From Hydractinia symbiolongicarpus (Eukaryota; Cnidaria; Hydrozoa; Anthoathecata; Hydractiniidae), in the NCBI RefSeq assembly GCF_029227915.1, contig NC_079877.1:32019851-32083850 (forward strand): a stretch of 64,000 bases of DNA, read 5' to 3'. The stretch's first letter is position 1. Every line of letters starts with the position of its first letter. Position numbers and translations under genes: made by a program. Of the stretch, positions 1 to 64,000 are shown piece after piece. The notes beneath the pieces are model-generated. The model made no database searches. It was not told where the DNA came from and saw nothing but the letters and a program-made list of their open reading frames with translations.

Positions 1-749
1 ACTCGCTGAGTTCCAGCAATCTTGTCAAATTAAGAAGAATGTTATTTCTTGTAGTCAAAATCGCTCATTTATCACATTTATAAGGTCAAAGACTAAAATC
101 AGTTCAATTAAGTCCCACAGTCAAACGTTTCACTGTTAAAAGCGATGCAACCTAGTAATATCCGAATACTATCGCTAAATACATGTTGGTGCGAATATGT
201 GACGCAACCGTTGTAACTCCACCGGATTGACACCGTTAGAAAGTCAATGAAATAGTGTTTTTGAAACTGTCTCTATTTCTTTAGCGCGCTCTAACGGCTA
301 GGATTGGTCTCACAGTTAAAAATGACTTATTTATCTTAATTTTTAAATAAAGCGCTACCACAGCGCCCAGTGTATACGCTGAGTTCCAGCAATCATGTCA
401 AATTAAGAAGAATGTTATTTCTTGTAGTCAAAATTGCTCATTTATCACATTTATAAGGTCAAAGTCCAAAATTAGTTCAATTAAGTCCCACAGTCAATCG
501 TTTCACTGTTGAAAGCGATACAACTTAGTAATACGGGAAGAAAATCACTAAATACATGTTGGTGCGAATATGTGACGCAACCGTTGCAACTCAAACGGAT
601 TAAAACTGTTAGAAAGTCAATGGAATGTAATTTTTGAAACTGTCTCTATTTCTTCAGCGCGAACTAACGACTAGGATTAGTCCCACAGTAAAAAATGTCT
701 TATTTATCTTAATTTTTAAATAAAGCGCAACCACAGCGCCCAGTGTAAT

Positions 750-3700
750 CGCTGAGTTCCAGCAATCATGTAAAATTAAGAAGAATGTTATTTCTTGTAG
801 TCAAAATGGCTCACTTATCACATTTATAAGGTCAAAGTCCAAAATCACTTCAATTAAGTCCCACAGTCAATCGTTTCACTGTTGAAAGCGATACAACTTA
901 GTAATACGGGAAGAAAATCACTAAATACATGTTGGTGCGAATATGTGACGCAACCGTTGCAACTCAAACGGATTAAAACTGTTAGAAAGTCAATGAAATG
1001 TAGTTTTTGAAACTGTCTATTTCTTCAGCGCGAAGTAACGACTAGGATTCGTCCCACAGTAAAAAATGACTTATTTATCTTAATTTTTAAATAAAGCGCA
1101 ACCACAGCGACCAGTGTAATCGCTGAGTTCCTACAATCATGTCAAATTAAGAAGAATGTCATTTCTTAGTGTCCAATTTTCTCACTTATAACATTTATAA
1201 GGTCACAGTCCAAAATCAGTTTAATTAAGTCCCACAGTCAATCGTTTCACTGTTAAAAGCGATGCAAACTAGTAATATGAGAAAAATATCGCTAAATACA
1301 TGTTGGTACAAATATGTGACCCAACCGTTGTAACTCAAACGGACTGACACCGTTAGAACGTCATTGAAATGTAGTTTTTGAAACCCTCTCTATTTCTTCA
1401 ATGCGCGATAACGGCTAGGATTGGTCCCACACTTAAAAAAAACTTATTTTCTTAATTTTTAAATAAAGCGATACCACAGAGCTTAGTGTACTGGCTGAAT
1501 TCCAGCAATCATGTCGAATTAAGAAGAATGTTATTCTTGGAGTCCAATTGTCTCATTTATCGCATTCATAAGGTTACAGTCCAGAATCAGTTCAATTAAG
1601 TCCCACAGTCAATCGTTTCACTGTTAAAAGCAATACAACTTAGTAATAACGGAAAAAAATCACTAAATACATTTGGTACGAATATGTGACGACAATGTTG
1701 TAACTCAAACGGATGGACACCGTTAGAAAATCAATGAAATGTAGTTTTTGAAAATGTCTCTATTTCTTCAGCCCGAGCTAACGGCTAGGACTAGTCCCAC
1801 AGTAAAAAATGACTTATTTGTCTTAATTTTTTAATAAAGCGCTACCACAGCGCCCAGCGTAATCGCTGAGTTCCAGCAATCATGTCAAATTAAGAAGAAT
1901 GTTATTTGTTGTAGTCAAACTGGCTCATTTATCACAATTATAAGGTCAAAGACTAAAATCAGTTCAATTAAGTCCCACAGCCAAACGTTTCACTGTTAAA
2001 AGCGATGCAACCTAGTAATATCCGAATACTATCGCTAAATAAAACCGCTGTAACTCAAACGGATTTATACTGTTAGTAAGTCAATGAAATATAGCCTTTG
2101 GAACTGTTCCTATTTATTCAGCACGTGCTAACGGCCAGGATTGGTCCCCCAGTAAGAAAAAACTTATTTATCTAAGTTTTTAAATAAAGCGCTACCACAG
2201 AGCCTAATGTAATCGCTGAATTCCAGCAATCATGTCAAATTAAGAAGAATGTTATTCCTTGGAGACCAATTAGCTCCTTCATCGAATTTGTAAGGTCACA
2301 GTCCAGAATCATTCAATTAACTCCCACAGTCAATCGTTTCACTGTTAAAAAAAAACACAACTTAGTAATATCGGAAGAAAATCACTAAATACATGTTGGT
2401 GCGAATATGTGACGCAACCGTTGTAACTCCACCGGATTGACACCGTTAGAAAGTCAATAAAATTTAGTTTTTGAAACTGTCTCTATTTCTTCAATGCGCG
2501 ATAACGGCTAGGATTGGTCCCACACTAAAAAATAACTTATTTTCTTAATTTTTAAATAAAGCGCTACCACAGCGCCCTGTTTACTCGCTGAGTTCCAGCA
2601 ATCTTGTCAAATTAAGAACAATGTTATTTCTTGTAGTCAAAATCGCTCATTTATCACATTTATAAGGTCGAAGTCCAAAATCAGTTCAATTAAGTCCCAC
2701 AGTCAATCGTTTCACTGTTGAAGGCGATACAACTTAGTAATACCGGAAAAAAAACACTAAATACTTGTTGGTACGAATGTGTGACGCAACCGTTATAACT
2801 CAAACGGATTGACCCCGTTAGAAAGTCAATGAAATGTAGCCTTTGGAACTGTTCCTATTTATTCAGAACGTGCTAACGGCCAGGATTGGTCCCCCAGTAA
2901 GAAAAAACTTATTTATCTAAATTTTTAAATAAAGCGCTACCACAGAGCCTAATGTAATCGCTGAATTCCAGCAATCATGTCAAATTAAGAAGAATGTTAT
3001 TCCTTGGAGACCAATTAGCTCCTTCATCAAATTTGTAAGGTCACAGTCCAGAATCATTCCATTAACTCCCACAGTCAATCGTTTCACTGTTAAAAAAAAA
3101 CACAACTTAGTAATATCGGAAGAAAATCACTAAATACATGTTGGTGCGAATATGTGACGCAACCGTTGTAACTCCACCGGATTGACACCGTTAGAAAGTC
3201 AATAAAATTTAGTTTTTGAAACTGTCTCTATTTCTTTAATGCGCGATAACGGCTAGGATTGGTCCCACACTAAAAAATAACTTATTTTCTTAATTTTTAA
3301 ATAAAGCGCTACCACAGCGCCCTGTTTACTCGCTGAGTTCCAGCAATCTTGTCAAATTAAGAAGAATGTTATTTCTTGTAGTCAAAATCGCTCATTTATC
3401 ACATTTATAAGGTCGAAGTCCAAAATCAGTTCAATTAAGTCCCACAGTCAATCGTTTCACTGTTGAAAGCGATACAACTTAGTAATACCGGAAAAAAATC
3501 ACTAAATACTTGTTGGTACGAATGTGTGACGCAACCGTTGTAACTCAAACGGATTGACACCGTTAGAAAGTCAATGAAATGTAGTTTTTGAAACTGTCTC
3601 TATTTCTTTAGCGCGCTATAACGGCTAGGATTGGTCCCACAGTTAAAAATGACTTATTTATCTTAATTTTTAAATAAAGCGCTACCACAGCGCCCAGTGT

Positions 3701-6700
3701 AATCGCTGAGTTCCAGCAATCATGTCAAATTAAGAAGAATGTTATTTCTTGTAGTCAAAATTGCTCATTTATCACATTTATAAGGTCAAAGTCCAAAATC
3801 AGTTCAATTAAGTCCCACAGTCAATCGTTTCACTGTTAAAAGCGATGCAAACTAGTAATATGAGAAAAATATCGCTAAATACATGTTGGTACGAATATGC
3901 GACGACACCGTTGTAACTCAAACGGATTGACACCGTTAGAAAGTCAATGAAATGGAGTTTTCGAAACTGTCTCTATTTCTTCAGCGCGAACTAACAACTA
4001 GGATTCGTCCCACAGTAAAAAATGACTTATTTACTTAAGTTTTTAAATGAAGCGCTTCCACTGCGCCAAGTGCAATCGCTGAGTTCCAACAATCATGTCA
4101 AAATAAGAAGAATGTTTTTTCTTGGAGTCCAGTTGGCTCACTTATCACATTTATAAGGTCACAGGCCAAAGCTAGCTCAATTAAGCTCCACAGTCAATCA
4201 TTTCATTGTTAAAAGCGATATAACTTATCGGAAAAAAATCACTAAATACATGTTGGTGCGAATATGTGACGCAACCGTTGCAACTCAAACGGATTAAAAC
4301 TGTTAGAAAGTCAATGAAATGTAGTTTTTGAAACTGTCTCTATTTCTTCAGCGCAAACTAACGACTAGGATTCGTCCCACAGTAAAAAATGACTTATTTA
4401 TCTTAATTTTTAAATAAAGCGCAACCACAGCGCCCAGTGTAATCGCTGAGTTCCAGCAATCATGTAAAATTAAGAAGAATGTTATTTCTTGTAGTCAAAA
4501 TTGTTCACTTATCACATTTATAAGGTCAAAGTCCAAAATCACTTCAATTAAGTCCCACAGTCAATCGTTTCACTGTTGAAAGCGATACAACTTAGTAATA
4601 CGGGAAGAAAATCACTAAATACATGTTGGTGCGAATATGTGACGCAACCGTTGCAACTCAAACGGATTAAAACTGTTAGAAAGTCAATGAAATGTAGTTT
4701 TTGAAACTGTCTATTTCTTCAGCGCGAACTAACGACTAGGATTCGTCCCACAGTAAAAAATGACTTATTTATCTTAATTTTTAAATAAAGCGCAACCACA
4801 GCGACCCGTGTAATTGCTGAGTTCCTACAATCATGTCAAATTAAGAAGAATGTCATTTCTTAGTGTCCAATTTTCTCACTTATAACATTTATAAGGTCAC
4901 AGTCCAAAATCAGTTTAATTAAGTACCACAGTCAATCGTTTCACTGTTAAAAGCGATGCAAACTAGTAATATGAGAAAAATATCGCTAAATACATGTTGG
5001 TACAAATATGTGACCCAACCGTTGTAACTCAAACGGACTGACACCGTTAGAACGTCATTGAAATGTAGTTTTGGAAACCCTCTCTATTTCTTCAATGCGT
5101 GAGTAACGGCTAGGATTGGTCCCACACTTAAAAAAAACTTATTTTCTTAATTTTTAAATAAAGCGATACCACAGAGCCTAGTGTACTGGCTGAATTCCAG
5201 CAATCATGTCGAATTAAGAAGAATGTTATTCTTGGAGTCCAATTGTCTCATTTATCGCATTCATAAGGTTACAGTCCAGAATCAGTTCAATTAAGTCCCA
5301 CAGTCAATCGTTTCACTGTTAAAAGCAATACAACTTAGTAATAACGGAAAAAATCACTAAATACATTTGGTACGAATATGTGACGACAATGTTGTAACTC
5401 AAAAGGATGGACACCGTTAGAAAATCAATGAAATGTAGTTTTTGAAAATGTCTCTATTTCTTCAGCCCGAGCTAACAGCTAGGACTAGTCCCACAGTAAA
5501 AAGTGACTTATTTGTCTTAATTTCTTAATAAAGCGCTACCACAGCGCCCAGCGTAATCGCTGAGTTCCAGCAATCATGTCAAATTAAGAAGAATGTTATT
5601 TGTTGTAGTCAAACTGGCTCATTTATCACAATTATAAGGTCAAAGACTAAAATCAGTTCAATTAAGTCCCACAGTCAAACGTTTTACTGTTAAAAGCGAT
5701 GCAACCTAGTATTATCCGAATACTATCGCTAAATAAAACCGCTGTAACTCAAACGGATTTATACTGTTAGTAAGTCAATGAAATATAGCCTTTGGAACTG
5801 TTCCTATTTATTCAGCACGTGCTAACGGCCAGGATTGGTCCCCCAGTAAGAAAAAACTTATTTATCTAAGTTTTTAAATAAAGCGCTACCACAGAGCCTA
5901 ATGTAATCGCTGAATTCCAGCAATCATGTCAAATTAAGAAGAATGTTATTCCTTGGAGACCAATTAGCTCCTTCATCACATTTGTAAGGTCACAGTCCAG
6001 AATCATTCAATTAACTCTTACAGTCAATCGTTTCACTGTTAAAAAAAAGACAACTTAGTAATATCGGAAGAAAATCACTAAATACATGTTGGTGCGAATA
6101 TGTGACGCAACCGTTGTAACTCCACCGGATTGACACCGTTAGAAAGTCAATAAAATTTAGTTTTTGAAACTGGCTCTATTTCTTCAATGCGCGATAACAG
6201 CTAGGATTGGTCCCACACTAAAAAATAACTTATTTTCTTAATTTTTAAATAAAGCGCTACCACAGCGCCCAGTGTAATCGCTGAGTTCCAGCAATCTTGT
6301 CAAATTAAGAAGAATGTTATTTCTTGTAGTCAAAATCGCTCATTTATCACATTTATAAGGTCGAAGTCCAAAATCAGTTCAATTAAGTCCCACAGTCAAT
6401 CGTTTCACTGTTGAAAGCGATACAACTTAGTAATATCGGAGGAAAATCACTAGATACATGTTGGTACGAATATGTGACGCAACCGTTGTAACTCAAACGG
6501 ACTGATACAGTTAGAACGTCATTGAAATGTAGTTTTTGAAACTGTCGCAATTTTTCAGCGCGCGATAACGGCTAGGATTGGTCCCACAGTAAAAAATGAC
6601 TTATTTATCTAAGTTTTTAAATGAAGCGCTTCCACTGCGCGAAGTGTAATCGCTGAGTTCCAACAATCATGTCAAAATAAGAAGAATGTTTTTTCTTGGA

Positions 6701-8489
6701 GTGCAGTTGGCTCACTTATCACATTTATAAGGTCACAGGGCAAAGCTAGCTCAATTAAGCTCCACAGTCAATCATTTCATTGTTAAAAGCGATATAACTT
6801 GGTAATATCGGAAAAAAATCAGTAAATACATGTTGGTACGAATGTGTGACGCAACCGTTGTAACTCAAACGGATTGACACCGTTAGAAAGTCAATGAAAT
6901 GGAGTTTTCGAAACTGTCTCTATATCTTTAGCGCGCGCTAACGGCTATTATTGGTCCCATAGTAAAATTGACTTATTTATCTAAATTTTTAAATAAAGCG
7001 ATACCACAGAGCCTAGTGTACTGGCTGAATTCCAGCAATCATGTCGAATTAAGAAGAATGTTATTCTTGGAGTCCAATTGTCTCATTTATCGCATTCATA
7101 AGGTTACAGTCCAGAATCATTTCAATTAAGTCCCACAGTCAATCGTTTCACTGTTAAAAGCAACACAACTTAGTAATAACGGAAAAAAATCACTAAATAC
7201 ATTTGGTACGAATATGTGACGACAATGTTGTAACTCAAACGGATGGACACCGTTAGAAAATCAATGAAATGTAGTTTTTGAAAATGTCTCTATTTCTTCA
7301 GCCAGAGCTAACGGGTAGGACTAGTCCCACAGTAAAAAATGACTTATTTGTCTTAATTTTTTAATAAAGCGCTACCACAGCGCCCAGCGTAATCGCTGAG
7401 TTCCAGCAATCATGTCAAATTAAGAAGAATGTTATTTGTTGTAGTCAAACTGGCTCATTTATCACAATTATAAGGTCAAAGACTAAAATCAGTTCAATTA
7501 AGTCCCACAGTCAAACGTTTCACTGTTAAAAGCGATGCAACCTAGTAATATCCGAATACTATCGCTAAATAAAACCGCTGTAACTCAAACGGATTTATAC
7601 TGTTAGTAAGTCAATGAAATATAGCCTTTGGAACTGTTCCTATTTATTCAGCACGTGCTAACGGCCAGGATTGGTCCCCAAGTAAGAAAAAACTTATTTA
7701 TTTAAATTTTTAAATAAAGCGATACCACAGAGCCTAGTGTACTGGCTGAATTCCAGCAATCTTGTCAAATTAAGAAGAATGTTATTTCTTTTAGTCAAAA
7801 TCGCTCATTTATCACATTTATAAGGTCGAAGTCCAAAATCAGTTTAATTAAGTCCCACAGTCAATCGTTTCACTGTTGAAAGCGATACAACTTAGTAATA
7901 TCGGAGGAAAATCACTAGATACATGTTGGTACGAATATGTGACGCAACCGTTGTAACTCAAACGGATTAAAACTATTAGAAAGTCAATGAAATGTAGTTT
8001 TCGAAACTGTCTCTATTTCTTCAGCGCAAACTAACAACTAGGATTCGTCCCACAGTAAAAAATGACTTATTTACTTAAGTTTTTAAATGAAGCGCTTCCA
8101 CTGCGCCAAGTGTAATCGCTGAGTTCCAACAATCATGTCAAAATAAGAAGAATGTTTTTTCTTGGAGTCCAGTTGGCTCACTTATCACATTTATAAGGTC
8201 ACAGGCCAAAGCTAGCTCAATTAAGCTCCACAGTCAATCATTTCATTGTTAAAAGCGATATAACTTAGTAATATCGGAAAAAAATCACTAAATACATGTT
8301 GGTGCGAATATGTTACGCAACCGTTGCAACTCAAACGGATTAAAACTATTAGAAAGTCAATGAAATGTAGTTTTTGAAACTGTCTCTATTTCTTCAGCGC
8401 AAACTAACGACTAGGATTCGTCCCACAGTAAAAAATGACTTATTTATCTTAATTTTTAAATAAAGCGCAACCACAGCGCCCAGTGTAAT
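750..8489. repeat. Higher-order repeat blocks in the left satellite
   Basis: A distinctive monomer whose landmark reads aatcatgtaaaattaag occurs at about 750, 4444 and 8490. The next monomer, with ttcctacaatcatg and cttagtgtccaattttc, occurs at about 1121, 4814 and 8861. The spacings are about 3694 and 4046 bp, so blocks of 10-11 monomers have been amplified as units. The second block carries one extra monomer. A monomer with a deletion of about 26 bp, where ctaaataaaaccgctg replaces the usual ctaaatacatgttggt segment, recurs at about 2041, 5735, 7571, 9781 and 13479. It marks the same periodicity (3694 and 3698 bp, with 1836 and 2210 in the block holding the extra copy). Confidence 0.85.
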
Positions 8490-11400
8490 CGCTGAGTTCC
8501 AGCAATCATGTAAAATTAAGAAGAATGTTATTTCTTGTAGTCAAAATGGCTCACTTATCACATTTATAAGGTCAAAGTCCAAAATCACTTCAATTAAGTC
8601 CCACAGTCAATCGTTTCACTGTTGAAAGCGATACAACTTAGTAATACGGGAAGAAAATCACTAAATACATGTTGGTGCGAATATGTGACGCAACCGTTGC
8701 AACTCATCCGGATTAAAACTGTTAGAAAGTCAATGAAATGTAGTTTTTGAAACTGTCTATTTCTTCAGCGCGAACTAACGACTAGGATTCGTCCCACAGT
8801 AAAAAATGACTTATTTATCTTAATTTTTAAATAAAGCGCAACCACAGCGACCCGTGTAATCGCTGAGTTCCTACAATCATGTCAAATTAAGAAGAATGTC
8901 ATTTCTTAGTGTCCAATTTTCTCACTTATAACATTTATAAGGTCACAGTCCAAAATCAGTTTAATTAAGTCCCACAGTCAATCGTTTCACTGTTAAAAGC
9001 GATGCAAACTAGTAATATGAGAAAAATATCGCTAAATACATGTTGGTACAAATATGTGACCCAACCGTTGTAACTCAAACGGACTGACACCGTTAGAACG
9101 TCATTGAAATGTAGTTTTTGAAACCCTCTCTATTTCTTCAATGCGCGATAACGGCTAGGATTGGTCCCACACTTAAAAAAAACTTATTTTCTTAATTTTT
9201 AAATAAAGCGATACCACAGAGCCTAGTGTACTGGCTGAATTCCAGCAATCATGTCGAATTAAGAAAAATGTTATTCTTGGAGTCCAATTGTCTCATTTAT
9301 CGCATTCATAAGGTTACAGTCCAGAATCAGTTCAATTAAGTCCCACAGTCAATCGTTTCACTGTTAAAAGCAATACAACTTAGTAATAACGGAAAAAAAT
9401 CACTAAATACATTTGGTACGAATATGTGACGACAATGTTGTAACTCAAACGGATGGACACCGTTAGAAAATCAATGAAATGTAGTTTTTGAAAATGTCTC
9501 TATTTCTTCAGCCCGAGCTAACGGCTAGGACTAGTCCCACAGTAAAAAATGACTTATTTGTCTTAATTTCTTAATAAAGCGCTACCACAGCGCCCAGCGT
9601 AATCGCTGAGTTCCAGCAATCATGTCAAATTAAGAAGAATGTTATTTGTTGTAGTCAAACTGGCTCATTTATCACAATTATAAGGTCAAAGACTAAAATC
9701 AGTTCAATTAAGTCCCACAGTCAAACGTTTCACTGTTAAAAGCGATGCAACCTAGTAATATCCGAATACTATCGCTAAATAAAACCGATGTAACTCAAAC
9801 GGATTTATACTGTTAGTAAGTCAATGAAATATAGCCTTTGGAACTGTTCCTATTTATTCAGCACGTGCTAACGGCCAGGATTGGTCCCCCAGTAAGAAAA
9901 AACTTATTTATCTAAGTTTTTAAATAAAGCGCTACCACAGAGCCTAATGTAATCGCTGAATTCCAGCAATCATGTCAAATTAAGAAGAATGTTATTCCTT
10001 GGAGACCAATTAGCTCCTTCATCACATTTGTAAGGTCACAGTCCAGAATCATTCAATTAACTCCCACAGTCAATCGTTTCACTGTTAAAAAAAACACAAC
10101 TTAGTAATATCGGAAGAAAATCACTAAATACATGTTGGTGCGAATATGTGACGCAACCGTTGTAACTCCACCGGATTGACACCGTTAGAAAGTCAATAAA
10201 ATTTAGTTTTTGAAACTGGCTCTATTTCTTCAATGCGCGATAACGGCTAGGATTGGTCCCACACTAAAAAATAACTTATTTTCTTAATTTTTAAATAAAG
10301 CGCTACCACAGCGCCCAGTGTAATCGCTGAGTTCCAGCAATCTTGTCAAATTAAGAAGAATGTTATTTCTTGTAGTCAAAATCGCTCATTTATCACATTT
10401 ATAAGGTCGAAGTCCAAAATCAGTTCAATTAAGTCCCACAGTCAATCGTTTCACTGTTGAAAGCGATACAACTTAGTAATATCGGAGGAAAATCACTAGA
10501 TACATGTTGGTACGAATATGTGACGCAACCGTTGTAACTCAAACGGACTGATACAGTTAGAACGTCATTGAAATGTAGTTTTTGAAACTGTCGCAATTTT
10601 TCAGCGCGCGATAACGGCTAGGATTGGTCCCACAGTAAAAAATGACTTATTTATCTAAGTTTTTAAATGAAGCGCTTCCACTGCGCGAAGTGTAATCGCT
10701 GAGTTCGAACAATCATGTCAAAATAAGAAGAATGTTTTTTCTTGGAGTGCAGTTGGCTCACTTATCACATTTATAAGGTCACAGGGCAAAGCTAGCTCAA
10801 TTAAGCTCCACAGTCAATCATTTCATTGTGAAAAGCGATATAACTTGGTAATATCGGAAAAAAATCAGTAAATACATGTTGGTACGAATGTGTGACGCAA
10901 CCGTTGTAACTCAAACGGATTGACACCGTTAGAAAGTCAATGAAATGGAGTTTTCGAAACTGTCTCTATATCTTTAGCGCGCGCTAACGGCTATTATTGG
11001 TCCCATAGTAAAATTGACTTATTTATCTAAATTTTTAAATGAATCACTACCACAGGGTCCAGTGTGATCGCTGAGTTCCTACAATCATGTCAAATTAAGA
11101 AGAATGTCATTTCTTGGAGACAAATTAGCTCATTCATCACATTTATAAGGTCACAATCCAGAATAAGTTCAATTAATTCCCACAGTCAATCGTTTCACTG
11201 TTAAAAAAAATACAACTTAGAACTATCGGAAGAAAATCATTAAATACATGTTGGTGCGAATTTGTGACGCAACCGTTGTAACTCCACCGGATTGACACCG
11301 TTAGAAATTCAATGAAATGTAGTTTTAGAAACCCTCTCTATTTCTTCAATGCGCGATAACGGCTAGGATTGGTCCCACACTTAAAAAAAACTTATTTTCT

Positions 11401-14400
11401 TAATTTTTAAATAAAGCGATACCACAGAGCCTAGTGTACTGGCTGAATTCCAGCAATCATGTCGAATTAAGAAGAATGTTATTCTTGGAGTCCAATTGTC
11501 TCATTTATCGCATTCATAAGGTTATAGTCCAGAATCATTTCAATTAAGTCCCACAGTCAATCGTTTCACTGTTAAAAGCAATACAACTTACAACTATCGG
11601 AAGAAAATCATTAAATACATGTTGGTGCGAATTTGTGACGCAACCGTTGTAACTCAAACGGATGGACACCGTTGGAAAATCAATGAAATATAGTTTTTGA
11701 AAATGTCTCTATTTCTTTAGCGCGCTATAACGGCTAGGATTGGTCCCACAGTTAAAAATGACTTATTTATCTTAATTTTTAAATAAAGCGCTACCACAGG
11801 GCCCAGTGTAATCGCTGAGTTCCAGCTATCATGTCAAATTAAGAAGAATGTTATTTCTTGTAGTCAAAATTGCTCATTTATCACATTTATAAGGTCGAAG
11901 TCCAAAATCAGTTCAATTAAGTCCCACAGTCAATTGTTTCACTGTTAAAAGCGATGCAAACTAGTAATATGAGAAAAATATCGCTAAATACATGTTGGTA
12001 CGAATATGCGACGACACCGTTGTAACTCAAACGGATTGACACCGTTAGAAAGTCAATGAAATGGAGTTTTCGAAACTGTCTCTATTTCTTCAGCGCGAAC
12101 TAACAACTAGGATTCGTCCCACAGTAAAAAATGACTTATTTACTTAAGTTTTTAAATGAAGCGCTTCCACTGCGCCAAGTGTAATCGCTGAGTTCCAACA
12201 ATCATGTCAAAATAAGAAGAACGTTTTTTCTTGGAGTCCAGTTGGCTCACTTATCACATTTATAAGGTCACAGGCCAAAGCTAGCTCAATTAAGCTCCAC
12301 AGTCAATCATTTCATTGTTAAAAGCGATATAACTTAGTAATATCGGAAAAAAATCACTAAATACATGTTGGTACGAATGTCTGACGCAACCGTTGTAACT
12401 CAAACGGATTGACACCGTTAGAAAGTCAATGAAAGGGAGTTTTCGAAACTGTCTCTATATCTTCAGCGCACGCTAACGGCTAGGATTGGTCTCACAGTAA
12501 AATTGACTTATTTATCTAAATTTTTAAATGAATCACTACCCCAGGGTCCAGTGTAATCGCTGAGTTCCTACAATCATGTCAAATTAAGAAGAATGTCATT
12601 TCTTAGTGTCCAATTTTTTCACTTATAACATTTATAAGGTCACAGTCCAAAATCAGTTCAATTAAGTCCCACAGTCAATCGTTTCACTGTTAAAAGCGAT
12701 GCAAACTAGTAATATGAGAAAAACATCGCTATATACATGTTGGTACAAATATGTGACCAAACCGTTGTAACTCAAACGGACTGACACCGTTAGAACGTTA
12801 TTGAAATGTAGTTTTTGAAATTGTCGCTATTTTTTTAGCGCGCGACAACGGCTACGATTGGTCCCACAGTAAAGAATGACTTATTTATCTAAATTATTAA
12901 ATGAAGCGCTACCACAGCGCCCAATGTAATCGCTAAGTTCCGGTATTCAGGTCATTAAGAAGAATGTTATTTCTTGGAGTCCAATTGTCTCATTTATCAC
13001 ATTTATCAGGTCACAGTCCTAAGTTAGTTGAATTAATTCCCACAGTCAATCGTTTCACTGTTAAAAAAAAACACAACTTAGTAATATCGGAAGAAAATCA
13101 CTAAATACATGTTGGTGCGAATATGTGACGCAACCGTTGTAACTCCACCGGATTAACACCGTTAGAAAGTCAATAAAATTTAGTTTTTGAAACTGTCTCT
13201 ATTTCTTCAATGCGCGATAACGGCTAGGATTGGTCCCACACTAAAAAATAACCTATTTTCTTAATTTTTAAATAAAGCGCTACCACAGCGCCCAGTGTAA
13301 TCGCTGAGTTCCAGCAATCTTGTCAAATTAAGAAGAATGTTATTTCTTGTAGTCAAAATCGCTCATTTATCACATTTATAAGGTCGAAGTCCAAAATCAG
13401 TTCAATTAAGTCCCACAGTCAAACGTTTCACTGTTAAAAGCGATGCAACCTAGTAATATCCGAATACTATCGCTAAATAAAACCGCTGTAACTCAAACGG
13501 ATTTATACTGTTAGTAAGTCAATGAAATATAGCCTTTGGAACTGTTCCTATTTATTCAGCACGTGCTAACGGCCAGGATTGGTCCCCAAGTAAGAAAAAA
13601 CTTATTTATCTAAATTTTTAAATAAAGCGCTACCACAGAGCCTAATGTAATCTCTGAATTCCAGCAATCATGTCAAATTAAGAAGAATGTTATTCCTTGG
13701 AGACCAATTAGCTCCTTCATCACATTTGTAAGGTCACAGTCCAGAATCATTCAATTAACTCCCACAGTCAATCGTTTCACTTTTAAAAAAAAACACAACT
13801 TAGTAATATCGGAAGAAAATCACTAAATACATGTTGGTTCGAATATGTGACGCAACCGTTGTAACTCCACCGGTTTGACACCGTTAGAAAGTCAATAAAA
13901 TTTAGTTTTTGAAACTGTCTCTATTTCTTCAATGCGCGATAACGGCTAGGATTGATCCCACACTAAAAAATAACTTATTTTCTTAATTTTTAAATAAAAC
14001 GCTACCACAGCGCTCTGTTTAATCGCTGAGTTCCAGCAATCATGTCATATTAAGAAGAATGTTATTTCTTGTAGTCACAATTGCTCATTTATCACATTTA
14101 TAAGGTCAAAGTCCAAAATCAGTTCAATTAAGTCCCACAGTCAATCGTTTCACTGTTGAAAGCGATACAACTTAGTAATACGGGAAGAAAATCACTAAAT
14201 ACATGTTGGTGCGAATATGTGACGCAACCGTTGCAACTCAAACGGATTAAAACTGTTAGAAAGTCAATGAAATGTAGTTTTTGAAACTGTCTCTATTTCT
14301 TCAGCGCGAACTAACGACTAGGATTCGTCCCACAGTAAAAAATGACTTATATATCTTAATTTTTAAATAAAGCGCAACCACAGCGCCCAGTGTAATGGCT

Positions 14401-15999
14401 GATTTCCAGCAATCATGTAAAATTAAGAAGAATGTTATTTTTTGTAGTCAAAATGACTCACTTATCACATTTATAAGGTCACAGTCCAAAATCAGTTCAA
14501 TTAAGTCCCACAGTCAATCGTTTCACTGTTAAAAGCGATGCAAACTAGTAATATGAGAAAAATATTGCTAAATACATGTTGGTACGAATATGCGACGACA
14601 CCGTTGTAACTCAAACGGATTGACACCGTTAGAAAGTCAATGAAATGGAGTTTTCGAAACTGTCTCTATTTCTTCAGCGCGAACTAACAACTAGGATTCG
14701 TCCCACAGTAAAAAATGACTTATTTATTTAAGTTTTTAAATGAAGAGCTTCCACTGCGCCAAGTGTAATCGCTGAGTTCCAACAATCATGTCAAAATAAG
14801 AAGAATGTTTTTTCTTGGAGTCCAGTTGGCTCACTTATCACATTTATAAGGTCACAGTCCAAAATCAGTTCAATTAAGTCCCACAGTCAATCGTTTCACT
14901 GTTAAAAGCGATGCAAACTAGTAATATTAGAAAAACATCGCTATATACATGTTGGTACAAATATGTGACCCAACCGTTGTAACTCAAACGGACTGACACC
15001 GTTAGAACGTTATTGAAATGTAGTTTTTGAAACTGTCGCTATTTTTTCAGCGCGCGACAACGGCTACGATTGGTCCCACAGCAAAGAATGACTTATTTAT
15101 CTAAATTATTAAATGAAGCGCTACCACAGCGCCCAATGTAATCGCTAAGTTCCGGCATTCACGTCAAATTAAGAAGAATGTTATTTCTTGGAGTCCAATT
15201 GTCTCATTTATCACATTTATCAGGTCACAGTCCAAAGTTAGTTGAATTAATTCCCACAGTCAATCGTTTCACTGTTAAAACAAATACAACTTAGTAATAT
15301 CGGAAGAAAATCACTAGATACATGTTGGTACGAATATGTGACGCAACCGTTGTAACTCAAACGGACTGATACAGTTAGAACGTCATTGAAATGTAGTTTT
15401 TGAAACTGTCGCAATTTTTCAGCGCGCGATAACGGCTAGGATTGGTCCCACAGTACAAAGTGACTTATTTATCTTAATTTTTAAATAAAGCGTTACCACA
15501 GCGCCCAGTGTAATCAGTGAGTTCCATCAATCATATCAAGCTAAGAAGAATGTCATTTCTTGTAGTCAAAATGCCTCATTTATCACATTTATAAGGTCAA
15601 AGTCCAAAATCAGTTCAATTAAGTCCCACAGTCAATCGTTTCACTGTTAAAAGCGATGCAAACTAGTAATATGAGAAAAACATCGCTATATACATGTTGG
15701 TACAAATATGTGACCCAACCGTTGTAACTCAAACGTACTGACACCGTTAGAACGTTATTGAAATGTAGTTTTTGAAACTGTCGCTATTTTTTCAGCGCGC
15801 GACAACGGCTACGATTGGTCCCACAGAAAAGAATGACTTATTTATCTAAATTATTAAATAAAGCGCTACCACAGCGCCCAATGTAATCGCTAAGTTCCGG
15901 CATTCACGTCAAAATAAGAAGAATGTTATTTCTTGGAGTCCAATTGTCTCATTTATCACATTTATAAGGTCACAGGCCAAAGCTAGCTCAATTAAGCTC

Positions 16000-18900
16000 C
16001 ACAGTCAATCATTTCATTGTTAAAAGCGATATAACTTAGAAATAGCGGAGAAATGTCACTAAATACATGTTGTAAGAATATGTGACGCAACCGTTGTAAA
16101 TTAAACGGATTGATACCGCCAAAAAACCAATTAAATGTAGTTTTTGAGAATGCCTCTATTTCTTCAGCGCGTGCTAACGGCTAGGATTGGTCCCACAGTA
16201 AAAAATGACTTATTTATCTTAATTTTTAAATAAAGCGCTACCACAGCACCCAGTGTAATCGCTGAGTTCCAGCAATCATGTCGAATTAAGAAGAATGTTA
16301 TTCCTTGGAGTCCAATTGTCTCATTTATCACATTTATCAGGTCACAGTGCAAAGTTAGCTGAATTAATACCCACAGTCAATCGTTTCACTGTTAAAAGCG
16401 ATACAACTTAGTAATATCGGAAAAAATCACTAAATACATGTTGGTATGAATATGTGACGCAACCGTTGTAACTCAAACGGATTGACACCGATAGAAAATC
16501 AATGAAATGTAGTTTTTAAAACTGTCCCTATTTCTTCAGCGCGAACTAACGGCCAGGATTGGTCCCACAGTAAAGAATGACTTATTTATCTAAACTTTTA
16601 AATGAAGCGCTAGCACAGCGCCCAGTGTAATCGCTGAGTTCTGGCAATAACGTCAAATTAAGAAGAATGTTATTTCTTGGGGTCCAATTGTCTCATTTAT
16701 CACATTTATCTGGTTACAGTCCAAAGTTATTTCATTAAGTCCCACAGTCAATCGTTTCACTGTTAAAAGCGATGCAACCTAGTATAATGAGAAAATAACG
16801 CTAAATACATGTTAGTACGAATATGTGAGCCAACAATTGCAACTAAAACGGACTGACACTGTTAGAAGTTCAATGAAATGTATTTTTTGATGCTCTCCAT
16901 ATTTCTTCAGCGCGTGCTAACGGCCAAGATTGGTACCACAATAATTATGACTTATTTATCTAAGTTTTTAAATAAAGCACTACCACAGAGCCTAGTGTAA
17001 TTCCTGAAATGCAGCAATCATGTCGAATTAAGAAGAATGTTATTCCTTGGAATTAAATTGTCTCACTTATCACACTTATAAAGTTTCAGTCCAAAGTTAG
17101 TTCAATTAAGTCCCGCAGTCAATCGTTTCACTGTTAAAAGGGATGCAACCTAGTAATATTAGAAAAATATCCCTAAATACATGACGGTACGAATATGTGA
17201 CCCAACCGTTGTAACTCAAACGGACTGACACCGTTAGAAAGTCAATGAAATGTAGTTTTTTTACATGTCGCTATTTCTTCAGCGCCCGAAAGCGGCTAGG
17301 ACTGGTCCCACAGTGAAGAATGACTTATTTATCTAAATTTTTAAATGAAGTGCTACCACAGCGCCCGGTGTAATTGCTGAGTTCCGGCAATCATGTCAAA
17401 TTAAGAAGAATATTATTTCTTGGATCCAGTTGACTCACTTATCACATTTATAAGGTCACAGGCCAAACTTATTTCAATTGAGTTCCACAGGCATTCGTTT
17501 CACTGTTAAAAGTGATATAACTTAGTAATATCAGAAAAATATCACTAAATACATGTTGGTACGACTATGTGACACAACCGTTGTAACTCAAACGGATTGA
17601 TACCGCCAAGAAGTCAATGAAATGTAGTCTTTTAGAATGTCTCTATTTCTTCAGCGCATGCTAACGGCCAGGATTGGTCCCACAGTAAAAAAAGACTTAT
17701 TTATCTAAATTTTTTAATAAAGTGCTACCACAGAGCCTAGTGTAATTCCTGAAATCCAGCAATCATGTCGAATTAAGAAGAATGTTATTCCTTGGAGTCC
17801 AATTGGCTCATTTATCACATTTATAAGGTCGCAGTCCAAAGTTACATCAATTAAGTCCCAGAGTCAATCGTTTCACTGTTAAAAGCGATATAACTTAGTA
17901 ATATCCGAAAAATATCACTAAATACATGTTGGTGCGAATATGTGACGCAACCGTTGTAACTCAAACGGATTGATACCGGCAAGAAGTCAATGAAATGTAG
18001 TTTTTGAGAATCTCTTTATTTCTTCAGCGCGTGCTAACGACTAGGATTGGTCCCACGGTAAAGAATGACTTATTTATCTAAATTTTTAAATGAAGCGCTA
18101 CCACAGCGCCCAGTGTAATCGCTGAGTTTCGTCAATCATGTCAAATTAAGAGGAATGTTACGTCTTGGAGTCCAATTGTCTCACTTATCACACTTATAAG
18201 GTCACAGTCCAAAATCAGTTCAATTAAGTCCCACAGTCAATCGATTCACTGTTAAAAGCGATGTAGCCTAGTAATAGCGAAAAAATATGGCTAAATACAT
18301 GTTGGTACGAATATGTGACGCAACCGTTGTAACTCAAACGTTTGATACCGCTAGAAATTCAATGAAATGTAGTTTTTGAAACTATTCTTATTTATTCAGC
18401 GCGTGCTAACGGCCAAGATTAGTCCTACAGTAATTATGACTTATTTATCTAAGTTTTTAAATGAAGCGCTACCACAGCGCCCAGTGTAATCGCTGAGTTT
18501 CGGCAATCATGTCAAATTAAGAAGAATGTTATTTCTTGGAGTCCAATTGTCTCACTTATCACACTTATAAAGTTTCAGTCCAAGGTTAGTTCAATTAAGT
18601 CCCGCAGTCAATCGTTTCACTGTTAAAAGGGATGTAGCCTAGTAATAGCGAAAAAATATGGCTAAATACATGTTGGTACGAATATGTGACACAATCGTTG
18701 TAACTCAAACGGACTGACACCGTTAGAAAGTCAATGAAATGTAGTGTTTTAACCTGTCGCTATTTCATCAGCGCGCGATAGCGCCTAGGATTGCTCCCAC
18801 AGTAAAGAATGACTTATTTATCTACATTTTTGAATGAAGTGCTACCACAGCGTCCGGTGTAATCGCTGAGTTGCGGAAATCATGTCAAATTAAGAAGAAT

Positions 18901-19326
18901 GTTATTTCTTGGACTCCAATTGTCCTATTTATCACAGTTGTCAGGTCACAGTCCAAACTTAGTTCAATTAAGTCCCACAGTCAATCGCTTCACTGTTAAA
19001 AGCGATGTAGCCTAGTAATAGCGAAAAAATATTGCTAAATACATGTTGGTACGAATATGTGACGCAACCGTTGTAACTCAACCGTTTAATACCGCTAGAA
19101 ATTCAATGAAATGTAGTTTTGGAAATTATTCTTATTTATTCAGCGCGTGCTAACGGCCAAGATTAGTCCCACAGTAATTATGACTTATTTATCTAAGTTT
19201 TTAAATGAAGCGCTACCACAGCGCCCATTATAATCGTTGAATTGCAGCAATCATGTCAAATTAAGAGGAATGTTATTTCTGGGAGTCCAATTGGCTCATT
19301 TATCACATTTATAAGGTCACAGTCCA
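16000..19326. repeat. Diverged inner-edge monomers of the left array
   Basis: Monomers toward the unique segment no longer follow the higher-order pattern and differ more from one another. Several carry edge-specific variants such as gatgtagcctagtaatagcg (about 18260, 18630 and 19005). The last partial monomer has cattataatcgttgaattg, ttaagaggaatg and tctgggagtcc, and stops at 19326 after ggtcacagtcca. The same variants reappear just inside the right array (about 42700-43010). Confidence 0.75.
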
Positions 19327-19414
19327 TCACCATCATTAAAGAATGTGTAGCGCATTAGGAGTTTCATTTCACTCTAGTTCTTGTAATGCTGGTTATGATT
19401 AGGACAATGCGAAA

Positions 19415-19591
19415 ATGCTTAAACAAGAATTTAATAAATTTGATCGTAACGTACGCGAAGCATTGGAAATACAGTTCCAGGACACCTCACCGCGTAGTGA
19501 ACATGGCCTTAATCTAGACGATGGTCAGTATGTGACGACGAAATTCTTGAAGCCAATGTTCGCGTACCTTAAACGGAAGTCGTTACAGTGA
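19415..19591 (+). pseudogene. Short coding remnant, possible GIY-YIG retroelement tail
   Basis: A 58-codon ATG-to-TGA frame with a composition unlike the surrounding AT-rich DNA, rich in charged and polar residues. It contains REALEIQFQDTSPRSEHG followed by a GLNLDDGQYVTTKF stretch. The pattern 'REALEIQ ... LN-D-G' resembles the tail that follows GIY-YIG endonuclease domains in some Penelope-like or related retroelements. This is a recollection of family shape and has not been checked. No GIY-YIG core is visible upstream, because satellite begins 88 bp before the ATG. The piece could equally be the last exon of another gene. Confidence 0.35.
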
Positions 19592-20782
19592 CGTCGTTTT
19601 GATGTCAATGTAATGACAACCGTTAAAAAATTTTGTATAGTCTGATTAAGACCTCCAATATGGAGGTCGAAATATTACCATAAAAGTATATATGCTGAAC
19701 GACCATGTATATGTTTCTTTAAAGTATATGTAATGTACATTTTCTACTCAACTTAAAAAACGATTATCTTTTTCATATTTTGGACATATATATATATATA
19801 TCTTTCACTGATGCCAAGTTTTAATTTTCCTGTATTCATACGTCATATGGAATTATGAAATTCTGTGTGTATTTGCACATTTTTAAGATTCTTAATTGCG
19901 TAAGGTATATAAATACAGTATTTTTTCAAAAAATGAAATTAAAAGAACTACAAAATAACATAATTTTTTAGATCGTTTTTCACTGAAACAGCAAAAAAAA
20001 TTGTTGTCCAACACAAAATACACAAGGGTTTCGACTTGCACTCTAGGTTTACCTGTACTTTAAGCATTCTCCCAATAAAAGTTGACCAAATAGCTAAAAT
20101 TGTGTTGTTTGAAATAACGTATTATGCATAATCTCTTCATAAGTTTATTAAAAAAAATAATGTTACTTATATATAAATCAAATTGCAAAAGTCAACACGT
20201 ATTTCTGGTTTATAACTATTATATATCCAAAACCTCTAGTGTAAAGTTATATCCCGCATAAAATTTCAATGTGCTATATTCTCTTTTATTGACCTTTTCA
20301 CAGTTTAAGTTGTTCACTTATTTTCTGTATTAAAAAAGGAAGTAAACGGAGTGAATTTAATAAGACCATGGGCATTATAAATATTTTGTATTTTCTAAAA
20401 AAAATGGTTTTAAGGCATGAAAATTTAGTAAGTTATTGCCAGTAACCCTACTTAAAACATATTGAATGATTTGTAACTTTTCTTAATTCATAACAGTTTA
20501 CTTCCATTTTTCAATTCTCAAAAAAGAGCATTGTAACAAAAGAAAGATTTATTTAAACAATAGTTAGTTAAAACTGTGAACTCTTGTATTGCCTAATTTA
20601 TTTAATGTTTTTAACATCATTTTTATTTTTTTATTCTGTATATGTTTTGTGACAACTGCTATTTTATAAAGGTTAGCCATGTTTGATGTTTGGTGCCTTA
20701 TTGTCTATCCTTATTCATAGGAAATACTTTTTCTTAGTTATAAAGATAAAGAACCAATATTGAACTAAACTGCTAGCTTGAC
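19592..20782. other. AT-rich non-coding stretch
   Basis: No coding-like frame was seen on either strand. It includes a short (TA)n run at about 19785-19801 and many A/T homopolymers. If the downstream SET exons have a nearby promoter it would lie here, but no specific element can be identified. Confidence 0.5.
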
Positions 20783-20806
20783 ATGAACGCTGCTAGGAAA
20801 TATCCA
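20783..20806 (+). CDS. Candidate first exon of the SET gene
   Basis: ATG followed by eight codons (MNAARKYP), ending at a strong donor cca|gtgagt. The exon ends in phase 0, and the first clear SET-gene exon at 21194 begins in phase 0, so the two can be joined. The ATG frame stays open through the donor to 20971, so an unspliced 62-codon reading is also possible. This is a guess based on a donor consensus and phase agreement. Confidence 0.35.
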
Positions 20807-21193
20807 GTGAGTGAATTCATTTTTCATGGGGAAATGGAAAGTGATTTTCAATATAATAAACTAGTCAATAAGGCCCGTGGAGAAATCCACTTAGGCAGGA
20901 GGGACAATGTAAAAATTGGTTATTTTAGACCTTTTGCTGATGTCAGCAGTGCATATGAAAAAACGAATTGACGAAATTCATTTTATCCGTTGTCTCTATT
21001 GTGTAGAGCTTGACACGCTCATGTAGAGAATGTATGTGAATGTATGTGATTTTGATGAACGGTTAATGATATATAAGGGTTTAAAAATTATGCTGACGTC
21101 AGCAAAGACCCGCGAAAACAAAAAAAAATTACTTCAAATTATAGCCTTCATCATTGTCATGTCTCATGTGATGAGAGCTTTATCTATTTTTAG

Positions 21194-21932
21194 AAACGAA
21201 CACAGATTGACCCTTGGCAAGCATTAATAGAGAAAGGAGATCCTGAGGAGGGTTTCCAAAAATATTATATTCATTCAAAAATTGGTTTGTAGCTATACCT
21301 TATTATTTGTAAGCATTGCGAATAAACATTATTTAAAATCTTATGATATTTTTTAGGTTTTGGAGTGTTCGCATCAAATGAATATAAGGAAAATTCTCCA
21401 CTACTCCTTTACAGGGGAGAATTGATAACCCAGGAGGAGGCTCGGAAAAGATACCAGAACTATCAAGAGGAAGGGCTGGGAAACTACTTGTTTGACTTTA
21501 ATAGCAATGGTGAAAAATTATGGTAATAGGACACAATTTTGATGTAATATGTTCCAGGTTGTTTTGTATTTTACTAAAAGGAATACATAAGATAACAATG
21601 TATATATTACAAGACAGGATATTGCAGCTTTTGGTAATGGTACACAAATGTTGTCTAAAAACTCTAATTCAAGATATTTTAAACTTTGTTTCTAATCCGT
21701 AAATAGTATCTGAATAGTTTTTCTACTATATTTAAGCATTGATGCCACACATTCCAACTGCTTGGCGAGATTCGTGAATGATGCCCCATCCCGGTGTGCC
21801 AATTGTAAAATGGTGTTACTGGTTCGTGACAAAGTGCCGTATCTAGGCTTAAAGTCTCTAAAACTCATAAAGACTAATGAAGAGCTTAGATACGATTATG
21901 GTGACAAATGCATGTTGTCTTGGAGAAAGCAG
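21194..21932 (+). CDS. SET-domain lysine methyltransferase module (KMT5A/PR-Set7-like), three exons
   Basis: Three exons join in frame: 21194-21284 (after a ttttag acceptor), 21357-21522 and 21737-21932, with introns of 72 and 214 bp and GT..AG ends. The joined product of about 150 residues reads as a complete SET domain. In order it has KIGFGVFAS, then LLLYRGELIT with an EEARKR helix, then NYLFDF, then LCIDATHSN, then LARFVNDAPSRCANC, and finally EELRYDYGD. This order, and the spacing to YDYG, fits the KMT5A (H4K20 monomethylase) class, which transfers methyl groups from S-adenosylmethionine to histone lysine. One oddity is that the usual Asn-His pair of the cofactor-binding motif is Asn-Asp (VND). 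The pre-SET and post-SET cysteine clusters of other SET families are absent, as in KMT5A. No stop or frameshift was seen in these three exons. It lies upstream of, and on the same strand as, the DBF4-like and recombinase modules. Confidence 0.85.
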
Positions 21933-22004
21933 GTAATTTATTAACTCTAAGGAACTTTACTGTTATTTTGCTTTACAAATATTTACTGCATTTTTTTCTT
22001 ATAG

Positions 22005-22676
22005 AAGAACTTGTGTGTACCATTACATTTAAAAGATATAAAGAATCAGGTAAACATCATTATTTCTTGTATTGTACAAAAGTAAAAAGTAAAAAATTTA
22101 AAGATCCAGAGAAGCAAATATTCTCACCAGGATTCTATAATTTCAATTCAAGTTATTATTGATGTCAAATATTCTTGCACACAAAGCAGTTGTTTGGATT
22201 TTTGTGATCACAAAAAGAAATCTATTCTTGAGCTGTGATTTAAAAGAAGTTTCATTGTGAATTCATGTTTTCTATATTTGCACAAACAAAGTCAATTTTT
22301 TTCTTGCCTACTGCATGTTAAACTCGCATATTATCAAGGCTCAAGAAAATTAGTGTGTTCAAGGTTCTGCTTCTGTTCTTTCTTCCACTACAAGTTATCA
22401 ATAGAATTTCTCTTCCTGAGCACCATATACATTTTTAAAAGAAGAAACATATTTTATTTCAGGGTAATCAAAAGCTGCAGCAGAGTTCCAAGGTAATGTA
22501 GCTACTGTAACATGAAGTTCTTTGAGAGTCATTTTCTACTTTGGTGTTCAGTTGCATTTCTTGGCAATACTTCCACTTTTTCACAGTTCCTGTTGATTTT
22601 AAATTTTTGTCACTAGGTTTTAAAATTAATTGCACCTGTTAACATGGCATCTGTTTCTTGTGCTAACGTTGGCAAA
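22005..22676 (+). CDS. Short phase-0 exons following the SET domain
   Basis: Three short open segments have good splice sites and are all phase 0 at both ends. The first is 22005-22049 (KNLCVPLHLKDIKNQ, acceptor cttatag, donor gtaaac). The second is 22463-22492 (GNQKLQQSSK, acceptor tttcag, donor gtaatg). The third is 22617-22676 (VLKLIAPVNMASVSCANVGK, acceptor cactag, donor gtaagt). The SET module also ends in phase 0 at 21932, so all can be joined to it in frame. They would encode a low-complexity, non-catalytic linker. I recognise no domain. Individually such short exons are weak evidence, and the support comes from the consistent phases. Confidence 0.45.
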
Positions 22677-23251
22677 GTAAGTTATAGTTCACTTCCTTTA
22701 TTTTTTTTTGTTTTAAGTTTTAATTTTTAAGTTGATTGAATTTAGATGTCTAAATTCGTACCAACAGTAGGTACCGCATAATATTAGATCTTAAAGCAAT
22801 GTTCTTTAAAAATGCTTTATTCAACAATGGTTCTGTTTGTTAGAGTGATTATGTGATGGATATCATAATATACGAAATATAGTCTTTCTCAGATTGGTTA
22901 AATGCGAGTAGTTAGATTAGTTAATATGAACTAAAATAATATATTTAAACGTTAAAGTAATTTTTATCCTTACATATCATAACATTAGAAGAAGAATATA
23001 TCTTCCTTCAAGTGATTTTTTTATTTAGTAGGTATCCTTAAAGCTAGTTGAGTTTTTTAAAACTTTTAGTCGTTTAATCAGTAGCATCTAAGATAGTATA
23101 TTTTGACGAAATACCTGGGTTTTTTAAAAAGTGAATATAGTAGTGGAAAAAGCAGTATTGAGTAAGACTACAGTATTACAGATTCATAAAGGAGGAAGAA
23201 GGAACTCCAACTAATCAAGATTAACAAAGACAAAGTGAATCATGTCAGAAG

Positions 23252-23768
23252 ATGAATAAAAGGAAGCCTGTTACTGATACTAAGAAGGTGTGTTTGTCAC
23301 CAGAAAAGATGTATCACAGCAAGTTTGAAAAAAGTGTTCATCATGCTTTGACATTCTGGAATCAGTTTTGCCCAAGGCTAGTTGTAAACAAACACCGGTA
23401 ATGATTATGGCTAGGCCTGTAACGAAAAGACGTTCACTGTGCACTGAATTAGTTGTTGACAGGGAAGATTACGCATATGATATTGAATGTGAAGAAAATG
23501 GTGATGCACATCTAAGAAGTGGCGAGAGTAAGAAGCAGTGGTAAAAAGTTTGTAGAGAACTTGGAAGTCTCTAAGCCTCCCAGTAAAAAAAGTAATGCGG
23601 GGCAGGGAAATAATATGCGGTGAGCTATCAAGGCAAGCTCGAAGAAGTTTTATATTATCACAAAGCTAATAAAACAATATCTTTTGGCAGAGAATGGGTC
23701 CGTTGATATCCTTCTGATAAGTTGCCTGATGCCTGAACTTGGATCTGGTAGAGTTAGTACTGATTTGT
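23252..23768 (+). pseudogene. Decayed coding block with compensating frameshifts
   Basis: Coding-like sequence runs from an in-frame ATG at 23252 (MNKRKPVTDTKKVCLSPEK) to a TAA at 23768. It changes frame at the A6 run at 23328-23333. From there it continues as KKCSSCFDILESVLPKASCK and then a TKRRSLCTELVVDRED stretch up to a TAA at 23542. It returns to the first frame around 23541-23547 as KKFVENLEVSKPPSKKSN. A TGA at 23621 follows directly after a CGG codon, in a context where CGA-to-TGA decay is plausible. Beyond it the frame stays open (KFYIITKLIKQYLLAENGSV) to 23768. Upstream, a TAA at 23222 interrupts the same frame. The composition is rich in K, E, S and D with no recognised domain. It lies between the SET and DBF4-like modules and could be the N-terminal part of the latter. 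Confidence 0.5.
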
Positions 23769-23783
23769 AATAAATTTGTACAG

Positions 23784-23926
23784 AAAAATTTTAAACCAAC
23801 TTTAGAAAAGTCTAAATTTGAGTACCGCAGAACACCAGAGGCTTTATTTCTTCAAAAGATTTCCTCTTTTATATCAGGACTGCAGACTTATATTCAAATC
23901 AACCAAAAAAGAAGATATATATATAT
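23784..23926 (+). CDS. Possible exon, unrecognised
   Basis: After a tttgtacag acceptor, the frame reads KNFKPTLEKSKFEYRRTPEA and continues with LFLQKISSFISGLQTYIQ. The composition is protein-like compared with the flanks. The 3' limit is uncertain: the first reasonable donor is at about 23927 (gtatat), inside a TA-rich run. No domain is recognised. It sits between the decayed block and the DBF4-like exons on the same strand. Confidence 0.35.
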
Positions 23927-24188
23927 GTATATTTTTAAAAAATCAACTATATGAAAAATTAACTTTACTTATACCTTTATCATAAAAAATCGGGAGTATA
24001 TCTCTCTAATTTTCACATTCTTTATAATTAATAATTCTAGCGAGCAAGAATAATTTCGAAGATATGCTTTAAAGATATAAAGCAGACCAATGTGTCTGTT
24101 TAAGCTGCGGGCCAGCTATGTCCATCTATATTGTTACGTACTTGTATGTTAGACGCTTTCTAACTTGCATACATTACACGCTCTTTAG

Positions 24189-24349
24189 AGAAATAGTGCA
24201 GATGATCTTAGTCAACCACCCAGAAAGGTATGTTCAGTGCTTCAGTGTACATTTTATTATTTATATATTTGTTAACAGATTTATTAGTGATGTTTATCTT
24301 TTATTCTTAGCTAAAAAAGATCTCCCATGCTAGTATTCTGAAACTGAAG
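24189..24349 (+). CDS. Two 39-nt phase-0 exons upstream of the DBF4-like motif M
   Basis: The exons are 24189-24227 (RNSADDLSQPPRK, acceptor ctctttag, donor gtatgt) and 24311-24349 (LKKISHASILKLK, acceptor ttcttag, donor gtatgt). Both are exactly 39 nt, and both are open only in phase 0. In cellular DBF4 the corresponding region between the BRCT-like motif N and motif M is poorly conserved, so no homology claim is made. Confidence 0.45.
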
Positions 24350-24534
24350 GTATGTATTATATCACTGAATTTCATTTCCTAATAATAAACTAGTAGCAAG
24401 CGCTGTTTTTATGTTGCATATTTCCCGAGATGTTAATATATAAAACTAGCATTCTTATTTATTAAATTTTTGTACGATTGCTTAATTAATAACTAAAGGT
24501 TTTGCTTGTTATTTCAATTTTATCAATGATTTTA

Positions 24535-24601
24535 TTGTAGGAAGGGCAAAAAACTGTAATTGAGGTTCTACCTCAATTACAGTTTTTTGCCCTACCTACA
24601 A
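24535..24601. repeat. Near-perfect 31-bp hairpin overlapping an exon-like interval
   Basis: The arms at 24535-24565 and 24571-24601 are inverted copies with one mismatch, separated by the five bases ttcta. The arms contain gggcaaaaaactgtaattg and its complement. The interval between the flanking AG (24539-24540) and GT (24603-24604) is 62 nt and is open in one frame as EGQKTVIEVLPQLQFFALPT. Its end phase does not join correctly to the next exon at 24675, so it may be an inverted duplication that broke an exon, a microRNA-like fold-back, or an unrelated palindrome. Confidence 0.9.
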
Positions 24602-24674
24602 GGTGAGCACACTTACAATGAGAAGTATAACCTTTTATCAATAAACGTGTATTGTGACACAATTATTTTTATAG

Positions 24675-26098
24675 TATTAAAAGAGCCTTACATGATTATC
24701 AGAGATCGTGAAAAGTAAGTAGCTCTCTCCTTTCTTGTGTAGTTTTAACGTGTTCAGTAAATAAAAATAATAATGATTTGGCTTTATTACAACCTGAATC
24801 TCATGATTAAATTTGAATTGTTACCGTGAACGTATTGTTAATATGCCTGTTTCTTTATTATGTTTTTAGTTTGTTCAAGCCATTAATATATAAGACGAAG
24901 ATTCCTAATCTTCACTTTGAAAAGGGCTGTCTGTTTAAAATCGACAAGGAAATCAGAAGATATGACTCGTGTGATACAAGGTATCTTAACAGTTCACATC
25001 TAAATTAGTATTCTCTATGGTGCTCTTTTTTATTCCTAGGGCCACTATTTTAAAGTAAGAGTCTTCGTGTTTTAACTTTATGCTAACTACAACTTCTTAG
25101 CTGTTGGTGTATTGCAGCTAGTGGGCGGCAAAAAATTTTTTTTTTATGGTATGACAAATCAACAACGTAGAAAATGCCTAGATGTATTTTTTACAATTCC
25201 TGCATTACACGTTGTGTTGAAAGATAACCGTATTTTGACCTGAGCCTCAATTTTCTTTGCAAAATGACTGAATATAGGCTCAAATTTTCTTATTTTTTTC
25301 TTAATTTTTATTCCTCTTTGTTTTCTTTATAAATAACTACGATATTTTATCGACATTTGAAATAACATTTTTATTAAAGAAAAAAAGACTTCTTTTGTTA
25401 TTTTGGGATAAAACTTTATTAGTAATTGATTCCACTATTTTGAATACATTTTGCCTCCAGAGATCCATGAATGCTGTATAGCTAATTTACTAAAAAAAAG
25501 AAACTTGATTGTGTTCTTCTGAAATTACGGTGATTTTGGTAACTAAATATCTAAATATCAAGGTCTTTAAAAATTGAATCTTGACAAGCTGAAACTGGGG
25601 GTTTTCCTAAAATGTATTTACGATTTCAAGGTTTTTGAGCGTCATCTAATAATCTACGCATTTGTAAAAGAAAGCGCAAAAGTATTCGTTTTATCATAAC
25701 TCCAATAACGTCTCTTAAGATCCTTTCTATTAATGTTCACGTAATAAATATGTTCTTCCTAGACCTCAAGATGTTGCCAATGATGGCTTTTGTGAATGTT
25801 GCAAGATACGTTACACATCACTGCAACAGGTATATGTATGCTATGACCCCTTTTTTTCTTGTAGATCAAATCTGTTTCTTGGATACAAGAATTATATCAA
25901 CGGAAAAAATAAAGTTGATAGTTTTTTGACAGAAAGACTCGTTTAGCTATTGTTATTGTTTTGATAGCACCTCGACAGTGATCGTCATAAAAGCTTCGTT
26001 ACTAATAAAGAAAATTATGATAAAGTCGACCAGTTGATAGCTAAAGGAGTTAGTTTTGACGACTTTGTCGAAGCATGCAAGAAGAAAGCTGCTAAAAA
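24675..26098 (+). CDS. DBF4-like module: motif M and DBF4-type zinc finger
   Basis: Four exons join in matching phases: 24675-24714, 24870-24980, 25763-25829 and 25968-26098. The first two read LKEPYMIIRDREN across the splice, then LFKPLIYKTKIPNLHFEKGC. This matches the shape of DBF4 motif M, which has 'LKxPF-V-ED' followed by 'YRP' and a Pro-rich core. The last two give GFCECCKIRYTSLQQ, then HLDSDRHKSFVTNKENYDKV, and continue with DQLIAKGVSFDDFVEA. This is a C-x2-C-x9-H-x5-H finger followed by the DBF4 family's characteristic 'F-x(4-8)-Y-x-x-V/L-D-x-L/I' helix. In cells DBF4 is the regulatory subunit that activates CDC7 kinase, with motif M and the finger binding the kinase. The BRCT-like motif N is not seen. 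The last exon could also run on to 26138 (KYVLRNNRKCDFRE) before another gtatgt donor. No stop lies within these exons. Confidence 0.78.
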
Positions 26099-26138
26099 GT
26101 ATGTACTTAGAAATAATAGGAAATGTGATTTTAGAGAG

Positions 26139-27580
26139 GTATGTTATATTATAAGTAGTTACATGAAACTACACATTTAGTATGTTGTATTAGCTCATCA
26201 AAGTGATAATAGTATGACACATTAACAGAAGTGAATGTCAGTGATTTAGAACAACTCTTACGAGGAAAAGTATTAGAAGCAGATATGTTTTATTCTTTCT
26301 CAGTCATAATATATAATAGTCTTTTTATTTTAACTATTAAGTTTTGATAAAGAAAAATAAATCTTCAGGACATTTGGAGAATGTCCTGAAGAATTATTTG
26401 GAATAATTAGCTCTCATTTTTTTGCGTGCATTTCCGAATATATGTGAAAAAACGCTAATATTTTTTCATCTCACGCTAATATTTTTGCTTCATAGTTTTT
26501 GGGCGTGGGTTTTTTTACTTTGATTTCTAAGTGATATCCGTCGTTTCGTAGTTCCTAGGCAAAAGCGATATGTCCTAATTAGAGTTATGATTTGTTACAT
26601 TCGCTTTTTTTGCATCAGCATCATGTCAAGTACCTATCTGTTTTTAATAAAAATTTCTGGTGCTGTGTATGAAAGAAGATTGGTCCAAGCTCCAGTTAAT
26701 CTGCTAACGACGAGATGATCTTATCGTTGGACTAGCATTCAGATTCGCGTGCAAATTCACTATATCAAGTTGAGTAAAAAGAAAATCTAGGATGCTAGTT
26801 AGTAATAGGACGTTAACTTTTGAGTAAGCTGGTTTTAAATAGAAGCGTCTACAGTGATAAATCTAATTGTAAGTATTTTTAGTCTTTAAGTTACCTAGTT
26901 AGTAAACCAGCTACACAGTTTAAACAGTAGTTGCAATACGAATTGCAACTTATTGTTATTATTTAGTACAGTATAAAGGTGTTAAAAACTCAAAGTAGTA
27001 GTATTATATGACAATAAATTGATAATCCGTATTATAATCTTCATCGATTTTAGGTGCTGGCTTAATTGCAAAGATGATTCACTAGCGAAAGTGTAGGGAG
27101 TCAGAACACTATATATGGAATAGGAACTTCTGGTTCAGAGCTGCCAAAATTTATCTGTTCTTCCATCCACGATATTTATTGAACACTTGCAACAAACATG
27201 CATCAAACATTCGCAATAAGAGGAAAATAAATTTACACAAGTTATTGACTTGATCAATTCATGGCTTGAAATTCATTAAAAGTATTATAGAACATTCAAT
27301 TTATTGTTAGGTTATGCTATAAATGTTTTTCTATTTACAAAACATAGCATTTTAATTGTAATTCATATTTCTTCTTATTGGAAAAAAGAGTATATTTTAT
27401 TATATATTTTTAGCTCTTTACAAAGACAAGCTTGTCACGCATGTCAGAAAATTTGAGTGAGGAGCAACGATGTTTTATGATCTCGCACATTTGTGTCTAA
27501 AATACTACCTCGTAGCCAGAACAATTTACCTAGGACTTGTGACCAATTTAGCCTGCTAGCATTTTAACAAAGTTTAAAAA
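26139..27580. other. Intron/intergenic, AT-rich, with small palindromes
   Basis: No supported coding sequence. It contains a perfect 13-bp hairpin at 26362-26392 (tcttcaggacatt, loop tggag, inverted copy), a 9-bp hairpin at about 26929-26950 (agttgcaat) and a short direct repeat acgctaatattttt near 26450-26490. If the DBF4-like and recombinase modules belong to one transcript, this is part of an intron of about 3.3 kb. Confidence 0.5.
26362..26392. repeat. Perfect 13-bp hairpin
   Basis: The arms tcttcaggacatt (26362-26374) and aatgtcctgaaga (26380-26392) are separated by tggag. Function unknown. A U-run does not follow, and in a eukaryote this would not be a Rho-independent terminator. Confidence 0.85.
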
Positions 27581-27689
27581 CAAATTGATGGTGTGGCTAT
27601 AAGCTCCCCCTTAGGGCCTACGTTAGCAAGTATTTTGAAAAGTTGTCCTACAGAATTTACACCTATCTTTTATAGACGTTATGTAGACG
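27581..27689 (+). pseudogene. Reverse transcriptase fragment, Penelope-like
   Basis: The frame reads QIDGVAISSPLGPTLASIL, then KSCPTEFTPIFYRRYVD. The 'QxDGxAMGSPLGPxLAN' block and the 'F-x-x-RYVDD' catalytic block are reverse transcriptase landmarks, and this spacing and wording is typical of Penelope-like elements and related retroelements. The 15-25 residues normally between the two blocks are missing, and the frame breaks on both sides (a TAA lies just upstream at about 27575), so it is a dead fragment with an internal deletion. It has no relation to the surrounding exons except position and would sit inside an intron. Confidence 0.7.
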
Positions 27690-29387
27690 TAAAGGTGATT
27701 CCTTAGTAAATAATTTATTTAGAAAATCTACGTTTGGTGGTGTTGTTGTTGCAATAATTGTATTAGTGTATGAAAAACTTTCTATGATTCCTAGTAGATA
27801 TTGCACGAAAGGATATCGACTTTGATAGTTTGATCAAAGAAGCAGCTAAACATATAAACTTTGAAACTATTTTTTTTCAGTTTGCTTTTAGGCGGTTAGC
27901 TAATTATTTCATTGGCCAGGTTGGTCATATCAAACTCTGTCTATTTGTCACGCTTCCTCAAGTTTACCCGCAAGCTCAGAACCCTTTCTCCTTCTTTAAC
28001 AAAAATAGTCAAATATGTTTTCCATCCTGGAATTTGGCATTGGCAATCTGCGAGTGATGATGTGAATTAATTCCAACATCACTCGTGAATTCTCAAGGCG
28101 TTTTTAGGTAGAAACGTACGATGAGCGATTTTTTGTTAGACATGATAGTACGTAGTTCATGGACAAATGGCATATGTTCGCAACACGAATTCTTTTTCAC
28201 GCACAATTAAAGGACAATCTTTTATACGTGAAATTTTTAGTTTTTATAAGGTTAGGTTTTTCTTGCAAGCAACACTTTTCCCAATGGAATTTTTCTCATT
28301 ATTAAGTGATCGATAAATATAACTTAAAATTGGTAGTATTTATTAACATGGCTCTTAATTTGTAACAACCATATCAACACTGACATTGGCCAACATAAAA
28401 TAATCTTTTCCCTTATAAACAAAATACTCCCTAGATGTTTCTTCTATAATATTGAATCCAGGCTAAATACAGTAAATATGGTACCAATAAAATTATATTC
28501 AACGCTAATTCACTCTCACTGAAAGCATACTGGTTATTGCTATTCCGCAAGTTTCTTTGCTGTGTTATCGTGATTGTGCGGGAATCAGTAGCAGGCTTTT
28601 AGTAGGCAGGCTTAAGTCTCGTTCGAAAGGTTCTACATACACGTTCGCTGCCACTCCGTATTGCATTGCATAGGAAAGAAGTCATTGCGATAAACATTGT
28701 GTTGCGTCAAAAGTTTGCGTAAATGTAAAATTTCAAAAGCACCCAATAGACTTGTTTCGATGACATTGCCACTTTATCCGGACTATGTATTGTTTCCTGT
28801 TCCTAAGGTTTTGTTCTTGTTTTTCCGTTTTTTGCTGGATTTTCCGTTTTCAGTCCACCCATGTTTTTTAAACGTTTCTTAACTTTTTTCGTTTCTGAGC
28901 CTCGTATTACTCACATAAAAAAACGAGTAAGTTTCTTGGCATATAAATAAAGATCCTGGTGTGATTTAACATGCGCTGTAGCAGTAGAACTAATGCATTT
29001 GGTTATAGATATATACCTACATTGTGAATATAAGTAGCCTACCATTTTAATTACTTACCATTTTTATTCCTTTTTGTTGCTTTTCATTATTATGCGTATC
29101 CAAGTTATTGTCTCTAACAAACTAGTTTACATACTACTGCCTCAGATTCCTTACTTCTGAAGTGGTCTTCTTAAGTTCATTTTAGATTCCTTAATCGTTT
29201 TGAACAGCAGTATTTTTAACAAATTTCATTTAAATTATTATTTTTTTCGCTAGAATGTAAAATTTTGCATTAACAAAAGGGAAATATCAATTATAAGGAT
29301 ATTTAGGCAACTCAAGCACTAAGTTTTTTATTTAAACTGTGGTGATATGTAAAACAAAATAACAAGAAAACATTGTTTCCTTTATAG
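27690..29387. other. AT-rich stretch without supported genes
   Basis: Only weak open segments are present, such as 27830-28057, which reads IDFDSLIKEAAKHINFE near its start and shows no domain. A small inverted repeat lies at 28051-28085 (cgagtgatg and catcactcg). Nothing else stood out on either strand. Confidence 0.4.
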
Positions 29388-29563
29388 GATTCTGAAAAGA
29401 TGCAGGGTATGTTAAAAATTGTTTTTGTTTTTACTATCCAACATTTGTATTCATATTTCTCTAGAATGCTTTTTTTAGATTTCCTTTGGTTGTGAACAAT
29501 TAAAAAACGAATTGAAATTGGACATTGGAAACACGAGCGACGAAACCAAAAAAGAAAACAAAG
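29388..29563 (+). CDS. Two linker exons between the DBF4-like module and the repeat exons
   Basis: The first, 29388-29406 (19 nt, acceptor tttatag, donor gtatgt), joins the short form of the DBF4-like exon (ending in phase 2 at 26098) to read KILKRCR. The second, 29479-29563 (acceptor ttttttag, donor gtacat), reads ISFGCEQLKNELKLDIG and then a charged NTSDETKKENK tail. It ends with one extra base, which is exactly the phase required by the following 63-nt exons. The second exon is convincing because only one frame is open and both ends fit. The first is too short to be sure of. Confidence 0.55.
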
Positions 29564-29681
29564 GTACATAAAATTACGTAATTACTGCAAAATTATCTAA
29601 TCAGATTTTTTCTATTTTCTCGTCATATTCCCAGAACTTAGAAAAGCACTTGCATAAAATTTGATATCCTGATATATGTAG

Positions 29682-30987
29682 AAAGTCCTCTTAACGATGG
29701 TCGACAATTTGAGGTTACCTTCGAAGGGATCGAACCTTTGGAAGGTATTAACAATTCTTTGCATATAATTAAAGTTGTTTTGCATTGCACATGGAGTTCT
29801 GTGATCTGTCAGATACATTTTTAAAAAAATTATGTTTAGAAACTCCTCTTAACGATGCTCCACAATGTGATGCTACCGTGACAGGCGTCGAACCTTTCAA
29901 AGGTATTAACAATTCTTTGAATTTGGTTGAACTTGTCTTACTTTTCACATGTTGTTTTTACACAAATTACATTTTTTATCAACATTATGTTTAGAAACTC
30001 CTCTTAAAGATGCTCCACAATGTGATGTTACCGTGACAGGCGTCGAACCCTTCAAAGGTATTAACAATTCTTTGAATTTGGTTGAAATTGTCTTACTTTT
30101 CACATGTTGTTTTTACACAAATTACATTTTTTATCAACATTATGTTTAGAAACTCCTCTTAAAGATGCTCCACAATGTGATGTTACCGTGACAGGCGTCG
30201 AACCCTTCAAAGGTATTAACAATTCTTTGAATTTGGTTGAACTTGTCTTACTTTTCACATGTTGTTTTTACACAAATTACATTTTTTATCAAAATTATGT
30301 TTAGAAACTCCTCTTAAAGATGCTCCACAATGTGATGTTACCGTGACAGGGGTCGAACCCTTCAAAGGTATTAACAATTCTTTGAATTTGGTTGAAATTG
30401 TCTTACTTTTCACATGTTGTTTTTACACAAATTACATTTTTTATCAAAATTATGTTTAGAAACTCCTCTTAAAGATGCTCCACAATGTGATGTTACCGTG
30501 ACAGGGGTCGAACCCTTCAAAGGTATTAACAATTCTTTGAATTTGGTTGAAATTGTCTTACTTTTCACATGTTGTTTTTACACAAATTACATTTTTTATC
30601 AAAATTATGTTTAGAAACTCCTCTTAAAGATGCTCCACAATGTGATGTTACCGTGACAGGGGTCGAACCCTTCAAAGGTATTAACAATTCTTTGAATTTG
30701 GTTGAAATTGTCTTATTTTTCACATGTTGTTTTTACACAAATTACATTTTTTATCAACATTATGTTTAGAAACTCCTCTTAAAGATGCTCCACAATGTGA
30801 TGCTACCGTGACAGGCGTCGAACCCTTCAAAGGTATTAACAATTCTTTGAATTTGGTTGAACTTGTCTTACTTTTCACATGTTGTTTTTACACAAATTAC
30901 ATTTTTTATCAAAATTATGTTTAGAAACTCCTCTTAAAGATGCTCCACAATGTGATGCTACCGTGACAGGCGTCGAACCCTTCAAAG
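29682..30987 (+). repeat. Nine tandem copies of a 63-nt symmetric exon with its intron
   Basis: The exons lie at 29682-29744 (diverged) and then at 29840, 29995, 30150, 30305, 30460, 30615, 30770 and 30925, each 63 nt. The last eight start exactly 155 bp apart and are nearly identical, introns included. Each has a tatgtttag acceptor and a gtatta donor, starts with two bases and ends with one base of a split codon (phase 1-1), so any number can be included without changing frame. One copy encodes 21 residues, E TPLKDAPQCDVTVTG then VEPFK. The diverged first copy reads SPLNDGRQFEVTFEG then IEPLE. The upstream exon ends, and the downstream exon starts, in the same phase. The result is a repeat of 9 x 21 residues in the linker before the zinc fingers. 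Copies differ at a few positions (GTT/GCT for Val/Ala, and C/G in ggcgtc versus gggtc). Confidence 0.9.
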
Positions 30988-31079
30988 GTATTACCAATTC
31001 TTTGAATTTGGTTGAAATTGTCTTACTTTTCACATGTTGTTTTTACACAAATTACATTTTTTATCGAAATTATGTTTAG

Positions 31080-31499
31080 AAACACATGGTGTTGACTTCA
31101 GGAGCGAAACTGTAAAAAAATAGTAAGTTTCTACAGAATGAACATATTTTACGAGTAATAAAAGAGTCGAAAATTAAGACTTACCTACAAGTATCTCATT
31201 TTTATTATAGTAAATACAAACGGCAACAATTTACCTGTCCAGTGTGTAAGAAGGCAGTATATAATCTCCCGAGACATCTTCAGGGAAAAGATCACAAATG
31301 GACGGCCGAGTCTGCCAAGGCTGTAGTCAGCCATTTTTCTTTACGAAAAAAAAAGATCAAGAATACTGCTACTGAAAGTTCATCGAAGCAGGACTATCAC
31401 ACCCTTCGTATATGTCCGTTGGGACAGTGTGTCAAAGTCGTGAAAAGGTTAGACGACCACCTTTTAAATTTTCACAAGATGAAACGCGATACAAAATAG
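31080..31499 (+). CDS. Two C2H2 zinc fingers preceding the recombinase (truncated by TAG)
   Basis: Exon 31080-31122 (THGVDFRSETVKK, donor gtaagt) joins in phase to an exon starting at 31211, giving KYKRQQFT before the first finger. Finger 1 is CPVCKKAVYNLPRHLQGKDH (C-x2-C-x9-H-x5-H). Finger 2 is CPLGQCVKVVKRLDDHLLNF followed by H (C-x4-C-x9-H-x4-H). In related eukaryotic tyrosine-recombinase proteins I remember, a paired finger of this type ('CPV-x-x-C ... VVKRL-x-x-HL') stands directly before the recombinase, which supports the assignment. The frame meets a TAG at 31497-31499. It would otherwise continue (YSLLKNASKFSKPLKSD) to a TGA at 31653, which argues for a nonsense mutation rather than a natural end. 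Confidence 0.75.
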
Positions 31500-31650
31500 T
31501 ACAGTTTACTCAAAAATGCATCAAAGTTTTCGAAGCCATTAAAATCTGATGTTGCTTTGGCTTCTCCCCGTAAACAAATATTGTCAATCAAACAAAAATT
31601 CATGTTAAAAAGTAATTTCGAAGAATCAAAAACACCACCAGAATCAGATC
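31500..31650 (+). pseudogene. Linker between zinc fingers and recombinase, with stop and frameshift
   Basis: In the zinc-finger frame this stretch is open and protein-like (YSLLKNASKFSKPLKSDVAL, then SPRKQILSIKQKFMLKSN) between the TAG at 31497 and a TGA at 31653. The recombinase frame takes over just after, offset by one base, at a run of eight A (31655-31662). A single indel in that homopolymer would join the two frames. No plausible intron explains both lesions. A homopolymer sequencing error could explain the shift but not the TAG. Confidence 0.55.
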
Positions 31651-33240
31651 GTTGAAAAAAAAGAAAAAACTTGTACGGTAACGAATCCATCACCTCAACA
31701 ATATGCTACTGATCAAGATCCTTTAACTCCGTTGAAAAATTACAAACCTGACAATACTGATGCTTCCGCGGTAAAGATATACAGGATGATGCCTGAAGCA
31801 TGCAAGAGTGAAGTGGCTTCTACTAATAGCGGAAGTGATTCGGAGTATTTACCGTCGAACGATGATGAAACGGAGCAAATTGTTTTGCCAAATGATGAAG
31901 TTGAATTTTTCTTTGATCGCTTTCTTAGCTTTATTTGCGGCCCAGACGGAGGCATGAGGGATAGAACGTCTTCTATAAATGTTGTAAACGATGTCAGGAG
32001 AATTTATAAAATTATTAACGCGACATCCGTAGCGGATCTCTTAAATAAAGAAAAATTGAGGAATAAATATTTAATGGGATATTGTGTTAAGAAAAAACAT
32101 GCGCCTGATTCTATTAAAAAGTATCTCTATTCCCTAGAAGACTTTTGTAATTTCGTGATTGTAGAGGATGTTGTTATCCCAGGTATAACAATTGAGAATA
32201 TTCAACAAATGAAAGTTGTTTTCCGCTCCTGGCGAAAAAACTACAATAAAGGCGCGAGAGACCGTTATTGGGAGCGTCAAGAGACAGATTTTTTAATGAT
32301 AGTGACACCGCAACAAGTTCAAACATATCTTAAGAGCAAGAACGCGCAACTGGCAAAGGAGATATTTACTAAGTTAACTCAGGATGCAAATACGGTGCTT
32401 TCAAATACAGAGTATTGTGCGATTCGTGACCATTTACTCGCTCTAATTCATTTTAGTAATGGACATAGATCCGGTGTAACAGCAAATTTGACAATCTCTG
32501 AGTTCGAACGAGCGGTGGAAATCGATTCAACGTACTTAATAAAAGTTCGCAAACATAAAACGTTTACATTTTCTGGTCCCGCTATCATATCTTTGGATCA
32601 AGAACAGTACGCTTATCTTAAACTCTTTGTTACAAATCGCAAAGCTAATTTATCGTTAGAGTTCGATAATGTCTTCGTTTCCTGCTCGGGAAAACAAATG
32701 GCATCAGGTTCAATAAGTAAGCAAATCAATAGTCTGTGGGTTAAGTCCGGGATCCTTGATCCAGCGAAACAACCAAAAAATCTGTGTTGTAATGTCATCA
32801 GAAAAAGCACAAGCACGGGTTTAAGAGATGCAAGCTCTGGACATTACCAAGAAGCTGCGGATCTGATGGCTCATAGCCTTAAAACGGCCGAAAAACATTA
32901 CTTCCTTCGCGAGAAACAACAAGCCGCAGTTACTGCGGGACGTGTTATAAGGCAACATTTCTTGGAAGACGAACCCACGAAATCAATTTTATCTACTCCT
33001 CCACGAAAAATCGCGGAAATAAATGAGCATGCATCGCCACGACATCAATGGAGAATAGAGGAGGTACAAACAATACAGGAAATGTTTAAAGAAGAAATTG
33101 AAAACAGGGATATATCGATGCTTAACGTAAGAGATAAAAGACCTATGCTGAATGTACCTGTTGATATCTCTATCAAGCAAATCTATGATAAAGTCCGTAG
33201 CTTAATGCGATATACTCCTGTTAAGCGACCTTTAATTACT
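31651..33240 (+). CDS. Tyrosine recombinase (phage-integrase-like fold, Crypton-like)
   Basis: A long open frame of about 530 codons with no intron. Counting residues from the codon at 31732, the acidic N-terminal part (1-60) is followed by a helical, SAM-like DNA-binding region (about 80-200) with YLMGYCVKKKHAPDSIKKYL. The catalytic domain runs from about 225 to 395. Its first active-site Arg is R246 in FSNGHRSGV, and the beta-hairpin Lys is K276 in VRKHKT. N354 stands where many family members have His, and R357 follows in NVIRKST. H381 is in LMAHSLKTAEKHY, and the nucleophile is Y390. These residues cleave and rejoin DNA through a 3'-phosphotyrosine intermediate. The architecture of C2H2 fingers before a recombinase with no reverse transcriptase fits Crypton-type DNA transposons better than DIRS or Ngaro. 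The frame stays open to a TAA at 33265, but a gtaagc donor at 33241 probably ends the exon at ATT ACT. Confidence 0.88.
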
Positions 33241-33568
33241 GTAAGCAGCGGATCTGTTTCTGTTTAAATCTGCAGTTTTTGATTCTTTTTATAAGATCCT
33301 AGTTTTTTTAAGGTCTCGTTTCCTTACTTTGATGTTAAATGATCATATCTTTTCTGAATTTAATCGCGATTCCTGATTAATCCTGAAAAATTTTATAACT
33401 GAGAAAATATTTTTTGGTAAGCCGTAAATGCAACTTATGGGAGGTGTATAAAAAACGCATTTAGTACCGCTCATACATTGCATATTGTGCTATTCACATG
33501 GAAGGCAAATAAACTTGAGAATTAGCTTTAACCTGAGATAAACTAATTGACATTTTCACATTTTTCAG

Positions 33569-33945
33569 GAAACTGTAAGTACGGCAAGTAGTGTGCCACA
33601 GCAAAAATCTTTATTCAGAGTAAGTAGTAGGTTTAATTTTTTGGTACACTCTCCAAAGATTATCAGAGGTACAATGTGTATAATGTATTGCCCTGAATGT
33701 TCTTGGAAAAAATATCATTTAAAAATACTTATTTTTTTTTCTTTCTGTTATACTAGGGCAAGAGAAGAAGTTTATTTTGCGATAAAGATGTTCAACTGCT
33801 ACGTCAAAAGTGCTCGGATATTATTGCTAATGGTCCTTTAACGAAACAAGCTGTCACTAAGGCGTTGGAAGGGGAAGATATACTAAACAAATTTACTTTT
33901 GTACAAATTCGTACTCGTTTGGACTACGAAAGAAGACAACTATGA
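33569..33945 (+). CDS. C-terminal exons of the recombinase, Myb/SANT-like
   Basis: Exon 33569-33619 (ETVSTASSVPQQKSLFR, acceptor tttttcag, donor gtaagt) and exon 33757-33945 (62 codons, TGA at 33943-33945) are both phase 0 at the joints. They connect in frame to the recombinase exon ending at 33240. The last exon begins GKRRSLFCDKDVQLLRQKC and ends LDYERRQL, with an evenly spaced helical pattern. The end of the recombinase exon (from W440, QWRIEEVQTIQEMFKEEI, to KQIYDKVRSLMR) has the same character. Together they resemble a pair of Myb/SANT-like DNA-binding repeats, which I infer from pattern only. An ATTAAA at about 33976 might serve as a polyadenylation signal. Confidence 0.6.
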
Positions 33946-34926
33946 ACACATCTGTTCCATGAACTTATGCCAGTCATTAAAACGAATAACTCTTCGTTAA
34001 AATTATTAAACATGTTAATGCTCTGTTTTTGTTTCTTTGCTAATTGTTCTTAAAATTGATGTTGCATGTTATCCCAGAGGCAGCACTGCTATCACGCACG
34101 ATACTGTACTTTCCTAATTTTGACGACGATTATAATACTGACTTAATTTTTGACAACTAGTTTTAATTAATGAAACTAAGTTTGGCTAAGCTGACATTTT
34201 CTTTAAATACAACCTTGATTAGACAAAATGTGTTTTCTTGCTAATTTCATTTTGTGTATATAACGCTTGATGCACTGCTTTCTAAAGTTTATATTTTGTT
34301 TATGAGCTGTAAAGGCATTGGTCATCTCTACTACATCCTATGCATGAATCTGTTTTAGCAAACTTGAATCTTCTTGTTATTACACCCTCTACTTTCGTAA
34401 TTTGTATAAGCACGTGTTTTACGAACTCGTTTAAAAGTTAGAATTCAATTTAAAGTTTTTAGAAGATGCTTCATAGCATTATTATTGTACTTTTTACCAC
34501 ACGTTTTTAAAGAAAAAATTAGCTTTAATGTAGACTGAAATATCTCTTGTTTGTATATAGTGAAAAATGTTGTGTATAATGTGTCTACACGAAATTGCCC
34601 CGGTTAAATTAAGAGATATGGATCCGGGACACGTAAACTACTACCTACACTTTATTGGACTTGTCTACTACTTTTCCGTCATGCATACCTGAACTATTAA
34701 ACTATTTATTAAAGTAATGGCTGCTGAAAATATCGACATTGCTGTTGCTGAAAGTATCATAGGTGAAGTCATTGGTCAAGAAGCCTTTTCTTCGACGAAT
34801 AAAATTTTAGCTAAAAGTATTTGTATATGATATTAGTAAATTGGTTTGGCCTTGTTCGTTTCGGTTGATTTTCTTAACAGTATCGAAAATTTAAAAAGTC
34901 TGGCGCACACCATAGGCAAACTGGCG
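33946..34926. other. Intergenic AT-rich stretch
   Basis: Mostly featureless. A 37-codon ATG frame at 34717-34830 starts MAAENIDIAVAESIIGEV and has reasonable composition, but no partner exon was found. It is noted only as a weak possibility. Confidence 0.35.
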
Positions 34927-35136
34927 GTCTCTTAGGCCGTCGCTTGAGCTGTTGTGAAAAAAACTTACACGTCCGCAAATAACCGAAACGAAAAAGTTGC
35001 ACCACAAGTTAAAATATAAAAATCGCATATAAAACAATTGCATGATAACAAAACTTACGCTAATTTAATAATCGCTAGCCATGCCCTTGTAGTATGCGGA
35101 CAGCCGCCTCAGGTAACAAGCCGCCGCCTAAGAGAC
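34927..35136. repeat. Imperfect inverted repeat, possible MITE
   Basis: gtctcttaggccgtcgcttg at 34927-34946 and caagccgccgcctaagagac at 35117-35136 are inverted copies matching at 17 of 20 positions. They are GC-richer than the surroundings and enclose about 170 bp of AT-rich DNA. The layout resembles a small non-autonomous DNA transposon. No target-site duplication could be fixed. Confidence 0.4.
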
Positions 35137-35234
35137 TGCTTATAAACCCGAGGTAATTTTACGAAGACTGTCCAAGTCTGCAACGGAAGGTGTAGTGGCA
35201 TTTGCTATTAACTCTTTTTCTCTCTCTCCTGTTA

Positions 35235-35255
35235 CTATAAGAAGACTTCTTATAG
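35235..35255. repeat. Perfect 21-bp palindrome
   Basis: ctataagaag, one central a, then cttcttatag. The arms are fully complementary. Function unknown. Confidence 0.8.
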
Positions 35256-35640
35256 CAAATTCGCTTTGGTTTAATGTTAAAAAACGCAAGTCAAATATAT
35301 ATCAGTCTTTCCTAACTTGCAAATAAAAACTCACAGCAGAATATAATACTCTCAACCTCAAAATAAAATACTCTTGTCGCGTATGTAGGGCTTAGATTTT
35401 GTCACTTGTAACAAGCAACCAAATTTAAAATTATTGAATCCGTTACATGAAATTAGTTTGAGGCATACAATCTATGTACTCTTTGCTTTTGTGTCATCAA
35501 TACGTTTTATATGTACTTTGTGTAGGCAATTTGGTTATGCAACATCTGCATCCGATCTATCAATCCTGCTACAATAAACTAGTACAACTGATACAAAACT
35601 GTGAGCCCTGCTACAAGAAACTATTCTTGTAATACAAACT
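35256..35640. other. AT-rich stretch leading into a tandem array
   Basis: No coding sequence seen. From about 35560 it holds scrambled pieces of the array that follows, such as ctagtcgactaata and caatcctgctac, suggesting a decayed edge. Confidence 0.4.
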
Positions 35641-37200
35641 AGTCGACTAATATAATGTTATCCCGCCCCGTTTAAAACCGTCAATCCTATGTCGAAAAGT
35701 CAGTTTCAGTAGTAGTGACTAATGGACTAATACAATCCTACTATTTTTTTCATCATTTTATCTCGTATTTACTTGTCGTAAACGATTTTGGTCAAACATG
35801 CTACAATCCCGCCCGGTTTGAAACCATCAATTCTGTCACGAAAAATCAGTTTCAGTAGCACAGACTGGTCGACTAATACAATCTCACTATTTTTTTCATC
35901 ATTTTATCTCGTATTTACTTGTCGTACGCGATTTTGGTCATACATGTAACAATCCCGCCCGGTTTGAAACCATCAATTCTGTCACGAAAAATCGGATTTA
36001 GTAGCACAGACTGGTCGACTAATACAATCCTACTATTTTTTTCATCATTTTATCTCGTATTTACTTGTCGTAAACGAGTTTGGTCAAACATGCTACAATC
36101 CCGCCCGGTTTGAAACCATCAATTCTGTCACGAAAAATCGGATTTAGTAGTACAGACTAGTGGACTAATACAGCCCTGCTATTTTTATTCATCATTTTAT
36201 CTCGTATTTACTTGTCGTACGCGATTTTGGTCATACATGTAACAATCCCGCCCGGTTTGAAACCATCAATTCTGTTACGGAAAGTCAGTTTCAGTAGCAC
36301 AGACTGGTCGACTAATACAATCCTACTATTTTTTTCATCATTTTATCTCGTATTTACTTGTCGTAAACGATTTTGGTCAAACATGCTACAATCCCGCCCG
36401 GTTTGAAACCATCAATTTTGTCACGAAAAATCGGATTTAGTAGTACAGACTAGTGGACTAATACAGCCCTGCTATTTTTATTCATCATTTTATCTCGTAT
36501 TTACTTGTCGTACGCGATTTTGGTTATACATGTAACAATCCCGCCCAGTTTGAAACCATCAATTCTGTTACGGAAAGTCAGTTTCAGTAGCACAGACTGG
36601 TCGACTAATACAATCCTACTATTTTTTTTATCATTTTATCTCGTATTTACTTGTCGTAAACGATTTTGGTCATACATGTAACAATCCCGCCCGGTTTGAA
36701 ACCATCAATTCTGTCACAGAAAATCAGTTTCAGTAGCACAGACTGGTCGACTAATACAATCCTACTATTTTTTTGTCATTTTATCTCGTATTTACTTGTC
36801 GTAAACGATTTTGGTCATACATGTAACAATCCCGCCCGGTTTGAAACCATCAATTCTGTCACGGAAAATCAGTTTCAGTAGCACAGACTGGTCGACTAAT
36901 ACAATCCTACTATTTTTTTTATCATTTTATCTCGTATTTACTTGTCGTAAACGATTTTGGTCATACATGTAACAATCCCGCCCGGTTTGAAACCATCAAT
37001 CCTATTACGGAAAGTCAGTTTCAGTAGTAGACACTAATGGACTAATATAATCCTGCTATTTTTTTATCATTTTATCTCGTATATACTTGTCTTAAGTGAT
37101 TTTGGTCAAACATGTAACAATCTCGCCTGGTTTGAAACCATCAATCCTGTTACGAAAAGTCAGTTTCTGCTGAACTAGTCAACTAATACAATCCTACTAC
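35641..37200. repeat. Tandem repeat array, 146-bp unit
   Basis: The landmark atcccgcccggtttgaaacc (or a close variant) begins at about 35660, 35806, 35952, 36098, 36245, 36391, 36538, 36684, 36829, 36975 and 37120. The spacing is 145-147 bp, giving about 10.5 units. In the middle, units alternate between gtcatacatgtaac and gtcaaacatgctac before the landmark, so the higher period is about 293 bp. The open frames of 60-70 codons in it are by-products of the repeat length and are not counted as genes. It is unrelated to the flanking 372-bp satellite. Confidence 0.95.
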
Positions 37201-37489
37201 TTCCTATTACAGAAAACTTGTCTCAGTGATACAAACTAGAATAATATATAATGTTAATAGTTCTTTCAACACTTTGCCTTTAATTTACGATATTGGTCGT
37301 GAACATGATATATAATGCTGTAAAAACAAACATGAATGCGAGTTGCCGTGGTCAGTACACTATCCTGTGAAAGTGTTTTGGGCATTGTTGGCTCCCAACA
37401 ACATAACAGTTTCAATATCTATGTTTTGGTTTAGTTAAAATAAGTAGTAAGTAATAAAAAAGATTCACACGACAACGCAACCTCCATAC
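37201..37489. other. Short unique stretch
   Basis: AT-rich, with no coding frame that I trust. The minus-strand frame over 37412-37636 is hydrophobic and includes a hairpin, so it is not taken as a gene. Confidence 0.35.
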
Positions 37490-37538
37490 CAGGACCTGTA
37501 GCGTTTTCTGATATGACAATGAAACGCTACAGGTCCTG
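37490..37538. repeat. Perfect 17-bp inverted repeat
   Basis: caggacctgtagcgttt (37490-37506) and aaacgctacaggtcctg (37522-37538) are exact inverted copies separated by 15 bases. It could be a fold-back RNA or the scar of an inverted duplication. It lies about 100 bp from the minus-strand coding remnant. Confidence 0.88.
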
Positions 37539-37645
37539 AAAAAAATTGCTTCTGTCTCTTGTATCATTCCCTTTGATTTTACGACTATTATGTAAAATAA
37601 TACTTTCACCATCAATTCCGGGATCAATGAAACCAAACAACGCAG

Positions 37646-37885
37646 TTAATATTTTAATACTTGGCATGCCTGCATAACGTAGTTAGTATACTGTTGGCGT
37701 TTGGTAATGAGTTCTTCCTTCTTCTTAATAAGGTCTTCTGCTCCTGTATTATTGTCCTTAGTATTACTGACAACAATGTCAAAATCGATTTCAGAAATAT
37801 TACTAGCATTGTTTTCAGGTTCAACGGACAATTTACATGATTTTCTTGGTGATAAACGCTACATTGGAGCTTTTCGGAGCCTTTC
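37646..37885 (-). pseudogene. Coding remnant on the minus strand, unrecognised
   Basis: On the minus strand the frame reads ERLRKAPM, a TAG, then RLSPRKSCKLSVEPENNASN, continuing as ISEIDFDIVVSNTKDN and ending with an EDLIKKKEELITKRQQYTNY helix and VMQACQVLKY before TAA at 37646. The acidic middle and charged helical end look like a real C-terminus, so the TAG at 37859-37861 looks like a nonsense mutation in an old last exon. I do not recognise the family. The neighbouring frame is also open but has less protein-like composition. Confidence 0.45.
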
Positions 37886-38769
37886 CTATTGAATATTGTT
37901 TTAAGAACGTAATACAGGTTTCGTATTGTTTATAAGTGTCGATTTCCATTTTCTAGCTTATACAATCTTTCTGGTATTCACTATCGCTGTTTTCTTACGC
38001 GAGAACAAAGTTTTTGCTCCCCTTGTCTCGTTTTCATGTGATTACGTAATCTTTTTATGAAAGTATTAATTCTGCTCATGTTCGTGTATTTGACAAGAGA
38101 ATAACGGAGAGTCGTAAGACACTCAAATTTGGTAATGACGTAAACAGCAAACCTTATTATAAAGGAACCTGGAAGAAAAGAAGAGTTGAAGTTAAAAATA
38201 AATTTCGTTCTACTTCAGTTATTTGCAAACTTTATATAAATCTCGTTTCAGGCATTATTAAGTCTTGTATAGAATGACCACTTTAATACTGTTGTTCCGC
38301 TGCAGACAATTAACTTGTTTTAGCGGCTTGTTTAATTATGTGTCCTCTTTTATAAACAGTTATTAAAAATTATCGTTTATGGACATGATATACATAATGT
38401 ACCTTAAACAGGTTTAAAAATGCATGAAATTAGAGAAAGGTGCATTTCCCAAAGATATCCTGTTACGTTAATTAAAACTACAGTGGAAAAATTTATCGAA
38501 TTGATATTTTTACCGATATCATTAGCAGAGTCTGTGTCTGTACCACCCAGTTTATTTTTGTTACTCAATACAAAATAGAGTATTCCCCTCTTTTCCCAAT
38601 ATTCATTTGTTATAAGCTAAATCAATGAAATGTTTTACTGCAAAGGTGCAAATTAATGCACGCGTGATTTTAATCCGTAGGTGATTCTACTAACTTAAAT
38701 AAAATGCTTATCTTGTTTTGAGATTTCGAGAATACAATATAGACAACGTTTACTGTACGTGTAAGATAT
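37886..38769. other. AT-rich stretch without supported features
   Basis: Nothing coding or repetitive could be supported on either strand. Confidence 0.4.
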
Positions 38770-39029
38770 TTTGGGAATAGTATTTTTATTTTGTCGGCAA
38801 TAGTATTTTTATTTCGGTTTCTATTTAAGTAATAGCGCTAAATTTCATAACTTGATGACTAGTTAAAGTTATGCTTCGTTAATTTTATGTTACAAGGCAA
38901 TAGTATTTTTATTTTGGGAATAGTATTTTTATTTTGTCAGTAATAGTATTTTTATTTTGTCGGCAATAGTATTTGTATTTTGTCGGCAATAGTATTTTTA
39001 TTTTGTCGGCAATAGTATTTTTATTTTGG
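38770..39029. repeat. 23-bp minisatellite in two clusters
   Basis: The unit is ggcaatagtatttttattttgtc with small changes. About two copies lie at 38770-38815 and about six at 38896-39029, separated by 80 bp of unique sequence that may have split a single array. Confidence 0.9.
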
Positions 39030-40912
39030 AAACGGAAAATATGTACGATATGCTGACAAAAATGACCTACAATGCATGCTTTTATGAAGACATGTTTTTT
39101 GTTGAAAACATCATAAACATATAGCTATCTGCTTTAATAAAAATATGTTAAGGTTTAAACTAACGCAGCAGTTAATTCTTTAGGTTCCAATTCCACGCAA
39201 ATTAGGGCTCCCTAGGCTGAGAATTTAGTATAGGTAGGTTGGTCATTGCCTACAGTGTTGCACCGTGTCTATAATGTTTTCACAAGTCCATTATAAATAA
39301 AAGCACAGGTTTTTACTTTATGTCAGACCTTATACCCACCTTGTATTACACACCGGCTTGAGGGCCTTGCAAAGTTAAATCATGTCGCATTTTGTGAATG
39401 TCTTATAAAAAAATCAATTGATATTAAATATCTTGATATATTGAACAGCTTGATGATAAATCATCTTTAAAAGAACATTTATTATCATTAGAGTGAAATC
39501 AGCTTCAGGTTTTACAAAATAACTTCATACCGATTAGCCTCTATGACTATTTCGCTGTCAGCAGTATAAAAAAACATAATTTTGCGTCATGTTCATAGCC
39601 CTATAACTTTGGTAAAAATTAAAATAATGAATTGAAACATGGTATCATGTTTTAGACTGGTTTGGTGCAATAGACAAGATTTTCTTCCTACTATTGTCTT
39701 TGTACCTGAATTTCCGAAGTGACCCATTCCTCAAGAAAACGATAAACTGTTTTTGACTGCATATTAATTTTAAGAAAGCCTCACGTACAAAAACATGAAG
39801 CGTTTCTCATTATTAAAATCAGCCAGATATAGTCTAACAAAACATGTCCTAGGTTTAAGATCGAATGATTTAACCAGTTTGGAGAAATTGCATGTGTTTT
39901 CTCAGGCTTGACGCAGAATATTTAAGTTCATGGCATTATAATATGGTTAAATACAGTTAAAGGCTTAAATATGCGTTCCTTTTAAATGGAAGATAAGATT
40001 CTTGTATTTTGAAAAAAAAAATATGCATTTTTATCCGTCATTTCAAAAAAAACATGGATAGAAACTTTGGAGTCACCTCACAATAAACCTCAGATTTAGT
40101 TACATATGCCTACAGATAAAAATATTTAAACGAAATGTGTCACATCCAGTAATACAGAAAATGGCCTGTCAGGTGTATTTGTGAGCAGGCCATCCGTGAT
40201 ATACCTAAGACACCGAGTATTTTAATTTCCAGACATTTTTGATTGTAACATATTGTAAACAGAGCGAAAATTAAATCTACATTTTCTGCACATTCGGGCG
40301 AACGATGGGCAGTCGCGGTTGTTGGTTAAACTAACGAATCAAAAAGCACAAAATTACAAAACCATGGAAATAAAAAAACTTGTCGGCTGCATGTGGGAAC
40401 AAACATCGTAAGGGTTAAAAAAATTTGGAAATTTTTTCGGATAGAAAACTTACCTTTTGAACACGGTAAAAGGTTAAGCTGGATACCTTAGTTAATAATT
40501 TCTAGTATCAGAAAAATTTGTGCTAATTAGAAATTGTCTGAAACCAGTGATATCGTTATGACGTACATTAGTGGCTTCACAATGACGCTTAAAGCAACCT
40601 TTAGAAAGCACCTGGAAATATTGTCTAACCCTGTAGCCCATTTAAGTTGAAGTTCCTTCCGACGACTTTTTACTCCAGTCTTAGCGACTTTCTGAAATGT
40701 AAAGTCTGTCGCTGTGGACTAGGTTTACAGTGTTTTTTGTTTCGTTATGTAAGTTCGTGAGGGTGAATGATATACGCTTCAATCAACTCAAAAATTTTGT
40801 AAAATATTTACAGAAATCTGTATCACTGAGATGTCAATAGTAAACGTGGTTGGTTGATTGCTAGTTCTGAGCTGTGTCCGAAAAATCTCCTGTTTTCTAG
40901 AAATGAACGAAG
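39030..40912. other. AT-rich stretch without supported genes
   Basis: No coding frame stands out. An 8-bp inverted repeat (atggcctg ... caggccat) lies at about 40160-40192, which is within chance expectation. Confidence 0.4.
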
Positions 40913-41200
40913 TTATATGCGTTTTCTTTCTGATCTTTTCAACTCATTTCTATTAAAGTTTTGTTTTCGTGTGTAGGCATCCAGTTCCGACAGTTTATTT
41001 GATTTACGGTCTGTGTACACGAGCTGATCTCGGGTTTTCATTTTCGTTTCACATCTTTGTTTAGGCAAGGTCATGTGTTCATCTTGACACATCGCTTTAA
41101 AGGAAAAAGGAAAAAGAGCGCGTTGATTGAACACATCTGCTAAAACATTTTTTAGATAATTCAAGGTTGTGAACGTCGAGGTTGAATTAAAAAGTTGCAA
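40913..41200 (-). CDS. 95-codon open frame, doubtful
   Basis: This is the longest uninterrupted ATG frame of the unique segment outside the recombinase. The second half is strongly charged (CQDEHMTLPKQRCETKMK, then a KSNKLSELDAYTRKQNFN stretch) with no signal peptide, membrane segment or known motif. In DNA this AT-rich a frame of such length is uncommon but possible by chance. No splice partners or homology are evident. Confidence 0.18.
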   Translation of the reverse strand: MQLFNSTSTFTTLNYLKNVLADVFNQRALFPFSFKAMCQDEHMTLPKQRCETKMKTRDQLVYTDRKSNKLSELDAYTRKQNFNRNELKRSERKRI

Positions 41201-42368
41201 TTGGCATTTATGTTACTACCGATGCTAGTTACATTGTTGGTTAAAACAATATCAATCAGTGTTTTGGTTGTTGAATAAATGCGTATTTTAATAATTGTTT
41301 AAAGTCTTTAATTTCAAAATTGTCTTTCATTCTTAGATGATCACTATTTTGTAGATAATCAGTGATATATTCACGAACATCGTGGTTTCGTCAATATCTT
41401 CCTTTTTAACAATTATCATTTAAGGTGAGATAGTTTTTGAAAAGTTTTTAATAGATGTTCAGAAGAATTCGGAGGCTTGCAAATGATACAAGAAGTGAAA
41501 GATTTTGATTTTCTTGGTAGATTGCCTCAATTGTCCTAAAACACATCCGCAAACAAGTACAAAAGTAAACACATACATTGTTTTAATGCTCTCAAAACAG
41601 GGTTTGTTAAACACATTTCCATAATTTAAAGATCTTGGGAGTCTATGCTAATACTAACATCATGAAGTTACCGAAATGAAGTTTATTTAACCATGAAATT
41701 ACAATAAGTAATAGTGATTACTTAAGAAAGATTGGAACGACCGCTAATATGTCTTTCTGAACCGCCTTTTCAGCTCATCTCATCCGTTTTTGAGCTTCAC
41801 AGACATATCACAAGTCATATAGCTTTAGATTGCTGTATCTTATAATATCTATAGTAATTCCTCCCATTTAACCTCTTAGCTGTTTCAACAAAGCTTAAAT
41901 CACTATTAAAAACGCTTTAATTTTTTGAGTTTGAGAATTCTTAAATTTCGGTTGTGTTCTACTACCACCTAATATTACCACTTAATATGATAACCACTAA
42001 TTATTATTTCAGAATAATACGTGACAGTGAAAATTTCTTGACACCGGTTGGGTGGAAACACCTTTAAAAGTGATAGCTAAGGAGGTTTTTTACACTACTG
42101 TTATGATGCAAAAAGATTTTTAGCAAAACTTTTGTCCAAACGTAAAAATAGTCATGTAAAAAAGTGGCATGTTTTGGGTGAAATTTTCTTAAATTTTTCA
42201 GCTAATCACCATTTCGAGAGAAAAACAAATCACAAATACAATTAAAGTTACTGAGAAGAACAAAATACTACAAAGAAAAGTAAACAATGACAAAAAAAAC
42301 CGACGCGTGAGGCAGCGACAAATTTAATTATCGCACGATTTGTAACAAAACAGCCCGATGGTGCATTT

Positions 42369-42369
<1 letters not shown>
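41201..42369. other. AT-rich stretch up to the right satellite
   Basis: No supported gene or repeat. It ends in a short non-satellite tail just before the AAT microsatellite. Confidence 0.4.

Positions 42370-42401
<32 letters not shown>
42370..42401. repeat. (AAT)n microsatellite at the satellite junction
   Basis: About ten uninterrupted taa/aat units run directly into the first satellite base pairs (acggactgacaccg). Confidence 0.95.
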
Positions 42402-42670
42402 CGGACTGACACCGTTAGAAGTTCAATGAAATGTAGTTTTCGAAGCTCTCGCTATTTCTTCAACGCGCGCTAACGGCTAGGATTGGTCCCACAGTCAAAA
42501 ACGACTTTCTTTTCTTAATTTTTAAATGAAGCGCTACCACAGCGCCCAGTGTAATCGCTGAGTTTCGGCAATCATGTTAAATTAGGAAGAATGTTACTTC
42601 TTGGAGTCCAATTGTGTCACTCATCACACTTATAAGGTCACAGTCCAAAATCAGTTCAATTAAGTCCCAC

Positions 42671-44160
42671 AGTCAATCGCTTCACTGTTAAAAGCGATGT
42701 AGCCTAGTAATAGCGAAAAAATATCGCTAAATACATGTTGGTACGAATATGTGACGCAACCGTTGTAACTCAAACGGATTGATACCGCTAGAAAGTCAAT
42801 GAAATGTAGTTTTTGAAACTATTCCTATTTATTCAGCGCGTGCTAACGGCAAAGATTGGTCCCACAGTAATTATGACTTCTTTATCTACGTATTTAAATG
42901 AAGCACTACCACAGCGCCCATTATAATCGTCGAATTCCAGCAATAATGTCAAATTAAGAGGAATGTTATTTCTGGGAGTCCAATTGGCTCATTTATCACA
43001 TTTATAAGGTTACATTCCAAAATCAGTTCATTTAAGTGCCACAGTCAATCGTTTCACTGTTAAAAGCGATACAACCTAGTAATATCAGAAAAATATCCAT
43101 AGATACATGTGGGGACCAATATATGACCCAACCGTTGTAACTCAAACGGACTGACATCGTTAGAAATTCAATGAAATTTTGTTTTTGAAATTGTCGCTAT
43201 TTTTTCGGCGCGCGATGACGACTAGGATTCGTCCCACAGTAAAGAATGACTTATTTATCTAAATTTTTAAATGAAGCGCTATCACAGCACCCAGTGTGAT
43301 CGCTGAGTTTCGGAAATCATGTCAACTTAAGAAGAATGTTATTTCTTGGGGTCCACTTGGCTCACTTATCACATTTACAAGGTGACAGTCCAAATTCAGT
43401 TCAATTAAGTCCCACAGTCAATCGCTTCACTGTTAAAAGCGATGTAGCCTAGTAATAGCGAAAAAATATCGCTAAATACATGTTGGTACGAATATGTGAC
43501 GCAACCGTTGTAACTCAAACGGATTGATACCGCTAGAAAGTCAATGAAATGTAGTTTTTGAAACTATTCCTATTTATTCAGCGCGTGCTAACGGCAAAGA
43601 TTGGTCCCACAGTAATTATGACTTCTTTATCTACGTTTTTAAATGAAGCACTACCACAGCGCCCATTATAATCGTCGAATTCCAGCAATAATGTCAAATT
43701 AAGAGGAATGTTATTTCTGGGAGTCCAATTGGCTCATTTATCACATTTATAAGGTTACATTCCAAAATCAGTTCATTTAAGTGCCACAGTCAATCGTTTC
43801 ACTGTTAAAAGCGATACAACCTAGTAATATCAGAAAAATATCCATAGATACATGTGGGGACGAATATATGACCCAACCGTTGTAACTCAAACGGACTGAC
43901 ATCGTTAGAAATTCAATGAAATTTTGTTTTTGAAATTGTCGCTATTTTTTCGGCGCGCGATGACGACTAGGATTCGTCCCACAGTAAAGAATGACTTATT
44001 TATCTAAATTTTTAAATGAAGCGCTATCACAGCACCCAGTGTGATCGCTGAGTTTCGGAAATCATGTCAAGTTAAGAAGAATGTTATTTCTTGGGGTCCA
44101 CTTGGCTCATTTATCACATTTACAAGGTGACAGTCCAAATTCAGTTCAATTAAGTCCCAC
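42671..44160. repeat. Near-identical 745-bp dimer duplication
   Basis: 42671-43415 and 43416-44160 are almost the same sequence, each two monomers, sharing rare variants (gatgtagcctagtaatagcg, tgacttctttatctacg, ttaagaggaatg, catgtgggga). Only a few single-base differences were seen, for example accaat versus acgaat after the gggg. Confidence 0.85.
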
Positions 44161-45036
44161 AGTCAATCGTTTCACTCTTAAAAGGGATGCAACCTAGTAA
44201 TATTAGAGAAATATCACTAAATACATGATGGTACGAATATGTGACCCAACCGTTGTAACTCAAACGGACTGACACCTTTGGAAAGTCAGTGAAATGTAGT
44301 ATTTGAATCTGTCTCTATTTCTTCAGCGCGCGCTAACGGCTAGGATTGGTCCCACAGTAAAAAATGACTATCTTTTCTTAATTTTTAAATGAAGCGCTAC
44401 CACAGCGCCCAGTGTAATAGCTGAGTTTCGGCAATCATGTCAAATTAAGAAGAATGTTACTTCTTGGAGTCCAATTGTGTCACTCATCACACTTATAAGG
44501 TCACAGTCCAAAATCAGTTCAATTAAGTCCCACAGTCAATCGCTTCACTGTTAAAAGCAATGTAACCTAATAATAGCGACAAAATATCGCTAAATACATG
44601 TTGGTACAAGTATGTGACCCAACCGTTGTAACTCAAACGGATTGATACCTCCAAGAAGTCAATGAAATGTAGTCTTTTAGAATGTCTCTATTTTTTCAGC
44701 GCTTGCTGACGGACAGGATTGGTCCCACAGTAAAAAAAGACTTATTTATCTAAATTTTTAAAGAAAGCGCTACCACAGATCCTAATGTAATCGCTGAATT
44801 CCAGCAATCATGTCGAATTAAGAAGAATGTTATGCCTTGGAGTCCAATTGGCTCAATTATCACATTTATAAGGTCGCAGTCCAAAGTTACTTCAATTAAG
44901 TCCTAGAGTCAATTGTTTCACTGTTAAAAGCGATATAACTTAGTAATATCGGAAAAAAGTCACTAAATACATGTTGGTACGAATATGTGACGCAACCGTT
45001 GTAACTCAAACGGATTGACAACGTTATAAAGTCCAT

Positions 45037-46490
45037 GAAATGTAGTTTTTGAAACTGTCTCTATTTCTTCAGCGCGGACTAACCGCTAGGATTGGTCCCA
45101 CAGTAAAAAATGACTTATTTATCTTAATTTTTAAATAAAGCGCTACCACAGCGCCCAGTGTAATATCTGAGTTCCAGCAATCATGTCAAATTAAGAACAC
45201 TGTTATTTCTTTTAGTCAAACTGGGTCATTTATAATGTCAAAGTCCAAAATCAGTTCAATTAAGTCCCACAGTGAAACGTTTCACTGTTAAAAGCGATGC
45301 AGCCTAGTAATATCCGAACACTATCGCTAAATACATGTTGGTACGAATATGTGACGCAACCGTAGTAACTCAATCGAATTTATACCGCTAGAAAGTCAAT
45401 GAAATGTAGTCTTTGAAACTGTTCCTATTCATTCAGCGCGTGCTAACGGCCAGGATTGGTCCCACAGTAAAAAAAGACTTCTTCACCTAAATTTTTAAAT
45501 AAAGCGCTACCACAGAGCTTAATGTAATCGCAGAATTCCAGCAATCATGTCAAATTAAAAAGAATGTTATTCCTTGGAGATAAATTGGCTCATTTATCAC
45601 ATTTATAATGTCACAGTCCAGAATCGGTTCAATTAAGTCCCACAGTCAATCGTTTCACTGTTAAAAGCGATACAACTTAGTAATATCGGATAAAAATCAC
45701 TAAATACATGTGGGGACGGATATGTGACCCAACCGTTGTAACTCAAACGGGCTGATACCGTAAGAAATGTAGTTTTTGAAACTGTCTCTATTTCTTCAGC
45801 GCGGACTAACCGCTAGGATTGGTCCCACAGTAAAAAATGACTTATTTATCTTAATTTTTAAATAAAGCGCTACCACAGCGCCCAGTGTAATATCTGAGTT
45901 CCAGCAATCATGTCAAATTAAGAACACTGTTATTTCTTGTAGTCAAACTGGGTCATTTATAATGTCAAAGTCCAAAATCAGTTCAATTAAGTCCCACAGT
46001 GAAACGTTTCACTGTTAAAAGCGATGCAGCCTAGTAATATCCGAACACTATCGCTAAATACATGTTGGTACGAATATGTGACGCAACCGTAGTAACTCAA
46101 TCGAATTTATACCGCTAGAAAGTCAATGAAATGTAGTCTTTGAAACTGTTCCTATTCATTCAGCGCGTGCTAACGGCCAGGATTGGTCCCACAGTAAAAA
46201 AAGACTTCTTCACCTAAATTTTTAAATAAAGCGCTACCACAGAGCTTAATGTAATCGCAGAATTCCAGCAATCATGTCAAATTAAAAAGAATGTTATTCC
46301 TTGGAGACAAATTGGCTCATTTATCACATTTATAATGTCACAGTCCAGAATCGGTTCAATTAAGTCCCACAGTCAATCGTTTCACTGTTAAAAGCGATAC
46401 AACTTAGTAATATCGGATAAAAATCACTAAATACATGTGGGGACGGATATGTGACCCAACCGTTGTAACTCAAACGGGCTGATACCGTAA
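45037..46490. repeat. Near-identical 727-bp dimer duplication
   Basis: 45037-45763 and 45764-46490 repeat the same pair of monomers, marked by gcgcggactaaccgctagg, aagaacactgttatttctt and a shortened gggtcatttataatgtc segment. Confidence 0.85.
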
Positions 46491-49400
46491 GAAATGTAGT
46501 TTTGAAACTGTCGCTATTTCTTCAGCGCGCGATAACGGCTGGGATTCGTCCCACAGTAAAAAATGACTTATTTACCTAAATATTTAAATGAAGCGCTACC
46601 ACAGCGCCCAGTGTAATCGCTGAGTTCCGGCAATCACGTCAAATTAAGAAGAATGTTATTTCTTGGGGTCCGATTGGCTCACTTATCACATTCTTAAGGG
46701 CACAGTCTAGAATCAGTTCAACTAAGTCCCACAGGCAATCGTTTCACTGTTAAAAGCGATACAACCTAGTAATATCAGAAAAAGATCCCTAAATACATGT
46801 GGGGACGAATATGTGACGCAACCGTTGTAACTCAAACGGACTGATACTGTTAGAAATTCATTTAAATGTAGTTCTGGAAACTGTCTCAATTTCTTCAGCG
46901 CGCGATAACAGCTACGATTGGTCCTACAGTAAAAAATGACTGATTTATGTAAATTTTATAATGAAGTGCTACCACAGAGCCCAGTGTAATCGCTGAGTTC
47001 CGGCAATCATGTCAAATTAAGAAAAATGTTATTTCTTGGATCCAGTTGACTCACTTATCACATTTATAACGTCACAGGCCAAACTTATTTCAATCAAGTT
47101 CCACAGGCAATCGTTTCACTGTTAAAAGTGATATAACTTAGTAATATCAGAAAAATAACACTAAATACATGTTGGTACGACTATGTGACACAACTGTTGT
47201 AACTCAAACGGATTGATACCGCCAAGAAGTCAATGAAATGTAGTCTTTTAGAATGTCTCTATTTCTTCAGCGCGTGCTAACCGCCAGGATTGGTCCCACA
47301 GTAAAAAAAGACTTATTTATCTAAATTTTTAAATAAAGTGCTACCACAGAGCCTAGTGTAATTCCTGAAATCCAGCAATCATGTCGAATTAAGAAGAATG
47401 TTATTCATTGGAGTCCAATTGCCTCATCTATCACATTTATAAGTTCACAGTCCAGAATCAGTTCAATTAAGTCCCAGAGTCAATCGTTTTACTGTTAAAA
47501 GCGATATAACTTAGTAACATCCGAAAAATATCACTAAATACATGTTGGTACGAATATGTGACGCAACCGTTGTAACTCAAACGGATTGATACCAGCAAAA
47601 AGTCAATGAAATGTAGTTTTTGAGAATGTCTCTATTTCTTCAGCGCGTACTAACGGCCAGGATTGGTCCCACAGTAAAAAAAGAATTATTTATCTAAATT
47701 TTTAAATAAAGCGCTACCACAGAGCCTAGTGTAATTCCTGAAATCCAGCAATCATGTCGAATTAAGAAAAATGTTATTCCTTGGAGTCCAATTGGCTTAT
47801 TTATCACATTTATAAGGTCACAGTCCAGAATCAGTTGAATTAAGTCGCACAGTCAATCGTTTCACTGTTTAAAGCGATACAACTTAGTAATATCGGAAAA
47901 AAGGCACTAAATACATGTTGGTACGAATATGTGACGCAACCGTTGTAACTCAAACGGATTGACAACGTTAGAAAGTCCATGAAATGTAGTTTTTGAAACT
48001 GTCTCCATTTCTTCAGCGCGAACTAACCGCTAGGATTGGTCCCACAGTAAAAAATGACTTATTTATCTTAATTTTTTAATAAAGTGTTACAACAGCGCCC
48101 AATGTAATCTCTAAATTCCACCAATCATGTCAAATTAAGAACACTGTTATTTCTTGTGGTCAAACTGGCTCATTTATCACATTTATAAGGACAAAGTCCA
48201 AAATCAGTTCAATTAAGTCCCACAGTGAAACGTTTCACTGTTAAAAGCGATGCAGCCTAGTAATATCCGAACACTATCGCTAAATACATGTTGCTACGAA
48301 TATGTGACGCAACCGTAGTAACTCAAACGCATTCATACCGCTAGAAAGTCCATGAAATTTAGTTTTTGAAACTGTCTCTATTTCTTCAGCGCAAACTAAC
48401 CGCTAGGAGTGGTTCCACAGTAAAAAAAGATTTAATTATCTAAATTTTTAAAGAAAGCGCTACCACAGAACCTAGTGTAATCGCTGAATGCCAGCAATCA
48501 TGTCGAATTAAAAAGAATGTTATTCCTTGGAGTCCAATTGGCTCATTTATCATATTTATAAGGTCGCAGTCCAAAGTTACTTCATATTAAGACCCAGAGT
48601 CAATCGTTTCACTGTTAAAAGCGATATAATATAGTAATATCCGAAAAATATCACTAAATACATGTTGGTACGAATATGTGACGCAACCGTTGTAACTCAA
48701 ACGGATTGATACCGGCAAGAGGTGAATGAAATGTAGTTTTTAAGAATCTCTCTATTTTTTCAGCGCGTGCTAACGGCCATGATTGATCTCACAGTAAAAA
48801 AAAGACTTATTTATCTAAATTTTTAAATAAAGCGCTACCACAGAGCCTAGTGTAATTCCTAAAATCCAGCAATCATGTCGAATTTAGAAGAATGTTATTC
48901 CTGGGAGTCCAATTGGCTCATTTATCACATTTATAGGGTCACAGTCCAGAATCAGTTCAGTTAAGTCCCACAGTCAATCGTTTCACTGTTAAAAGCGATA
49001 CAACTTAGTAATATCGGATAAAAATCACTAAATACGTGTGGGGACGAATATGTGACCCAACCATTGTAACTCAAACGGACTGACACCGTTAGGAAGTCAA
49101 TGAAACGTAGTTTTTAAAACTGTCGCTATTTCTTCAGCGCGCGATAACGGCTAGGAGCGGTCCCACAGCAAAGAATGACTTATCTATCTAAATTTTTTTA
49201 ATGAAGCACTATCACAGCGCCCAGTGTAATCGCTGAGTTCCGGCAATCATGTCAAATTAAGAAGAATGTTATTTCTTGGTGTCCAGTTGACTCACTTATC
49301 ACATTTATAAGTTCACAGTCCAAAGTTAGTTCAGTTAATTCCCACAGTCAATCGTTTCACTGTTAAAAGCGATACAACTTAGTAATATCGGATAAAAATC

Positions 49401-52400
49401 ACTAAATACGTGTGGGGACGAATATGTGACCCAACCATTGTAACTCAAATGGACTGACACCGTTAGGAAGTCAATGAAACGTAGTTTTTGAAACTGTCGC
49501 TATTTCTTCAGCGCGCGATAACGGCTAGGATCGGTCCAACAGTAAAGAATGACCTATCTATCTAAATCTTTTTAATGAAGCACTATCACAGCGCCCAGTG
49601 TAATCGCTGAGTTCCGGCAATCATGTTAAATTAAGAAGAATGTTATTGTTTGGTGTCCAGTTGACTCACTTATCACATTTATAAGGTCACAGTCCAAAGT
49701 TAGTTCAATTAAGTTTCACAGGCAATCGTTTCACTGTTAAAAGCGATACAACTTAGTAATATCGGAAAAAAATCACTAACTACATGTTGGTACAAATATG
49801 TGCCGCAACTGTTGTAACTCAAACGGATTGATACCGTTAGAAAGTCATTGAAATTTAGTTTTTGAAACTGTCGCTATTTCTTCAGCGGGCGATAACGGCT
49901 AGGGTTGGTCCCACAGTAAAAAATGACTGATTTATTTAAATTTTATAACAAAGTTCTATCACAGCGCTCAGTGTAATCCCTGAGTTCCGGCAATCATGTC
50001 AAATTAAGAAGAATGTTATTTCTTGGATCCCGTTGACTCACTTATCACATTTATAAGGTCACAGGCCAAACTTATTTCAATTAAGTTCCACAGGCAATCG
50101 TTTCACTGTTAAAAGTGATATAACTTAGTAATATCAGAAAGATAACACTAAATACATGTTGGTACGATTATGTGACGCAACCGTTGTAACTCAAACGGAT
50201 TGATACCGGCAAGAAGTCAATGAAATGTAGTTTTTGAGAATCTCTCTATTTCTTCAGCGCGTGCTAACGGCCAGGATTGGTCCCACAGTATAAAAAGACT
50301 TATTTATCTAAATTTTTAAATAAAATGCTTCCACAGAGCCTAGTGTAATTCCTGAAATCCAGCAATCATGTCGAATTAAGAAGAATGTTATTCCTTGGAG
50401 TCCAATTGGCTCATCTATCACATTTATAAGGTCACAGTCCGGAATCAGTTCAATTAAGTCCCACAGTCAATCGTTTCACTGTTAAAAGCGATACAACTTA
50501 GTAATATCGAAAAAAAATCACTAAATACATGTTGGTACGAATATGTGATGCAACCGTTGTAACTCAAACGGATGGACAACGTTAGAAAGTCAATGAAATG
50601 TAGTTTTTGAAACTGTCTCTACTTCATCAACGCGAACTAACGGCTAGGAATGGTCCCACATTAGAAAATGACTTATTTATCTTAATTTTTTAATAAAGCT
50701 CTACCACAGCACCCAGTGTAATTGCTGAGTTCCACAATTATGTCAAATTAAGAACACTGTTATTTCTTGTAGTCAAACTGGCTCATTTATCACATTTATA
50801 AGGTCAAAGTCCAAAATCAGTTCAATTAAGTCCCACAGTGAAACGCTTCACTGTTAAAAGCGATGCAGCCTAGTAAGATCCGAACACTATCCCTAAATAC
50901 ATGTTGGTACGAATATGTGACGCAACCATAGTAACTCAAACGGACTGACACCGTTAGGAAGTCAATGAGACGTAGTTTTTGAAACTTTCGCTATTTCTTT
51001 AGCGCGCGATAACGGCTAGGATCGGGCGCACAGTAAAGAATGACTTATCTATCTAATTTTTTTAATGACGCACTATCACAGCGCCCAGTGTAATCGCTGA
51101 GTTCCGGCAATCATGTCAAATTAAAAAGAATGTTATTTCTTGGAGTCCAGTTGGCTCATCTATCACATTTATAAGGTCACAGTCCAGAATCAGTTCAATT
51201 AAGTCCCACAGTCAATCGTTTCACTGTTAAAAGCGATACAACTTAGTAATATCGAAAAAAAATCACTAAATACATGTTGGTACGACTATGTGACACAACT
51301 GTTGTAACTCAAACGGATTTATACCGGTAGAAAGTCAATGAAATGTATTCTTTGAAACTTTTCCTATTCATTCAGCGCGTGCTAACGGCCAGGATTGGTC
51401 CCACAGTAAAAAAAGACTTTTTCATCTAAATTTTTAAATAAAGCGCTACCACAGAGCTTAATGTAATCGCGGAATTCCAGCCATCATGTCAAATTAAAAA
51501 GAATGTGATTCCTTGGAGACCAATTTGCTCATTTATCACATTTATAAGGCAACAGTCCAGAATCAGTTCAATTAAGTCCCACACTCAATCGTTTCACTGT
51601 TAAAAGCGATACAACTTAGTAATATCGGATAAAAATCACTAAATACATGTGGGGACGAATATGTGACCCAACCGTTGTAACTCAAACGGACTGACCCTGT
51701 TAGGAAGTCAATGAAACGTAGTTTTTGAAACTGTCGCTATTTCTTTAGCGCGCGATAACGGCTAGGATCGGTCGCACAGTAAAGAATGACTTATCTATCT
51801 AAATTTTTTAATGAAGCACTATCACAGCGCCCAGTGTAATCGCTGAGTTCCGGCAATCATGTCAAATTAAGAAGAATGTTATTTCTTGGAGTCCAGTTGA
51901 CTCACTTATCACATTTATATGGTCATAGTCCAAAGTTAGTTCAATTAAGTTCCACAGGCAATCGTTTCACTGTTAAAAGCAATACAACTTAGTAATATCG
52001 GAAAAAAATCACTAACTACATGTTGGTGCGAATATGTGACGCAACTGTTGTAACTCAAACGGACTGATACCGTTAGAAAGGCATTGAAATGTAGTTTTTG
52101 AAACTGTCGTTATTTCTTCAGCGCGCGATAATGGTTAGGATTGGTCCCACATGAAAATATTACTGATTTATCTAAATATTTAAATGAAGCGCTACCACAG
52201 CGCCCAGTGTAATCGCTGAGTTCCGGCAATCATGTCAAATTAAGAAGAATGTTATTTCTTGGGGTCCAATTGGCTCACTTATCACATTCTTAAGGTCACA
52301 GTCTAGAATCAGTTCAATTAAGTCCCACAGTCAATCGTTGCACTGTTAAAAGCGATACAACTTAGTAATATTGGAAAAAAATCACTAACTACATGTTGGT

Positions 52401-53205
52401 ACGAATATGTGACGCAACTGTTGCAACTCAAACGGACTGATACCATTAGAAAGTCAATGAAATGTAGTCTTTTAGAATGTCTCTATTTCTTCAGCGCGTG
52501 CTAACGGCCAGGATTGGTGCCACAGTAAAAAAAGACTTATTTATCTAAATTTTTAAAGAAAGCGCTACCAGAGACCCTAGTGTAATCACTGAGTTCCGGC
52601 AATCATGTCAAATTAAGAAGAATGTTATTTCTTGGATCCAGTTGACTCACTTATCACATTTATAAGGTCACAGGCAAAACTTATTTCAATTAAGTTCCAC
52701 AGGCAATCGTTTCACTGTTAAAAGTGATATAACTTAGTAATATCCGAAAAATATCACTAAGTACATGTCGGTACGAATATGTGACGCAACCGTTGTAACT
52801 CAAACGGATTGATACCAGCCAGAAGTCAATGAAATGTAGTTTTTGAAACTGTCGCTATTTCTTCAGCGCGTGCTAACGGCCAGGATTGGTCCCACAGTAT
52901 AAAAAGACTTATTTATCTAAATTTTTAAATAAAATGCTACCACAGACCCTAGTGTAATTCCTGAAATCCAGCAAACATGTCGAATTAAGAAGAATGTTAT
53001 TCCTTGGAGTCCAATTGGCTCATCTATCACATTTATAAGGTCACAGTCCGGAATCAGTTCAATTAAGTCCCACACTCAATCGTTTCACTGTTAAAAGCGA
53101 TACAACTTAGTAATATCGAAAAAAAATCACTAAATACATGTTGGTACGAATATGTGATGCAACCGTTGTAACTCAAACGGATTGACACCGTTAAAAAGTC
53201 AATGA

Positions 53206-56200
53206 AATGTAATTTTTGAAACTGTCTCTACTTCATCAGCGCGAACTAACGGCTAGGAATGGTCCCACATTATAAAATGACTTATTTATCTTAATTTTTT
53301 AATAAAGCGCTACCACAGAGCTTAATGTAATCGCGAAATTCCAGCAATCATGTCAAATTAAAAAGAATGTTATTCCTTGGAGACCAATTGGCTCATTTAT
53401 CACATTTATAAGGTAACAGTCCAGAATCAGTTCAATTAAGTCCCACACTCAATCGTTTCACTGTTAAAAGCGATACAAATTAGTAATATCGGATAAAAAT
53501 CATTAAATACATGTGGGGACGAATATGTGACCCAACTGTTGTAACTCATATGGACTGACACCGTTAAAAAGTCAATGAAATGTAATTTTTGAAACTGTCT
53601 CTACTTCATCAGCGCGAACTAACGGCTAGAAATGGTCCCACATTATAAAATGACTTATTTATCTTAATTTTTTAATAAAGCGCTACCACAGAGCCTAGTG
53701 TAATTCCTAAAATCCAGCAATCATGCCGAATTAAGAAGAATGTTATTCCTGGGAGTCCAATTCGCTCATCTATCACACTTATAGGGTCACAGTGCAGAAT
53801 CAGTTCAATTAATCCCACAGTCAATTGTTTCACTGTTAAAAGCGATACAACTTAGTAATATCGAAAAAAATCACTAAATACATGTTGGTGCGAGTATGTC
53901 ATGCAACCGTTGTAACTCAGACGGATTGACACCGGCAGGAAGTCAATGAAACGTAGTTTTTGAAACTGTCGCTATTTCTTCAGCGCGAACTAACGGCTAG
54001 GACTGGTCCCACATTAGAAAAGGACTTATTTACCTTAATTCTTAAATAAAGCGCTACCACAGCACCCAGTGTAATCGCTGAGTTCCAGCAATCATGTCAA
54101 GTTAAGAACACTGTTATTTCTTGTAGTCAAACTGGCTCATTTATCACATTTATAAGGTCACAGTCCAGAATCAGTTCAGTTAAGTCCCACGGTCAATCGT
54201 TTTACTGTTAAAAGCTATACAACTTAGTAATATCGGATAAAAATCACTGAATACGTGTGGGGACGAATATGTGACCCAACCATTGTAACTCAAACGGACT
54301 GACACCGTTAGGAAGTCAATGAAACGTATTTTTTGAAACTGTCGCTATTTCTTCAGCGCGTGCTAACGGCCAGGATTGGTCCCACAGTAAAAAAAGACTT
54401 ATTTATCTAATTTTTTAAATAAAGCGCTACCACAGAGCTTAATGTAATCGCGGAATTCCAGCAATCATGTCAAATTAAGAAGAATGTTATTCCTTGGAGT
54501 CCAATTGGCTCATCTATCACATTTATAAGTTCACAGTCCAGAATCAGTTCAATTAAGTCCCAGAGTCAATCGTTTCACTGTTAAAACCGATATAACTTAG
54601 TAATATCCGAAAAATATCACTAAATACATGTTGGTACGGATATGTGACGCAACCGTTGTAACTCAAACGGATTGACACCGTTAGAAAGTCAATGAAATGT
54701 AGTTTTTGAAACTGTCTCTATTTCTTCAGCGCAAACTAACGGCTAGGATTTGTCCAACAATAAAAAATGACTTATTTATCTTAATTTTGAAATAAAGCGC
54801 TACCACAGCGCCCAGTGTAATCGCTGAGTTCCAGCAATCATGTCAAATTAAGAACAATGTTATTTCTTGCGGTCCAGTTGGCTCACTTATCACATTTATA
54901 AGGTCACAGTCCACAATGAGATCAATTAAGTCCCACAGTCAATCGTTTCACTGTTAAAAGCAATACAAGTTAGTAATATCGGAAAAAAATATATAAACAC
55001 ATGTTGGTACGAATATATGACGCAACCGTTGCAACTCAAACGGATTGACACCGTGAGAAAGTCAATGAAATGTAATTTTTGAAACTGTCTCTACTTCATC
55101 AGCGCGAACTAACGGCTAGGAATGGTCCCACATTATAAAATGACTTATTTATCTTAATTTTTTAATAAAGCGCTACCACAGAGCTTAATGTAATCGCGAA
55201 ATTCCAGCAATCATGTCAAATTAAAAAGAATGTTATTCCTTGGAGACCAATTGGCTCATTTATCACATTTATAAGGTAACAGTCCAGAATCAGTTCAATT
55301 AAGTCCCACACTCAATCGTTTCACTGTTAAAAGCGATACAAATTAGTAATATCGGATAAAAATCATTAAATACATGTGGGGACGAATATGTGACCCAACT
55401 GTTGTAACTCATATGGACTGACACCGTTAAAAAGTCAATGAAATGTAATTTTTGAAACTGTCTCTACTTCATCAGCGCGAACTAACGGCTAGGAATGGTC
55501 CCACATTATAAAATGACTTATTTATCTTAATTTTTTAATAAAGCGCTACCACAGAGCCTAGTGTAATTCCTAAAATCCAGCAATCATGCCGAATTAAGAA
55601 GAATGTTATTCCTGGGAGTCCAATTCGCTCATCTATCACACTTATAGGGTCACAGTGCAGAATCAGTTCAATTAAGGCCCACAGTCAATCGTTTCACTGT
55701 TAAAAGCGATACAACTTAGTAATATCGAAAAAAATCACTAAATACATGTTGGTGCGAGTATGTGATGCAACCGTTGTAACTCAGACGGATTGACACCGGC
55801 AGGAAGTCAATGAAACGTAGTTTTTGAAACTGTCGCTATTTCTTCAGCGCGAACTAACGGCTAGGACTGGTCCCACATTAGAAAAGGACTTATTTACCTT
55901 AATTCTTAAATAAAGCGCTACCACAGCACCCAGTGTAATCGCTGAGTTCCAGCAATCATGTCAAGTTAAGAACACTGTTATTTCTTGTAGTCAAACTGGC
56001 TCATTTATCACATTTATAAGGTCACAGTCCAGAATCAGTTCAGTTAAGTCCCACAGTCAATCGTTTTACTGTTAAAAGCGATACAACTTAGTAATATCGG
56101 ATAAAAATCACTAAATACGTGTGGGGACGAATATGTGACCCAACCATTGTAACTCAAACGGATTGACACCGTTAGAAAGTCAATGAAATGTAGTTTTTGA

Positions 56201-56930
56201 AACTGTCTCTATTTCTTCACCGCAAACTAACGGCTAGGATTGGTCCAACAATAAAAAATGACTTATTTATCTTAATTTTGAAATAAAGCGCTACCACAGC
56301 GCCCAGTGTAATCGCTGAGTTCCAGCAATCATGTCAAATTAAGAACAATGTTATTTCTTGGGGTCCAGTTGGCTCACTTATCACATTTATAAGGTCACAG
56401 TCCACAATGAGATCAATTAAGTCCCACAGTCAATCGTTTCACTGTTAAAAGCAATACAAGTTAGTAATATCGGAAAAAAATATATAAACACATGTTGGTA
56501 CGAATATATGACGCAACCGTTGTAACTCAAACGGATTGACACCGTGAGAAAGTCAATGAAAGGTAGCTTTGGAAACTGTCTCTACTTCTTCAGCGCGAAC
56601 TAACGGCTAGGATTGGTCCTACAGTAAAAAATGACTTACTTATCTTAATTTTTTAATAAAGCGCTACCACAGCACCCAGTGTATTTGCTGAGTTCCAGCA
56701 ATTATGTCGAATTAAAAAGAATGTTATTCCTGGGAGTCCAATTGGCTCATCTATCACATTTATAAGGTCACAGTCCACAATGAGATCAATTAAGTCCCAC
56801 AGTCAATCGTTTCACTGTTAAAAGCAATACAAGTTAGTAATATCCGAAAAATATCACTAAATACATGTTGGTACGAATATGTGACGCAACCGTTGTAACT
56901 CAAACGGATTGATACCGGCAAGAGGTCAAT
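53206..56930. repeat. Higher-order block of ~1864 bp (five monomers), repeated
   Basis: Rare variants recur 1864 bp apart: tcgcgaaattccagcaatc at about 53331 and 55195, and acggattgacaccggcagg at about 53921 and 55785. The copies drift toward their 3' ends, where one monomer difference changes the spacing to about 1491 bp (tccacaatgagatc at about 54909 and 56400). Confidence 0.75.
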
Positions 56931-59234
56931 GAAATGTAGTTTTTAAAAATCTCTCTATTTTTTCAGCGCGTGCTAACGGCCAGGATTGGTCCCACAGTAA
57001 AGAAAAGACTTATTTATCTAAATTTTTAAATAAGGCGCTACCACAGAGCCTAGTGTAATTCCTAAAATCCAGAAATCATGTCGAATTAAAAAGAATGTTA
57101 TTCCTGGGAGTCCAATTGGCTCATCTATCACATTTATAGGGTCACAGTCCAGAATCAGTTCAATTAAGTCCCACAGTCAATCGTTTCACTGTTAAAAGCG
57201 ATACAACTTAGTAATATCGAAAAAAATCACTAAATACATGTTGGTACGAATATGTGATGCAACCGTTGTAACTCAGACGGATTGACACCGTTAGGAAGTC
57301 AATGAAACGTAGTTTTTGAAACTGTCGCTATTTCTTCAGCGCGAACTAACGGCTAGGACTGGTCCCACATTAGAAAAGGACTTATTTATCTTAATTCTTA
57401 AATAAAGCGCTACCACAGCACCCAGTGTAATCGCTGAGTTCCAGCAATCATGTCAAGTTAAGAACACTGTTATTTCTTGTAGTCAAACTGGCTCATTTAT
57501 TACATTTATAAGGTCACAGTCCAGAATCAGTTCAGTTAAGTCCCACAGTCAATCACTAAATACGTGTGGGGACGAATATGTGCCGCAACTGTTGTAACTC
57601 AAACGGACTGATACCGTTAGAAAGTCATTGAAATTTAGTTTTTGAAACTGTCGCTATTTCTTCAGCGCGCGATAACGGCTAGGACTCGTCCCACAGTAAA
57701 AAATGACTGATTTATTTAAATTTTATAATGAAGTGCTACCACAGCGCCCAGTGTAATCGCTGAGTTCCGGCAATTATGTCAAATTAAGAAGAATGTTATT
57801 TCTTGGATCCAGTTGACTCACTTATCACATTTATAAGGTCACAGACCAAACTTATTTCAATTAAGTTCCACAGGCAATCGTTTCACTGTTAAAAGTGATA
57901 TAACTTAGTAATATCAGAAAAATAACACTAAATACATGTTGGTACGACTATGTGACACAACTGTTGTAACTCAAACGGATTGATACCGCCAAGAAGTCAA
58001 TGAAATGTAGTCTTTTAGAATGTCTGTATTTCTTCAGCGCGTGCTAACGGCCAGGATTGGTCCCACAGTAAAAAAAGAATTATTTATCTAAATTTTTAAA
58101 TAAAGCGATACCACAGAGCTTAATGTAATCGCCGATCTCCAGCAATCATGTCAAATTAAAAAGAATGTTATTCCTTTGAGACCATTTGGCTCATTTATCA
58201 CATTTATAAGATCACAGTCCAGAATCAGTTCAGTTAAGTCCTACAGTCAATCGTTTCACTGTTAAAAGCGATACAACTTAGTAATATCGGATAAAAATCA
58301 TTAAATACGTGTGGGGACGGATATGTGACCCAACCATTGTAACTCAAACGGACTGACACCGTTAGGAAGTCAATGAAACGTAGTTTTTGAAACTGTCGCT
58401 ATTTCTTCAGCGCGCGATAACAGCTAGGATTGGTCCCACAGTAAAAAATGACTGACTTATTTAAATTTTATAATGAAGTGCTACCACAGCGCCCAGTGTA
58501 ATCGCTGAGTTCCGGCAATCATGTCAAATTAAGAAGAATGTTATTCCTTGGAGTCCAATTGGCTCATCTATCACATTTATAAGTTCACAGTCCAGAATAA
58601 GTTCAATTAAGTCCCAGAGTCAATCGTTTCACTGTTAAAAACGATATAACTTAGTAATATCCGAAAAATATCACTAAATACATGTTGGTACGAATATGTG
58701 ACGCAACCGTTGTAACTCAAACGGATTGACACCGTTAGAAAGTCAATGAAATGTAGTTTTTGAAACTGTCTCTATTTCTTCAGCGCAAACTAACGGCTAG
58801 GATTGGTCCAACAATAAAAAATGACTTATTTATCTTAATTTTGAAATAAAGCGCTACCACAGCGCCCAGTGTAATCGCTGAGTTCCAGCAATCATGTCAA
58901 ATTAAGAACAATGTTATTTCTTGGGGTCCAGTTTGCTCACTTATCACATTTATAAGGTCCCAGTCCAAAGTTAGTTCAATTATTCCTTGGAGACCAATTG
59001 GCTCATTTATCACATTTATAAGGCAACAGTTCAGAATCAGTTCAATTAAGTCCCACACTCAATCGTTTCACTGTTAAAAGCGATACAACTTAGTAATATC
59101 AGATAAAAATCACTAAATACATGTGGGGACGAATATGTGACACAACCGTTGTAACTCAAACGGACTGACACCGTTAGGACGTCAATGAAACGTAGTTTTT
59201 GAAACTGTCGCTATTTCTTTAGCGCGCGATAACG

Positions 59235-61470
59235 GCTAGGATCGGCCGCACAGTAAAGAATGACTTATCTATCTAAATTTTTTAATGAAGCACTATCACA
59301 GCGCCCAGTGTAATCGCCGAGTTCCGGCAATCATGTCAAATTAAGAAGAATGTTATTTCTTGGAGTCGAGTTGACTCACTTATCACATTTATAAGGTCAC
59401 AGTCCAAAGTTAGTTCAATTAAGTTCCACAGGCAATCGTTTCACTGTTAAAAGCGATACAACTTAGTAATATCGGAAAAAAATCACTAACTACATGTTGG
59501 TGCGAATATGTGACGCAACTGTTGTAACTCAAACGGACTGATACCGTTAGAAAGTCATTGAAATGTAGTTTTTGAAACTGTCGCTATTTTTTCAGCGCGC
59601 GATAATGGCTAGGATTGGTCCCACAGTAAAAAATTACTCATTTATCTAAATATTTAAATAAAGCGCTACCACAGCGCCCAGTGTAATCGCTGAGTTCCGG
59701 CAATCTCGTCAAATTAAGAAGAATGTTATTTCTTGTGGTCCAATTGGCTCACTTATCACATTCTTAATGTCACAGTCTAGAATCAGTTCAATTAAGCCCC
59801 ACAGTCAATCGTTGCACTGTTTAAAGCGACACAACTTAGTAATATCGGAAAAAGTCACTAAATACATGTTAGTACGAATATGTGACACAACCGTTGTATC
59901 TCAAACGGATTAACAACGTTAGAAATTCCATGAAATGTAGTTTTTGAAACTGTCTCTATTTCTTCAGAGTGAACTAACCGCTAGGATTGGTCCCACAGTA
60001 AAAAATGACTTATTTATCTTAATTTTTATATAAAGCGCTACCACAGCGCCCAGTGTAATCGCTGAGTTCCAGCAATCATGTCAAATTAAGAAGAATGTTA
60101 TTTCTTGGGGTCCAGTTGACTCACTTATCACATTTATAATGTCACAGTCCAGAAACAATTCAATTAAGTCCCACAGTCAATCGTTTCACTGTTAAAAGCA
60201 ATACAACTTAGTAATATCGGATAAAAATCATTAAATGCATGTGGGGACGAATATGTGACCCAACCATTGTAACTCAAACGGACTGACACCGTTAGGAAGT
60301 CAATGAAACGTAGTTTTTGAAACTGTCGCTGTTTATTCAGCGTGCGATAACGGCTAGGATCGGCCGCACAGTAAAGAATGACTTATCTATCTAAATTTTT
60401 TAATGAAGCACTATCACAGCGCCCAGTGTAATCGCCGAGTTCCGGCAATCATGTCAAATTAAGAAGAATGTTATTTCTTGGAGTCCAGTTGACTCACTTA
60501 TCACATTTATAAGGTCACAGTCCAAAGTTAGTTCAATTAAGTTCCACAGGCAATCGTTTCACTGTTAAAAGCGATACAACTTAGTAATATCGGAAAAAAA
60601 TCACTAACTACATTTTGGTGCGAATATGTGACGCAACTGTTGTAACTCAAACGGACTGATACCGTTAGAAAGTCATTGAAATGTAGTTTTTGAAACTGTC
60701 GCTATTTTTTCAGCGCGCGATAATGGCTAGGATTGGTCACACAGTAAAAAATTACTCATTTATCTAAATATTTAAATAAAGCGCTACCACAGCGCCCAGT
60801 GTAATCGCTGAGTTCCGGCAATCTCGTCAAATTAAGAAGAATGTTATTTCTTGTAGTCCAATTGGCTCACTTATCACATTCTTAAGGTCACAGTCTAGAA
60901 TCAGTTCAATTAAGCCCCACAGTCAATCGTTGCACTGTTTAAAGCGACACAACTTAGTAATATCGGAAAAAAGTCACTAAATACATGTTAGTACGAATAT
61001 GTGACACAACCGTTGTATCTCAAACGGATTAACAACGTTAGAAATTCCATGAAATGTAGTTTTTGAAACTGTCGCTATTTCTTCAGCGCGCGATAATGGC
61101 TAGGATTGGTCCCACAGTAAAAAATTACTAATTTATCTAAATATTTGAATAAAGCGCTACCACAGCGCCCAGTGTAATCGCTGAGTTCCAGCAATCATGT
61201 CAAATTAAGAACAATGTTATTTCTTGGGGTCCAGTTGACTCACTTATCACATTTATAAGGTCACAGTCCAGAAACAATTCAATTAAGTCCCACAGTCAAT
61301 CGTTTCACTGTTAAAAGCGATACAACTTAGTAATATCGGATAAAAATCATTAAATACATGTGGGGACGAATATGTGACCCAACCATTGTAACTCAAACGG
61401 ACTGACACCGTTAGGAAGTCAATGAAACGTAGTTTTTGAAACTGTCGCTATTTATTCAGCGCGCGATAAC
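59235..61470. repeat. Three-monomer higher-order block, ~1118 bp
   Basis: gctaggatcggccgcacag lies at 59235 and about 60353, and its variant gctaggatcggtcccacag at about 61471, giving 1118-bp spacing. The intervening monomers share gcgataatggctaggattgg and ttgcactgtttaaagcgac. Confidence 0.75.
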
Positions 61471-61780
61471 GGCTAGGATCGGTCCCACAGTAGAGAATGA
61501 CTTATCTATCTAAATTTTTTAATGAAGCACTATCACAGCGCCCAGTGTAATCGCTGAGTTCCAGCAATCATGTCAAATTAAGAAGAATGTTATTTCTTGG
61601 AGTCCAGTTGACTCACTTATCACATTTACAAGGTCCCAGTCCAAAGTTAGTTCAATTAAGTTTCACAGGCAATCGTTTCACTGTTAAAAGCGATACAACT
61701 TAGTAATATCGGAAAAAAATCACTAAATACATGTCGGTACGAATATGTGACGCAACCGTTGTAACTCAAACGGATTGATA

Positions 61781-63990
61781 CCGGCCAGAAGTCAATGAAA
61801 TTTAGTTTTTGAGAATCTCTCTATTTCTTCAGCGCGTGCTAACGGCCAGGATTGGTCCCACAGTATAAAAAGACTTACTTATCTAAATTTTTAAATAAAA
61901 TGCTACCACAGAGCCTAATGTAATTCCTGAAATCAAGCAAACATGTCGAATTAAGAAGAATGTTATTCCTTGTAGTCCAATTGGCTCATCTATCACATTT
62001 ATAAGGTCACAGTCCGGAATCAGTTCAATTAAGTCCCACACTCAATCGTTTCACTGTTAAAAGCGATACAATTTAGTAATATCGAAAAAAAATCACTAAA
62101 TACATGTTGGTACGAATATGTGATGCAACCGTTGTAACTCAAACGGATTGACACCGTTAGAAAGTCAATGAAATGTAATTTTTGAAACTGTCTCTACTTC
62201 ATCAGCGCGAACTAAGGGCTAGGAATGGTCCCACATTAGAAAATGACTTATTTATCTTAATTTTTTAATAAAGCGCTACCACAGAGCTTAATGTAATCGC
62301 GGAATTCCAGCAATCATGTCAAATTAAAAAGAATGTTATTCCTTGGAGACCAATTGGCTCATTTATCACATTTATAAGGTAACAGTCCAGAATCAGTTCA
62401 ATTAAGTCCTACAGTCAATCGTTTCACTGTTAAAAGCGATACAACTTAGTAATATCGGATAAAAATCATAAAATACATGTGGGGACGAATATGTGACCCA
62501 ACCATTGTAACTCAAACGGACTGACACCGTTAGGAAGTCAATGAAACGTAGTTTTTGAAACTGTCGCTATTTCTTCAGAGCGCGATAACGGCTAGGATCG
62601 GTCCCACAGCAGAGAATGACTTATCTATCTAAATTTTTTAATGAGGCACTATCACAGCGCCCAGTGTAATCGCTGAGTTCCGGCAATCATGTCAAATTAA
62701 GAAGAATGTTATTTCTTGGAGTCCAGTTGACTCACTTATCACATTTATAAGGTCCCAGTGCAAAGTTAGTTCAATTAAGTTTCACAGGCAATCGTTTCAC
62801 TGTTAAAAGCGATACAACTTAGTAATATCGGAAAAAAATCACTAACTACATGTTGGTACGAATATGTGACGCAACTGTTGTAACTCAAACGGACTGATAC
62901 CATTAGAAAGTCAATGAAATATAGTCTTTTAGGATGTCTCTATTTCTTCAGCGCGTGCTAACGGCCAGGATTGGTGCCACAGTAAAAAAAGACTTATTTA
63001 TCTAAATTTTTAAAGAAAGCGCTACCAGAGATCCTAGTGTAATCGCTGAGTTCCAACAATCATGTCAAGTTAAGAAGAATGTTATTTCTTGGATCCAGTT
63101 GACTCACTTATCACATTTATAAGGTCACAGGCCAAACTTATTTCAATTAAGTTCCACAGGCAATCGTTTCACTGTTAAAAGTGATATAACTTAGTAATAT
63201 CCGAAAAATATCACTAAATACATGTCGGTACGAATATGTGACGCAACCGTTGTAACTCAAACGGATTGATACCGGCCAGAAGTCAATGAAATGTAGTTTT
63301 TGAGAATCTCTCTATTTCTTCAGCGCGTGCTAACGGCCAGGATTGGTCCCACAGTATAAAAAGACTTATTTATCTAAATTTTTAAATAAAATGCTACCAC
63401 AGAGCCTAATGTAATTCCTGAAATCAAGCAAACATGTCGAATTAAGAAGAATGTTATTCCTTGTAGTCCAATTGGCTCAGCTATCACATTTATAAGGTCA
63501 CAGTCCGGAATCAGTTCAATTAAGTCCCACACTCAATCGTTTCACTGTTAAAAGCGATACAACTTAGTAATATCGAAAAAAAATCACTAAATACATGTTG
63601 GTACGAATATGTGATGCAACCGTTGTAACTCAAACGGATTGACACCGTTAGAAAGTCAATGAAATGTAATTTTTGAAACTGTCTCTACTTCATCAGCGCG
63701 AACTAAGGGCTAGAAATGGTCCCACATTAGAAAATGACTTATTTATCTTAATTTTTTAATAAAGCGCTACCACAGAGCTTAATGTAATCGCGGAATTCCA
63801 GCAATCATGTCAAATTAAAAAGAATGTTATTTCTTGGAGACCAATTGGCTCATTTATCACATTTATAAGGTAACAGTCCAGAATCAGTTCAATTAAGTCC
63901 CACACTCAATCGTTTCACTGTTAAAAGCGATACAACTTAGTAATATCGGATAAAAATCACTAAATACATGTGGGGACGAATATGTGACCC
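61781..63990. repeat. Four-monomer higher-order block, ~1491 bp
   Basis: ccggccagaagtcaatgaaa occurs at 61781 and 63272, and cctgaaatcaagcaaacatg at about 61926 and 63417, giving 1491-bp spacing. The second copy runs to the window edge. Confidence 0.75.
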
Positions 63991-64000
63991 AACCGTTGTA

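What the first reader, a model, noticed from the sequence alone, without database searches (positions are those of the whole stretch)
20783..33945. Composite SET / DBF4-like / zinc-finger / tyrosine-recombinase locus inside a satellite
One strand carries, in order, a KMT5A-like SET domain, a DBF4-like motif M plus DBF4 zinc finger, an amplified exon array, two C2H2 fingers, a tyrosine recombinase and a Myb-like end. Splice phases agree at most testable joints, including across module boundaries (26098 to 29388 to 29479 to 29682, and on to 31080, 31211, 33240 and 33569). This may be one very large Crypton-like transposon gene, or two or three genes of one element. The joint at 24602/24675 does not fit, so a full single transcript is not shown. 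I know of no described element with this set.
Basis: partly seen in the sequence, partly recalled or inferred. Interest (0 to 1): 0.92.

Follow-up and report, generated by a model that had tools for sequence, protein, structure and literature searches.

The report
Transposon with SET, DBF4 and recombinase
In a colonial hydroid, a family of large jumping genes appears to make one protein that joins a DNA-cutting recombinase to a histone-methylating domain and a piece of a replication-starting factor, a combination we did not find described.

Summary
The locus is real: a damaged copy of a large mobile element in Hydractinia symbiolongicarpus, cut on its left by a satellite. KMT5A-type SET exons, DBF4 motifs M and C, an array of 63-bp exons, C2H2 fingers and a tyrosine recombinase (YR) follow on one strand. 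From motif M to the second finger the window exons read in frame for 449 codons, then break. A 97-99% identical copy on contig C9 stays open for 1,403 codons from motif M to the C-terminus. Two other families in this genome carry the fusion: one has SET, zf-DBF, C2H2 and YR in a single 1,272-codon frame; another joins SET-DBF4 to C2H2-YR across one phase-0 intron. Of 91 SET loci listed, 24 have a YR downstream on the same strand within 12 kb, none on the opposite strand. Ends lie in (TAA)n at 16 of 16 termini examined (2 inferred); at two loci two elements share one (TAA)n. Eleven shorter copies keep both ends and lack the YR, 10 with the same deletion. SET-C2H2-YR proteins also occur in fish, echinoderms, molluscs and corals; the DBF4 part was seen only here. 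Transcripts, strand exchange, methylation and any link to replication are untested.

The parts
19328..42400 (+). part of the mobile element present in the window (left end missing, right end in (TAA)n)
   Evidence: 97-99% identical pieces in C9 with unrelated flanks; ends shared with 11 shorter copies
19328..19727 (+). 3' end of a Penelope-type element at the satellite junction; label recalled, no Pfam match
   Evidence: many short genomic matches end at query position 401; more of it in C8; 0 Pfam families
21194..21284 (+). SET exon 1
21357..21522 (+). SET exon 2
21737..21932 (+). SET exon 3
24544..24592 (.). inverted repeat, 23-base arms; probably not a coding exon
   Evidence: letters, read by eye; inverted self-match
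24675..24714 (+). DBF4 motif M exon a
   Evidence: (C4 relative)
24870..24980 (+). DBF4 motif M exon b
   Evidence: (C4 relative)
25763..25829 (+). zf-DBF exon 1
25968..26098 (+). zf-DBF exon 2
29388..29406 (+). 19-bp exon
   Evidence: in frame
29479..29563 (+). exon before the array
   Evidence: in frame
29682..30987 (+). array of 63-bp exons, one divergent and 8 alike, every 155 bp after the first
31080..31122 (+). exon joining the array to the C2H2 part
   Evidence: same joint in NCBI model P0001
31211..33240 (+). C2H2 fingers and tyrosine recombinase exon; broken here by a stop at 31497-31499 and a frameshift before about 31645
   Evidence: open in C9
33569..33619 (+). C-terminal exon 1
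   Evidence: P0001 and C9
33757..33945 (+). C-terminal exon 2 and stop
35660..37199 (.). 146-bp tandem array with 10 copies of CAATCCCGCCCGG (2 mismatches allowed), inverse of a motif 51 bp inside the left element end
42337..42370 (+). right terminus, with one inverted copy of the CTGTTTTGTTACA motif
42371..42400 (+). (TAA)10 at the right end, then satellite

Best explanation
The window holds a damaged copy of a tyrosine-recombinase DNA transposon whose single long gene encodes a SET8-like methyltransferase domain, motifs M and C of DBF4, an expandable repeat linker, two C2H2 fingers, a YR and a C-terminal domain. Most likely working: fingers and C-terminal domain bind the repeated motifs near the ends; the YR exchanges strands inside the terminal (TAA)n tracts, excises the element (probably as a circle) and joins it to another (TAA)n tract, which also lets two elements sit in tandem on one tract. 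The SET and DBF4 parts act on the chromatin and replication state of donor, circle or target. Shown by sequence: modules, long reading frames, ends, (TAA)n context, copies, deletion derivatives, tandem junctions. Inferred: circle, strand exchange at TAA, DNA binding. Inferred from homology alone: methylation and CDC7 binding.
For: SET, zf-DBF, C2H2 and YR in one 1,272-codon frame at C4:6127807-6131622. Compact family: SET and zf-DBF exon followed by the C2H2-YR exon across a GT-AG phase-0 intron in 3 of 3 copies; the frame stays open beyond the joint for 373 codons in 1 of 3. C9: 33 exons, 1,403 codons from motif M to a stop, last 770 residues identical to NCBI model P0001. 24 of 91 SET loci have a same-strand downstream YR within 12 kb, 0 of 91 an opposite-strand YR, 0.08 expected. 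Left ends in (TAA)n in 6 of 6 copies read; right ends in 10 of 10, 8 read and 2 inferred from where the alignment ends. In C7 and C9 a compact element's right end and the large element's left end share one (TAA)n. Eleven shorter copies share both ends; 0 of 11 has a listed YR match; 10 of 11 share one deletion. Catalytic residues invariant in 24 of 24.
Against: No transcript was seen. In the window and C9 lineage the link from SET exon 3 (phase 0) to the motif M exon (which needs an incoming phase of 1) is unresolved. NCBI model P0001 starts in the array and has no SET or DBF4 part. Two array exons of C9 lack a GT donor. The window copy is broken; window against C9 shows 8 non-synonymous and 1 synonymous codon change in the YR stretch, and 4 and 3 in the SET and DBF4 stretches, so no purifying selection is visible at that depth. 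The C4 frame is shifted before its last 205 codons, and 2 of 3 compact copies stop soon after the joint. The YR assignment is below the Pfam cut-off, a profile search of the PDB found no recombinase, and the fold was not predicted. 50 of 74 YR loci had no SET listed within 12 kb upstream (one of these is the C9 copy, at 13.6 kb). The empty-site search did not complete.
Confidence: 0.82

Rival explanations
1. Nested or neighbouring elements: a recombinase transposon inserted into an unrelated SET-DBF4 element, so that the modules only happen to be adjacent.
For: Eleven copies with the same ends lack the array, fingers and YR; NCBI's model holds only the YR side; these elements do cluster in tandem.
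Against: SET, zf-DBF, C2H2 and YR share one frame at C4 and one gene in the compact family; C9 reads from motif M through the YR in one frame; the similarly diverged copy at C14:1.69 Mb has pieces that run across both deletion borders and has the YR, so the short copies most likely lost it.
Confidence: 0.05
2. One element but two or three genes: SET-DBF4 and the array-C2H2-YR part are separate proteins in the window lineage, although fused in relatives.
For: The joint between SET exon 3 and motif M is unresolved; P0001 is a stand-alone recombinase model.
Against: Motif M to C-terminus is one 1,403-codon chain in C9; relatives are fused.
Confidence: 0.15
3. The SET and DBF4 parts do not act in replication; they are degenerate or serve another end, such as keeping element chromatin open or guiding target choice.
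For: 14 of 14 element SETs compared have ND where human SET8 has NH (read from the alignment); most residues of DBF4 outside M and C are absent as far as Pfam and PDB matches show; zf-DBF was not among the 25 of 27 families shown for 40 relatives in other animals.
Against: SET and zf-DBF are recognisable in three Hydractinia families, which argues for use.
Confidence: 0.5
4. A true Crypton (CryptonA) that picked up extra domains.
For: YR residues; direct repeats at both ends; Cryptons are reported from a cnidarian (PMC3212892, section 8).
Against: No DUF3504 match (25 of 27 families shown) or 117; animal Cryptons are described as having no C-terminal domain and no terminal repeats found, and both are present here.
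Confidence: 0.2

Closest known systems
Cryptons (tyrosine-recombinase DNA transposons; Kojima and Jurka 2011, PMC3212892; abstract, sections 5 and 8 and passages seen)
   Same: YR with R, R and Y residues; [quoted passage not shown] accessory domains occur, e.g. a C48 peptidase in some.
   Different: SET and DBF4 parts; 'SET domain', 'methyltransferase' and 'DBF4' occur 0 times in that paper's main text; a C-terminal domain after the YR, which animal Cryptons are said to lack; no DUF3504 match.
Telomere-associated YRs of endogenous nimaviruses (PMC10871703; passages seen)
   Same: YR with a C2H2 zinc-binding domain; insertion into a microsatellite, there (TAACC)n; concatemers or episomes suggested; described as not close to DIRS, Enterprise or Cryptons.
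   Different: Large viral genomes (pemoniviruses 300-360 kb); here no viral gene was recognised, the tract is TAA, and SET and DBF4 parts are present. Sequence kinship was not tested.
Unnamed SET-C2H2-YR proteins of fish, echinoderms, molluscs and corals (P0028 and relatives)
   Same: SET first, then C2H2 and YR, in 19 of 40; repeat-expanded linker in 12 of 19; profile match to the YR and C-terminal part, probability 96, E 3.6e-9.
   Different: YRs only 11-17% identical to those of three Hydractinia families, SETs 29-47%; zf-DBF not among the 25 of 27 families shown for the 40 proteins.
Host KMT5A/SET8 and DBF4
   Same: SET best matched by SET8; motifs M and C of DBF4.
   Different: Fused to a recombinase; ND instead of NH in 14 of 14 element SETs compared; the rest of DBF4 not recognised.

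Membership tests
Crypton | tyrosine recombinase with its catalytic residues | tested here: met
   R491, K521, R602, H626, Y635 invariant in 24 of 24. The residue where other YRs have the first His of box II is Asn or Thr in rows seen (comparison recalled). Fold not predicted.
Crypton | no reverse transcriptase of its own | tested here: inconclusive
   8 frames of 75 aa or more in 33950-42400, the longest 99 aa, not scanned against families; a Penelope-type 3' end lies at the left (label recalled)
Crypton | short direct repeats at both ends as recombination substrate (fungal and stramenopile groups) | tested here: met
   (TAA)n at 6 of 6 left and 10 of 10 right ends, 2 of these inferred; strand exchange itself untested
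CryptonA (animal Cryptons) | no C-terminal domain after the YR | tested here: not met
   a C-terminal part follows the YR in P0001, C9 and the compact and C4 families
Crypton | YR groups with known Crypton YRs or DUF3504 | tested here: inconclusive
   no DUF3504 match (25 of 27 families shown); no reference Crypton sequence at hand
Nimaviral telomere YR family | YR plus C2H2, insertion into a microsatellite | tested here: met
   resemblance in build and target only
Nimaviral telomere YR family | sequence kinship with majaniviral YRs | not tested
   no nimaviral sequence fetched; in viral contigs 65 stretches matched a pattern and 0 were confirmed
KMT5A-type SET | closest to SET8/KMT5A | tested here: met
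   first 14 of 60 rows shown (101 matched)
KMT5A-type SET | NH of the cofactor motif (role recalled) | tested here: not met
   ND in 14 of 14 element SETs against NH in human SET8 (alignment, by eye)
DBF4 | motif M followed by motif C (zf-DBF) | tested here: met
   two stretches on 4f99_B, motif M weak alone; window zf-DBF E 3.6e-17
DBF4 | binds and activates CDC7 | not testable with these tools
   needs a binding or kinase assay

The most novel reading that the evidence does not exclude
A transposon that carries its own replication switch: the SET8-like domain marks element chromatin and the DBF4 M-C module recruits CDC7 kinase to the element or its excised circle, so that YR-driven excision and insertion into (TAA)n are tied to origin activation and gain copies. 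The SET module has been paired with at least two very distant YR lineages in animals, and the linker between them has been expanded into repeats again and again.
Probability: 0.3. Interest if true: 0.95.

Novelty: new variant of a known kind. Interest (0 to 1): 0.87.

Why it matters
If right, a mobile element has brought together a chromatin writer (SET8 type), the CDC7-binding part of an origin-firing factor (DBF4) and a site-specific recombinase in one protein. It would make a testable case of a transposon that steers the replication of its own DNA, give an animal recombinase aimed at a trinucleotide microsatellite, and name a widespread group of unannotated SET proteins in fish, echinoderms, molluscs and corals as parts of recombinase elements.

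Tried and rejected
Rejected or doubted: nested elements (see rivals); a host gene cluster (copies with shared ends speak against it); the exon ending at 24602 (inverted repeat). A common fused ancestor of the Hydractinia and Solemya proteins is doubtful: SET identity 0.46-0.47, YR identity 0.12-0.15; exchange of modules is likelier. The correlation of SET and YR identities (r 0.67, 0 of 2000 permutations) is largely set by the two groups and is not used as proof. In the same call's SET tree human SET8 falls beside the fish SETs (supports 0.75-0.82), so a single origin of element SETs apart from host KMT5A is not shown. YR profile in viral contigs: 0 confirmed. YR profile in the PDB: no recombinase among 15 rows at E <= 1.

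Paper searches without a description of a SET or DBF4 recombinase transposon in the listings: (27, 67 and 91 gave 0 papers). Seen in part: PMC3212892 (abstract, sections 5 and 8, passages), PMC10871703 and PMC10411563 (passages); all others listing only. The library holds open-licence papers only and Repbase could not be searched, so a named entry may exist.

Own errors: one search misplaced two exons and still used the wrong copy of a C9 exon; one search is the corrected C9 chain, another the valid window chain. One search used a wrong frame; one search is the correction. A palindrome test returned false because the slice was off; the arms were then read by eye.
Full report
WHERE IT IS. The window is G000:C3:32019851-32083850 of a 480.9 Mb genome. 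The best protein match to the recombinase, P0001, is an NCBI entry of Hydractinia symbiolongicarpus on a contig of 32,621,594 bases, the length of contig C9 here; I take the host to be this hydroid. The assembly paper reports 48% of the genome as unclassified repeats and its main text has no occurrence of 'crypton' (PMC10411563, passages). The finding lies between arrays of a 373-bp satellite, 3-19326 and 42399-64000.

THE MODULES. Three SET exons join in frame and score as SET (E 1.1e-13), closest to SET8/KMT5A among solved structures. Four exons from 24675 to 26098 join in frame and give zf-DBF at E 3.6e-17. The same part of a relative at C4 matches human DBF4 (4f99_B) in motif M and motif C, whole match E 4.5e-08, the motif M stretch alone 12.3 bits. 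One divergent and eight alike 63-bp exons follow, then C2H2 fingers and the recombinase. In the window 17 exons from 24675 to 33240 read in one frame for 449 codons, up to a stop at 31497-31499 after the second finger; a frameshift follows, and the recombinase is open for 552 codons in its own frame. The C9 copy has 22 alike array exons and a tandem duplication of the stretch equal to window 23073-24918; taking the second copy of the motif M exons, 33 exons read for 1,403 codons to a stop, and the last 770 residues equal NCBI's model. Two of its array exons lack a GT donor. Unresolved: how SET exon 3 reaches the motif M exon, and where the gene starts.

ONE PROTEIN. At C4:6127807-6131622 a single frame of 1,272 codons holds SET (E 6.1e-14), zf-DBF (E 9.9e-12), C2H2 and YR; a frameshift separates the last 205 codons. 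A compact family has copies on C1, C7 and C8 at 98-99% identity; the C8 copy lacks about 1 kb of the YR. Its first long exon holds SET and zf-DBF (E 3.4e-15 and 3.4e-12 in the C1 copy), its second the fingers, YR and C-terminus. A GT-AG intron of 744-784 bp joins them in phase 0 in 3 of 3; beyond the joint the frame stays open for 373 codons in the C8 copy and stops after about 30 codons in C1 and C7. Upstream of the C9 copy a third example has SET and the second finger in one frame, broken by one stop. Genome-wide, 102 SET hits (91 loci) and 82 YR hits (74 loci) were listed; 150 of 226 and 79 of 290 candidates were scored, so these are lower bounds. 24 SET loci have a YR downstream on the same strand within 12 kb, 3 have one upstream on the same strand, 0 on the opposite strand; 0.08 expected. 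The C9 copy, at 13.6 kb, is not among the 24.

THE MOBILE UNIT. Window and C9 copies are 97-99% identical piece by piece over 19328-42299 and have unrelated flanks. Eleven further loci share both ends of this stretch (40 of 306 and 40 of 2083 candidates scored). 11 of 11 keep part of SET exon 3. In 11 of 11 window 21128-21618, with SET exons 1 and 2, has no match; in the copies checked by coordinates (C7, C8, C12, C4:15.3 Mb) 530-536 bp of other sequence stand there, so it is replaced or diverged, not simply deleted. Both zf-DBF exons are kept in 9 of 11, partly in one (C4:21.8 Mb), and lost in one (C4:15.3 Mb). 0 of 11 has a listed YR match. In 10 of 11 window 28462 and 33200 lie 13 bp apart on the contig, one shared deletion of array, fingers and YR; the eleventh (C14:4.1 Mb) is cut slightly differently. 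The copy at C14:1.69 Mb (about 93% identical) has pieces that run across both borders and has the YR, so the short copies most likely lost it. They look like non-autonomous relatives that kept the ends.

THE ENDS. The left end is (TAA)n followed by CTATATTCATGGACTGTTTTGTTACATG in 6 of 6 copies read: C9, C8, C14:1.69 Mb (tract imperfect), C7, C12, C2:18.3 Mb (5 repeats). The right end reaches a TAA tract in 10 of 10 copies examined: 8 have 10 or more repeats in the letters read (window, C8, C15, C2:19.6, C11, C14:4.1, C2:18.3, C4:15.3) and 2 (C10, C12) have about 8-9, inferred from where the alignment ends. The C9 right end is cut before the terminus; the C7 right end was not read. The flanks read beyond the tracts differ by eye. 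In C9 and C7 the right end of a compact element (AGGAACATCC) and the left end of the large element share one (TAA)n, of 10 and 26 repeats. Repeated insertion into one tract would give this; spread of a ready-made pair from one locus to the other is not excluded. CTGTTTTGTTACA (one mismatch allowed) occurs four times within about 155 bp of the left end and once inverted near the right end. CCGGGCGGGATTG, 51 bp inside the left end, recurs inverted 10 times in the window's 146-bp array and 11 times in C9 (two mismatches allowed; mean 0.12 per shuffle of the window, 50 base shuffles). That these are binding sites is an inference. The window's left end is missing: the satellite cuts into a Penelope-type 3' end at 19328 (label recalled), and C9 has 4.6 kb more.

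THE RECOMBINASE. R491, H520, K521, R602, H626 and Y635 are invariant in 24 of 24; R491, R602, H626 and Y635 also in a 14-protein set with fish, echinoderm, mollusc and coral members. Pfam integrase matches 11 of 24 at E <= 0.1, best 7.1e-06. No PDB recombinase was reached by profile, and the fold could not be predicted because the machine was busy. Between window and C9, 8 non-synonymous and 1 synonymous codons differ in the YR stretch, 4 and 3 in the SET and DBF4 stretches, so no selection is visible at that depth.

OTHER ANIMALS. A SET-directed search gave one hit, a Solemya velum protein of 1,041 residues, with SET by Pfam and, as its letters show, C2H2 fingers and a YR. A search with it listed 40 proteins including itself. 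With profiles built here, 21 of 40 have both SET and YR, 19 with SET first; seven proteins seeded the YR profile and eight the SET profile and match by construction. Pfam finds SET in 28 of 40. The 19 come from fish, echinoderms, molluscs and corals; two are models from one Acropora contig. 12 of 19 have tandem repeats in the linker (score 21.5 or more; 40 shuffles reach at most 5; 18 SET-less recombinases, P0002-P0019, at most 7). The units look unrelated, so linker expansion like that of the window's exon array seems to have happened repeatedly. Their YR and C-terminal part matches that of the Hydractinia set at profile level (probability 96, E 3.6e-9), identity 0.11-0.17, SETs 0.29-0.47. 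zf-DBF was not among the 25 of 27 families shown, so the DBF4 part may be a hydrozoan gain.

MECHANISM. The build fits a YR transposon that excises and inserts by strand exchange in (TAA)n; endogenous nimaviruses give a precedent for YRs with a C2H2 domain and microsatellite insertion (PMC10871703, passages). SET8 and DBF4 act in replication control in host cells (general knowledge). One protein with both suggests that the element steers replication or chromatin of its own DNA. This rests on homology only: 14 of 14 element SETs compared have ND where SET8 has NH, and no activity was tested.

VERDICT. I rate it a new variant of a known kind, a YR DNA transposon, because the recombinase principle is known while this module set was not found in the papers searched. 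On re-checking, the claim of a shared SET deletion was changed to 'replaced or diverged', and confidence was lowered from 0.85 to 0.82.

Noticed in passing
P0052, P0053, P0056, P0057: Four fish proteins annotated as M-phase phosphoprotein 8 match this kind of YR, and Pfam finds a chromo domain in 4 of the 40 proteins: capture, domestication or fused gene models.
   Followed up: no
P0031, Montipora capricornis: SET, a Ulp1/C48 peptidase and YR in one predicted protein; C48 peptidases are also described in some Cryptons.
   Followed up: no
P0029, Anableps anableps: One 1,649-residue model holds SET-YR twice in a row, as if two elements in tandem were read as one gene.
   Followed up: no
C9 copy, region equal to window 23073-24918: This stretch is duplicated in tandem in C9; the duplication cuts the first copy of motif M exon b, the second copy is whole.
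   Followed up: partly
L016, upstream of the C14:1.69 Mb copy: Pieces of a second YR closely like the C4 family lie a few kilobases upstream of that copy's left end, another sign of clustering.
   Followed up: partly
C12:23122327-23123688: Another YR relative (38% identity) lies 11 kb right of the C12 short copy; possibly a further tandem neighbour.
   Followed up: no
window 3-19326 and 42399-64000: Long arrays of a 373-bp satellite; the published assembly lists satellites at 0.03% (passage), so this one may be counted among unclassified repeats.
   Followed up: no
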